In this document: positions 1-64,000 of the stretch, in pieces
How the letters are laid out: every line of letters begins with the position of its first letter
Numbering within the stretch: position 1 is the stretch's first letter
Assembly (NCBI GenBank): GCA_032622095.1
Contig: CP136063.1
Span: 32,552,987-32,616,986, forward strand
Direction of reading: 5' to 3'
Source of the DNA: Siphonodentalium dalli
Taxonomy: Eukaryota > Mollusca > Scaphopoda > Gadilida > Siphonodentaliidae
Length of the DNA: 64,000 nt
Notes under the pieces: generated by a model
Told to the model about the DNA's origin: nothing
The model's database searches: none
What the model saw: the letters and a program-made list of their open reading frames with translations, nothing else
Position numbers and translations under genes: made by a program

Positions 1-1318
1 TTTCTTCAACTCTTAAAATCTACCGTTTGAAATTTCTAGATGAATAGATCTCATAGATGGGGATTCACATTTGTTCAAATAAGGGCAGAGATAAGAGATT
101 TAACTCTCAACCACCCACCCTACCTGTATGTATGCTGTTTGATACTGGTATAATAATATATAGATTCCTATTGATTTCTAAGCTGCCTGGGTGGAGGCAA
201 TGAGGCTGTAGATTTGATTTTTCAACCAGTAACAGTCCACATTTTCCTACTTCGGGTTAAACTGTTCGACCGAAATCGCCACAAATGTTAACAGGTCTAT
301 TTTGCTGATATTTAGTATGAAGGGTTCTTTGGTGTCTGGTATTGAAATTTATTCAGATATGGTCACCAGGTTAAATAGGGTGGGACCATGGACATAACTG
401 TATGTCTCTATAGTCATTCTTAAATTGTCTTCTCAAGAGAGGTTGGACTATTTAGCTTACATATAGTATGGATGATCCTTTAGTGACTGATATTCAGATT
501 TGTTAACATCAGGTCAACCTGTTTAAGAAATGACGGGGGCTATGGGGAGTTAACAATTTTGTGTTTAAAAAATCATTGAAATACCAAATTCATTAAAACA
601 TCTTCCTTGGAACTACCTAACTGATTAATCTGACATACATGTATGGTGTTTTGGGTCCATGGATAAATGGGCTTCAAACATGTCTAAATGGTTTTATAAA
701 AAGGTGCTTGTGAGATTGGAAATTTCCAAAAATTGAGAAAGTTTGAGATGTCGGTTGTGAAATTCCAACCCAAGACTTGGGAGTCTGGAGCCCGGTCGGG
801 AGGGGACTTGTTGAGCTGGAGGAGGGGGGTGATCAGTAGTGAACAGTGGGCAATTTCATGGTGGATATTCACCTTGAAATTACCCACTGTACACTACTGA
901 AGCCTCTCTAGCCACATATCGTGTTTAGATCTACTGTTTTCAAAGTGCTTATGAAAAGTTCTGACTATTGTGGTCTCCAGAGTCCCAGTCTCATCAGTCT
1001 TTGCAGTCTGGTGAGCGACCCCACAGTCTTTGACTGTCTTGTTATTAATAAAAATTACTAATGTGAACAAAATCTAATTATGCTTCATCATATTACAAAG
1101 AAAACACAACAATTGTATCACCATAACTTGTGAGGTACATGTCCTTTTATAATATTAAATTATGTATCATATTGTTACTATTTAGTCTATTACATGTATA
1201 TTGTTAATGTCCATGTCGAGTGGCAGTGCTAGAATGCAAGTGGGTCTGTGTATTGTGTATGACTGCAATTCAGCATCATATGATCATAAGTGTGAAATAA
1301 TATAATGATCATTTATAT
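1..1318. other. gene-free AT-rich sequence
   Basis: I see no credible gene here. The segment 700-900 belongs to a loose family of sequence rich in 'ttccaac/gttggaa' that recurs at 14740-15200 and 15592-16010. A hairpin with 25-nt arms (834-858 against 875-899, two mismatches) lies inside it. The rest is AT-rich sequence without visible structure. Confidence 0.6.
834..899. repeat. short inverted repeat (hairpin)
   Basis: The arms 834-858 and 875-899 are reverse complements with two mismatches around a 16-nt loop. This could be the core of a small fold-back element, but I see no target-site duplication, so the origin is open. Confidence 0.6.
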
Positions 1319-2071
1319 TGGCATAAAACTAATGTGTGTGACTAGATATATGTGTATAGTTATGATTTGAAAAATAAAATTGGAAATAAACAAAATGAAA
1401 ATAAAACATGACTAGAATCTCTCAATCACATTATCTGGCTATATGCCTATTACCCCATATTTAGGGAACATAATATTGTACACACTATACAGTATACATG
1501 CATCCAATACAAGTCACCTGGATGAGTGCTATTTCTCATATAATACAGGCGGCACACTTAGATTTCTTATCTTTCTTTGAAAAATAATTCCTCACAGGAC
1601 TCGTTTGTTCGTCGTGTTCTGCCATGATTACAGGAAGTTGTGACAACCGAAACCACGGGTTTTCCCAACTTACCACGGTTGTCATTTCCGGTTTCTGGCA
1701 TAAAACTAATGTGTGTGACTAGATATATGTGTATAGTTATGATTTGAAAAATAAAATTGGAAATAAACAAAATGAAAATAAAACATGACTAGAATCTCTC
1801 AATCACATTATCTGGCTATATGCCTATTACCCCATATTTAGGGAACATAATATTGTACACACTATACAGTATACATGCATCCAATACAAGTCACCTGGAT
1901 GAGTGCTATTTCTCATATAATACAGGCGGCACACTTAGATTTCTTATCTTTCTTTGAAAAATAATTCCTCACAGGACTCGTTTGTTCGTCGTGTTCTGCC
2001 ATGATTACAGGAAGTTGTGACAACCGAAACCACGGGTTTTCCCAACTTACCACGGTTGTCATTTCCGGTTT
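1319..2071. repeat. perfect tandem duplication, 2 x 377 bp
   Basis: The block 1319-1695 is repeated at 1696-2071 with no difference that I can find. The lack of divergence means a very recent duplication or an assembly or haplotype artefact. The short ORFs on the minus strand in both copies are copies of the same non-genic DNA and are not called. Confidence 0.85.
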
Positions 2072-2136
2072 TTCCCGACAACCGAAACCGAACTGATTCC
2101 ACGGTTAACCGCCCATCTCTAATATATATGTATATA

Positions 2137-2292
2137 CCCTGCTTGACAAAACAAGTGTCCACCTAACCGCGGTGCAGTTAGCGTTGACACCGCGGCTGAA
2201 ATGCAACTACACCGCGGCTCCACCGGCTAACTAGTTGGGGCTGCGGTGTACATGTACTTGCCGTTCGACCATGGTGTAGTTGCCACGGTACT
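2137..2292 (+). mobile_element. truncated copy of the CCGCGG-rich TA MITE
   Basis: It starts with the terminal inverted repeat CCCTGCTTGACAAAACAAGT and the family's CCGCGG-rich interior. Similarity ends near 2292 without the opposite terminus. The preceding bases are TA, the family's target duplication as shown at 8423. Confidence 0.7.
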
Positions 2293-2474
2293 AGTACAAA
2301 TACCCGCCATGCACCTTATTAGTAACTTGGGGACAGTTGGTGTATAAAATAAGAAGGGCCGCTTCATGTGAATGAAATTTATTCTGGTACTTGCATGTAA
2401 CAACATACATGTAAGGTATGGTATTCTTCAAGTTGAAGTAAATTTATAACAGTTTCTTCCATTTCAAACAAGCA

Positions 2475-2862
2475 TTAACCCTTTACCCAACAAACCGGCC
2501 AAAACCGGCCAAATAAAGCTTCAACAGCCTAAAATATCTTCGGTCTGTCTCAATAAAACCATACAAATATGGATATCATTGGAACCGGCTCCTTGACCAC
2601 ATTGTGATAGTTACAGTTATGCCCTGTGCCAATGCATTCTCTTATATATGCGAGTCGACCATAGGTCGCCTCGCATATATAAGAGAATGCATTGGCCTAA
2701 AAAAAATCTTTTTACCATTTTTTCTTACATTCTTTAACAATTTTATAATTTTTAATGTGTTAAGCCAATGCATTCTTTTATATATGCGAGGCGACCTATG
2801 GTCGACTCGCATATATAAGAGAATGCATTGGCACAGGGCCGTTCTGTTGGGTAAAGGGTTAA
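2475..2862. mobile_element. piggyBac-like MITE with two internal palindromes
   Basis: An 18-nt perfect inverted repeat closes the element (2475-2492 and 2845-2862). Read as TTAA + CCCTTTACCCAACA at the left and its complement + TTAA at the right, it has the TTAA target duplication and CCC/GGG termini typical of piggyBac elements; the element itself is 2479-2858. Inside are two palindromes of about 69 bp (near 2631-2697 and 2764-2832), each closing on 'gccaatgcattc'. The two are inverted copies of one another, so the whole element can fold as nested cruciforms. It has no coding capacity, so it is non-autonomous. Confidence 0.8.
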
Positions 2863-2897
2863 GTAATAACGAACCAAAGATGCTTTGGGTCGTATAT

Positions 2898-3020
2898 AAG
2901 CTATATCTGATTTTGTGACGTCACCAATTTTTAAGTAATACGACCCTTGGATTTTGAATTTTGGATAGCACGAATGTAGGACATAGGATCGGTGGGCCTA
3001 AAGCATTTTTGTCGTAATCG
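2898..3020 (+). repeat. dispersed repeat (family also at 5005 and 7838)
   Basis: The sequence 'gctatatctgattttgt' through 'gtgggcctaaagca' recurs at 5005-5126 and continues at 7838-7865 on the far side of a hAT-like insertion. This copy is therefore an uninterrupted ('empty') version of the site occupied by that transposon. Confidence 0.7.
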
Positions 3021-3928
3021 GCTGTCAAGAGGCCAACACAAATCAGTCGATGTGCAACATTCTCCTATTTATATAAACGTCATACAAACATTGATGTGTT
3101 TTGTTATTTATAAGGGCAAGTAGCTAGTTTATACTGCATTTCTATCAGGTCTAGTCACTCTATTGGATTATAATTGGAAACATATCAAACTAAAGCGCTA
3201 GAGTTTTAACAAAGCGTGAATTAAATTTTGCATGACAAAGTTTTGTTTACAAAATAAAAAAAAATATTAAAAACATTTGCCCAGAAAATCAATTCCAGCC
3301 GCATGAATGCACATGTAGAGAATATCTTCAATTTTCTATCGGTATTTTCGCCTGAAAGATTGATGCAATATTCACAAAGTTCAAACCTATAAACAATACT
3401 ATAAGATTCGATTGAGTGCTTCAATTTAAGTTCATCGATACAATCTAAAATCAATAAATAAAATTGGAAGATAACAACATATAGTTCCAAACGTATTAAC
3501 CATTTAAACCCATACTATTCTGTGAGTGTACGAAACAAACTATTTATGTAATTATAAGTATTGAAAATGTTATGTATTTCTATCAACAACGGCTGAACGA
3601 GCGAAGAGATGTGAGTTTGTGCTATAAATTAATACGCAATCACAAAAAAATAAATAGTTCTGCCACAGAAATAATTTTCGCGAACATGATCAGCGAAGAA
3701 TATTATGTGATAATCAGATAATATGAACACAACAACTGAGATAAGCAGGTAAGCTATGTGTGCATATTTGTGAACTCAATTCTTCTAAGCATCTGTAGAT
3801 ACTTTTAACGTGATGACAGGCAAAATTTTGAAAATGAAAACAACACAAAAATTGCATTGCGAAAATTTGATGCAACATGTGGTATGTCATTCTGAGCACA
3901 GTGTCAAAGTTCATTCATGGTGATCTTA
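3021..3928. other. gene-free sequence with old dispersed repeats
   Basis: No gene is visible. The stretch 3545-3650 resembles 23740-23835 (shared 'gagtttgtgctataaatta'). The stretch 3721-3808 matches 9501-9628 (shared 'acaactgagataagcagg' and 'cttctaa..aagcatctg'). These look like remnants of old interspersed elements. Confidence 0.55.
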
Positions 3929-4246
3929 GTGAACGTTCAGACGACCACGATACAATCGTACATGTATGCTCATGTCAAAATCGTAGGTCAAAAATAATAT
4001 CAAGCACTGTTTGATTTTAGTCTTTAGATGCAAAATCGTGGCATATCCTTGGTCGTATGTATGTAAAATTCGTAGCTGGAAATGACCGTAGGGTAGTCAA
4101 TCACATGCTTTAGGAACAACATACGATATCAATATCAGAATCTGAATGTACGACAACATCGCAATCGTATGAACAAACTATCCACGATCTCGTCGGGCCC
4201 GATTCCTCCACTTATGATTGAAATTCATGGTCGTCTGAATGTTCAC
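3929..4246. mobile_element. Harbinger-like MITE, family GTGAACGTTCAG
   Basis: The termini GTGAACGTTCAGACGACCA (left) and the near complement at the right (ending CTGAATGTTCAC) form an inverted repeat of over 20 bp. Both ends are flanked by TTA (3926-3928 and 4247-4249), a 3-bp duplication of the kind made by PIF/Harbinger transposases. There is no ORF, so it is a non-autonomous element. A truncated copy is at 4438 and another end is at 17867. Confidence 0.75.
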
Positions 4247-4291
4247 TTACTTTACTGATATTCATTCAACAACTATTGATAGGTGTCAACA

Positions 4292-4378
4292 TAGGGACCT
4301 GCAAATATTCCAGATTCGATTCGATGTCAATATCAGGGACCTGATTCAAGCTCGACACCGAATATTTTCGAATCGGTG
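4292..4378. mobile_element. remnant of a hAT-like element end
   Basis: The start 'TAGGGACCTGCAAAT' followed by 'gattcgattcgatgtc' resembles the left end of the hAT-like element at 11801 ('TAGGGCCCTGCGAAT', then repeated 'gaatcgaat' and 'gatgtcgacat'). Only this stretch is recognisable and no partner end was found. Confidence 0.45.
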
Positions 4379-4437
4379 TTACTTTGGTGTAATCTTGTTA
4401 TTTTGAGTTAGATATAAACACATGGCAAATGACCTAA

Positions 4438-4540
4438 GTGTACGTTCAGACGACCACGATTCAATCGTAAGTTGGGGAATCGGGGCCCGATGAGATCGTA
4501 GATAGTTTGTTCACACGATTGCGATGTCGTCGGACATGCT
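4438..4540 (-). mobile_element. truncated Harbinger-like MITE
   Basis: The sequence matches the inverted right part of the copy at 3929-4246 (GTGTACGTTCAGACGACCA, then 'gatgagatcgtagatag'), preceded by TAA. It breaks at 4540, exactly where the TA MITE begins, and the missing remainder is not found beyond that MITE. Confidence 0.65.
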
Positions 4541-4542
4541 TA

Positions 4543-4916
4543 CCCCACTGGACAAAACAAGTGTCCATTGGCACCGCGGTGTATTTGCCGTTCGGCCGCG
4601 GTGTCAGAGTTTGTAACTGCCGTTGAGCACCGCGACCGAACGGCAAGTACACCGTGGTCCAACAGCAAGTACACTGCGGCCGAAAGGCAACTACACCGCA
4701 GCCGAACGGCATGTACACCGTGGTTAGATTTCTGGTTAGTATCGTCTTTTTTCAGTTTAATGAACGTACACGCGGCAATTACACCATGGCCGAACGACAA
4801 GTACACCACGGCCCAACTGTAGTTAGCCGGTGGAGCCGCGGTGTAGTTGCATTTCAGCCACGGTGGCAACGCTAACTGCACCGCGGTTAGGTGGACACTT
4901 GTTTTGTCAAGCAGGG
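4543..4916 (-). mobile_element. CCGCGG-rich TA MITE, full copy
   Basis: The left end CCCCACTGGACAAAACAAGT and right end ACTTGTTTTGTCAAGCAGGG are inverted repeats of about 25 bp. Each is flanked by TA (4541-4542 and 4917-4918). The interior is built from degenerate units of about 21 bp, roughly 'accgcggccgaacggcaagt', plus a non-repeated stretch 'tttttcagtttaatgaacg'. It has no gene; the many overlapping ORFs on both strands are reading frames of the repeated unit. Confidence 0.8.
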
Positions 4917-4918
4917 TA

Positions 4919-4996
4919 CCCTGCTGGACAAAACAAGTGTCACCGCGGTGTATTTGCCGTTCAGCCGCGGTGTCAGAGTTTGTAACTGCAGTTGAG
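4919..4996 (-). mobile_element. partial second TA MITE abutting the first
   Basis: Immediately after the TA that closes the previous copy, a second left terminus begins (CCCTGCTGGACAAAACAAGT) and runs to about 4996 before stopping inside the interior. The two copies share the TA, so one probably inserted at the end of the other, followed by a deletion. Confidence 0.65.
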
Positions 4997-5126
4997 TACA
5001 ATGTAGGCTATATCTGATTTTGTCACGTGACCAATTATTAAATAATACGACATTGTAATTTAGATTTTTTGGGAGCACGATTGTCGCACATACAGTACGG
5101 TACATGTAGGATCGGTGGGCCTAAAG

Positions 5127-7837
5127 TAGGGCTGGAATATATTAACGAAAATAAAAAATGCGATTTTTGGAAATTAAAACCGTGGTTAACGATATAATCG
5201 CGTTTTTTTTAAAACAGATACAAGAAACTGAAAACAACTTCTCACTGTTCGCTAGAATCACATCATTGTCATTAGTTTTGACAAGTTGGCATCGGGAATA
5301 ACATACCCGGTATGCAACCACTCAACCAGTGACAACCTCATGCTCGATCGATATTCGGAATGAAAAGTAAATTCACTGGTTAAATTCCGCTATTCGGACA
5401 ATTTCGTTCCGGTGACTTGACAAATTCTGGTAGATACCGGTAATTAATAAAACCATTATCTCGTATATGCCAAAACTAAAAGTGTTCTATGCTATAGTAT
5501 CCTTTTCTAACTCGATATGTTCAACTATGTTGAGTAAATATATATGCTATTCCCGATGACACTTGCGTCGCTTGACAACTGGAAATGTGGTTTACCGTCA
5601 AGACAAATTTGACAATGATGTTCAGTCTTTTAGCGAAGTCCAAACACACGTAGTACATAACTTTTGGAATTCAGCCAAGCAAGGACATCATGTATTGTTG
5701 GGCGGGTTTGAAGCTCTAATTCTATACAATTGGTTTTAACCAATCGCAGTGAGTGGTTTCTTCTAGACGAGAAGAGGGCGGTATCTTCGCCCATTTATTA
5801 TTTTGATTGACGGTGCATGTGCATCGTTGTACTGATGGAAGAGGCGTGGCATGACTGACATTCATATCGATCTATCACCTGATCAGTCGTCGATTCATTT
5901 GGTGAATTCTCTTGTAATAAATATTTCGCAGGAAAGACGGAGAGCGAAAGAGGGACGTATTCTGGGTTTTCATATTCCCCCAATCTCGTTACTCTCAGGT
6001 GCCAAATAAACGTGCCGGCACGTTTATTAATTTGGAGCAAAAATACACACAATCACGCTTATTGTGACCCATCACGTTTATTATTTTTTTGGGGGTATAT
6101 CCATCACATAATGTGACATTTATTCTTTTTTGGGTAATAGACAAACGAATATAACAATGGAACGAATCACGAGTGCGCTAATCATTCAATACTAGAAGTT
6201 ACAAACCACTAAATAAAACTGTTTTTGGTTGGCTGAGATGCGACATCGCTTCGATATAAAACCTATTTTCAGAGTCACGGTCGCCAAATCTTTTACTTCG
6301 TCTACTTTCGGTTTGTGATAAAGCGCAAAATGTGAACTGGGTCGAGTTCACGGGACCCGAAACGATAGAAAAGCTGAATAATTAGAGTACAAACACTACC
6401 TGTTGACCAATGAGGAACGTTGTCTCCGAAAATCTCAGTCAATGTCACAGGTTGACAGTTAAATGGGAGGGGCTTTATATTAATAACTCATGTCAAGTTG
6501 TCAACTTTATAACGGGAATTGGGGGAGATTCATTGTCTGTTGACAAGTTTATTCCGGGAAGTTTAACAATTGCTCAGCAACCCACATGGGCCAGTGCACA
6601 GAGTGCAGTGTCGACGTGACACGGGGAAAGACATACATGTAGATTGATATGATATAGGTTGATACTACAGCAGCCGCGTCTCTCTGGTTAACAGTGAAAT
6701 AAAATTGCAGCAATAGCAGTTAGACAGACATCAAAGGTTTGCCTCCGTTTGTAAACGACATGTCATTGACAAAGTAGGTCACTTGCTGCATGACGTGTAC
6801 TATTGAAATAGGTCATTAAAATTGAGGTCACTCAAGTCAGGTCTGTGCTTTGATCAGTGGACCACTAGCGACTGATTGATCTATTTATACAATGTGTTTC
6901 AAGAAGATGGCATCGTATTGTCCACACATGCAAATTGATACAAAGCGGTCTGCTGGCCTCATGGTTACTCTGTGATAAATAGGGAATGCTTATCATTTTT
7001 ATTACTTATTGTGGGGGATTACCTTAATTTTTTGTTAGATACTGATTGAACATTGATCGTTCTCGTTCGTGGCGATCGCTGCTTACTTAATACCTGAATT
7101 GGTAATAACAATATGCAGTTTGTGTATCGAGATACCAGTACCTATCGTTTGAATGCCCGTATCGATGACCGTATCGTCAGTGCTGTATCACAGTCGCATT
7201 GATACATCGATGTATCGTTACACCCCTATGTAGAATACAACATGTAACATAATCTATGCCAACTATATATCATATGACTATAATGAGTAATATGTAATTG
7301 CACGCATGGTCATACATAATGTATGAATGGGGTAAACAAGATAGTGAAGATACATGATGCATAATACCTAAATGCCACTTCCTCCACACAGGTATGATTC
7401 CCTGTACTATATAAATGTACACATAAGCCTTCATGGCTCGAGTTTTAAGCATATACTACCATGAAAAGTAAAATCCGTAACCCAGCACATTTATTGTGCA
7501 CCAGCACTATTATTCTTTTTTTGGTAAAAATGTCACCCAGCACTTTTATTTGGCCAGCACTTTTATTTGGCACCTGAGAGTAGTCGTTCTAAATAAACGT
7601 TGTTTACTATGATGATTGAATATTGAAAAAATAGGACACGGGATTTAGTTGGAATTTAAAACTTAAATAACTCGATTTAGGCTTGAGTTAAACTATTTAT
7701 TTGTATATATGCTTATGATTGGATGGCACCCACTGATTGCCGACGATATTACGATTATTTTAGATTAGACGATATTACTGACGATATTGAAATTTTAACC
7801 GGGTATTGTCGATTAATCGGGAAACCGCCCAGCACTA
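5127..7837. mobile_element. hAT-like element, 2.7 kb, 8-bp target duplication
   Basis: The left end TAGGGCTGGAAT and right end CGCCCAGCACTA form a short inverted repeat, as in hAT elements. The flanks are a perfect 8-bp direct duplication GCCTAAAG (5119-5126 and 7838-7845). The interrupted repeat is present uninterrupted at 2898-3020, where 'gtgggcctaaagcat' reads straight through, giving a paralogous empty site. No transposase ORF is recognisable, so this is a non-autonomous or decayed copy. It hosts another TIR element at 5992-7580. Confidence 0.8.
5992..7580. mobile_element. TIR element of the AATAAACGTGC family nested in the hAT-like element
   Basis: The left end CTCTCAGGTGCCAAATAAA and the right end TTTATTTGGCACCTGAGAG are inverted repeats, each flanked by TA (5990-5991 and 7581-7582). 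The subterminal regions repeat variants of 'cacgtttattatt' and 'cagcacttttattt'. Related ends occur at 34999, 35222, 38181 and 38376. The interior (6140-7460) shows no credible gene. Confidence 0.65.
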
Positions 7838-7845
7838 GCCTAAAG

Positions 7846-8137
7846 CATTATTGTCGTAATTGAAAAAGAAATTGTTGCTGTGTCTTTCGATTACCGGTAC
7901 TGGTAATGTAAACGAGAATAGTGAATATGAATTACAATTTACATGTAAGTTCATTGCTAGCGGTAGTACCTTTTATTGAGAAAATATGACAAAATAAATA
8001 ACGACAATAGTGTGATGAATGTTGAGGCGGGGAGAAAATTAACTGGTATTGCATCGCAATTTGCTACCCAAATGTGGATAAAAGCTATCCATTTTGGTAT
8101 GAATTTTATATGATTAATAATGATTTTAGAACAATGC
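7846..8137. repeat. old dispersed repeat resumed after the hAT-like insertion
   Basis: This continues the repeat interrupted by the hAT-like element. The part 7890-8010 ('tattgagaaaatatgaca' and flanks) resembles 23610-23700, so the family is larger than one unit. No coding content. Confidence 0.5.
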
Positions 8138-8139
8138 TA

Positions 8140-8916
8140 CCCCCGCTCGACAAAACAAGTGTCCATTGGCACCGCGGTGTATTTGCCGTTCGGCCGCGGT
8201 GTCAGCGTTTGTAACTGCGGTTGAGCATCGCGGTCGAACGGCAAGTACACTGCGGCCGAAGGCAAGTACACTTTTGGTCGAACGGCAAGTACACCATGGC
8301 CGAAAGGCAACTACAACGCGGCCTAATGGCATGTACACCGTGGCCGAATGGCATGTACACTGTGGTTAGATTTCTGGTTTGTATCCTCTTTTTTCAGTTT
8401 AATGAACGTACACCGTGGCAACTACCCTGTCCACCTAACCGCGGTGCAGTTAGCGTTGCCACCGTGGCTGAAATGCAACTACACCGCGGCTCCACCGGCT
8501 ACAGTTGGGCCGCGGTGTACTTGCCGTTCGGCCATGGTGTAATTGCCGCGGTGTACGTTCATTAAACTGAAAAAAGACGATACAAACCAGAAATCTAACC
8601 ACGGTGTACATGCCGTTCGGCTGCGGTGTAGTTGCCTTTCGGCCGCAGTGTACTTGCTGTTGGGCCACGGTGTACTTGCCGTTCGGCCGCGGTGCTCAAC
8701 TGCAGTTAAAAACTCTGACACCACGGCCGATTGGCAAATACACCGCGGTGCCAATGGACACTTGTTTTGTCCAGCGGGGTACACCATGGCCGAATGGCAA
8801 GTACACTGCGGCCCAACTGTAATTAGCCGGTGGAGCCGCAGTGTTGTTGCATTTCGGCCACGGTGGCAACACTGATCGCACCGTGGTTAAGTGGACACTT
8901 GTTTTGTCCAGCAGGG
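8140..8916 (-). mobile_element. CCGCGG-rich TA MITE carrying a nested copy of itself
   Basis: The outer element begins CCCCCGCTCGACAAAACAAG and ends with the complementary terminus (…TTTTGTCCAGCAGGG), with TA on both sides. At 8425-8779 it is interrupted by a second family member in the opposite orientation. Removing that insertion restores the order seen in the full copy at 4543-4916 ('gtggcaac-ta-caccatggcc'). Confidence 0.8.
8425..8779 (+). mobile_element. CCGCGG-rich TA MITE nested inside its own family
   Basis: It begins CCCTGTCCACC, missing about 14 bp of the usual terminus, and ends TTTTGTCCAGCGGGG. It is flanked by TA at 8423-8424 and 8780-8781, inside the outer element. Because the host sequence is known from the full copy at 4543, this insertion shows directly that the family duplicates a TA dinucleotide. 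Confidence 0.8.
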
Positions 8917-8918
8917 TA

Positions 8919-9799
8919 TCTAATCAAGTCAATGTGATGTTATTTGCTAATCAAAATTTGAAAAGTAATTTGCTTCCTGTGTTGAGGTACGAAAAACACA
9001 TGGACTGGGCACATGTATTTGTTGACTATTGTTGTGAAAGATCATGTGAAAGGTCACGACATCAGGTGACAGAATTGTGGTGTGTAGGATACAGGACTCT
9101 CTCTCTCCCTCTCTCTCTCGTTGTTTGATCGCCAGTGGGGCAAGTCGACATTGACTTCAGATCTTATTTAGAACGGTTGGCCGAATCAAACTACTTCATC
9201 TGCCCGGTATCATCACATCTGCCATCATTGATAAAGACCACGGACAACGACCCACGACTACGACAACTCTAAACGGACCACACTGAATACACTTTATACA
9301 AACGAGAGGAATTAGGTGAGCCATCTTTCTTTTGAGTCTTGATCCCTCTTTCGCCCCGTTTGTATTCAATGTCGGAAATATAACGCAATGTTCCATCCAG
9401 TTCGAACTTTGGTCCATCGCCAGAAATTTAGGCAAAATTCTAACAATAGTCACTTTGTGGGGCGAGTTCAATTGAAAGTGATAAAAATTTGTGATGTGAA
9501 ATATGAACACAACAACTGAGATAAGCAGGTAACCTACTAGTACATGTACATGTATGTGCGCATATTTGTGAACTCCATTCTTCTAATCTAAGCATCTGTT
9601 AGTATTATCTATAGATACTTTTATTAGGCTATCGTTTTTCTTTCCCCAATACCACTATATGTATATGTAAAGCGATCATTTCCCGACCATCGGATCAGCT
9701 CCAGTTTGATCCGATGTCATACCACCCTTCTCTATCTCGCATACTGCGCATGTCTGTAAAAATCTAGACGATTTATTGTCCAAAAATATTTCCTTTATT
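8919..9799. other. gene-free sequence
   Basis: No gene is supported. A CT microsatellite lies at about 9098-9120. The stretch 9501-9628 is a copy of the repeat at 3721-3808. Nothing else stands out. Confidence 0.5.
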
Positions 9800-11772
9800 A
9801 GCTCAACTTACTTTGTAAATTTGAGCTATTGCCAAGGGTTGGCATCCGTGTGTGCGTGCGTGTGTGCATCCGTCAACAATTTCCTTTGGTGCGGGCTTCA
9901 TGTCGTATCTATGGTCTGATCTTTATGAAATTTGTCATGAATGTTGGCATTGACATCTAGATGGGAACGAGTCGTTTTGGGGTCATTCGGCCAAAAAACA
10001 TGGCCGCTGGTGGCCATCTTGGATTTAAAAATTAAATCCATTGGCGCGGGCTACAGGCCGTACTGTTTGTGTGATCATCATACAATTTGTCATGAATGTT
10101 GACATTTACATGTAGATGGGAACGAGTCATTTTAGGATCATTCGGCCATCTTGGATTTTACTCTTTTTATCACTAAATCCTTTGACACATTCTACAGACC
10201 ACATCTCTGATCCGATCATCACCAAACTTCATATGGATCATATGGGGCGACCTCTAGATGGGAACGAGTCATTTGGAGAGAAAAAACATGGCCGCCGTCA
10301 GCCATCTTGGATTTTACTCTTTGCATCACTAAATACTTTGGCGCGGGCTACAGGTCGTATCTTTGGTCTGGTCTTTATGAAATTTGTCATGAATGTTGAC
10401 ATGTAGATGGGAACGAGTCATTTTAGGATCATTCGGCCAAAAAACATGGCGCTGGTGGCCATCTTGGATTTTACTCTTTGCATCACTAAATCCTTTGACA
10501 CGTCCTACAGACCACATCTCTGATCCGATCATCACCAAACTTCATATGGATCATCGGGTCGACCTCTAGATGTGAACGAGTCATTTTGGGGTCATTTGGC
10601 GAAAAAACATGGCCGCCGTCAGCCATCTTGGATTTTACTCTTTGCATCACTAAATACTTTCCTGCGGGCTACAGGTCGTATCTTTGGTCGGATCTTTATG
10701 AAATTTGTCATGAATGTTGACATTGACATGTAGATGGGAACGAGTCATTTTGGGGTCATTCGGCCAAAAAACATGGCTGCTGGTGGCCATCTTGGATTTC
10801 CAATTTGAATCCATTGGCGCGGGCTACAGGCTGTACTGTTTGTCTGATCATCATAAAATTTTTCTGAATGTTGACATTTACATGTAGATGGGAACAAGTC
10901 ATTTTAGGATCATTCGGCAAAAACATGGCCGCCGGCAGCCATATTGGATTTTACTCTTTGCATCACTAAATACTTTGACACACCCTACATACCACATCCC
11001 TGATCTGATCATCACCGTCATCACCAAACTTCATATGGATCATCGGGGTGAACTCTTGATGGGAACAAGTCATTTTAGGGTCATTCGGCAAAAATATATG
11101 GCCACCAATGGCCATTTTGGATTTTACTCTTTGTAAGACTAAATATTTCTACAAAATCCATTAGCATGGGTTATACATGTAGACCAATCTGTTTCTTTGA
11201 TCTGTATGAAATTTGTCATGGATGTTGACATTGACATGAACCCTGCTTGACAAAACAAGTGTCCACCTAACCGCGGTGCAGTTAGCGTTGCCACCGTGGC
11301 TGAAATGCAACTACACCGCGGCTCCACCGGCTAACTACAGTTGGGCCGTGGTGTACTTGCCGTTCGGCCATAGTGTAATTGCCGTGGTGTACGTTCATTA
11401 AACTGAAAAAAGACGATACAAACCAGAAATCTAAAACCATGGTGTACATGCCGTTCGGCTGCGGTGTAGTTGCCTTTCGGCCGCAGTGTACTTGCTGTTG
11501 GGCCACGGTGTACTTGCCGTTCGGCCGCGGTGCTCAACTGCAGTTACAAACTCTGACACCGCGGCCGAATGGCAAATACACCGCGGTGCCAATGGACACT
11601 TGTTTTGTCCAGCGGGGTAGATGACTTTTAGAATTTATTCTTTGCATCACTAAATCCTTTGGCACACCCTACAGACCACATCCCTCCATTTACTGTCAAC
11701 CATTAAATGATTCCTACCTACTAGTAAGTTGAGCTACAGTGTCATTGACACTCTACAGTGTCATTGACACTT
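9800..11772. repeat. pearl-like tandem array, copy 1
   Basis: The array is bounded at the left by 'agctcaactta' and at the right by 'aagttgagct' followed by two 'acagtgtcattgacac' units. The core repeats units of about 145-165 bp containing 'agatgggaacgagtcattt', 'cattcggccaaaaaacatgg' and 'ggccatcttggatttt'. Alternating sub-types suggest a dimeric unit. The layout (short inverted ends around tandem core repeats) resembles bivalve pearl / non-autonomous Helitron-related elements; that assignment is inference. A TA MITE is inserted at 11241-11617. Confidence 0.65.
11241..11617 (+). mobile_element. CCGCGG-rich TA MITE inserted in the pearl-like array
   Basis: Left end CCCTGCTTGACAAAACAAGT, right end ACTTGTTTTGTCCAGCGGGG. 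The host site reads 'gacatg-ta-gatg' in neighbouring array units. Here the right flank is TA (11618-11619) and the left flank is AA, so one base of the left duplication has probably mutated. This insertion is younger than the array. Confidence 0.8.
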
Positions 11773-11800
11773 TAATTTTTAGTTCTATTTAGTATACTGT

Positions 11801-13095
11801 TAGGGCCCTGCGAATCGGAAATTCGGCAACCGAATCGAATATCGAATCGAATCGGGTGTCCGATGTCGACATCGAATCCGAATCGAATCGGGACAAGCAC
11901 TGGACGGCAAAAAAATCATAGCTGACTATCGGATATCATTCTAATTATTGTTCACTTGTTTGTCATAAAAGCTGAGAAATTTTCGAATAGGAAACAAAGA
12001 CCCAAGACACTGGCAGAGTTCACAGTCAAACGTTTGGCGACTGACATCGTTCTCAATTTTATGTTAAAAACGAAAATCGAAGCTATATATCACCTAGTAC
12101 GAAACGTGACGTGTGCGTCATCTAAGCAGTAAGCACAGACCTTGACACCGACTATAAAATGAATAATTACTACTGAATATACTAGTACACTATTCGACTA
12201 CCCTACACACGTCATATAACAGTGTATATTAATTCGATAATCGCCATTGACTATGAATGTATTCCAAGGATTTCAGGCCTGATGTACGCTGTATCATAAA
12301 CAATGGCAGGCATATCGATGAGCATGGCCCACCATATCAGTACCCTGATGTCTACTTGTAATAATGCATTCAGTTTGACAGAGGTAACTCTATGTAATAA
12401 TCATGTGCGTTTTATCCTTGAATTTAATAAAAGATGGCATTACCTGGCTTGCTTGTCGGTCGGAATGTATTTATGCGATGGACCTTCAAAACATGCTATT
12501 ATAGGTGGATCATGGATATAAACAGTGTGGGGTGATTAAAATGTATTAATGTGCACCTAGTATAGTCATGACACAAAACACACCTAATTGGAAAGTTAAC
12601 ACAAACTATATAAAATTATATACTACATCTATATAGACCTTTGAGGTCATGACTTTTGACCTGTATATAGTGATTGTAGTCACTTATATATTGCAATATT
12701 GTACCCCAACATTTCAACAACAAAAAACAAGTAATCGCCTAACTAGTCTAGATAAAACTCTAAATTACATCACACGCAGTGTCAATCCACAAGTTGCGTC
12801 CCTTTGCTGTGCTTCACACTTCGGAACGCATACCGGTAGGAGTGATTGGTTCGCTGGCAGAGCTTGACGCAGCGCTGACGAGACCTCCAGACGTGAAAAC
12901 ACGGTGCATTGCGGCAATTGCCCAATCAATTGAGTCGACCTCTATAAATCAACAGTTTAGTTGTGTGTCCCCATAAACTGAAACTAATGGGCCGATTCGA
13001 AAATATACGAATCGGAGAACCGATTCGGTATCGATTCCGAATCTGACCGCCGATGTCGACACCAAATCGAATCTTCGAAGCTTCGCAGGGCACTA
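11801..13095. mobile_element. hAT-like element, 1.3 kb, 8-bp target duplication
   Basis: The ends TAGGGCCCTGCGAA and TTCGCAGGGCACTA are inverted repeats with one mismatch. They are flanked by a perfect 8-bp direct repeat TATACTGT (11793-11800 and 13096-13103), the length made by hAT transposases. The subterminal regions repeat 'cgaatcgaat' and 'gatgtcgac' on both sides, possible binding sites. The interior has only short, unconvincing ORFs, so the element is non-autonomous. Confidence 0.8.
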
Positions 13096-13103
13096 TATAC
13101 TGT

Positions 13104-14475
13104 ATATGTATATGTACATGTAAATAGTAACATTGGGGCAATTCCATGTGACTGACATAACATTCAAAGAACTTTTTCCAGATTCAATGTTAGCGGTATG
13201 TTGTGAGCTACAAATCTTCATGTAACTATAAAATCTTAGTTCTTACTGCTACATGTACATGTATGTGTGCACTCAAATATTGTATTGTTCCGAATTTGGC
13301 ATATGTTATGATTGTTATCGTGACTGACATTACACAAACCTATCGAAGATACATGGTACTACATGTAGTAACTTGATTTCAAATTTAATTTATAGATGTG
13401 AATATACATGTATATGCATTGCTGATTTGTCTTACATACATGTACGTTACACTTATTAACTCTCTTCAAATTAGCATTTCAGTGTAAACATAAAAAATTT
13501 GTACATAACGGTTTAGTTAATCTGACTCAAGTACAATTATTTCTACTGTGGATGGATGCATATCATTGCAACTTGCAAGGGCGAAAACAACATCGCGTGA
13601 TGTGGACACGCCCTGCATGGACTATTTTCGCTATGCAGAGCGCAATAATTCTGTTGACATTTTGTTTGTTTGGAAAATTTGTGCAAGACAATACCGTAGG
13701 ATGTACATGTAATCATCACAATACAAGTACTGGTGTAATGGTGGTATTGTGGGTAAAATTCTCACGAAACGTGAGTGACATCAATTTCATGCCAAGTAAT
13801 ATACATGTACATGTAACCAAATGTATGAAAATTTGAATAACAAATCACACACTTAAGCATAAACCAAGTTCGATCTTTTATTCAATCTTAATGTAAACAT
13901 GTACATTGTATTTCCACTGTGTTGTTCAATATTTCTGCAACTGGATAAAAAATGAAAAAATAAAAATTCCCTAGCCACCCCCGGGACACCCACTCCCTAA
14001 ATAGTTTATTGCGCGAGATTTTAATAGAACAGTGCATAATGAAGATAACGATACTATTTGAATTTATCATAAGTGTCATTAATCAAGAAATGTGTCAACA
14101 TACATGTACATGTAATCACATTTCTAGGGATAGGCAAAGTGCCAAAGTTTTTATTAACATTCATTTTCATATTATATAGTCACATGATCTAGTCACATAA
14201 TCACATTTGAGTATTCTACAGACTACATGGAACAACACATTTCAGATTATTTGATATTATTTTTTATATTTGCTAGGTGATATATTGCTTTAACCAAATT
14301 GTTTATCAAAACATGTGGAAATACAACTGTTCATCCCAGTTTGAAGAATAATGCTAATAGCCTAATACCAAACATAACCATGCTATACATGCATGAAACC
14401 TTCTTGGGTTTCATGCATGTATCAGGGACAAGGATGTGGCATATCAGAAACAGGGACTTGGCTAGATGGTCTCCG

Positions 14476-14513
<38 letters not shown>

Positions 14514-15202
14514 ATCCACCTTGGGGAAATTCCAACTGCACCCCCCCCCCCCCCTTGAAATCTGAATCAGACCAAACACAAGTTTTCCATAATTTCATTT
14601 GCAGCCCCCCCCCCCCTTGCACCTCGGTGTTCAGGCCTAATATCCTATATACATGTATTCATAAAGCATGGTTTCTACCGGTATATTCCCGGTATGAGAA
14701 CATTAAGATATTTTAACCAAAATTGAATAAATCCTAACATCTAGTGGTCTAACTCCAGACAAATGCACACGGCTACGGGCAAGAGACCAGGACAAGTCGG
14801 CTGACCATGGTTGTTCGGCTCAGTGTGAGAAAATTTTGAAAACTATACAAGAAAATCACAAATCCAAGCATCTAGACTTGCCTCAACTGAAGCTTTCCTA
14901 GTGTTGGAAATTTCAAACCTCATGCTCCCCCTCAGATTGGAAAATTCTCCAACCGATGACCATTTGAGTCCACAAGTTGGACCATATGTACACTGTAGTA
15001 AAATTGTTGATTATTTTCTTAAACTAATTGGCAATTTCACATTGGCCACATGGGAGGGTCAATGACACACCGGTCCGACCATGGTTCGGCCCAGTGTGGA
15101 AATTTTTTGAAATCTGAACAAGAAAACCGCAAAATCCTTAAGCATCTAACTAGCCTCAAGCCTTCCTATAGAGTTGGAAATTTCAAACCTGACACACCCA
15201 CT
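13104..15202. other. gene-free sequence with low-complexity tracts
   Basis: No gene is supported. ACATGTACATGT runs are frequent. A perfect hairpin with 16-nt arms and a 6-nt loop sits at 14385-14422. A G homopolymer of more than 30 bases lies at about 14478-14512, followed by C tracts near 14540 and 14605, so ORFs across them read poly-Gly or poly-Pro and are not genes. From 14740 onward, 'ttggaaatttcaaac' type repeats occur. Confidence 0.55.
14385..14422. repeat. perfect 16-bp hairpin
   Basis: The arm 14385-14400 is the exact reverse complement of 14407-14422 with a 6-nt spacer. No adjacent element boundary is visible. Confidence 0.7.
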
Positions 15203-15204
15203 TA

Positions 15205-15589
15205 CCGCTATACTTAAAGTAATTGACCACCAATAACGTGGTGTCACCCTGTTAATACCGCGGTACTATACCGCAGTATCCTCCAATACCGCGGTACTGA
15301 TACTGCTTGTTAATGCGAACAAGTATGTGGGAGTAAATACCTCCCCTCACAGAGTTCCATGAAAATCACCGCGGTATTCCAAAAAATTAATGCGGTGCCC
15401 GCTAAAAGACCGCGGTATTCAAAAAAATTAATGCGGTGCCCGCTAAAAGACTGCGGTATCATTATCGCCCAATACCGTAACTCCACCGCCGTGACCATCT
15501 CGATACCGCTACCGTTTATTACCGGTATCACCGCGGTCATGACCGGGGTATCACCCCGTTTTTCTGGTCAATTACTTTGAGAATAGCGG
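15205..15589. mobile_element. ACCGCGGT-rich MITE, copy 1
   Basis: The ends CCGCTATACTTAAAGTAATT and its near complement at the right (AATTACTTTGAGAATAGCGG) are flanked by TA on both sides (15203-15204 and 15590-15591). The interior is dense in 'taccgcggta' palindromes. A second copy of the family is at 17652-18320. There is no gene; ORFs on both strands follow the palindromes. Confidence 0.75.
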
Positions 15590-15591
15590 TA

Positions 15592-17651
15592 GGTTGGAAA
15601 ATTTCCAACTGATGGCAATTCCAATGACAATGTTGTCATACATTTGGTTAAATTAACTAGCAGGTTTTGACTGGCGAAAGGGGAGGGACAGGGACCCGGA
15701 CACAACCTTTCCAAGTGTTGGAAATTTCCAACCTATCACCCTCATAAGGTTGGAACATTTCCAACTGATGACCATATCAGTCCAAAATTTTGACAAAAAA
15801 ATTGGAAAATATGCAAATATTGGTCCAAAAACAATTACTTCCCCCCCATTATATTGTTTGAAAATCAAACTACAAGAAAATTTTCAACATATTGTTGGTG
15901 TGAAATTTCCAACTAATGTTTTGGCAGGTATGAAATTTCCAACTGTTGAAAATTTTGACCAAAGTTGGGGGGGTAAGACACCACCCCCTCCCCACCCCCC
16001 ACCCCTGTCGTCACGTCTCTGCTCAGAAATCATAACTGAGGAAACATGTTATAGCGTGTAATGGCAGGCTGGTAGCCACTGCCTGAAGTAATAGGCTTCG
16101 TAAAAATTGGGAATAACATATGGATGGATAGCCCAATCTCACTTCTTTTTTGCTCACGATATCAGTGACGATAAAATCTTTGTTTTGTGATTAACATTAC
16201 AAGCTGATCCACATTGACTTGGAAAACAATTTGAAATTGTTCAAGCTGGCCCGGTTGGCCTTCAATTTATATGTTAAGATTTTATGTTTTACGTTGTCAA
16301 AAGTCTATTTTATTCCATTATTTATTACTGGTATATCTTTATTTCCATGTCACATATGATCAAGTGTGCTTTCATATTATTTCTTATTTTCAGCTGAGTT
16401 CTGCATAGTTATTCTTATTTTGTTGTATCAGTAGATGGAATCCTGATTAAATTTTATTTTTCCAATAGCGCAGTTTCTTGTTCTATCAAGTTGAATTTGG
16501 GTTATTGTTGGCATTGTGCCACTGATCCAACTTCTGATAACCTATATATACATGTATATAGTATAGCATTTCTAGTAACTATACATTGTATATGACCTGT
16601 TTCTGTTCAAAACACATCAAAATAAGACTCAATACCAGAAATGGAAAATAAATTTGGTACATGGAAAAAAATGCTTTTCGGACCCGAGAGACACCCACCC
16701 ACCCTATCATACCAACCTGGAATTTTTTTTCGAACACCCCCCCCCCCCCCCCACCCTAATTTGTTCACAAACATACTATCTGATATCCTGATATCTACAT
16801 GTACATTGTAGGTTACATAGAGAATAATCACTCGATTGAACTGGTTACGTGAAATAATTCATGAGAGGCAACACAGTTGTTGAACATTATGGACCCACGT
16901 ATGTGTGTTACTGGTCGTGTGTTACTGGTCGATAGTTTGACACTCCTGCGATCCGGTAAACTTTTGACACTTCGGGTATTTTACTGATTGTGCGATCATT
17001 ACCCGTACTTATGGTAGAATCTGTTGTTTACACACTTTTTCTGCCACGGTTTGTACTGGGGCTAATATTTATTTATAATGGCCAACAACAAGTTAGAGGC
17101 AGGGATGTTGTACAAGCATGATGGTCTTGATTGAATCGTTTATGTCATCAGTTAAATCAAGTGATCTATTCTGTTTAGGCCAAAGAAAAAAATTGTATGT
17201 TTCCGGTAAGGGCGCGAAAAAATTAGGGTAGGTACAGGGGGGTGAAAAAAATAATTTCGGCACGTATGCCGGGGTGGGTGGGTGGTCAAAGCCACCAACA
17301 AGCAATTTTTTCTGCAACTAAAACAAAAATTTCCTGCTTGGTTTTTAGTGTTTTGGCAATGAGTTGGGCTTCAAAACCACTTTGAATGCGAGAAATAATG
17401 TAATTCTAACTGGTAACCCCGGTAGGTACGGTAACCCTGTAGGTAGGGATTTTTTTTTTTTAATTTTATTTTGATATTTTTTATCCAGCTGCAGAAATAT
17501 TGAACTACCTCGACCGAAGTAACATAAAATGCCAACCCGTGTTGTGGGGAAAGTATTACTTGATCAACACAGTGGAAATATACATTAAGATTGATAAAAA
17601 AAATCAAATTTCATGTTTAGGTATGTTTTTTATTATTCACAATTTCACATA
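15592..17651. other. gene-free sequence with dispersed repeats
   Basis: The stretch 15592-16010 carries repeated 'ttggaaatttccaac' motifs like 700-800 and 14880-15190. The segments 16672-16770 and 17195-17300 are inverted relatives sharing 'cacccacccaccc', a T-rich run before C-rich DNA, and 'accctaattt'. A C homopolymer lies at about 16736-16752. No gene is supported. Confidence 0.5.
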
Positions 17652-18320
17652 CTGCTATTCTCAAAGTAATTGACCAGAAAAACGGGGTGATACCCCGGTC
17701 ATGACCGCGGTGATACCTGTAATAAACGGTAGCGGTATCGAGACGGTCACAGCGGTGGAGTTACGGTATTGGGCGGTAAGGATACCGCGGTCTGATAGCG
17801 GGCACCGCGATAAATGTTTTGAATACCGCGGTGATTTTCATGGAACTCTTTGAAGGGATGCATTTAGTGAACGTTCAGACGACAACGATTCAATCGTAAG
17901 TGGAAAGATTTCCGTCGAGGCCGGAAGTAACCGAGACGAGAAAAAAAATTCCACTCAAGAGATAGTTTTTGATGACTCAGACACATAAAGAAATCACTAT
18001 TGGCAAAAGCATATTATACACATGGACAAATAACTATTGGCAAAAAAACATCATCGTCAATAATAAGTAAATAAAATAACCACTATAAATGAAGATTTCT
18101 TCAGTGTCCTTTGTTTTTTTTCCGCGCAAATTGTCCTTTAAAATCACCGCGGTATCGCGAACTGTGACCAAATGCATCGTGGGGTCACCGCGGTATGCGC
18201 GGTGTTGAAGCGTTAATAAGCGGCATCAGTACCACGGTATTGGGAATACCGCGGTATCATACTGCGGTATTAACGGGGTGACACCGCGTTATAGATGGTC
18301 AATTACTTTTAGTATAGCGG
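17652..18320. mobile_element. ACCGCGGT-rich MITE, copy 2, interrupted
   Basis: The ends CTGCTATTCTCAAAGTAATT and AATTACTTTTAGTATAGCGG match copy 1 and are flanked by TA. It is about 285 bp longer than copy 1 because of unrelated DNA in the middle (about 17866-18145). That DNA starts with an end of the GTGAACGTTCAG Harbinger-like family preceded by TTA; its far end is not recognisable. Confidence 0.7.
17867..17905 (+). mobile_element. isolated end of the GTGAACGTTCAG MITE family
   Basis: GTGAACGTTCAGACGACAAC and the following 'gattcaatcgtaagtgg' match the termini at 3929 and 4438, preceded by TTA. The rest of the insertion does not match the other copies, so this may be a different family member or a truncated one. 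Confidence 0.5.
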
Positions 18321-18322
18321 TA

Positions 18323-20114
18323 CATGTACATGACATACATGTAGCACATTTTCATAAATTTGGCTATAAACTTGGTAGGAAATTGATGTCACTAACTTTT
18401 TATAAGAATTTTACCAATAATACCGCCATTATACCGTACTTGTATTGTGACGACTACATCCCATTGTCTGGGGGTAGCCAGTACGACCACCGAGCATGCC
18501 TGGTTTTTGGAGACAGTAGCTACATTTTATACCCCTGACATATGTGGTGATAACCTCTATACATGTATATATATAGATACACACCACCATGTCTGTTGAT
18601 AGTGTTCCATAAGTCCCAAACAAGACATAAAGCAGGCAGGAGATACATGTAGTCCCAGATACACTCAGGAAATTAAAATTGCAAAATATATGCCCATCAA
18701 TCCACAACCCATCACACACCTGGGGCCTTTGAGACAGCTGTCAATTCATGGTAACTTTTCACAGGGATATGTTAGAAACCATGTGTTTTGCACACTAAAG
18801 GTCATCAATATTTATGAGCATTAGTGGTAAATTTTAGAAAATTTTGACTTTTTCTCAAAATATCAATAAAAAGTTTAGGGTCGGCGGGTTATTTTTAGGG
18901 TCGGTCGATGTACGGAAACATAGTTTCTTTTTACTTTGGCCTTATTACTGTATACAACCGTTAGTAAGCCCATCCTCGAGGATAAATCCAGTCTCCTCAT
19001 ACCGGTAGATAAGCCCAGTTTAGCCCACCCCCATTGTTGAGCATTTGGAAGGTGAATACAATCATGTCTTTCTATCCTGTAGAATACAGGTACCCTGTAG
19101 GAGAAGATACATGTACTCAAGCACATCTGTGCTTTTTTTTTTATCCCAAATGTATAGAAGCTGAACTGTATTGTCACTGTTTCTGGCCATTATCATGTGA
19201 TTTTATCTTGTTTAATATTGATATAAATAAAACACATTATTATCTTTTTCAGTACCAAAATATGGTAATGATATAAAACATGATGGTATGTCAGAACCTG
19301 AAGGCTAACTCAATGTTTGCAAAGGGGAGGGGGCCTTGTGAGTAAGCCCAGTACCTACTTTATGAGTAAATACATGTACATGCACAAGCTCCCCCCCCCC
19401 CCCCCCCCAGGCTTACTGATTGGTGTACATGTATACAGTATGTATAGTACATGTATACAGTATGTATAGTTGTACATGTACATGTACCTCAGTCTGTCTT
19501 TCCTTTCGGTGTGTCATTCTGTCTATCCATAACTAACATTTCACAACACAGCTCAAAACTGGGAATTCCAATTTCGGTTTTATTCACACTTTTTCCCAAA
19601 GTTATGGCCCTTTACTGGACTTTGTGTAGCGTCCATAACAAACATGCTCTATATCCATGTAACTGGATTCGCATCGCAATTTGTGATGCGTTTTCCAATT
19701 TCTGCAAAGCAATTTACAATGAAAAAAGATGTATTGGTAGGGAATGCTATACAAAATCTACTCTGACCTCTGGCTGTGGATGTCTTTATTATTGGATTTT
19801 GTTGTCTTATGTCGCAGTGATATCACAGGTTGGGGGGAAATGTTTTGTCCATTAATTATACCCCCTGTAACGCGGTTGTGGAGAAGGGGGTTTATACTCC
19901 AATCAGCTGGTCTGTGGACATAAATTTGTCTGGAGTTTTTCTCAGCTGTTTTCTGATCATTTTCCGTGGAAGTTGGCACAGACATCAACAACATGGGGAC
20001 GTGCGATTATGACATCTGTCAGACTTTTTATGGTGGCGTTACATCCCCATTTTTCGACTTAGAAAATCTTTGCAAAATGTATAATTTTGTCCGAGCTTTT
20101 ATTCCTACATTTTT
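18323..20114. other. gene-free sequence
   Basis: Short ORFs of up to 134 codons occur but none shows a domain, a consistent exon structure or composition distinct from its surroundings. A C homopolymer lies at about 19389-19408 and a short repeat of 'acatgtatacagtatgtat' at 19427-19470. Motifs such as 'gttatggccctttac' (19603) are dispersed-repeat sequence. Confidence 0.5.
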
Positions 20115-21900
20115 AGCTCAACTTTACTTTGTAAAGTTTGAGCTATTTGCCATGGCTTGGTATCCGTCATCCGTGTGTGTGTGCGTGACTCGTCAACAAT
20201 TTCCTTTAGCACTGGCTACAGGTCGTACCTTTGGTCGGATCATTATGAAATTTGTCATGCCTGTTGACATGTAGATGGGAACGAGTCATTTTGGGGTCAT
20301 TTGGAAAAAAAACATGGCCGCAAGCGGCCATCTTGAATTTAAAATTTCAATCCATTAGCACAGGCTACAAGTCGTACTGTTCGTCTGATCATCATGAAAT
20401 TTGTCATCGATGTTGTAACTGGAGATGGGAACGAGTCATTTTGGGGTCGTTCGGCCAAAACATATGGCCGCCAGCAGCCATCTTGGATTTTACTCTTTGC
20501 ATGACTAAATCCTTCTGCATGGGCTACAGGTCGTAGCTTTGGTCGGATCTTCATGAAATTTGTCATCGATGTTAATATTGACATGTAGATGGGAACAAGC
20601 CATTTTGGGGTTATTGGGCCAAAAAACATGGCCGCCAGCGGCCATCTTGAATTAAAAATTTCAATCCATTAGCACGGGCTACAGGTAGTACTGTTTGTCT
20701 GATCATCATGAAAATTATCATTGATGTTAATATTGACATGTAGATGGGAACGAGTCATTTTGGGGTTGATTGGCCAAAAAACATGGCCACCAGCAGCCAT
20801 CTTGGATTTTACTCTGCATGACTAAATCCTTTGGCATGGGCTACAGGTCGTAGTACCTTTGGTTGGATCATTATGAGATTTGTCATGGCTGTTGACATTG
20901 ACATCTAGATGAGAACGAGTAATTTTTGTGTCATTCGGCAAAAAAACATGGCCGCCAGCGGCCATCTTGAATTTCAAATTTCAATCCATTAGCACGGACT
21001 ACAGGTCGTACTGTTCGTCTGATCATCATGAAATTTGTCATCGATGTTAACAATGACTTGTAGATGGGAACGAGTCATTTTGGGGTCATTGGGCCAAAAA
21101 ACATGGCCGGCAGCAGCCATCTTGGATTTTACTCTTTGCATGAATAAATCCTTGGGCACGGGCTACAGGTCCTACCTTTGGTCGGATCATTATGAAATAT
21201 GTCACAGCTGTTGACATTAATAAGTAGATGGGAACGAGTCATTTTGGGGCCATTCGGCAAAAAAACATGGCCGCCAGTGGCCATCTTGGATTTAAAAATT
21301 TAATCCATTGGCACGGGCTACAGGTCATACTGTTCTTCTGATCATCATGAAATTTGTCGTGGGTGTTAATATTGACATGTAGATGGGAACGAGTCATTTT
21401 GGGGTCTTTCGGCCAAAAAACATGTCCGCCAGTAGCCAACTTGGATTTTACTCTTTGCATGACTAAATACTTTGGCACGGGCTACAGGTCGTAGCTTTGG
21501 TCGGATCATCATGAAATTAGTCATGGATGTTAACAATGATATGTAGATGGGAACGAGTCATTTTGGGGTCATTCAGCCAAAAAACATGGCCGCCAGCAGC
21601 CATCTTGGAATTTACTCTTTACATGACTAAATTATTTGACACAGGCTACAGGTCATATGATCTTTTGTCGGATCATCATGAAATTTGTGATGGTTGTTAA
21701 TGACATGTAGATGGGAATTTAAGTCATTTTGTGGTCATTCGGTAAAAAAAACATGGCTGCCAGCGGCCATCTTGGATTTCACTCTTTGCATAACTAGGCC
21801 TTTCAACTTTCCACATTCCTAATCACTCCATTGACATTATGACATAACACATGAAATTATTCCCTTTCCAAGTTGAGCTTCAGTGTCATTGTCACTTTTA
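20115..21900. repeat. pearl-like tandem array, copy 2
   Basis: It has the same boundaries as the array at 9800: 'agctcaacttta' at the left and 'aagttgagcttcagtgtcat' at the right. Core units of about 150-165 bp again carry 'agatgggaacgagtcattt' and 'ggccgccagcggccatctt', with two alternating sub-types. This copy has no MITE insertion. Confidence 0.65.
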
Positions 21901-23915
21901 TTATATTTAGCCATAGCATAGTATGATAAAGATAGTGACCACTCGTCGTCTGTCTGTGTGTCCATGGACATTTATGCATGGTGCGATAACTCAAACATTT
22001 TCTATCTGATCGGAATTTTACATATGAATGTCTGAGCCCAAAAGACAGATCAAGTTCGAATATGGGTTTGATGCGACTATTTTTAACTGAGTTATGGCCC
22101 TTTTTCTAAAAAATATTCACTCTATATTAAAAAACAAAACAAAATTTCTTAGATTGAATTCCTTGCTCATTAATCCACAAAAAAACCCACAAAAATAATC
22201 AATAAATAAATAAATAAAAAAAATAAATATTTTGTTTAAATATTAAATTAAACAAATTTTTTTTTTCCAAAGTTACCAAAATTTTAAAAACTAACACCAT
22301 TATAACTCTGCCAAGGGTACCCGAGTCTGATGTTATTATACAAAAAATGTAAATGTTATTTGTTTAATAGTGATACCAGTCTTCAGCATAAACTATGCCT
22401 GTGATTTGTTGACCGCTTTGGTGTATAAATAATTCATACCATATTACCAATGGGTCAGCAGTGAGGTATCTTATCTTGATGGCGGTTGTTGGTAGAATAT
22501 GATACATTGTAAACTTAAATTGGAATCTCTTGACCAAGTATTCCATGGTCACCTTTTCACATTTAACCCAAGGCTGGGGTGGTGCAGCGCATTACAGATC
22601 CTGTTCCAGTGCATTCTCTTACATAAGGTACATGTAAATGTGAGTGACCCATAAATTCCTATAAGTTGTGTTATGTACATGTATGGTCTATAATACCGGT
22701 AGTACATAACAGTATACTCTATAAATCAACATCAACACTCTCATTTATGTTTCCGATCATAGTAATTTACTATCGCCAAGGAATAGGTTAACATCTGCCG
22801 ATCATGATCGGCCTCTCATTTGCTCAATAGGTTTTATGATTAGGGTTAGGGTTTTGTACCTGCAATGGGAATCTGTTATTTTATTATTTTAACTAAATGT
22901 TTACTGATATGTGAACCATCTTATTGTTTTAAAAAGGGGGGTATTCTTAGTCCCATTGGGAGAGTCACACCTCTAATGTTTACAAGAGTTACGGCCCTTG
23001 TTTGAGTTAGAAATTTGTGTCCGAAAGAATATTTAAGCTTGTAACTCGGGGTGTTAATTATAGGGTGTTCTTGTATGTTGAGCATAGTTTGGTGGTGGAA
23101 AGGATCCCCCACATACCAGTTTCATATTTGACAGTTACAACCATTCTTTGACATGGAAATTTGTGATTGAGGATTCGGAGGGTTCGGAGTTATATAGTGG
23201 AGACCTTCGTTTGACCCCGTCCTTCACAGTGCAAGTTTTGTCTGCACTCTTTTCGGAGTTATGGCCCTTTGCCAGAGTTATGACCTTGTGTTAGACTGAG
23301 AGAAGTGCCCCATTATTACTTTATTTTCGCTCTAAATATAGGCAACATTGAGCGTTCCCTGTCTTATATTCCACTATAGTACAAGAAATATCAATCATGC
23401 CGCCATTATACTGAACAAATGACAGAAATATTTTGATACATGTGTAGCATGCCTTTAAATCCGACAAGAGTACATGTACATGTAAATCATTATTCATGAT
23501 TTTCATTAACTCATTTTCAACACTTCTGACTTGCTGTAGAAATTCTAAAGCATTTGCCTAAAGTGATATCTTATCAGTTGTATGTATTTCAATTACTGCT
23601 ACTGCAAATGAGAATTATGAATATTGAATTGCAATTTGATTTCATTCCTGGCGGTAGTTTACCTTTTATTGTGAAAATATGACAGAATATATAACAACAC
23701 TAGTCACTATAGTCTACACACTGCAAGGTGAGTGAAATTATGAATTATTGACAAATTTGAAAATCATGTATTTCTATCAACTGGCGACTGAAATACCGGT
23801 ATGAGTTTGTGCTATAAATTAGTACACAAGCACTTGAACATGAAATCGTGTGGGACTGGTTGAATTGACCTGCGATATGATGGATCACATCCATCCTCAA
23901 GCTACTTTTGCCATT
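21901..23915. other. gene-free sequence with dispersed repeats
   Basis: The parts 21950-22110 and 22960-23290 contain 'gagttatggccctttt'-type repeat sequence, also found at 44050. The stretch 22120-22290 is A/T low complexity. The stretches 23610-23700 and 23740-23835 match the repeats at 7890-8010 and 3545-3650. No gene is supported. Confidence 0.5.
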
Positions 23916-24170
23916 TAACCCTTTCATACTGGTGCAGCATTAAAGATAATGTGCCTGTGCACACTCGTATACATGTATAAATATATGCATGTCTCTCATG
24001 GTGAGCCTCGCATATAAAAGTTCACTGGTTTACAATGTTAAGGCAAATGTTGTTAGGCCAATGTCTTTTCTTATATACGCGAGGCTCCCAATGGGAGACT
24101 CCCATATATATAAGTGTGCATTGGACCAAGTTTTTCGCAAAATTTCATTGAGCTCTAGTCATGATAAGGT
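23916..24170. mobile_element. diverged relative of the piggyBac-like MITE
   Basis: It begins TTAACCCTTTCATACTGG, which resembles TTAA plus the CCCTTTACCC terminus at 2475. It contains two 'gcatat..gcgaggctc' palindromic cores like those in that element (near 24000 and 24080). The right end is only suggested by GGTTAA near 24168. The family link is reasonable; the boundaries are uncertain. Confidence 0.4.
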
Positions 24171-24638
24171 TAATGGCATTTTTCTGATGTGCAGGGGTAG
24201 ACATGCTTGAGACCCCGTCACAGTTTAATTCACACCAGTTTCTCAGGTTCTGTTATTTTACGGAGTTCGAACTCATAGTCCTGATAGATGTACATGTTCT
24301 TGTAGATGGTGATTTATGAGCTGAGTTTAGAACCACATAATTGGTGGGAGGGGTTCTGGTTCTGACCCCCCCCCCCCCTAACTTTGGTATTCAGTGGAAA
24401 ATCTGTTGTAAGTAGACCAACAAATGGCCACATTTAGAATATTTCTAACTTTATGAACTTGAGGTACCAGTTACAAAATGATTCAATCATGTGAGATTGA
24501 AGCCACAGGAACATCCATGTTGGTCGGTTGATAAACGTTTATCGTCATTTCAGCCGCTATGCCATGTCACAACATCAGTTTTACTGGTTGAATGACCACA
24601 TGAATAGTTAATCGCCCCACCCCACCAAACGGGCACCC
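24171..24638. other. flank of the retroelement, gene-free
   Basis: Ordinary-looking sequence with a C tract at about 24366-24379. No LTR, primer-binding site or reverse-transcriptase coding sequence is present, although these would be expected upstream of the integrase in a complete element. Confidence 0.6.
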
Positions 24639-26039
24639 ATGTTGTTCAGCTTTGGTTCGTTAATTAAGCTAGCTTATGTTCATATTATCAAACAAATGCA
24701 ATCAACAAATATACCCGAAAAATTAGCAAAAACCTTTATTCTCAAAGATGGTATCCTACACTATATATCAATATATAATGACATACCTAAATTACGAATA
24801 TATATAACGGACAAAATAGCACAAGAAGTTATATCCCAATATCACAATCTCGGCCATAGAGCGGTACAATCGCTATACGCGACCATACGAAACAGATATT
24901 ACACACCTCAATTGTTTGCAAAAATTGTCACATACATAAACAATTGTCATACATGCCGACAACGAAATGCTTATAATCCAAAAATCCCGCTTCAACCAGT
25001 CACTGCCCCATCAAGGCCAGGACAACTCATAGCTATCGATCTTATGGGACCATTTTCCCCCAAAACACAGTCAGGAAATAGATTTATCTTAACTATTATT
25101 GATCAATTTTCATTACACACTTTAGCATACGCATTACCTAACAAAATGGTGGATACAATTTTAGAAAGATTGAATTCAGAGTATTTCACTTTATTTGGAT
25201 CAGTTGAAGGCATATTAACTGATAATGGGTCCGAGTTTGCAAACTCTACCTTCACTGAATTTTGTAAATATTACCATATCAATCACCGCCTCACCTCGTT
25301 CTACTCACCCCAAAGTAATGGGAAAAGTGAACGCTCACATAGAAGTCTAGCATCAATCATTTCAACAATCACCCAAGCAAATGTAGAAAATTGGGACCTA
25401 TATCTAAATTATGCATCACAAGCAATGAACTTCTATTGTTCCAGTGTACATACACATTCACCATTTTTTCTAACTTTTTTTAGAGAACCACAGATAAGCA
25501 TAGACCGAATTTTAACACACAGAGAAAAGTATTTAGGAGAGGATTTTTTAGCCACCACGCTTCAAAATCAACACATTATTTTTAAAACTACAAAATCTCT
25601 TCTCGAAACAGCCTCTCGCGACCACAAACAGAACAAAGGTGGATCTATTCCAACCTTTAAAATAGGCCAATCCGTCTATTACAAAATCCACCAACCAAAT
25701 CACAAATTTTCATTTAAATATGAGCCGTTTTGGCATATCTTGAAACAAACAGGCCCCATATCTTACATATTAAGATATGACCTATCTGCTAAATTAACAA
25801 AATCACATGCTAAACACATCAAACCATCCCCCGTTGATTGGCCTACACCTCAAATTCCCAATCACTTAAAAAATAAACGACATAATCGATTTGCATTTCC
25901 ACCGAGTGAAGCCAGTGTCGATAATAATAGCTCTCAATCCACATTGGAATCAGACGATGACCTCAAAACAACAGCAATTAAGCGCGCTCAACTTGAGCGC
26001 TCAAACACAAGACGACAGTTCTTCAATACCATTGGCTGA
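24639..26039 (+). CDS. integrase (3' part of pol) of the retroelement, 5'-truncated
   Basis: The 466-codon ORF is the integrase end of a gypsy-type polyprotein, which inserts element cDNA into chromosomal DNA in the nucleus. A zinc-binding HHCC module is visible (H69, H73, C103, C106). The rve catalytic core has D134 (AIDLMGPF), D195 (LTDNGSEF) and E231 (SPQSNGKSERS), that is DD35E. A C-terminal GPY/F-like segment follows (about 360-380, with TGPISYILR). I see no chromodomain; the tail to 466 is polar. The first 20 or so residues come from DNA outside the element and the ATG at 24639 is probably fortuitous, because upstream pol is missing. The core has no stop or frameshift, so the truncation is recent or the ORF has been kept. 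A Ginger-type transposase shares this integrase fold but would not be expected beside an env gene and an LTR. Confidence 0.85.
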   Translation: MLFSFGSLIKLAYVHIIKQMQSTNIPEKLAKTFILKDGILHYISIYNDIPKLRIYITDKIAQEVISQYHNLGHRAVQSLYATIRNRYYTPQLFAKIVTYINNCHTCRQRNAYNPKIPLQPVTAPSRPGQLIAIDLMGPFSPKTQSGNRFILTIIDQFSLHTLAYALPNKMVDTILERLNSEYFTLFGSVEGILTDNGSEFANSTFTEFCKYYHINHRLTSFYSPQSNGKSERSHRSLASIISTITQANVENWDLYLNYASQAMNFYCSSVHTHSPFFLTFFREPQISIDRILTHREKYLGEDFLATTLQNQHIIFKTTKSLLETASRDHKQNKGGSIPTFKIGQSVYYKIHQPNHKFSFKYEPFWHILKQTGPISYILRYDLSAKLTKSHAKHIKPSPVDWPTPQIPNHLKNKRHNRFAFPPSEASVDNNSSQSTLESDDDLKTTAIKRAQLERSNTRRQFFNTIG

Positions 26040-26400
26040 ATTAGCCAACAGACTCATGGCTTCGAAACATTTTAATAAAACAGACAGCCAATCACCCCCG
26101 GATTTATCACCCAGCGACCAATCTAAGCCCCAAACACAGGAACCAAATATCATAAAACACAAATTAATTACGCAAAATTCTTATAGTACGACGCCAGACA
26201 CAAAATCTGATCGCGCAGATAACAAACGCGGCCGGCATCGTAAATTATATTCACCATACGCCAAACACACGCCTAAAGATTCATCGTTTTCTAATTCCTT
26301 CCAATATACATCACCCGACAGCCGTTCGACAAATTGGTCAAACGAAAGTACGGAAACATATGATTTATATCAGATGACAACTGATATCGAACATTCATAG
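25957..26400 (+). CDS. overlapping small ORF after integrase, unknown function
   Basis: A 147-residue ORF starts at an ATG 83 nt before the integrase stop, in the +1 frame. The product is hydrophilic, rich in Ser, Gln, Thr and Pro, with a basic patch (NKRGRHRK), and has no recognisable domain, signal peptide or membrane segment. A 17-nt palindrome (25984-26000) lies in the overlap. It could be an accessory protein reached by leaky scanning or frameshifting, or the remains of a longer integrase tail cut off by a frameshift mutation. I cannot tell these apart. Its length and the retained G-poor composition favour element origin. Confidence 0.45.
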   Translation: MTSKQQQLSALNLSAQTQDDSSSIPLAELANRLMASKHFNKTDSQSPPDLSPSDQSKPQTQEPNIIKHKLITQNSYSTTPDTKSDRADNKRGRHRKLYSPYAKHTPKDSSFSNSFQYTSPDSRSTNWSNESTETYDLYQMTTDIEHS

Positions 26401-26892
26401 TCATGTATCAAAGTACCTCACAATCACTAATGACAGATAATTTACATAACTTTTACTAGTATTATATAAAACAGGTTTTACAAAGGCATAACCCCACTGC
26501 AATTCTCCCATCCCACCCCCTTAGGCACAGAAATAGACACCCAAACGATAAACTTCGTGCATACCAGTGGCATGATCATTCAGTATATACGTTAAACAGG
26601 GCATCATCTCGTTTCCCAAATCTCTAATTCAATTATCGCTAACAGGTGTGCATTGAGTCATGAAGCCGAAGTAAATTTAACCGACATGTAATATATATCT
26701 TTCGCTAATGACTGACACTCGGCGTCTTTGACTAATTGTTTATTCACGAAACATGCCACCCTGTCGATCATTGCCTCTCGCACCAATCTCCGAAATATGG
26801 CAAACTCCCGGTCATGACTCAGTTACATCTTCATTCCCTCCAATATGCTTAACTCAATCATATATTCATTGACATAGCACACGAACGCTACA
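26401..26892. other. retroelement internal sequence, no gene seen
   Basis: A/C-rich, G-poor sequence between the integrase end and the first tandem array. No ORF or structure that I can support. Confidence 0.5.
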
Positions 26893-27690
26893 ATACACTA
26901 TATATTATACAGTAGGTTATACAATAATCACGGCATATTTCCCTCAATATCACTATCCCCTCCTGCCAAACAACGCTCTTTATCATAAGAACGATTGGTA
27001 CAGAAACCACGGCATATTATCTCTCAATGTAGACACCACCACCGCCACAACGCCACTATAATTATATTATATAGTAGGTGATACAATCATCACGGCATAT
27101 TTCCCTCAATATCACTACCCCCTCCTGCCAAACAACGCTCTTTATCATAAGAACGATTGGTACAGAAACCACGGCATATTATCCCCCAATGTAGACACCC
27201 CCCACCCACCACCGACACAAGACACTATAATAATATTATATAGTAGGTGATACAATAATCACCGCATATTTCCCTCAATATCACTACCCCCCTCCTGCCA
27301 AACAACGCTCTTTATCATAAGAACGATTGGTACAGAAACCACGGCATATTATCTCTCAATGTAGACACACCCCACCCACCACCGCCACAACGCCACTATA
27401 ATTATATTATATAGTAGGTGATACAATCATCACGGCATATTTCCCTCAATATCACTACCCCCTCCTGCCAAACAACGCTCTTTATCATAAGAACGATTGG
27501 TACAGAAACCACGGCATATTATCTCTCAATGTAGACACCCCCACCCACCACCGCCACAACGCCACTATAATTATATTATATAGTAGGTGATACAATCATC
27601 ACGGCATATTTCCCTCAATATCACTTCCCCTAATACTGCCAAATAACGTTCTTTATCACAGAACGATTGGTACAGAAACCACGACATTCC
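26893..27690 (+). repeat. tandem array 1 inside the retroelement (about 5 x 161-171 bp)
   Basis: Units recur with 'cggcatatttccctcaatat' at about 26931, 27092, 27260, 27432 and 27601. They also carry 'caaacaacgctctttatc' and 'gattggtacagaaaccacgg'. Copies are close to identical apart from short indels in C-rich runs; the last is more diverged. It sits between pol and the first antisense gene and has no coding capacity in either direction that is kept across units. Confidence 0.8.
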
Positions 27691-28264
27691 CACCATCATC
27701 ACTGATTTCCCACCACACATCTCACATACATTTACCGACATTATTTGAAGCAAACGTATAACACTCTTTACTATAGAGCGTATATTATATCAACCCCGGC
27801 ATTTCTATAACTAAAACCAAATTTATTTGAACGAACAAACAAACGCTCTTCATTCTAAAACTTAGATAACCCAATCAATAACAGTATTGAACTCTGTAAT
27901 AATTCTTGGCAGCGGTCTAATAATATATTTATCTCTTTACATTTCAACCAATCTTAGACTATAATTAAATAATCTTTGGCGATTTAGCACGTTTACAAAA
28001 GTTACTCTTTGTAGCTCAACCAATATTAACACCTTTGGGGCATTACCACGATTACAACAACAACAACAAAAAAATTACATTTCTTTTTCACTGAATTTAT
28101 CAGCAAGATGTTATTTCTACAGGCTGACACGGTGAATAACCCCAAAAACAATTCAATTCATGTTATTGTTGGCTAAACACCGTGCCAGCTTGCAGAATGC
28201 AAGCCAGCTCTTGATCCAGGGACGGTCCGAATTCGTCAGGTGCAGCAATCACAGCAACATCTTC
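27691..28264. other. retroelement internal sequence downstream of the first antisense gene
   Basis: No sense gene is seen. For the antisense gene ending at 28265, this is the 3' side. An imperfect inverted repeat (about 28120-28131 against 28177-28188) is present, and the first minus-strand AATAAA that I find is near 27820. Confidence 0.4.
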
Positions 28265-28540
28265 TTATAACACTCTCCGATGTTGACTCCATATGTCCAC
28301 TATCTGCTGCCTTTCATCTATGATCTCCAGCCGGAGATTTATCACCTTGTGGCATCTTTCTAACTCAGACACGGTACTAAAATACCGTGCCCAATCTATA
28401 CTGGTCCCTCCGGCAAGGCACACAGCAACTATAACATCATGAAATGCCAGTATGTGATCCACATACTGCATTGTTACCTCATATTGACTAGTTTCTAACA
28501 CAGCAACCTCAGCCTCCAAAAATCGCAAGTAATCAGACAT
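28265..28540 (-). CDS. antisense accessory gene 1 of the retroelement (91 aa)
   Basis: The minus-strand ORF encodes 91 residues from the first ATG (28540). An in-frame GTG 42 nt upstream is not a likely eukaryotic start. No known domain is recognised. It is predicted mostly helical, with Leu/Ile-rich heptad-like stretches at both ends (FLEAEVAVLE near 7-16; ERCHKVINLRLEIIDER at 61-77). The product aligns with antisense gene 2 with identities at 1, 2, 5, 8, 9, 18, 27, 28, 30 and 40 without gaps. After a 10-residue length difference there are 11 identities in 26 residues (60-85 against 70-95). A TATA box lies 52 nt upstream on the same strand. Such paralogy plus a promoter is hard to explain by chance. 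The function is unknown; a regulatory or dimerising role is speculation. Confidence 0.6.
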   Translation of the reverse strand: MSDYLRFLEAEVAVLETSQYEVTMQYVDHILAFHDVIVAVCLAGGTSIDWARYFSTVSELERCHKVINLRLEIIDERQQIVDIWSQHRRVL

Positions 28541-28584
28541 AATGAAAATTAAGTCAGAAATAACACTTGTCGATATTCCCACAC

Positions 28585-28592
28585 CTTATATA
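28585..28592 (-). promoter_or_regulatory. TATA box of antisense gene 1
   Basis: On the minus strand the sequence GAGTATATAAGG (28595 to 28584) contains TATATAAG 52 nt before the ATG. A start of transcription about 30 nt downstream would leave a leader of about 20 nt. The same arrangement is found for antisense gene 2. Confidence 0.55.
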
Positions 28593-28595
28593 CTC

Positions 28596-29164
28596 ATCTC
28601 ATATTGGCAGATAGCGTCCGTATCGAATCGAGACGCTGTGCCAAACCAAGCAAGCACTCTCGAAGATTCCCGAGGGACATGCTAGGCACTATCTATCTCA
28701 AATAGACCCACACGGTAATATATATTACAAACCCCTGTTCCCGCTAACAGCGAACCAGCTCTCAAGCGATATCTCTTCGATACATCTAAACATAATATCC
28801 AAAGATAAATAAACACACTAAACATCATCTCATAATCAGATATAACTCAATGCTGGCAAGTCCAGTGTGCATCGGTGCACCATGCACACAGGGCTAAAAC
28901 TTCCTTCCCTCAAACAACAAAAATAAAATTAATACAATAAAAATATGTTACACAAGTATCATATCAATAGATAGGAATATTTATACATAAACAAATATTA
29001 CCCAGCCAATTTATCTGCCTCATAAACATAAAACTATCCATAAATATTCATTAAACCCAAATAACCCAAATCAAGCGACCTACACAAACCAATAAATATG
29101 ACAAGAACACCGATAGGTTAACCTTCCACTTCCACAACACATACACCAGACCCCTCCCCCCACA
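28596..29164. other. retroelement internal sequence between antisense gene 1 promoter and array 2
   Basis: No ORF with support on either strand. The sequence 28600-28800 is less A-rich and may hold upstream promoter elements of antisense gene 1, but I recognise no specific site. Confidence 0.4.
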
Positions 29165-29738
29165 CACCACGTATCTAGTGAGATGTAAATCACAATATAT
29201 CTCCCAACATGACCATATCGTATATGTACCACCCCCCCAACTGCCCACAATACCCTAATTCACATATACATGTGCAGAGCTAAAATGAGCCTGAACAACA
29301 TGTATGTGAAAATCACAATAAATCTCCCAACACGACCATATCGTACATGTACCACCCCCCCCCCCCCCAACTGCCCACAACACCCTAATTCACATATACA
29401 TGTGCAGAGCTAAAATGAGCCTGAACAACATGTATGTGAAAATCACAATATATCTCCCAACATGACCATATCGTATATGTACCACCCCCCCCCCCCCCCC
29501 AACTGCCCACAATACCCTAATTCACACATACATGTGCAGAGCTAAAATGAGCCTGAACAACATGTATGTGGAAATCACAATAAATCTCCCAACACGACCA
29601 TATCGTACATGTACCCCCCCCCCCCCAACTGCCCACAATACCCTAAATCACATATACATGTGCAGAGCTAAAATGAGCCTCAATAACATGTATGTGCAAA
29701 TCACACTATATCTCCCAACACGACGATATCGTATACAT

Positions 29739-29780
<42 letters not shown>
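29165..29780 (+). repeat. tandem array 2 inside the retroelement (about 4.5 x 126-130 bp)
   Basis: Units carry 'gcagagctaaaatgagcct' at 29274, 29404, 29534 and 29660, 'aaatcacaataaatctccc' and a C homopolymer of varying length before 'aactgcccacaa'. The array ends in a C run of 41 bases (29740-29780). It is unrelated in sequence to array 1. Reading frames across it are not genes. Confidence 0.8.
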
Positions 29781-30246
29781 ACCGCCAAGATAACCAGAGC
29801 CGTGTGACAATGCGCGATCAAATATTATCATTACAATATAGATAGAACTACTATTCCATGCGTCAATTGCACTCCCCTAATACTATACAATCAACAAATA
29901 TTTCCGCCAATAGTCATGTCAAATATAGCAATAAGAACCTATATATACCAGTACACAATACGCATTTATTCATATGCCTTTTGATATCCATATTGACATG
30001 ACTGTTGGTATACCTACACCATATGACACATACATTTTTTAAATAATACAGCAATACTACTCGTCATTCACATTCAGATGTCCATGTGATGTTTTCAATG
30101 AAACCAATCTTCATTAGCACGATGTAACCCACGTTAAATTATATAGGCACAAACAGCTATCAAAGATTGGGCTCATCTTTCTTCTTCACTCCTCCTGCCA
30201 AACCTCCTCAAATCTCCCCCATCAGCCGGCCCAACTCAACTCCGTC
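29781..30246. other. retroelement internal sequence downstream of antisense gene 2
   Basis: No sense gene is seen. A minus-strand AATAAA (29970 to 29965), about 280 nt past the stop of antisense gene 2, is a candidate polyadenylation signal for that gene. Confidence 0.4.
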
Positions 30247-30552
30247 TTACCAGTCAGTCTGTTCTTCCGACGACAGATCTATCAACCTTCTCCTCTCTTC
30301 CCTAATCTGCTTCCTCAGATTTAAAATGAGGTAACACCTCTCATTTTCCTCTAGCCACAACGTACACAGATATCGATCGCTCTTGGATGATACCCCCGTC
30401 CGGGCGTGCTCATTTCCCCGCTCAAATTGATCGACTATCTGATCATTCACGTACGTCAGATAGATCGAATCGACGATCACCCCAAAATACCCGAGACCAG
30501 ACGCCTTCGCATTTCTTAACTTACACTCTAACTCACTTAAAAGTTGACTCAT
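30247..30552 (-). CDS. antisense accessory gene 2 of the retroelement (101 aa)
   Basis: The ORF starts at the first minus-strand ATG (30552); the frame is open for 17 codons upstream from a TTG, which is not a plausible start. The 101-residue product is charged and probably helical, with a C-terminal amphipathic stretch (ENERCYLILNLRKQIREERR, 69-88). It is a paralogue of antisense gene 1: shared MS..L..LE at the N terminus, VD.I at 27-30, and ERC, NLR, ER and D at a constant offset of ten residues. It has a central insertion rich in Arg/Ser/Thr (about 46-60) lacking in gene 1. Its TATA box is 62 nt upstream. It is divergent from env, which starts 263 nt (or 350 nt) away. The function is unknown. 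Confidence 0.6.
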   Translation of the reverse strand: MSQLLSELECKLRNAKASGLGYFGVIVDSIYLTYVNDQIVDQFERGNEHARTGVSSKSDRYLCTLWLEENERCYLILNLRKQIREERRRLIDLSSEEQTDW

Positions 30553-30606
30553 AACTGCAAAGATTGAAAGACAGGCCCGTAATATTTTCCAGCCATCATA
30601 CAAATG

Positions 30607-30614
30607 CTTTTATA
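30607..30614 (-). promoter_or_regulatory. TATA box of antisense gene 2
   Basis: On the minus strand GCGGTATAAAAGC (30618 to 30606) contains TATAAAAG 62 nt before the ATG at 30552, leaving a predicted leader of about 30 nt. With env on the other side, 30615-30815 forms a divergent intergenic region. Confidence 0.55.
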
Positions 30615-30804
30615 CCGCTATACCACTAATTACCTTTGTCGACACGCCTAACACACGCAGCGCTGCTAATTGGTATCCACACTGGCATCGCGTGACGTCA
30701 TTTTTCGTCGATTTCTGGGGGTACCCAGATACACAGTAAACTGAGACACACATTACAACCTACACCGGTCGAAAAATCTCATCGATTAATCAAACCAGTT
30801 AACC

Positions 30805-30810
30805 CATATA
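30805..30810 (+). promoter_or_regulatory. possible TATA-like site before env
   Basis: TATAAG lies 5 nt before the ATG at 30815 and about 97 nt before the ATG at 30902. It could drive an internal env transcript that starts after the first ATG. This is weak, and env in this class is usually expressed from a spliced LTR transcript. Confidence 0.25.
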
Positions 30811-30814
30811 AGCC

Positions 30815-33091
30815 ATGCCCACGCGAATCTATCTTTGTAATCAGATACCGGCTAACCCGCTAATACACACCTATATTTTTACATATAGGGGTGCGAGCGA
30901 TATGAAGCCCACAGAAAACTTCGTTAAAGCGACCCTCTTCATACTTATCATCGGCTTTCAAACTAGTGACACTATGTTAACTCGACAGAACATGTTATTT
31001 TTGCATCACCGGCAAATTGCTGTCTCAAATGAAAATTGGGATCTCAGTTTTCTCATCGAACTCACACCATATTATTCCTACATAACAAGACTTGCTAGCG
31101 ACATAAGGATGGCCCAAAATAAACTCAATAGCATTTGTGCCACGTTTCATCAAAGCACATATCACCATAACAAACCTCCATTCAGGAACGAGACAAATAA
31201 CATTAACTTTAATCTCATCAACATTTTGACAGATTTACAAACTGAATTAGCCGCGGCCCTCACGGAAACAAAACAAATCCAATATGAGTATCATAATTAT
31301 TATCAACTCCATAATACCAAAAGACTCAAAAAAGCAATATTACCAGTAATCAGCGATATCGCCAAATTTTTATTTGGCACACCTTCAATGTCAGATATTA
31401 CACATGTAGAAGATAACATACGAACCCTCTACCAAAACCAAAAAAAAATCCAACACGATACTCAAACCGCTTATTCTATCATGAATATCACACGCGTCAT
31501 TTCAAACGAAAATCGCCAACGAGTCAACACATTATCAACAACAATATCCAATATTCAAGCCACACTTCGAAAAGAAACACATCGAACTCAAAAACACGTA
31601 CATACAATTGAAATATTCACAATCATCAACGCTAAGTTTCTAGTAATATTACATGAAATACAACAAAATGTTATCCAAGCAAAATTATATTTGCGACATC
31701 TTAAAGTTCAAATTGCCTCTCTAATTAACCACCGATTAATACCGGAGATCATAAGCCCAATACATTTAAAACACGCACTTGACAGCATAACGAAATTACT
31801 TCCAGCTCATTTGAAGTTACCATTCCCCATAGAATCGGGGATTGCAAAATATTACCAACATTCGAACACACAAACCATACTCACAGACAGCAAACTAATC
31901 ATTACCATAACAATTTATTTACGCGATATCAGAATGCAGTTTGACATATTCCGCGCTATACCATTTTTTTATCCATTAGACCCCCGAGACCCAAAACTCA
32001 GACACAACAATAAATATACAGTTGCCCGAATCGATATTACTCATAATTATCTGCTATTATCTCCCGACCGATCCAAATATACCACTATTGGTGCCAATCA
32101 CCCGTGTATTTTAAATAAATTACCATATTGTAAAATTCAAAAAATTTCAATAGCAGCATCACATAATCACAACTGCCTACTAAACATATTCACCAATGAT
32201 ACAAAAAATACCGCCACAAATTGCCCTATAGCCATATACCCTCAGTATAATTTACCGTCCGCTATTAAGCTGGCGGCATGTACATGGCTTATAACAACCA
32301 CGAAAGCTCATACATTTACAGTAAACTGTCATCACAATCTCTTAAGAAAACGACCGTATAGAATCACAATTTTACCCCCCATCGCAACGATAACTTTACC
32401 ACCAAGGTGCATAGCTACATCAGCCAGTATCAAACTAATTGCATTCACAACTTTGAACTCATCAAACATCACCATCAAGACACAAATAACCCAATTACAA
32501 TCAACTATTGAATTACATAAATTGCCACAATGGAAGCCATTATTTTCCCAAATTCATAACTTGCCCCCTCAAGTATCGATTCCAAACAAGTTACCCCCCA
32601 TAAAGCAACTATCATTATATGATTTTCTGCAAACAGTCACTTCCCTGCAACCCATCAAACAAAAGAAAAAACAGGATTATTACCAAATTATCATTCCCGC
32701 GGTCATTACGTTTGTATTAATTTTACTGATTGCCATCTCAAGTCGCAAATACATTATTCAGTGTATCACGAAAATTTCCCAATACCAGACTCAACGCAAT
32801 CACAACACGCGACGAATTAAAATCGCAAAGCGACGAAATAAACTTAACCAAATGATAAAGGGAACTGATATGCAACTTCGTCACAGACTAACCCCACCAA
32901 TACCCAATGAAGCTACGAAAGATATTCATTTGTCTCCAGCTAAGGAACCTCAAATACAAATCACACAAGAAGATTTGACATTTCCCAAAAAACACCCGCG
33001 AGATGTTGATGCAGAATCATCCACATTACGACCTATGAAAATAATGAAAACTCACGCGTCCATCCATAACCCACCACTTAATCTATATTGA
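30815..33091 (+). CDS. env: envelope-like glycoprotein, F / errantivirus Env class
   Basis: The uninterrupted ORF has 758 codons. The likely start is the second ATG (30902, residue 30): it is followed by a signal-peptide-like segment (hydrophobic 39-48), and a plausible splice acceptor (AG at 30887-30888) lies just before it. A basic KRLKK stretch (169-173) precedes a hydrophobic segment with FLFGT (185-189). This order of basic cleavage-like site and fusion-peptide-like region resembles baculovirus F proteins and insect errantivirus Env. A helical region (about 195-330), cysteines at 431, 439, 454, 470, 489, 505 and 532, and sequons at 125, 224, 461, 548 and 551 follow. One membrane segment (about 624-642) is followed by a long basic tail of about 115 residues. 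Such proteins mediate membrane fusion; whether this one works is unknown. Class assignment rests on motif order, not a search. Confidence 0.7.
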   Translation: MPTRIYLCNQIPANPLIHTYIFTYRGASDMKPTENFVKATLFILIIGFQTSDTMLTRQNMLFLHHRQIAVSNENWDLSFLIELTPYYSYITRLASDIRMAQNKLNSICATFHQSTYHHNKPPFRNETNNINFNLINILTDLQTELAAALTETKQIQYEYHNYYQLHNTKRLKKAILPVISDIAKFLFGTPSMSDITHVEDNIRTLYQNQKKIQHDTQTAYSIMNITRVISNENRQRVNTLSTTISNIQATLRKETHRTQKHVHTIEIFTIINAKFLVILHEIQQNVIQAKLYLRHLKVQIASLINHRLIPEIISPIHLKHALDSITKLLPAHLKLPFPIESGIAKYYQHSNTQTILTDSKLIITITIYLRDIRMQFDIFRAIPFFYPLDPRDPKLRHNNKYTVARIDITHNYLLLSPDRSKYTTIGANHPCILNKLPYCKIQKISIAASHNHNCLLNIFTNDTKNTATNCPIAIYPQYNLPSAIKLAACTWLITTTKAHTFTVNCHHNLLRKRPYRITILPPIATITLPPRCIATSASIKLIAFTTLNSSNITIKTQITQLQSTIELHKLPQWKPLFSQIHNLPPQVSIPNKLPPIKQLSLYDFLQTVTSLQPIKQKKKQDYYQIIIPAVITFVLILLIAISSRKYIIQCITKISQYQTQRNHNTRRIKIAKRRNKLNQMIKGTDMQLRHRLTPPIPNEATKDIHLSPAKEPQIQITQEDLTFPKKHPRDVDAESSTLRPMKIMKTHASIHNPPLNLY
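30887..30888 (+). promoter_or_regulatory. candidate splice acceptor for env mRNA
   Basis: A T/C-rich run 'ctatatttttacatatag' ends in AG at 30887-30888, 13 nt before the ATG at 30902. A donor would lie upstream, probably in the missing 5' part, so this cannot be tested within the window. Confidence 0.4.
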
Positions 33092-33880
33092 TCATTTTCC
33101 CAATAATACCATTTTTTTCCTATAAGGGGCACAAACCCACAGACTAATTCTAATATCGTTACTGCATGCATACCACGTCAGCTGCATATGCTAACGCCAT
33201 TATGACACGTGCCAACCCCAAGAGTTAGACAGCTGACCGCCGATTATCTTCAATAACATTGGTCACGGATCTCCCCATCTATCAACAAACGCATTAATTA
33301 ATGACTCATATACCACACTCCAAACAATATTTCACCTCTGACACATGCTCTCAACAATTCCCTGTGCAATTGACGGCAGATGAGAAACATTTGGTCTCTC
33401 ATTACCCCAATACCGAATGTATACATATCGTCATGATTTTATTAACAATACAACATGCATTTATATAATACATCACCAATGTTCATCATTTACAAAACAT
33501 ACCATGCACTATTACCGTATTGTTATATTCATTACTTATCATATTCTATATTCTATTATCATACCTTATTCTACATATCAATATAGCACGCATTATGACT
33601 GCATGCCCGATCATTTTATATACCCAACCCATATAAGCTTTTCACACCATTTATTTCATAATCTCATAATATTGCGTATCATCATTTTAAGACAACTTAA
33701 CATGGCACATCATCACTTTAAGATAACTTTGTTCCACAGGTATTAATCATAACTTCACCACAATCAATGTTATTATACTTCATTCAGCCTCACCCACATT
33801 ATATCATCACAATTACCCCAGTTAGGTCCATAATTTTGATGTTACATAAGATTTTCCGCTGCGCTAAAAAAATCTTACAC
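33092..33880 (+). other. env to polypurine tract spacer
   Basis: A/T/C-rich, G-poor sequence. A 109-codon ORF (33417-33746) has a proper ATG, but its product is a low-complexity mix of His, Ile, Tyr and Thr expected from the base composition, so I do not call it. A 9-bp stem (33847-33855 with 33869-33877, loop 13 nt) lies just before the polypurine tract. Confidence 0.45.
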
Positions 33881-33890
33881 GGGTGGGGGA
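33881..33890 (+). promoter_or_regulatory. polypurine tract (plus-strand primer site)
   Basis: GGGTGGGGGA stands out in an otherwise G-poor strand and lies directly before the LTR start, the place where reverse transcription primes the plus strand. Confidence 0.6.
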
Positions 33891-33953
33891 CATATGTGAG
33901 ATAACTACCCATTATAATCTCACAACTTGATTTAAACTATACGAATGTCCCAA

Positions 33954-33960
33954 TATATAA
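33954..33960 (+). promoter_or_regulatory. LTR TATA box
   Basis: TATATAA followed by AACCCC, about 60 nt into the LTR. In a complete element the 5' copy would drive the genomic transcript. Confidence 0.5.
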
Positions 33961-34298
33961 AACCCCAAACTCAGATATTCGTGTTCGGTTCTCGAAACCT
34001 CACACGTCTTATCATCAGCGAAGATATAAACACAATGAAGATGGCTCCCAAATATGGTCAAGAGAGATGACCATAACGGAGGAACCAATCCCGATGTGTA
34101 TTGCCAAACGCCTCATCTAATATGCATCCCAAATAGTATATAAGAAACAACCACATCCCATCACATCATGCTTTCACTAGACTCATCTCATCTAGAGGTT
34201 ATATCCAGGCATCACGCACACCAGGCATCACCCATTCGGGGACATCATTTCGCGGCGACCATTCTATTTGTACACACTGCATATATTGTTCACTACGT

Positions 34299-34304
34299 AA
34301 TAAA
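34299..34304 (+). terminator. LTR polyadenylation signal
   Basis: AATAAA followed by GACTTGTACC, 60 nt before the LTR end. It is in the position expected for cleavage near the R/U5 border. Confidence 0.5.
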
Positions 34305-34364
34305 GACTTGTACCTACTATATCTATGTGTTCATTAGCTCACAATATTTACTCGGAAGATAACA

Positions 34365-34517
34365 GTATACGATGCCATACAGTTGTTCCATGGCACCTCA
34401 ACCTTTGGTGGAAACCGTAAAACTAATGAAAATGAAGAAAGCCAGACTCAACATCAAGACTACATGTGCATGCATAAGTGACGGTTCAATGATTTTGACT
34501 CCATCAGATGATATTTA
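34365..34517. other. right flank of the retroelement
   Basis: The base composition returns to normal (G no longer depleted). No feature seen. Confidence 0.5.
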
Positions 34518-34899
34518 AGCGACACCAATTTTTAAGTCTGGTTTACGATAATGTGGGGAGAAAAAAAGTAGATGCATGAGGGAAAAAAATAAAAAAGATT
34601 GCCCCCCCCCCCCCCCCCAATTTATATCAAGTAAATCGTGGAATTTTACATAAATTTTACAAAAATTGTGAAAAAATGTTTTTGAATGAAATTCTGTTCA
34701 AACAAGACATATCTTGTCATGAAATACATGAAAATATGGATCTGTAAATGATCATAAGCAGAACCGGATGCGACAGTGCTCAAATGAAAATCAGTATGCG
34801 TGTAAAATATTTTGGGACAAAAAAATTAAAAAAAATTCATGAAATGGAAAAAAAGTTGTAGGAGGTGTTCGTAAACCAGACTTAAAAATTGGTGTCGCC
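34518..34899. mobile_element. Harbinger-like MITE, family GGCGACACC, copy 1
   Basis: The end AGCGACACCAATTTTTAAGT and its complement at the right (ending GGTGTCGCC) form an inverted repeat of about 30 bp. Both sides carry TTA (34515-34517 and 34900-34902), the 3-bp duplication typical of PIF/Harbinger. The first base differs from copy 2 at 43523. There is a C homopolymer inside and no gene. Confidence 0.75.
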
Positions 34900-35240
34900 T
34901 TAGGCTCATGTTAACACATGTTCACATATTCTCAAATAATTGTCTCCCTCAACCACACTAGCATGGTAATTCGTGAAAATAAATGTCAATGCAACTTACT
35001 CTCAGGCTCCAAATAAAAGTGCAGGCCAAAATAATAGTGCAGGGGGTGAAATTCCATTGAAAGTTAATAAAAGTACAGACCCAAATTATAGTGCAGGGGT
35101 AACTCTGAGCAAAACATCAAATTTTTATAGCCGGTTCAAGTATACGAGTCAACATGTGTAGTACAAGTACATGTATGTATCATGTGGTGTTATTTTGGTT
35201 TGCCACATACTTGAATATGTACTCTTGAGTGCCTAATGTA

Positions 35241-36456
35241 TATGGGAGGCCAAATTCACATTTAATAATGAATTGCGCTTAAGCGCAAATAATTGCGGTT
35301 AAGCACAATCAATTGCGCTTAAGCGCAAATACCACATATTGTGCTTAAGCGCAAATAGGGCATTTACGCTTAAGCGCAATTAATTGCGCTTAAGCGTAAT
35401 TGTGACTACTATCTAACCTACCCATAAACTATTAGCATGACCTGGTGTATCATCTAGCAACACAAGATGAGCATTGGGCTAATTTTGACTTGTACTCAAC
35501 AGTCAAACTGTGAGTATGTGTTCAACAAGGAGAATCCCCTAATTACATATTATCAGCATCCCTCTATCCAAAGAATTGATGTCGCCTTCCCGGAACTCTA
35601 GTAATGTTTTGTATGATGTTTTTAATGTATTTTTGCACAGATTTTAGCCTTTACTATGGTAATATCCTATACATGCATGCGTTGTCACTGCATGAGGGCT
35701 TTCTTACCCCATACAGTAATGCTCTATTTAATCGACTTCTTAACCACAGCAGAATTATGGGTAACTTTTCAGGATTTAGTTGGAAATATGGCTTGTTGCC
35801 ATTCATCGAAAAGCTCTCAAGAGCTTTCCGATGAATGGCAACAAGCCATATTTCCGACTAAATCCTGAAAAGTTATCCATAATTCTGCTGTGGTTAAGGA
35901 GTCGATTAATTAGAGCATTACTGTATGGTTTACTTATTGACTTAAATCAGGGGGAAAAAACCCTATTTTCATATTATCAGCATCCCTGTCCAAAAAATGG
36001 TGTGTAATTACTGGAGCTTGGGTGTCTCAGTCCTGAAGCTCTAGTTTTTCTTATTAAATCAGCAGCTCTTGCACAAATCTATAGTATTTCCATGATCATA
36101 TAGTGCGAATGTGGTGTCACCGAGGACTTGCTTCCCTCATATGGTGTGCCTGTATACTCGAAAATTGAAGAAAATCAATGTCGCCCCCGACTACTTAATA
36201 CAGAAAGTAATGCTATTACTAATATATACCGAAGATAATATAATGCTATCACGAATCGCTCCAACTAAAACAGAAGGTGATACTATTGCGAGTCAGCCAT
36301 TTTGATAAAGAAGTTGATAGGAGTTAATGCTAAGTTATGGAGAAACCTATTTATTCACCAGGGGTGTTTTGTTACATATAACCATGGATTGTGCTTAAGC
36401 GCAATTGATTGCGCTTAAGCACAATTAATTATTAAATGTGAATTTGGCCTCCCATA
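35241..36456. mobile_element. 1.2 kb TIR element with GCGCTTAAGCGC subterminal palindromes
   Basis: The ends TATGGGAGGCCAAATTCACA and the complement at the right (TGTGAATTTGGCCTCCCATA) form a long inverted repeat that continues through 'tttaataa'. Flanks are a perfect 6-bp duplication AATGTA (35235-35240 and 36457-36462). Next to each end are palindromes of the type TTGCGCTTAAGCGCAA, about six at the left (35273-35400) and two at the right (36390-36425), likely transposase-binding sites. No transposase is encoded. A mariner-like fold-back MITE sits inside at 35714. Confidence 0.7.
35714..35923. mobile_element. mariner-like fold-back MITE, copy 1
   Basis: The element is almost a complete palindrome of 210 bp, centred on 'aaagctctcaagagcttt'. 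It starts CAGTAATGCTCTA, ends TAGAGCATTACTG and is flanked by TA on both sides, as for Tc1/mariner elements. The two arms differ at only a few positions. Copies 2 and 3 are at 39451 and 41177. The ORFs inside are arm sequence, not genes. Confidence 0.8.
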
Positions 36457-36462
36457 AATGTA

Positions 36463-36583
36463 CGATTATTAAAATCGAGGTAAAATTCCCACCTGTACGA
36501 TCGTTATTTGGTCCTGTACGTTTATTAAATTAACCAAAAGAAATAATTCACCAATCTTAAATTGTGTTATTCATATAAGAAAT
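36463..36583. repeat. subterminal part of the AATAAACGTGC family element
   Basis: Repeats of 'gtacgattattaaa', 'gtacgatcgttatttgg' and 'gtacgtttattaaa' continue the inner element's left subterminal region after the 1.2 kb insertion. Confidence 0.5.
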
Positions 36584-37290
36584 GAACGGCGGTTTCAATG
36601 CGGTCATGGGGTTTTGACCGCGAGAAAAAATCAGCAAACAGCATGAACCCCGAAGGGGTTCATGCGGAGTTTGCTGATTTTTTTAACGCGGACAAAACCC
36701 ATGACCACATTGAATCCGCCGTTTATTATTTATATTTATATACTTAAATTCATTATGAACTAGGATTGTATGTCTTTCCCACTATTTATTCATCTATTTA
36801 AACGAACGCATGGAGTTCAGTTCAGACAGTTCGAATCCTTGGTTTTTTGAAAACCAAACACTGATTGTAGACCGAAACAAATTTCTTGCCAAATCCGGAC
36901 CTACTAGATACTCAAGCAGTCGGTAATTTCCGACAATCCCCGGTGATTTCCGGGACCAATGTGTAAATAAACCTATGAACGACACTGGAAGTGACGTCAC
37001 GTTACGTTCAAATAAGAAATAGACGGCGGTTTCAATGTGGTCATGGGATTTTGACCGCGAGAAAAGATCAACAAACTGCATGAACCCCGAAGGGGTTCAT
37101 GCGGTGTTTGCTGATTTTTTATCGCGGTCAAAACCCATGACCACGTTGAATCCGCCGTGTATTATTTATATTTATATACTCAAATTCATTATGAACTAGG
37201 ATTGTCTGTCTTTCCCACTATTTATTCATCTATTTAAATGAACGCACGAAGTTCAGTTCAGAAAGTGCGAATCCTCGTTTTTTGGAAAAC
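36584..37290. repeat. duplicated fold-back module (offset 437 bp)
   Basis: A block holding a palindrome ('ggcggtttcaatg' to 'cattgaatccgcc', with 'gcatgaaccccgaaggggtt' at the centre) plus 'attcattatgaactaggatt' occurs at about 36584-36850 and again at about 37021-37290. The two copies differ by roughly one base in ten to fifteen. Between them lies a second block (36860-37020). Confidence 0.65.
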
Positions 37291-37593
37291 CAAACATTTT
37301 GAGAATCCGTTCTTGAAGAACGGAAAAAAAGAAGCAATTTTACAGTTTAGTATACACATATGACAAACTGTCTTGTTTAGCTAGTAACTAATGTAGACGT
37401 GTTGATTTCAAGAATGATAACTGAAACTAACAATTAAGGTTCGGCTTTGGATAAGAAATCGACAACACGCCGTTCTACCATAATGATATATTTCTGAGGT
37501 TCGGGGGAATATTTGTAGCGGTAAGGAAAATGATAAAACGTTATTAAGTAGCAGGATTTTTGAACATCAACGTTTAGTAACACCGGGCAACAA

Positions 37594-37942
37594 CACTGAC
37601 TATAGACCAAAATTAATTTTTTGCCAAATCCGGACGTACTATATATAGATACTCAAGCAGTCGGCAATGTCCGACAATCCCCAGTCATTTCCGGGACCAA
37701 TGTGTTCATAAACCTATGAACGACACTGCCACACTGGAAGTGACGTCACGTTGCGTTCATAGGTTTATGAACGCATTGGATACGGGGGCGTGTCTACCGT
37801 AACGCTATGGGGTAATCGGAGGAGATATTAGGTGTATGTAAATATAGGTTTATGAACGCATTGAATAAGGGGTGTGTCTACCGTAACGCTATGGGGAAAT
37901 CAGAAGAGATATCAGGTTTATGTAAATATAGATAAATGAACT
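37594..37942. repeat. second copy of the linking block and a 94-bp tandem repeat
   Basis: The part 37594-37756 repeats 36860-37020 (shared 'ttgccaaatccgga', 'gggaccaatgtgt', 'gaagtgacgtcacgtt'). The part 37759-37942 is two copies of a 94-bp unit with 'aggtttatgaacgcattg' and 'tctaccgtaacgctatgggg'. No coding content is seen. Confidence 0.6.
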
Positions 37943-38378
37943 CTGATTGTTGACAGTGATCAGCACACTGTACATGTAGATTCACAGACCTGGCTATCCA
38001 TCAAAACTAATTTATGTCACATGGCATCAGTAAACCAGTCAGATGGTGTGTTTTGTTGGGATGTATGGTACTAATATTTCCAGTCTGTACGTTTATTCCG
38101 CCCTGTACTATTATTCAGTTATGCGACATTTTCCAACATGTACTATTATTCCACCCTGTACTTTTATAGGCACTCAAGAGTACATGCAAAGTAAAGCCCA
38201 TCATCTTTACATCCGAATCATATAGAAATCTTGAATTTGTGCTGATTTAAATTTTCATAGCTTCAAAATATTAATAAACGTGCAGACCCAAATAAGCACT
38301 GTGCAGGGGGGGGGTGATTTCCCAAGAAAAATAATAAACGTGCATGCAGCTGGTGCATGCATGTTTATTTGGAGCCCA

Positions 38379-39450
38379 AGAGTAAAGAGGTGGAGGTGAA
38401 TGTTACATGTATGTTGTTATTAACGAATAATAGGTTCCACCAGCAATAAGTCGCGACCTGACAGATGGGTATTTGTTGGCGTCATGCCTGTCGAACATTA
38501 TGATGGCCACATATATTGTCATATAACAGCGATTTACGATCTCTCTTGTTGGCTCATAATATAAATTAAGAAATTGGCCTTGTGTTTGTTCCTTGCGTAA
38601 AAAAAATTTTTTAGTACAAACGTCCTCATTGATTGTGTCCCTCGACTCCTCATGTAGTTGGTCAAGTAACTTACATGTATGTACATGTACAGAGCACTCA
38701 CAAATTTCTTAGAAAGGCGACCACATGTTCGAATCTACTTTGCGATTTTGGAGCAACGCATTTGTAAATGCGTTCATATTTTAACACATTTACCTTGATT
38801 TATTCACAAACAAATGTCTTGATGCAGGCCTTAAAATCCATCAGATTTTTTGCAATAATCAAAATGTTAGTGTTTCACTTTCTACAGGGAATCAAGACTT
38901 TTTACTAGAATCAAAATGAGAATCATGATTCTCAGATTCTGATTATAAAACAATTAATGTCAACAGTGTTTATTTATGTTTATTCCATTTTGAATAGAAA
39001 ACTACATCATGAATGTCCGATTCCGATCATGTACGCCAGGAGTGGGAAAATAACACAGAATTATTCAGATGTGAATTTAAATTAAACAAAATTAAAACTA
39101 AAATTGCAAAATACACTCACTATACACTATCGTATCGTTATTTTGGGTGTTCATGCTAGTATACTTTTTCGGCGCATTGATCGGTAATTTCAATGCGACT
39201 GCGATTATTCCCAATGCAGTGCATTTAAATGCTGTCGTTAAGGCATTTACAAAGTGGCGTGACACAATGCACCCTCAATGCATTTTAAATGCAACAACCG
39301 CATTTCATTGATCCACGTTGTAAAGGACATTTATTTTTAGAATATTTGTATATAACCACATGAATAAAGAACAAATCAACTGTTTTTATTACTTTGTAAA
39401 CCTCTGATGTTTCCCATACAGTATACATTTGTATATTGTAAACCATGTTA
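38379..39450. other. gene-free sequence
   Basis: No supported feature. The stretch 39190-39310 has several 'aatgca/tgcatt' words that could pair, but no clear element. Confidence 0.5.
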
Positions 39451-39667
39451 CAGTAATTCTAGAGCTAATTAATCGACTCCTTAACTACAGCAGAATTATG
39501 GGTAACTTTTCAGGATGTAGTCCGAAATATGGCTTGTTGCCATTCGTCTCAAAGCTCTCACCGAGAGCTTTCCGATGAATGGCATCAACCCATATTTCCG
39601 ACTAAATCCTGAAAAGTTACCCATAATTCTGCTGTAGTTAAGGAGTCGATTAATTAGAGCATTACTG
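39451..39667. mobile_element. mariner-like fold-back MITE, copy 2
   Basis: A 217-bp near-palindrome starting CAGTAATTCTAGAGC and ending AGAGCATTACTG with TA flanks. The sequence matches copy 1 along both arms, with scattered differences that make the arms less symmetric. Confidence 0.8.
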
Positions 39668-41176
39668 TATATCCTCTATAACTGTTTATTCAACATCCAT
39701 AAATGCGGTTCAGATTTCGATGTCCAGTTCAACATTATTATCATATGGTTCGATAGCAGAAATACGCAGTTTGGAATGTTATACCGTACAAGTTTTACGA
39801 GTTGCTCTTGCTCAAGAATGGATAAATTTATAAACCTGATTTTTGGCGCATTAGTTAGAATTATATTTTTGCACAAGAACACACCACAAATATCGAACTG
39901 GACATCAAAAGCAGAACCGGATTGTATCGATTGCATAAACATAAGAAGTTGGTCACTGACCGACATTTGCTATTGCAGAAGAAAATAAAAAAATTCTCTG
40001 GTGTGGTTTATAGGACTATGCAATGCCGACTTAAAAATAAAAATTCACATAAACATCGCATGAAGCGGTCTAACCACAAACTCGGGTATTCGGTAATTCC
40101 AAATGTATGAACTATCACCATGTTATCCCGGTATATCATTGTCAGGACTGTTTGTACAAAAGGTTGTTATTCTACTATGCATAATTTTGCTATATCATTG
40201 TACTCGGACTGTATTGCAATCTAATATATCAGTACATGTACCGGTATACTGTGTGCACATTATATACATGTAGGCCTACTTTCACTTTAGTATGTGTCAT
40301 AAAAGACTCATTTTGTTAAATTGAAAAAAACATGTGTGAAAAGTTGAAAACAGAGAGAATACATGTACATGTGCTGGCACCATATACCTCTTTGTGTGCT
40401 GTACTACCAGTACTAATCATGTACATGTACTACACTACAATAAGAAATTTTTTAATTGATTCTGCTGCCCTTGTGCCACAGGCCTCAAACACGCCAAACA
40501 AGTATCTGTAGCCAGGCCCACCAGTACCAGGCTACTAGTAAATGAAGTACTGAAAGTCTCACATCATTAATCGAGCCCAATCTTAGTTATACTAGTCTCT
40601 TGTGTAGTTTGGGTTACTATTAATAAGATATTTAATGAATGTTTGGAATGTATGGTAGCATTCTTACCTGGATCAACATATGCCATACACAACGCTGGTC
40701 ATCATATCATCACCGCTGTTGGCAGTAAACCCCGGTGGGCATCAGTAAACCGCTCATCGGGCTATAACAGTTAGAGTTTTCCATACCAGGGCTAATCTAA
40801 TCAGTTAAAATTAGTCCATTTAGAGGGAATACCAACCAGTGGAAGACGTACATTTATATTCAGATATCAGTTTTCGAGAAAAACTCCATCTTAGTCGAGC
40901 GGACTTAGAATATCGGGGTAAACTTAAATTTCATTCAGCAACACTTTCACGGCAGAATATAAAAATAGTACATTATAATCACTTACAGTACATGTACATG
41001 TAGCCCAGGTGCAGTGCTAGCCTATATTATATACTACCAAAACTTTTGGTCAGTTTCTCGATTCCTGACACTTGTAAACGCTTGAACCGGTATATACTAG
41101 TAGTACATGTATGTGAATTAAAGATCTTATTAGTGACACAACACTTCACAAGAGGCTAGACATACATTTGTAACTA
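39668..41176. other. gene-free sequence
   Basis: Short ORFs on both strands (up to 96 codons near 39676-39988) overlap each other and show no recognisable domain. ATGTACATGT runs are frequent. No supported feature. Confidence 0.45.
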
Positions 41177-41338
41177 CAGTAATGCTCTAATTAATCGACT
41201 CCTTAACCACAGCAGAATTACGGGTAACTCGGGGAGAGCTTTCCAATGAATGGCAACAAGCCATATATCTGACTAAATCCTGAAAAGTTACACATAATTC
41301 TGCTGTGGTTAAGGGGTCGATTTCTTAGGGCACTACTG
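41177..41338. mobile_element. mariner-like fold-back MITE, copy 3, deleted
   Basis: A 162-bp member starting CAGTAATGCTCTAATTAATC, ending GGCACTACTG, flanked by TA. Most of one arm is missing (the jump is at 'gggtaactcggggagagc'). Confidence 0.75.
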
Positions 41339-42559
41339 TATCTGTTTTAGTGCACATCAAATTTATTTGTTGTCTTTCCTCTTGTAATTTGTCTTTGGTT
41401 GTGTTCGCCATTTCGATGAACAACTACATGTACTGACATCAAATGACTGAAATGAGTCAAAATTTAGCAGTGCAGCCAATTATATAGATAAACAGAATTA
41501 AATAGCATCCAAATTCCAAATGAGCATAAATGATAAAACAAACTTTATTGAGCACACTTTTAATACTAGTAATTACAGCTACAATGAAAGCACCTAATAA
41601 AAATTCTAAGTTTGGTAAAAACTGTATACAAAGTTTATCTGACCGTGATGAATAAAAATTATAAAACCTATAAATGGGATCATATACATGTATGTTAGAT
41701 ATCATTACATGATTATTTGAAAACACATAATCGTATGGAAAACAAACTATTTTACCACTGACCAAGTGGTCCTGCTAATATGCTATGATGCTGGTGGTCC
41801 TGCTGAATTGCTATGATGCGGGTAGTGCAATTCATAGCAATTAAGCAGGACCCAACCGCATCATAGCACATTAGCAGGAACACTTGAACAGGGGTATATT
41901 TACAGTGTCAAATCGAATGGGCATCTTTTAACAATATTTTTGAACAATTTCCTGAAGTGTTCGAAAATTGAGAACTGAATTTATATTTTTTTTTATGAGG
42001 TTTCGATTGAAAAATTTCTAACTTAGCTCATCAGGATTAACAGACTACCAGTATGTTTGGTATATTTTTCTGTAATCGACACCTGCTGAGGTGGGGAAAT
42101 ATCATCCATTGTCGCACAGCTATATTCTCTTTCCCAACAAAGTCCATAGAACATACATGTAAAATTACAGCTATGCTTTAATTAATCAACTCGCCTTATA
42201 AAGGTTGACCACCGGGTATTACTGCAGTATTCAGGCGTGTTCATGCGATCAACCGCAGTCAGTTATACCGCCGCAGAATGTGGTCCACCTCACATTTGTA
42301 GTTAGGCTGTATTTTTCATGTGATGTTTATATGAATTTTGTTTTAACGTTGACATTGTAACCACACCAGAAATTTTGTTTATTGTTTCAATATGTCTAGA
42401 TAGAATTCAGAATTTTTGTGGTAAAAACAATTAACTTGGTTATCACAGTTAACACATATTACTGTGGTAAGATTACCAGCGGATACCGCATGTCAACAGG
42501 GACTGCATGTTCTAATTAATTATCAGGTCTAAAATGTTTATACTGGATACATTTCATTT
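41339..42559. other. gene-free sequence with a double hairpin
   Basis: Apart from the nested inverted repeat at 41763-41886 there is no supported feature. An isolated 'acagctatgctttaattaatcaactcg' at 42168 resembles one end of the mariner-like fold-back family without a partner. A 102-codon minus-strand ORF at 41457-41765 shows no domain. Confidence 0.45.
41763..41886. repeat. nested inverted repeat
   Basis: The outer arms 41763-41791 and 41858-41886 pair with two mismatches. Inside, a second copy of 'ggtcctgct..attgctatgatg' pairs with its own complement. The unit is thus a direct duplication in each arm of one hairpin, probably a small fold-back element. Confidence 0.7.
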
Positions 42560-43491
42560 TAAAGATACTCAATCCGGTTCGATGATCCCCATATAATCAG
42601 ATTCCAACAACAACATCATACATTTGTATTTAGAAAGGCTGCTTCAGTTACGGTATCAGAATTGATTAATTGCCCTAAAATAATGCTAACCACTGTCAAC
42701 TAAAGTATACAATTGCCTGACATATGTTATTTATCAACATGTTGTTCTACAAAATTTGGCCTTATTATCAACAGAAAGCCTCTTGATTTTAGAGTTATCC
42801 ATCTTCATCTGAAATTTGGTCGGAGACCGTCGGCCATTATTAATTCTTGATCGTGAAAAATAGTATATTTCAAAAATTGATATCTAATAACTCTGAGCTT
42901 TGATAGGTGGGTTCCTCGACTCGTACCAAATATCTTTTACCCCCAAGTCCAAATAAATAGTAATGTGCGAGCGTTAATTCAGGGGGCCCTTAATCGGATT
43001 ATGTATCTTTAAATTCAAATACAGTTTAAAGATGCATAATCCGATTAAGTGCCCCTCATTTACTATTTACATGTATATGGAATCGGGGGGGGGGGTAAAA
43101 AATATTTTAATCAAGTCGAGGGACCCACCTACATGTATCAAAGCTCAGAGTTATTAGATATCGATTTTTGAAATTTTAATATTTATCACCATCGATACTT
43201 AATAGTGGCCCAGAATTTTTTTACGAGCCAACGGTCTCAGACCAAATTGCGGATGAAGATGGATAACTCTAAAATGAAGAGGCTTTATGTTGATAATAAG
43301 GCCAAACTTCGTCGAACAGCATGTTGATAAATATAACGTATCAGGCAATTTTATACTATACATGTAGTTGACAGTGGTTAGCATTATTTTTGGGCAATTA
43401 ATCGATCATGATAACTGAAGCAGCACTTCTAAAAAAATTGTTGTTGGAATCTAATTATATGGGGACCATCGAATCTGATTGAACACCTTTA
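42560..43491. mobile_element. 0.93 kb fold-back element
   Basis: The arms, about 42560-43018 and 43021-43491, are reverse complements over almost their whole length. The ends 'taaagatactcaatccggtt' and 'aatctgattgaacaccttta' are diverged from each other by several bases. The centre is at about 43019 ('cttaatcggattatg' against 'cataatccgattaag'). There is no loop and no gene. A clear target duplication is not visible. Confidence 0.7.
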
Positions 43492-43522
43492 ATAGTTAGC
43501 TATATGAATTATATACACATAA

Positions 43523-43910
43523 GGCGACACCAATTTTTAAGTCTGGTTTACGAACACCTCCTACAACTTTTTTTCCATTTCATGAAAATAAAAAATAGCT
43601 TTTTTGTCCCAAAAACATTTAAACGCGTACTGATTTTCATGTGCTGTCGCATCCGGTTCTGCTTATGATCATTTGCAGATCCATATTTTCATGTATTTCA
43701 TGACAAGAAATGTCTTGTTTGGTTCAGAATTTCATTGGAAATTTTTTTTTTTCACAATTTTTGTAAAATTTATGTAAAATTTCAAGATTTACTTGATATA
43801 AATTGGGGGGACAATTTTTTGGATTTTTATTTTTTTCCCTCCTGCATCTACTTTTTTTCTCCCCACATCAGCCCAAATGTTCGTAAACCAGACTTAAAAT
43901 TGGTGTCGCC
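43523..43910. mobile_element. Harbinger-like MITE, family GGCGACACC, copy 2
   Basis: The ends GGCGACACCAATTTTTAAGT and the complement ending GGTGTCGCC are flanked by TAA on both sides (43520-43522 and 43911-43913). The interior matches copy 1 (34518-34899) in the inverted orientation. Confidence 0.8.
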
Positions 43911-43913
43911 TAA

Positions 43914-45483
43914 TAGACATTTAAACTTTGAAAATTGTAGGTTTCCGGGTGATAACTTCAGTTTGTGTGATCATATCTGAACCAAATGTGGTATGTAAGT
44001 TTATCAGACGATTCAGACCAAAATACAGGTCAAGTTCGAATATGGGTGTGCTCCGCCCATTTTTCGAGAGTTATGGCCCTTTTTCGACTTAGAATTGTGT
44101 TAATTTCTGGTTTCCGCATCATAATTTTAGTTTGTGTGATCAAATTTGGTATGATAGTTTATTATCCACCATTTCATGGGATACTGGTTGGATTGTTCTG
44201 AAATGTAGTATCGGATTTAGGGGTCCTTAATATATTTTTCAGACAAGCTGATGCTCCAATGAAGCCACATTTGCTGAAATAGTATCCAAAACATCAACAT
44301 ATCAAGAGCCATTAGACTGAATTAGATAAAAATATATCACTTGGGTCTGTTTAAGCTGGAAAATACTCAAAATTTGTATAATTTTCTGCTATTATATCTG
44401 CATACTAGCCTTTTTGCTGAATCGTGAATGCCGGTTATATTGCCGTGTGAAATCCTAGTACCAGATAACATTGGGTATGTATATAGCATACCACCTAAAA
44501 ATGGCTTGAATATCACCGTGACATACCAAAGCGGGGTGGGGATGTGTGTGACACCCTCCTTGATCATAGTCTATATTCTACAGGGTATGTTAACTGTTTC
44601 GAGTTTGTGCAATTAATGTGATTGTTTAATCTCTACCATCTGAAATCTATTTTTAGCATATTTTGCTATCTGATCAATTGCTACTGATATAAAAAAGGAT
44701 AAAGATGGTGTGTCTCTTTCCCAAATGTTCTGTTTACATGTACATTTGGGGGGTTATGAGTCAAATAATAACAGGCAACATATGTCCTTCTAACACTAAG
44801 AAATAATGTGTTCGTATGAACCAGGACAAAATATGACTATTTCTGGAGCATTACAGCACGTTATTACAAATCTATATTTGTAAGCAGTAAGATAATGACA
44901 GGAAACATGTCCTCAGACTAAGAAATAATTTTTTGGTGTGTATTTCACATCACAGCTCATGTGTATACTCACAATAGTTTATGTCATTCAAAGGGAGAAA
45001 TTTTCCCATTTAGAAAGTTTGAATGAGACAAAACTACCTCACCGTAGATGTAGTTGCAAGGTACAACATGTACATGTTACATGTATTCTGGTAAATGACA
45101 TTGGAACTAAAATAATGATTTTTGTGTCCACCGGTATGTCATGTACCGGTATACATTGCAACTACATGTACATGTAACTTGCCTAACATACCATATACAT
45201 GTATGAAGAGGGAATTTGCAAGTATTTTTTAATCAAAATTTTAACCCAACTCTTGTTGTCAGTAAGTTTTAACCCATGCAGTTTAATGAGTTTAATATAT
45301 GTATATATTACATGTGTTTCTATACATGTATTTTATCTTTAGTTAGTTTGTTGTCCTTGAATAAACTTGTATTGCTGCACAATCAGTTTCCTTAATGTTC
45401 TATTATACTAAAACAACTCCATTGATAACAATACCCCTGAATCCCATCAAAATCTACTTCATTGCCATCCTCATCATTTCACT
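43914..45483. other. gene-free sequence with dispersed repeats
   Basis: The stretch 43940-44220 has 'gagttatggcccttttt' and 'agtttgtgtgatcaaattt' repeat sequence related to 21950-22110. The rest has no supported feature; ACATGTACATGT runs are common. Confidence 0.5.
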
Positions 45484-46130
45484 TTGGTATCCCCACCCAG
45501 GTGTACCTTGGTGTTATTCACCCAGGTGTTCCTTGGTGTTTCCTACCCATGTGTACCTTGGTGTTTCCCACCCAGTTGTACCTTGGTGTTTTCTTACCCA
45601 GGTGTACCTTGGTGTTTTCTTACCCAGGTGTACCTTGGTGTTTTCTTACCCAGGTGTACCTTGGTGTTTTCCTGCCCAGGTGTACCTTGGTGTTTTCTTA
45701 CCCAGGTGTACCTTGGTGTTTTCCTGCCCAGGTGTACCTTGGTGTTTCCTTACCTGGGTATACCTTGGGGTTTTCTCACCCAGGTAGGAAACACCAGGGT
45801 ACACCTGGGTGAATTACACCTAGGTAACCTGGGTGGGAAACACCCAGGTAGGAAACCGCAGGGTACACCTGGGTGAATTACACCAAGGTACACCTGGGTG
45901 AGAAACACCCAGGTAGGAAACACCATGGTACACCTGGGTGAATAACACCTAGGTAACCTGGGTGGGAAACACCCAGGTAGGAAACAGCAGGGTACACCTG
46001 GGTGAATAACACCATGGTACACCTGGGTGGGGAAACACCCAGGTAGGAAACACCAGGGTACACCTGGGTGGGAAACACCCGTGTAGGGTACACCTGGGTG
46101 TGGTCACCTGGGTAATTACACCCAGGTTTA
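45484..46130. repeat. CCAGGT minisatellite that reverses strand in the middle
   Basis: Units of about 26-27 bp ('cccaggtgtaccttggtgtt') run in one orientation from 45484 to about 45783. They then continue as reverse complements ('ggtacacctgggtg', 'aaacacccaggtagg') to about 46130. ORFs of 116-130 codons on either strand simply translate the unit. Weaker CCAGGT/ACCTGG words extend to about 46280. Confidence 0.8.
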
Positions 46131-46443
46131 TCCATACCAGGGTTTTTATCCAGTTTCAGGTGGGTAAATCATGGTAAAACCCAGGTTTCGAGGGGTCTTG
46201 ATGGTTGGTGGATGTCTTGGTAGATAGATTTTTACCTGGGTTTCGGCCCAAAAAACCTGGGTGGATTTACCCAGGTACATTTTTATATGGGTATTGTCAG
46301 AATGACGGAAGAAGTCGTTCCATTTTTTTTAATCTTAGTTTGGCCACCAACTTTTCGTCCAAGACCTATATCACGATTCTCATTATTGCTGCCTTTTGTG
46401 CTGCCTTCAAAATACCTATCCTACACAACACACATGATATTAA
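46131..46443. other. gene-free sequence
   Basis: Residual CCAGGT/ACCTGG words up to about 46280, then sequence without features that I can support. Confidence 0.45.
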
Positions 46444-47022
46444 CACTTCTTAGATTGTAGAGTAGAAACTTCATTGGTGACTGTTAATAATTAAGAGTAC
46501 ATGTAGATCTTATCGCAGGCACAATTATATGCACAAGAACACCTCTATCAAATATCTTGCATGTACTTCCAATATTTTATTTCTTGTAATAGTGTGTTCG
46601 AACAACATTTGGGCAGTTCAAAAAACCCGAAATCGCTTCTCCGCTATTCCAAACGATCAAGTGCAGGAACAGGAGAACATCAAATTGAAAGGAAATGGAG
46701 GGTTGATAGGTTTAACAGAGAGCTCATCATCAATAATCATTAGATGGCTACAACTCCCCGAACCAGATGTGTTTTTCTCCCATGAGAGTCGGCTATTTCC
46801 CCCGCCTTATCAACGGGAGGTAAATTCAAGGGGGCACAATCTGATTTGCTGGGATGTATTCGGGAAGCAATTGGAGATATATCGGACCCACCTAAAAATG
46901 TTCAGTGCAAGATATTTGATGAAGGCGTTCTTGTGGATATGATTGTACCTGCAATATAGTATCTACTTTTAATGATTACGCCCAGACACTAATGAAGTTT
47001 CTACTCTACAGACTAAGAAGTG
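46444..47022. mobile_element. 0.58 kb TIR element
   Basis: The 36-bp ends (46444-46479 and 46987-47022) are inverted repeats with a few mismatches, starting CACTTCTTAG and ending CTAAGAAGTG. Flanking TAA and TTA do not match each other, so the target duplication is unclear. A 137-codon plus-strand ORF (46529-46942) lies between the ends. Its product begins with a hydrophobic stretch but has no recognisable domain, so I leave it uncalled. Confidence 0.6.
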
Positions 47023-47569
47023 TTACTGTCATATGTATGTGGTGTGGGACATATGAAACGAGCTGCCTACCAGGTAGGATTGTGGTACACTTATGTCATG
47101 CCAAGCTGCAGGTGTGTGCTCAGAACTCATTAAGTGTTGTTGCAAATCACAAACTTTTAACAGATGCAAATGTGCAAACGCTGATTTACCATACACAGAG
47201 TTATGTAAATGTAATTGTGTGCTTAAAATATTTGTTCAACGTATAAACACAGGCAGCGGTGATTATAACATGACAATCTATGAGTTGCTATCTATCGGCT
47301 GGTATTATCAGTCTGTGAACATTATAGTTATATAACATAACTAACATGAATTTAAGAACACAGTATAAACAAAGATAGGCCATCTTTATGTGTATTATTG
47401 ATTGACAATTTAAAGTTGTGACCTGAAATGCATATCTATATACATGTATACACCCCTCTTAAATGCTAGATTACATAAGTCAATGATATTGGGTCAAATA
47501 TATCAATTAATGGTATTATAGATTCTTTTATTTTTATTTTATTTCACCAAAAAATTACATGTATATATA
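47023..47569. other. gene-free sequence
   Basis: No supported feature. Confidence 0.45.
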
Positions 47570-48975
47570 GTGGGGGGGATAATTACAGGAAAACATAAAA
47601 ATCGTTCACTTTGTGATAGAAGCGCCAAACTTTCAGAATTTGTTAAGTGGTTGGTGAGTATCACTAAACTGGCTGGTTCCAGATTTTGGAGGTCACCTTG
47701 ACCTTCAATTTGACCTTGACCTTTTTGAAAATCTCAGTTTTTGGGTTGGGTGGTTTATGCTATCCTTTTCTTGTGAAAATCGCATCTTCTCACAGATTTC
47801 TCAATACAATTATAGTTGGGAGGTGACCACGGTTCATTTGGGCCAAAACATATCTAAATTATCATAAGATGGCCGCCAATATGGCCGCCGGAAGTTGAAA
47901 ATATGACATTTTTTCACAAATATCTTCTAGTTCATTTCCTGCTGTTTGGAACTGGTTGAGTAATGCAACTTTATTTTGTGTTTTGTATATTAACCGATCA
48001 TTGGAGCAATTAAATATGCAATTATTGGGGCCCTAACCCCTTCCAATCCGTCAAAAAATCGATTTTACAGAACGCGGTACAAAATTTTACAAAAATATCA
48101 CAATTGGGATTCTAGTCATATTTCAACTAGAAATGAAAAGAAAATTGTAATGCAAGTGAGGCATATCATTACCTATGAATATTCCAATTCTCTGGAACCA
48201 AAAATCTTACCTTGGCTCAAAATGGCTGCCAAATTTGCCGCCAAAATATGGAAAATTGTAAATATTGCACCAGGGTGTCATGCAATTGCTTACAAGTTGT
48301 GGTTGATGTATAACATTGGCTAATATGTATTCTATACATTGAATACTAACATGTCTGATACACCATGTGTCATTGTTACTATTGTCACCACTGACATCAC
48401 CAGGTATATTGGATTTTTCTCTCACAAACTTGACATATATATCGGCAAAAAATCACTTTTCAAGGTTCGACCATTTTTTTCAAATAAAATGCAACTACCT
48501 TTGGTACCAAATGTGTTTATTGTTTTGACCTATCTTAAATGTGTCACACTATGGGGTTTATAGACTAAATTGCTCAAGATGGCTTCCAAAATGGCAACCA
48601 AATTTGTAAAAAGTAATTTTTTTACACATATCCAGAAAATTATTCTCTGCGTTATCCGAAAAGGTAGCAAATTGTGACTCACTTGGTTATTATACCTGTT
48701 AGTTAATTAACTGACAACTATGTTCTATTATGTTTATCCTAGTTCCGTATGGGGCATGACAAATTCATTTTAAAGTTGCAGTATGGAATTTTGCGAATAA
48801 CCTCTTTTGTGATTATGGCCATATTATTGAAAGGAAATGGGCAGAACTTTGAGACGGAACTGAGATGAACCATGAGATGTGGGTATAGTCTGGCCCATTA
48901 TGATAAAAATTTATCAACTGGATACAGGGTGGAAGCCAAGATGACAGCCAGGGAGTTACTCTATGATCGTTGATG

Positions 48976-51295
48976 AGGATAATAGGTATACCGCGAGTTA
49001 TTGTATGGTCATGGATGATGTGTGGGTATATGGGGAGTGCCCTGTTGGCAACGGTGGGTTGTATATTTATATATGTTGTGGATGTGTTATCATTGATGGT
49101 GTATGGGTAGTAGATGCATGATCATGAGTATGGCAAGTGTGGAACTTATGAGATGTTGTATGTGCGGGTATTGGTATATCTGGAAGGGCTCACCATTGGT
49201 GATGTGCATATGTATAACTGGATTTACTCTATGGTAATGGATATGGCGAATAAGTATACATGTAGTGGCTGTATAGTCCACGGTGAGGTGGATAGGTATA
49301 CAACGCGTGACTGTATGATCGTGAATGCAGTGAATATGTATACATAGAGTGACTATATGGCCATGTGTCGGGTGTATGTGTATACCTGGTGTTCATACAT
49401 GGTGACTCGTGGCTGTTTCGTCGTTTGTGGTATGTATGGGTATAACCAAGTATGGCTGTATGGTCAGGTGTACGTGTATAAAGTGGGTGACTATGTTGTC
49501 ATTTGTGTTGTGTTTATGTAGATATGGAGTGACTGAGGTAATGGGTGGGTTGTACATGTGTACCTTGGGTGACACAATAACTCAAGGATATGTTAATCAA
49601 TGGAGAGGTCATGTCAGAGAGTTCTCTATCTTGATGGTGTTTAAAAACATGGGGGGCGTTAAACACGGAAAACGATGGCCACCTATTAACACACAGTCAT
49701 TACTTATATACATAAACACCACAGACATAACAATATAGTGACCCACTGTATAAATGTACACCTGACCCATGACCACGGGTGACCTTACAGCCACGCGTCA
49801 CGATACAGGCACACCGGGGATACTTCTAAACATGACCGATAACTATATAGTCATTCCTTGTATACCCATTCAGCTCACCATTGGCCATAAGGTCATCCCC
49901 TGTATACATATTCACCAAACACGTGGTCAAATAGACAATCAATATATACATAAACAATGACCATAAAGTCACTCCGGGTATACATATGCACCTCACCAAT
50001 GGCCATATAGCCATTCGCTTCATACACATACCTTCACCAATGGTACCTGACCTATGGCCATATAGTCACACCGTGTGTACCTATTCAAAAACATTCATAC
50101 ACGACCATGGTCAATCCTTGCATACATATTCACCTCAACATTGGCCATGTCACTCCCTGTATCCCTATTTGTCACACCATAGCCGCATAGTCACTCAATA
50201 TATACTAATACATCCCAGCCATGTCAGTATAGTCACTCCATGTATGCATATGCACTTTATCCATGGCCATATAGCCACTTGCTATATACACATATCCCTT
50301 GCCCATGACAAAAAGCAACACATGTGTATACTGATATAACCTACACATGACCATACCACCACGAGTCACCAAACAGGAACACCAGGTATACTCATACGCC
50401 TGACACATGACCATTTTAATAGTCACCCCCTGTATAGATGTCCATTATATTTATGACCATACTGTCACTACTTGTATACCTACATGTACTCATCTCACCA
50501 TTGACCATACATTCACTACCTGTATACCTATATCGACACACATAGTCATATAACCACTCAATATACATATACAGCCCACCCTAGACCATAGATTCACTCC
50601 AAGCATACAAGTAAACCTCACTAATGGCAATTCAGCCCTTCCAGATATACACACAACCACCCAAACAATCCATACTTGCATATACACCTCACACATGACA
50701 ATTCAGCAATTCACTGTATAATCATACATGCCATCCATGATAATAGAGCTAATCCCTATACACCAACCAATGATAATACATCCATAAGATATATAAATAT
50801 GCATCCCACCCGTTACCACAAAGACACTCCCTATATACTCACACACTCGACAATGTCCACCAAGCTTACTCCAGGTAATCATATTCAATCATGTCCGTAC
50901 AGTCATTCCATGTATACCTATACACATTACCCGTAACCATCAAATCACACCCTATTTACCAACACACCCATTCATGATCATACAGACAACACATGTACAT
51001 CACACCCATGACCTTAGAGTCACTCCATATATACATAATCAACACATAGATGACCATGTAGCTATATCCATACACCACACCAATGCCCATACAGGCACAC
51101 CTGGATATACACAATCATACACTATACAGTCACTCCATGCATACCGATTCACCTCACACCTGACCATGACATCTCCTTGTATACATAGATCTTACAATGG
51201 ACAACCCACTCATAACCATATAGTCACTCATTGTATACCTATTCACATAAGTCATGACATACAATAAATCACTGTATACCTATTCACCTCACGTA
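48976..51295. repeat. minisatellite core of the fold-back element, inverted half-way
   Basis: Degenerate units of about 55-60 bp carrying 'tatacatggagtgactatat' and 'ggccatgggtgaggtgtat' run in one orientation to about 49590. A unique stretch (49600-49730) is followed by the complement ('tatagtcactccatgtatac', 'acctcacccatgaccat') up to 51295. The right-hand part is more than twice as long. ORFs up to 117 codons are translations of the units. Confidence 0.75.
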
Positions 51296-52662
51296 TGATC
51301 ATAGAGTAACTCCCTGGCTACGATCTTGGCATCCACACTGTATTCAGTTGACATTTTCTTAGCATAATGGACCAGAATAGCCGAATATTATGGTCCATCT
51401 CAATTCTGTCTCAAAGTTCTGCCCATTTCCTTTCAATAACTATGGCCAAAATCACAAAAGAGGTGCTCAGCAAAATTACATACTTTAAAATGAATTATTT
51501 TGCCCCATACGGAAGTGGGACAACCAGAATAGAACATTTAGTTGTCAGTTAATTAACTAACACGTATAATAACCAAGTGAGTCACATTTTGCTACATTTT
51601 CGGATAATGCAGAGAATGTTCGGGATATATGTAAAAAATTAACATTTTACAAATTTGGTTGCCATTTTGGAAGCCATCTTGAGCAATTTGGTCTATAAAC
51701 ACCGTAGTGAGACACATTTAAGATAGACCAAAACAATAAAAACCTTTCAATCCAAAGATAGTTACATTTTACCTGAAAAAATGGTCCAAACCTGAAAAGT
51801 GAATTTTTGCCAATATTTATGTCAAGTTTTTGAGAGAAAAGTCCAATATTTTTGACGATGTCAGTGGTGACAATAGTAACAATTAACCATGGTGCATCAG
51901 ACATGTTAGTATTCAATGTATAGAATGCATAATTGCCAATTTTATACATCAACCACAACTTGCAAATGATTGCAGGAGACGCTGGTGTAATATTTACCAT
52001 TTTCCATATTTTGGCGGCCATATTGGCAGCCATTTTGAGCCAAAGTAAGAATTTGGTTCCAGTGATTTGGAATATTCATAGGTAATGATATGCCTCACTT
52101 ACATTACAAAGTTATGTTCATTTCTTGTTGAAATATGACTAGAATCCCAATTGTGATTTTTTGTAAAATTTTATACCGCATCCTGTAAAATCGAAGTTTT
52201 GAGGGATTGGAAGGGGCTAGGACCACAATAATTGCATATTTAATTGCTCCAATGATCGGTTAATATACAAAACACAAAATAAAGTTGCATTACTCAACCA
52301 GTTCCAAACAGCATGAATTGAACTAGAAGATATTTGTGAAAAATTGTCATATTTTCAACTTCCGGCGGCCATATTGGCGGCCATCTTATGAAAATTTAGA
52401 TATGTTTTGGCCCAAATGAACCGTAGTCACCTCCCAACTATAACTGTATTGAGAAAACTGTGAGAAGATGCGATTTTTACAAGAAGAGGATGGCATAAAC
52501 CACCCAACCCAAAAACTGAGATTTTCAAAAAGGTCAAGGTCAAATTGAAGGTCAAGGTGACCTCCAAAATCTGGAACCAGCCAGTTTAGTGATACTCACC
52601 AACTACTTAACAAACTCTGAAAGTTTGGCGCTTCTATCACAAAGTGAACGATTTTGCAACTA

Positions 52663-52666
<4 letters not shown>

Positions 52667-52703
<37 letters not shown>
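52667..52703 (+). repeat. C homopolymer at the fold-back terminus
   Basis: About 37 consecutive C. At the other end of the element the corresponding tract has only 7 G, so the tract is unstable in length or in sequencing. Confidence 0.8.
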
Positions 52704-52707
52704 ACTA

Positions 52708-53331
52708 ATACCCTATATGTGTTGTATATATATTGGATGTTCATTTTCGAAACTTTTAAAACCGCATATTGTATATGATTGCATATTGCCATTCTATTGG
52801 TTGAACATATTTGAAATGATCAAATAAATTGTTATTATGCATACAATTGTTAATTTCAACAGTATACTGACAATGAGATTGTTACATTATAATATATGAT
52901 GAATTGCGATCGACAAACTCATTTTATAAGATTTAATCAAAGATTTATTGAATCCTTACAACAAGTCACATTTTCGTGATTTTTGGGGTGAGGGGTAACA
53001 TAAACCAAGTTTTCTGAAACGTTGTTACATATTCAACACATACAATGTGTTAATCGTTTTCAGTGTATATGTCCAATACATATAAGACCGAACATTGTGA
53101 ACTATCGCAAATATCCTATGAGTAAATGACCATTTATTGGACCAAAATATTTGAAATGACGAGGATTTTCTTACAAAATTGCATATGTTTTGTCGAAAAA
53201 GATGTTATATTTCAACTTTGATCATTGTGTATGTAATTGCCATTGCAGTATTTAGAAATGTGATCAAATAGTGTCCTTTATAGATTCTCATCCATGTTCT
53301 ATCGGATGCTTATCACAAAAACAATATTTCA
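52708..53331. other. gene-free sequence before the gap
   Basis: AT-rich, no supported feature. Confidence 0.5.
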
Positions 53332-53431
53332 NNNNNNNNNNNNNNNNNNNNNNNNNNNNNNNNNNNNNNNNNNNNNNNNNNNNNNNNNNNNNNNNNNNNN
53401 NNNNNNNNNNNNNNNNNNNNNNNNNNNNNNN
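53332..53431. other. assembly gap of exactly 100 N
   Basis: The run of 100 N is the conventional size of a gap of unknown length. Sequence on the right starts within the satellite, so the distance and even the adjacency of the two sides are uncertain. Confidence 0.95.
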
Positions 53432-56400
53432 TACCAATATTTAGTGTGCTACTCCTGGTACTTTTCGAGTAATAAGGGTTGCAAAAGTGTCCAGTATAAT
53501 AATAATGAAAAATATTCGAAAAAGGGCCATAACTCTGTCAAAAGATATTGGACCAACATCTGGATACCATTATTTTTAGTAGACCTTAGATGCCTATATT
53601 CGCTAGAGATTTCGCGGTCCTCCTCCCATTAGTTTCTGAGTATTTTCAATTAAACAGAAAACGGCCGCAGTAGAAAAACAATATACTTCCTTGGTTACAC
53701 CATGGAAGTATAATAATAGGGAAAATCATGAGTGGAAAGAATCCCAGTTTAGGGACGTAAAATGTGAAGTATGGTGAGTATATGTTGTCAAGACATGTGT
53801 AGGTTTATCTCAAGTGTTTGGACGTGACCCCACCCCTGCCTCGAAATTGGGTGACGGGATTGGGAAAACATCAACCCTGGCACAAAATGCGAAGTTTGAG
53901 GGCCCGTATCTCCGTTAGTTTCCAACGGATTTTAAAATTATTTTCAGTTTTGCGATCTGCCGCTAACATAGATTGTATAGTGTAAATTTCATCTGATTTG
54001 GAGACGGATAACACTTTGATTATTGGAAAGCATATGGGCCCAAATATAAAATTGGACGGCCAAAATCTCCGCCATTTCCCAACGTATTTACGATCTGTTT
54101 TCAGCTTCGAGATCGGCTGATGTTGCAGATGTTATATTCTAAGTTTCATCTGATTCGGAAAAGAATTAAAAATTGGTACCACTGACCACCCCTCCCCAGA
54201 CCCACAATACTGAACCGACACTTGCAAAATTTGGCCCACCGCGTGCCGTCTTCAGTCCGTACGCATTTTCGTATCAGATGACATCCTATGTTCGATATCT
54301 TCGGAGGAGATGTGTTATCAAGCACATGGGCCCAAAATTGCAAAGTTTGAGGGCCCGCGATTCTTTTAGTTTTCGATCGATTTTCGAAATTCTTCCAGCT
54401 TCTAGATCGGCTGATGTTGCAGATGTTATATTCCAAGTTTCATCTGATTCCGAGAATAATTAAAAATTGGTACCACGGACCACCCCTCCCCAGACCCACA
54501 ATAATGAACCGACACTGGCAAAATTTGGCCAGTCGCGTGCCCTCTTCAGTCCGCACATATTGGCGTATCAGATGACATCCTATGTTCGATATCTTCGGAG
54601 GAGATGTGGTCACAAGCACATGGGCCCAAAATTGCAAAGTTTGAGGGCCCGTAACTCTTGCATGTCTTCTCTGATTTCAAAAATCCTTTCTAGTATGGAT
54701 TTGTTTTCGTTCAGGGAATCAACATACTTAAATAGAGGAATGTCAATCAAAACCTTTTTTTCGAAAATTTTGCCCCCACCCCAGCGTCAAAATATATGGC
54801 CGACCCTGTTCAATTTTCTTTTTCAGACTAAACTGACAACGGTCAACACGACTATGAAATCCAAATGCAGTTATCTCTAATGATACGAGAGTACAGCATA
54901 GTAAATCAAATAGAGGTTTGCCTATTTATGGGCGGTAACTCCTCAGGAAAAGCGCGGACACAAGTTTTGATGCCCGTGGGCAGCAGGGCATATCGAGGTG
55001 TGCATACGGTCCAATTTTCGATGCTCTGCTGCTTATAATTTCCGAGATAATAAAATGACATTTTTCAGATAAAGGGAGATAACTCCTCGGAGAAAACGCG
55101 GACAATATTCTTTATGCGACGATGGCATACAACTCTTTGACCCAAAGATACGTACCAATATTTAGTGTGCTACTCCTGGTACTTTTCGAGTAATAAGGGT
55201 TGCAAAAGTGTCCAGTATAATAATAATGAAAAATATTCGAAAAAGGGCCATAACTCTGTCAAAAGATATTGGACCAACATCTGGATACCATTATTTTTAG
55301 TAGACCTTAGATGCCTATATTCGCTAGAGATTTCGCGGTCCTCCTCCCATTAGTTTCTGAGTATTTTCAATTAAACAGAAAACGGCCGCAGTAGAAAAAC
55401 AATATACTTCCTTGGTTACACCATGGAAGTATAATAATAGGGAAAATCATGAGTGGAAAGAATCCCAGTTTAGGGACGTAAAATGTGAAGTATGGTGAGT
55501 ATATGTTGTCAAGACATGTGTAGGTTTATCTCAAGTGTTTGGACGTGACCCCACCCCTGCCTCGAAATTGGGTGACGGGATTGGGAAAACATCAACCCTG
55601 GCACAAAATGCGAAGTTTGAGGGCCCGTATCTCCGTTAGTTTCCAACGGATTTTAAAATTATTTTCAGTTTTGCGATCTGCCGCTAACATAGATTGTATA
55701 GTGTAAATTTCATCTGATTTGGAGACGGATAACACTTTGATTATTGGAAAGCATATGGGCCCAAATATAAAATTGGACGGCCAAAATCTCCGCCATTTCC
55801 CAACGTATTTACGATCTGTTTTCAGCTTCGAGATCGGCTGATGTTGCAGATGTTATATTCTAAGTTTCATCTGATTCGGAAAAGAATTAAAAATTGGTAC
55901 CACTGACCACCCCTCCCCAGACCCACAATACTGAACCGACACTTGCAAAATTTGGCCCACCGCGTGCCGTCTTCAGTCCGTACGCATTTTCGTATCAGAT
56001 GACATCCTATGTTCGATATCTTCGGAGGAGATGTGTTATCAAGCACATGGGCCCAAAATTGCAAAGTTTGAGGGCCCGCGATTCTTTTAGTTTTCGATGG
56101 ATTTTCGAAATTCTTCCAGCTTCTAGATCGGCTGATGTTGCAGATGTTATATTCCAAGTTTCATCTGATTCCGAGAATAATTAAAAATTGGTACCACGGA
56201 CCACCCCTCCCCAGACCCACAATAATGAACCGACACTGGCAAAATTTGGCCAGTCGCGTGCCCTCTTCAGTCCGCACATATTGGCGTATCAGATGACATC
56301 CTATGTTCGATATCTTCGGAGGAGATGTGGTCACAAGCACATGGGCCCAAAATTGCAAAGTTTGAGGGCCCGTAACTCTTGCATGTCTTCTCTGATTTCA

Positions 56401-59400
56401 AAAATCCTTTCTAGTATTGATTTGTTTTCGTTCAGGGAATCAACATACTTAAATAGAGGAATGTCAATCAAAACCTTTTTTTTCGAAAATTTTGCCCCCA
56501 CCCCAGCGTCAAAATATATGGCCGACCCTGTTCAATTTTCTTTTTCAGACTAAACTGACAACGGTCAACACGACTATGAAATCCAAATGCAGTTATCTCT
56601 AATGATACGAGAGTACAGCATAGTAAATCAAATAGAGGTTTGCCTATTTATGGGCGGTAACTCCTCAGGAAAAGCGCGGACACAAGTTTTGATGCCCGTG
56701 GGCAGCAGGGCATATCGAGATGTGCATACGGTCCAATTTTCGATGCTCTGCTGCTTATAATTTCCGAGATAATAAAATGACATTTTTTCAGATAAAGGGA
56801 GATAACTCCTCGGAGAAAACGCGGACAATATTCTTTATGCGACGATGGCATACAACTCTTTGACCCAAAGATACGTACCAATATTTAGTGTGCTACTCCT
56901 GGTACTTTTCGAGTAATAAGGGTTGCAAAAGTGTCCAGTATAATAATAATGAAAAATATTCGAAAAAGGGCCATAACTCTGTCAAAAGATATTGGACCAA
57001 CATCTGGATACCATTATTTTTAGTAGACCTTAGATGCCTATATTCGCTAGAGATTTCGCGGTCCTCCTCCCATTAGTTTCTGAGTATTTTCAATTAAACA
57101 GAAAACGGCCGCAGTAGAAAAACAATATACTTCCTTGGTTACACCATGGAAGTATAATAATAGGGAAAATCATGAGTGGAAAGAATCCCAGTTTAGGGAC
57201 GTAAAATGTGAAGTATGGTGAGTATATGTTGTCAAGACATGTGTAGGTTTATCTCAAGTGTTTGGACGTGACCCCACCCCTGCCTCGAAATTGGGTGACG
57301 GGATTGGGAAAACATCAACCCTGGCACAAAATGCGAAGTTTGAGGGCCCGTATCTCCGTTAGTTTCCAACGGATTTTAAAATTATTTTCAGTTTTGCGAT
57401 CTGCCGCTAACATAGATTGTATAGTGTAAATTTCATCTGATTTGGAGACGGATAACACTTTGATTATTGGAAAGCATATGGGCCCAAATATAAAATTGGA
57501 CGGCCAAAATCTCCGCCATTTCCCAACGTATTTACGATCTGTTTTCAGCTTCGAGATCGGCTGATGTTGCAGATGTTATATTCTAAGTTTCATCTGATTC
57601 GGAAAAGAATTAAAAATTGGTACCACTGACCACCCCTCCCCAGACCCACAATACTGAACCGACACTTGCAAAATTTGGCCCACCGCGTGCCGTCTTCAGT
57701 CCGTACGCATTTTCGTATCAGATGACATCCTATGTTCGATATCTTCGGAGGAGATGTGTTATCAAGCACATGGGCCCAAAATTGCAAAGTTTGAGGGCCC
57801 GCGATTCTTTTAGTTTTCGATCGATTTTCGAAATTCTTCCAGCTTCTAGATCGGCTGATGTTGCAGATGTTATATTCCAAGTTTCATCTGATTCCGAGAA
57901 TAATTAAAAATTGGTACCACGGACCACCCCTCCCCAGACCCACAATAATGAACCGACACTGGCAAAATTTGGCCAGTCGCGTGCCCTCTTCAGTCCGCAC
58001 ATATTGGCGTATCAGATGACATCCTATGTTCGATATCTTCGGAGGAGATGTGGTCACAAGCACATGGGCCCAAAATTGCAAAGTTTGAGGGCCCGTAACT
58101 CTTGCATGTCTTCTCTGATTTCAAAAATCCTTTCTAGTATGGATTTGTTTTCGTTCAGGGAATCAACATACTTAAATAGAGGAATGTCAATCAAAACCTT
58201 TTTTTTCGAAAATTTTGCCCCCACCCCAGCGTCAAAATATATGGCCGACCCTGTTCAATTTTCTTTTTCAGACTAAACTGACAACGGTCAACACGACTAT
58301 GAAATCCAAATGCAGTTATCTCTAATGATACGAGAGTACAGCATAGTAAATCAAATAGAGGTTTGCCTATTTATGGGCGGTAACTCCTCAGGAAAAGCGC
58401 GGACACAAGTTTTGATGCCCGTGGGCAGCAGGGCATATCGAGGTGTGCATACGGTCCAATTTTCGATGCTCTGCTGCTTATAATTTCCGAGATAATAAAA
58501 TGACATTTTTTCAGATAAAGGGAGATAACTCCTCGGAGAAAACGCGGACAATATTCTTTATGCGACGATGGCATACAACTCTTTGACCCAAAGATACGTA
58601 CCAATATTTAGTGTGCTACTCCTGGTACTTTTCGAGTAATAAGGGTTGCAAAAGTGTCCAGTATAATAATAATGAAAAATATTCGAAAAAGGGCCATAAC
58701 TCTGTCAAAAGATATTGGACCAACATCTGGATACCATTATTTTTAGTAGACCTTAGATGCCTATATTCGCTAGAGATTTCGCGGTCCTCCTCCCATTAGT
58801 TTCTGAGTATTTTCAATTAAACAGAAAACGGCCGCAGTAGAAAAACAATATACTTCCTTGGTTACACCATGGAAGTATAATAATAGGGAAAATCATGAGT
58901 GGAAAGAATCCCAGTTTAGGGACGTAAAATGTGAAGTATGGTGAGTATATGTTGTCAAGACATGTGTAGGTTTATCTCAAGTGTTTGGACGTGACCCCAC
59001 CCCTGCCTCGAAATTGGGTGACGGGATTGGGAAAACATCAACCCTGGCACAAAATGCGAAGTTTGAGGGCCCGTATCTCCGTTAGTTTCCAACGGATTTT
59101 AAAATTATTTTCAGTTTTGCGATCTGCCGCTAACATAGATTGTATAGTGTAAATTTCATCTGATTTGGAGACGGATAACACTTTGATTATTGGAAAGCAT
59201 ATGGGCCCAAATATAAAATTGGACGGCCAAAATCTCCGCCATTTCCCAACGTATTTACGATCTGTTTTCAGCTTCGAGATCGGCTGATGTTGCAGATGTT
59301 ATATTCTAAGTTTCATCTGATTCGGAAAAGAATTAAAAATTGGTACCACTGACCACCCCTCCCCAGACCCACAATACTGAACCGACACTTGCAAAATTTG

Positions 59401-62400
59401 GCCCACCGCGTGCCGTCTTCAGTCCGTACGCATTTTCGTATCAGATGACATCCTATGTTCGATATCTTCGGAGGAGATGTGTTATCAAGCACATGGGCCC
59501 AAAATTGCAAAGTTTGAGGGCCCGCGATTCTTTTAGTTTTCGATGGATTTTCGAAATTCTTCCAGCTTCTAGATCGGCTGATGTTGCAGATGTTATATTC
59601 CAAGTTTCATCTGATTCCGAGAATAATTAAAAATTGGTACCACGGACCACCCCTCCCCAGACCCACAATAATGAACCGACACTGGCAAAATTTGGCCAGT
59701 CGCGTGCCCTCTTCAGTCCGCACATATTGGCGTATCAGATGACATCCTATGTTCGATATCTTCGGAGGAGATGTGGTCACAAGCACATGGGCCCAAAATT
59801 GCAAAGTTTGAGGGCCCGTAACTCTTGCATGTCTTCTCTGATTTCAAAAATCCTTTCTAGTATTGATTTGTTTTCGTTCAGGGAATCAACATACTTAAAT
59901 AGAGGAATGTCAATCAAAACCTTTTTTTTCGAAAATTTTGCCCCCACCCCAGCGTCAAAATATATGGCCGACCCTGTTCAATTTTCTTTTTCAGACTAAA
60001 CTGACAACGGTCAACACGACTATGAAATCCAAATGCAGTTATCTCTAATGATACGAGAGTACAGCATAGTAAATCAAATAGAGGTTTGCCTATTTATGGG
60101 CGGTAACTCCTCAGGAAAAGCGCGGACACAAGTTTTGATGCCCGTGGGCAGCAGGGCATATCGAGATGTGCATACGGTCCAATTTTCGATGCTCTGCTGC
60201 TTATAATTTCCGAGATAATAAAATGACATTTTTTCAGATAAAGGGAGATAACTCCTCGGAGAAAACGCGGACAATATTCTTTATGCGACGATGGCATACA
60301 ACTCTTTGACCCAAAGATACGTACCAATATTTAGTGTGCTACTCCTGGTACTTTTCGAGTAATAAGGGTTGCAAAAGTGTCCAGTATAATAATAATGAAA
60401 AATATTCGAAAAAGGGCCATAACTCTGTCAAAAGATATTGGACCAACATCTGGATACCATTATTTTTAGTAGACCTTAGATGCCTATATTCGCTAGAGAT
60501 TTCGCGGTCCTCCTCCCATTAGTTTCTGAGTATTTTCAATTAAACAGAAAACGGCCGCAGTAGAAAAACAATATACTTCCTTGGTTACACCATGGAAGTA
60601 TAATAATAGGGAAAATCATGAGTGGAAAGAATCCCAGTTTAGGGACGTAAAATGTGAAGTATGGTGAGTATATGTTGTCAAGACATGTGTAGGTTTATCT
60701 CAAGTGTTTGGACGTGACCCCACCCCTGCCTCGAAATTGGGTGACGGGATTGGGAAAACATCAACCCTGGCACAAAATGCGAAGTTTGAGGGCCCGTATC
60801 TCCGTTAGTTTCCAACGGATTTTAAAATTATTTTCAGTTTTGCGATCTGCCGCTAACATAGATTGTATAGTGTAAATTTCATCTGATTTGGAGACGGATA
60901 ACACTTTGATTATTGGAAAGCATATGGGCCCAAATATAAATTGGACGGCCAAAATCTCCGCCATTTCCCAACGTATTTACGATCTGTTTTCAGCTTCGAG
61001 ATCGGCTGATGTTGCAGATGTTATATTCTAAGTTTCATCTGATTCGGAAAAGAATTAAAAATTGGTACCACTGACCACCCCTCCCCAGACCCACAATACT
61101 GAACCGACACTTGCAAAATTTGGCCCACCGCGTGCCGTCTTCAGTCCGTACGCATTTTCGTATCAGATGACATCCTATGTTCGATATCTTCGGAGGAGAT
61201 GTGTTATCAAGCACATGGGCCCAAAATTGCAAAGTTTGAGGGCCCGCGATTCTTTTAGTTTTCGATCGATTTTCGAAATTCTTCCAGCTTCTAGATCGGC
61301 TGATGTTGCAGATGTTATATTCCAAGTTTCATCTGATTCCGAGAATAATTAAAAATTGGTACCACGGACCACCCCTCCCCAGACCCACAATAATGAACCG
61401 ACACTGGCAAAATTTGGCCAGTCGCGTGCCCTCTTCAGTCCGCACATATTGGCGTATCAGATGACATCCTATGTTCGATATCTTCGGAGGAGATGTGGTC
61501 ACAAGCACATGGGCCCAAAATTGCAAAGTTTGAGGGCCCGTAACTCTTGCATGTCTTCTCTGATTTCAAAAATCCTTTCTAGTATGGATTTGTTTTCGTT
61601 CAGGGAATCAACATACTTAAATAGAGGAATGTCAATCAAAACCTTTTTTTTCGAAAATTTTGCCCCCACCCCAGCGTCAAAATATATGGCCGACCCTGTT
61701 CAATTTTCTTTTTCAGACTAAACTGACAACGGTCAACACGACTATGAAATCCAAATGCAGTTATCTCTAATGATACGAGAGTACAGCATAGTAAATCAAA
61801 TAGAGGTTTGCCTATTTATGGGCGGTAACTCCTCAGGAAAAGCGCGGACACAAGTTTTGATGCCCGTGGGCAGCAGGGCATATCGAGGTGTGCATACGGT
61901 CCAATTTTCGATGCTCTGCTGCTTATAATTTCCGAGATAATAAAATGACATTTTTTCAGATAAAGGGAGATAACTCCTCGGAGAAAACGCGGACAATATT
62001 CTTTATGCGACGATGGCATACAACTCTTTGACCCAAAGATACGTACCAATATTTAGTGTGCTACTCCTGGTACTTTTCGAGTAATAAGGGTTGCAAAAGT
62101 GTCCAGTATAATAATAATGAAAAATATTCGAAAAAGGGCCATAACTCTGTCAAAAGATATTGGACCAACATCTGGATACCATTATTTTTAGTAGACCTTA
62201 GATGCCTATATTCGCTAGAGATTTCGCGGTCCTCCTCCCATTAGTTTCTGAGTATTTTCAATTAAACAGAAAACGGCCGCAGTAGAAAAACAATATACTT
62301 CCTTGGTTACACCATGGAAGTATAATAATAGGGAAAATCATGAGTGGAAAGAATCCCAGTTTAGGGACGTAAAATGTGAAGTATGGTGAGTATATGTTGT

Positions 62401-64000
62401 CAAGACATGTGTAGGTTTATCTCAAGTGTTTGGACGTGACCCCACCCCTGCCTCGAAATTGGGTGACGGGATTGGGAAAACATCAACCCTGGCACAAAAT
62501 GCGAAGTTTGAGGGCCCGTATCTCCGTTAGTTTCCAACGGATTTTAAAATTATTTTCAGTTTTGCGATCTGCCGCTAACATAGATTGTATAGTGTAAATT
62601 TCATCTGATTTGGAGACGGATAACACTTTGATTATTGGAAAGCATATGGGCCCAAATATAAAATTGGACGGCCAAAATCTCCGCCATTTCCCAACGTATT
62701 TACGATCTGTTTTCAGCTTCGAGATCGGCTGATGTTGCAGATGTTATATTCTAAGTTTCATCTGATTCGGAAAAGAATTAAAAATTGGTACCACTGACCA
62801 CCCCTCCCCAGACCCACAATACTGAACCGACACTTGCAAAATTTGGCCCACCGCGTGCCGTCTTCAGTCCGTACGCATTTTCGTATCAGATGACATCCTA
62901 TGTTCGATATCTTCGGAGGAGATGTGTTATCAAGCACATGGGCCCAAAATTGCAAAGTTTGAGGGCCCGCGATTCTTTTAGTTTTCGATGGATTTTCGAA
63001 ATTCTTCCAGCTTCTAGATCGGCTGATGTTGCAGATGTTATATTCCAAGTTTCATCTGATTCCGAGAATAATTAAAAATTGGTACCACGGACCACCCCTC
63101 CCCAGACCCACAATAATGAACCGACACTGGCAAAATTTGGCCAGTCGCGTGCCCTCTTCAGTCCGCACATATTGGCGTATCAGATGACATCCTATGTTCG
63201 ATATCTTCGGAGGAGATGTGGTCACAAGCACATGGGCCCAAAATTGCAAAGTTTGAGGGCCCGTAACTCTTGCATGTCTTCTCTGATTTCAAAAATCCTT
63301 TCTAGTATTGATTTGTTTTCGTTCAGGGAATCAACATACTTAAATAGAGGAATGTCAATCAAAACCTTTTTTTTCGAAAATTTTGCCCCCACCCCAGCGT
63401 CAAAATATATGGCCGACCCTGTTCAATTTTCTTTTTCAGACTAAACTGACAACGGTCAACACGACTATGAAATCCAAATGCAGTTATCTCTAATGATACG
63501 AGAGTACAGCATAGTAAATCAAATAGAGGTTTGCCTATTTATGGGCGGTAACTCCTCAGGAAAAGCGCGGACACAAGTTTTGATGCCCGTGGGCAGCAGG
63601 GCATATCGAGATGTGCATACGGTCCAATTTTCGATGCTCTGCTGCTTATAATTTCCGAGATAATAAAATGACATTTTTTCAGATAAAGGGAGATAACTCC
63701 TCGGAGAAAACGCGGACAATATTCTTTATGCGACGATGGCATACAACTCTTTGACCCAAAGATACGTACCAATATTTAGTGTGCTACTCCTGGTACTTTT
63801 CGAGTAATAAGGGTTGCAAAAGTGTCCAGTATAATAATAATGAAAAATATTCGAAAAAGGGCCATAACTCTGTCAAAAGATATTGGACCAACATCTGGAT
63901 ACCATTATTTTTAGTAGACCTTAGATGCCTATATTCGCTAGAGATTTCGCGGTCCTCCTCCCATTAGTTTCTGAGTATTTTCAATTAAACAGAAAACGGC
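53432..64000 (+). repeat. satellite array, about 1722 bp units in an alternating dimer
   Basis: Units start at 53432, 55153, 56876, 58599, 60322, 62044 and 63767 (the last is cut by the window end); lengths are 1721-1723. Units 1, 3, 5 and units 2, 4, 6 form two variants. They differ at diagnostic bases: 'ttcgatcgatt' or 'ttcgatggatt', 'agtatggattt' or 'agtattgattt', and 'tcgaggtgtgc' or 'tcgagatgtgc'. Unit 1 has one T fewer in two T runs and unit 5 lacks one A. Otherwise copies look identical. The true repeat is therefore a dimer of about 3445 bp. Short ORFs on both strands recur in each copy only because the DNA does; single-base indels break some of them. Confidence 0.9.
54113..54650 (+). 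repeat. 294-bp direct duplication within each satellite unit
   Basis: In unit 1 the segment starting 'tcggctgatgttgcagatgt' at 54113 recurs at 54407, with the shared 'aaaaattggtaccac', 'cacccctccccagaccca' and 'cctatgttcgatatcttcgg'. A more diverged version of the same phrase lies upstream (about 53890-54060). Thus the unit itself grew by tandem duplication. The same arrangement repeats in every unit. Confidence 0.8.

Follow-up and report, generated by a model that had tools for sequence, protein, structure and literature searches.

Antisense genes P1 and P2 in an element with an env-like gene

The window, i.e. the whole 64-kb stretch of DNA that was analysed, contains a copy of part of a high-copy Ty3/gypsy-type element with an env-like gene. 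On the plus strand, the integrase ORF (24612-26036) matches the H2C2 and rve families of Pfam (E-values of 1.3e-13 and 5.2e-14) and ends in a C terminus that is GPY/F-like by eye. A 147-aa ORF from the ORF list (25957-26397, plus strand) overlaps its end. The env-like ORF of 758 aa lies further downstream on the same strand (30815-33088) and is followed by a probable 3' LTR with approximate borders drawn by eye (33890-34350, plus strand; TATA at 33954, AATAAA at 34299). We call this ORF env-like because of features recognised by eye, namely hydrophobic stretches near both termini and, in addition, a basic site followed by a hydrophobic stretch; it gave no Pfam match at E-values up to 1 and no useful PDB match by sequence. 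A likely signal peptide follows its second ATG at 30902, and a splice-acceptor-like TAG was noticed by eye just before this ATG. No frame for protease, reverse transcriptase (RT) or RNase H was seen by eye before the integrase among ORFs of at least 35 aa between 21600 and 24700, whereas another copy (L114) has RVP, RVT_1 and RNase H domains upstream of its integrase according to Pfam. The window copy therefore looks 5'-truncated in the linker between RNase H and integrase, with the break before about 24684 as judged by eye against L114. No second LTR was found in the window stretches searched, leaving the probable 3' LTR as the only one visible in the truncated copy. Outside the element, the window contains an upstream tandem array of alternating 155/164-bp units (20194-21800), which is related to the sequence at 9.8-11.2 kb, and a head-to-tail array of an approximately 1.72-kb unit with more than 99.7% identity (53432-64000) adjoining a 100-N gap.

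Between the integrase and the env-like gene, two ORFs run on the minus strand, as the original prediction had it: P1, encoding 91 aa (28265-28540), and P2, encoding 101 aa (30247-30552). The TATA boxes proposed for them are also present, with TATATAAG at -52 of P1 (28585-28592, minus strand) and TATAAAAG at -62 of P2 (30607-30614, minus strand). The P1 box is part of an upstream block (28541-28640, minus strand) that also includes the leader and a CCAAT motif. An AATAAA downstream of P1 (27822-27827, minus strand) is a possible poly(A) signal found at 25 of 35 projected loci, some places being counted twice, with a gap in the other 10. The corresponding AATAAA downstream of P2 (29965-29970, minus strand) was found in 35 of 38 copies; its conservation of 0.92 is not above the mean of 0.93 for its surroundings. 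A repeat search identified two tandem repeats in this spacer, one with units of approximately 162-170 bp (26874-27711) and one between P1 and P2 with units of approximately 123-132 bp containing C-runs (29184-29773).

Homology of P1 and P2 and their relatives in a second family

The C-terminal parts of P1 and P2 are clearly similar, with 17 of 46 residues identical and a blastp E-value of 3e-8. The original prediction had staked their homology on an alignment exceeding shuffled controls, and the local score of 80 was reached by 0 of 20000 shuffles, the maximum of which was 59. The gapless alignment claimed for residues 1 to 40 is also present, with 10 identities including the initial Met, but it is weak when taken alone because 774 of 100000 shuffles reach its score. 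For the two window proteins by themselves, the N-terminal local score was not significant (reached by 11926 of 20000 shuffles), and we rejected N-terminal homology on this basis, accepting it only with profiles. When the profile of P1 was compared with that of P2, the E-value was 1.3e-10 over 88 columns; judged by such comparison, homology over the full length is clear only when relatives are added to the profiles. A comparison of a P1 alignment with another alignment was disregarded because the latter already contained P1. No comparable DNA similarity could be accepted for the upstream regions of P1 and P2 in the window, as 698 of 2000 shuffles reach the score.

The search with P2 also retrieved places of 34-37% identity, from which we defined a second family of elements (family II). 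At one such place (C1:2.42 Mb), a P2-like gene, P2b, lies antisense, its ATG separated by 244 nt from the first env-like ATG, and the start of the env-like protein shares 19 of 45 residues with that of the window. A P1-like gene, P1b, lies antisense further in, after the C terminus of an integrase whose end is identical to the window integrase at 37 of 80 aligned residues. Identity between the two families is thus 42-46%, as measured over short stretches of integrase and env. P1b has TATATAAG at -64 and P2b has TATATATG at -51, so that a TATA box at -51 to -64 precedes all four genes. With all candidates scored (143 of 143 and 114 of 114), P1b was found full-length at 16 places, 15 of them open, and P2b at six. 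No tandem repeats were found in a 2.4-kb stretch of family II (L117). The 16 bases immediately preceding the ATG agree at 13 positions between P1 and P2b, a number reached by 9 of 200000 shuffles in a test chosen post hoc; an earlier cut of 15/16 lay above the 13/16 of this real pair.

The scores of the pairs P1-P1b, P2-P2b, P1-P2 and P1b-P2b were each reached by 0 of 5000 shuffles, that of P1-P2b by 1 and that of P2-P1b by 105 of 5000. In an unrooted tree, P1/P1b and P2/P2b form separate groups with an SH-aLRT of 89 and a bootstrap of 91. The raw score of P1-P2 (80) is higher than that of P1-P1b (68), and the order of events is therefore based on position and tree together. Since relatives of both genes occur in family II in the same order and on the same strand, each with a TATA box, the duplication that gave rise to P1 and P2 probably took place before the two families separated. 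A different origin would be that P1 and P2 are captured host genes or a nested mobile element carried passively, and LTR elements do gain ORFs by gene capture, as the accessible part of one account describes (PMC7264820). We consider such an origin very unlikely because both genes occupy the same place in two diverged families, and because the genome searches with P1b and P2b match only P1b/P1 and P2b/P2 places, apart from three short, weak and unplaced P1b rows.

Copies, codon statistics and promoter-like DNA

We searched the genome (2.23 Gb in 9 contigs) for further copies. P1 gave at least 40 matches at 94-100% identity at the DNA level and at least 152 at the protein level; both numbers are lower bounds because 40 of 121 and 150 of 250 candidates, respectively, were scored. 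The original prediction depended on related elements retaining the two ORFs, and they largely do. P1 is intact in 35 of the 40 close copies (window included), the remaining five having one point stop each, and P2 is present in 34 of the 40 and intact in 25 of these 34. Two of the 40 aligned copies (L039 and L046) have no row for the P2 region. Among the matches listed, 59 env matches have P1 antisense upstream in at least 49 cases, P2 in at least 39 and both in at least 38. All 59 env rows entered this pairing, together with 131 of 152 P1 matches and 88 of 150 P2 matches; low and partial P1 rows were left out, as were P2 fragments, P2b rows and cross-hits of P2 to P1. Divergence among the copies of subfamily A is only 0.9-1.8% for six of the seven segments and 4.1% for the one separating P2 from env, pointing to a recent spread.

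P1 and P2 are, by their codon statistics, protein-coding and under strong purifying selection across diverged relatives. At diverged P1 places (64-89% identical), the first gene is open in 11 of 12 and broken in L088, and a full P2 ORF is found at 11 of the 17 diverged P2 places examined. The median dN/dS is 0.065 for P1 (21 sequences; 116 of 210 pairs with finite dS above 0.1) and 0.076 for P2 (12 sequences, being 11 diverged ones and the window; 56 of 66 pairs). The P1 set consists of 13 sequences from the diverged places and the window plus 8 of 30 loci from the P1 protein search, eight being close to that of the window; L088 was omitted because its P1-like frame is broken, and the incomplete second gene of L085 was used in part. 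These medians of about 0.06 and 0.08 are far from the ratio near 1 that had been named as evidence against the genes. The other frames of the same alignments gave medians of 1.2-4.1, the highest coming from two pairs only. The mirror frame on the opposite strand gave 0.21 and 0.22 but has many stops inside. No frame other than the coding one and its mirror thus gave a low ratio. Third codon positions hold 63% of the differences in P1 and 69% in P2. Conservation in copies and the frame controls together rejected chance ORFs.

The same data bear on the idea that an antisense RNA regulates the sense RNA and that the P1 and P2 ORFs are incidental. The DNA upstream of P1 is more conserved than the gene (see below), as would be expected for the promoter of any product. 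The excess of third-position differences and the restriction of the low ratio to the coding and mirror frames argue otherwise, as does the likeness of the family II relatives at the protein level. We rejected an RNA-only role as the sole explanation because the frame controls largely refute it, and regard it as extremely improbable.

Variation among the close copies carries less signal. Variants shared by several close copies comprise 5 nonsynonymous and 8 synonymous changes in P1 (ratio 0.27) and 6 nonsynonymous, 3 synonymous and 1 stop in P2, the corrected ratio of 0.76 being a weak signal. Variants confined to a single copy gave 0.47 for P1 and 0.68 for P2. Relative to subfamily B, P1 has a synonymous divergence of 0.26-0.30, roughly threefold that of the flanking DNA (about 9%), so that the constraint looks weaker, approximately 0.13-0.32, when the flanks serve as the yardstick. 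Synonymous divergence from the window is higher for P1 than for P2 in the same copies of two pairs, L078/L098 (0.70 vs 0.19) and L049/L106 (0.30 vs 0.09), which suggests that these elements are mosaic.

The promoter-like DNA is conserved together with the genes. All 40 close copies have an unaltered TATATAAG at -52 of P1, which is also found in 17 of 17 rows of a wider subfamily alignment, and the TATAAA of P2 is kept in 33 of 34 close copies, with L032 as the exception. Among the diverged relatives, the 11 open P1 genes have TATATAA at -52 in ten and at -51 in one, and 10 of the 11 full P2 ORFs have a TATA match at -62 or -63. When the window is compared with subfamily A, the 100 nt preceding P1 show a difference of 0.5% and are the least variable of seven segments, compared with 4.7% for P1, 5.5% for P2 and 11.4% for the gap between P2 and env. 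Within subfamily A, these 100 nt are only marginally the least variable, at 0.9% versus 1.0% for two other segments. The gap between P2 and env (30553-30814) is the most variable segment, yet the TATA box of P2 within it is retained.

Approximately 90 nt before P1, containing the CCAAT motif, TATATAAGG and the leader, are nearly invariant in the 17 rows, in several of which the synonymous divergence of P1 from the window is saturated. A nearly invariant stretch of this size is long for a TATA promoter and leader. The block could instead be a sense-strand RNA or DNA signal for splicing, packaging or priming, in which case antisense transcription of P1 would start elsewhere, at the 3' LTR or at host promoters. 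The recurrence of a TATA box at -51 to -64 before P1, P2, P1b and P2b speaks against such a signal, which we think unlikely.

P2 is missing from some copies. In two copies of subfamily A (L024 and L033) and two of another subfamily (L115 and L116), P2 has been lost at exactly the same junction, while its TATA box is still in place; separate breakpoints, suggested by the edges of BLAST matches, were rejected in favour of this single junction. Since the same P2-less allele occurs in two subfamily backgrounds, we infer recombination between the subfamilies. P1 is retained in L024 and L033 and beside L115; none was seen beside L116 in a stretch that stops short of the expected position. Eight env-P1 pairs without P2 among the matches listed have a spacing of 2120-2163, consistent with the P2-less allele, and one of them includes L115. 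Two further copies (L015 and L021) have different deletions of P2. The absence of P2 from an allele that has been replicated indicates that P2 is not strictly required in cis, and its absence from copied elements is as expected if P2 can be supplied in trans.

Likeness to known antisense genes and possible roles

The available parts of the published accounts describe antisense genes in LTR elements of plants, a fungus and some retroviruses, most of the plant genes having no known function (PMC7264820, PMC11963269). For the aORF-3R of plant Ty3/gypsy elements (Retand lineage, with TRP28; gene23 of maize Grande), a regulatory role has been proposed (PMC7264820, PMC11963269), and gene23 has its own promoter (PMC7264820). 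As far as these accounts go, the antisense ORFs of plant Retand elements are the nearest known kind to P1 and P2, both being located between pol and the 3' LTR. The tandem repeats of the long region between pol and the 3' LTR in elements with aORF-3R also occur in the window element. Unlike Retand and Grande, the window element has an env-like gene and two paralogous antisense genes, and its host is a mollusc, not a plant. The TRP28 domain (PF04195) was not found in P1 or P2 (Pfam, E-values up to 1) nor in P2b or a diverged P1 (up to 0.1).

HBZ of HTLV-1 and the APH proteins, products of deltaretroviral antisense genes, are likewise accessory proteins encoded on the antisense strand and transcribed apart from the sense genes; HBZ itself is a bZIP protein driven from the 3' LTR, according to the part of the source at hand (PMC10186651). 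In contrast, the TATA boxes of P1 and P2 are internal, 52 and 62 nt before the ATGs, which speaks against a 3' LTR promoter for these genes, and no bZIP domain was matched in either protein (Pfam, E-values up to 1). A non-plant example is the antisense gene brtn of Boty, an LTR element of the fungus Botrytis, likened here by its description in the available text (PMC7264820) and not by sequence. Errantiviruses and other env-bearing animal Ty3/gypsy elements likewise have a pol with protease, RT and RNase H (seen here in the sibling copy L114), an integrase and an env-like gene that precedes the probable 3' LTR. What sets the window element apart from them is the distance of about 4.4 kb from the 147-aa ORF to env, a spacer that accommodates two antisense genes. 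The literature on LTR elements of rotifers, annelids and molluscs and on Troyka, as far as its available text goes, describes no such antisense pair. No animal element with paired antisense genes was found in the open-access literature, represented mostly by titles and the starts of abstracts, so novelty is not proven.

Searches gave little indication of what the proteins do. P1 and P2 against Pfam (E-values up to 1), P2b and a diverged P1 against Pfam (up to 0.1), and P1/P2-type proteins against PHROGs and the sequences of the PDB returned nothing of weight; the weak Pfam names DUF3232, Fe-ADH_2 and MADD death domain were dropped as far below the cut-off. Viral contigs searched with env, with integrase and with the alignments of P1 and P2 gave no confirmed match, and none of the Pfam, PHROGs, PDB and viral-contig searches found relatives of P1 or P2 outside such elements. 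AlphaFold models of P1 and P2, built from two rows each, are of poor quality (pLDDT of 64 and 59); they consist of helices, including a long one at the C terminus. The P2 model had no Foldseek match in the PDB at an E-value of 0.001, and the amphipathicity of the C-terminal helix was no better than in shuffles. P1, P2 and P2b are acidic and P1b is basic, which does not favour a simple role in binding nucleic acids.

The original prediction of a duplicated accessory gene with separate antisense promoter-like DNA is borne out by purifying selection, conserved TATA boxes and the same layout in family II. We consider it likely that P1 and P2 are protein-coding, anciently duplicated antisense accessory genes with TATA promoters of their own, and that they act in trans; we infer their transcription, action in trans and role from sequence comparison. 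An ancient duplication would have produced P1 and P2, antisense to integrase and env in an env-bearing Ty3/gypsy-type element, and each gene would be read from its own putative TATA promoter, apart from the LTR. Separate promoters could permit expression of P1 and P2 while the LTR promoter is inactive, or in different cells, and their products would be small, probably helical proteins acting in trans. The retention of both proteins suggests that elements of this kind are able to operate a second gene programme with a switch of its own.

As for the role, regulation of the element's own expression or replication is the most likely, with about an even chance; such a regulator would work through a partner that stays constant, in the host or in the element itself. 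A regulator or adaptor of this type is favoured over a fast-evolving antagonist by the low within-family dN/dS and the conserved promoter DNA. The other role proposed at the outset, a host-defence antagonist, is possible but clearly less probable. P1 and P2 would then block host restriction, for example small-RNA silencing that their own antisense transcripts would otherwise feed. Small duplicated proteins, a dispensable P2 and extra copies of P1 in situ in some elements would fit, and the weak identity between the families (27% for P1 versus P1b), together with the dispensability of P2, keeps this role under consideration. Against it stand the within-family dN/dS near 0.06, which carries no arms-race signature, and the absence of likeness to any known protein in the Pfam, PHROGs and PDB searches. 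Another role, e.g. as a cofactor of the particle or of Env, is improbable.

Returning to regulation, we tentatively propose, with considerable reservation, that an animal retrovirus-like lineage has a two-gene antisense programme with internal promoters. In this programme, the paralogues, perhaps as partners, would jointly time the LTR programme, with P1 as the core and P2 as a modulator that could be borrowed between replicating elements. If true, it would be an invention parallel to HBZ and the antisense genes of plant Retand elements. The locus is of interest in that two paralogous antisense proteins, under strong constraint by codon statistics, are combined with conserved promoter-like DNA in a layout common to two diverged families. 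The many copies and the natural P2-less allele make the role of antisense accessory genes in a retroelement directly addressable.

Among the diverged copies, L085 (C3:55774247-55775180) contains two P1-like genes that are oriented alike and separated by about 500 bp. The second one has kept the end of the leader, but the 110 nt upstream of its ATG contain no TATA match. From its arrangement, the pair is a further duplication in place, and pairs of P1-like genes resembling it were found at four other places in the P1 protein search. Many diverged copies of both families are crowded together on C3 at about 50.4-57.6 Mb, perhaps in a heterochromatin or silencing cluster.
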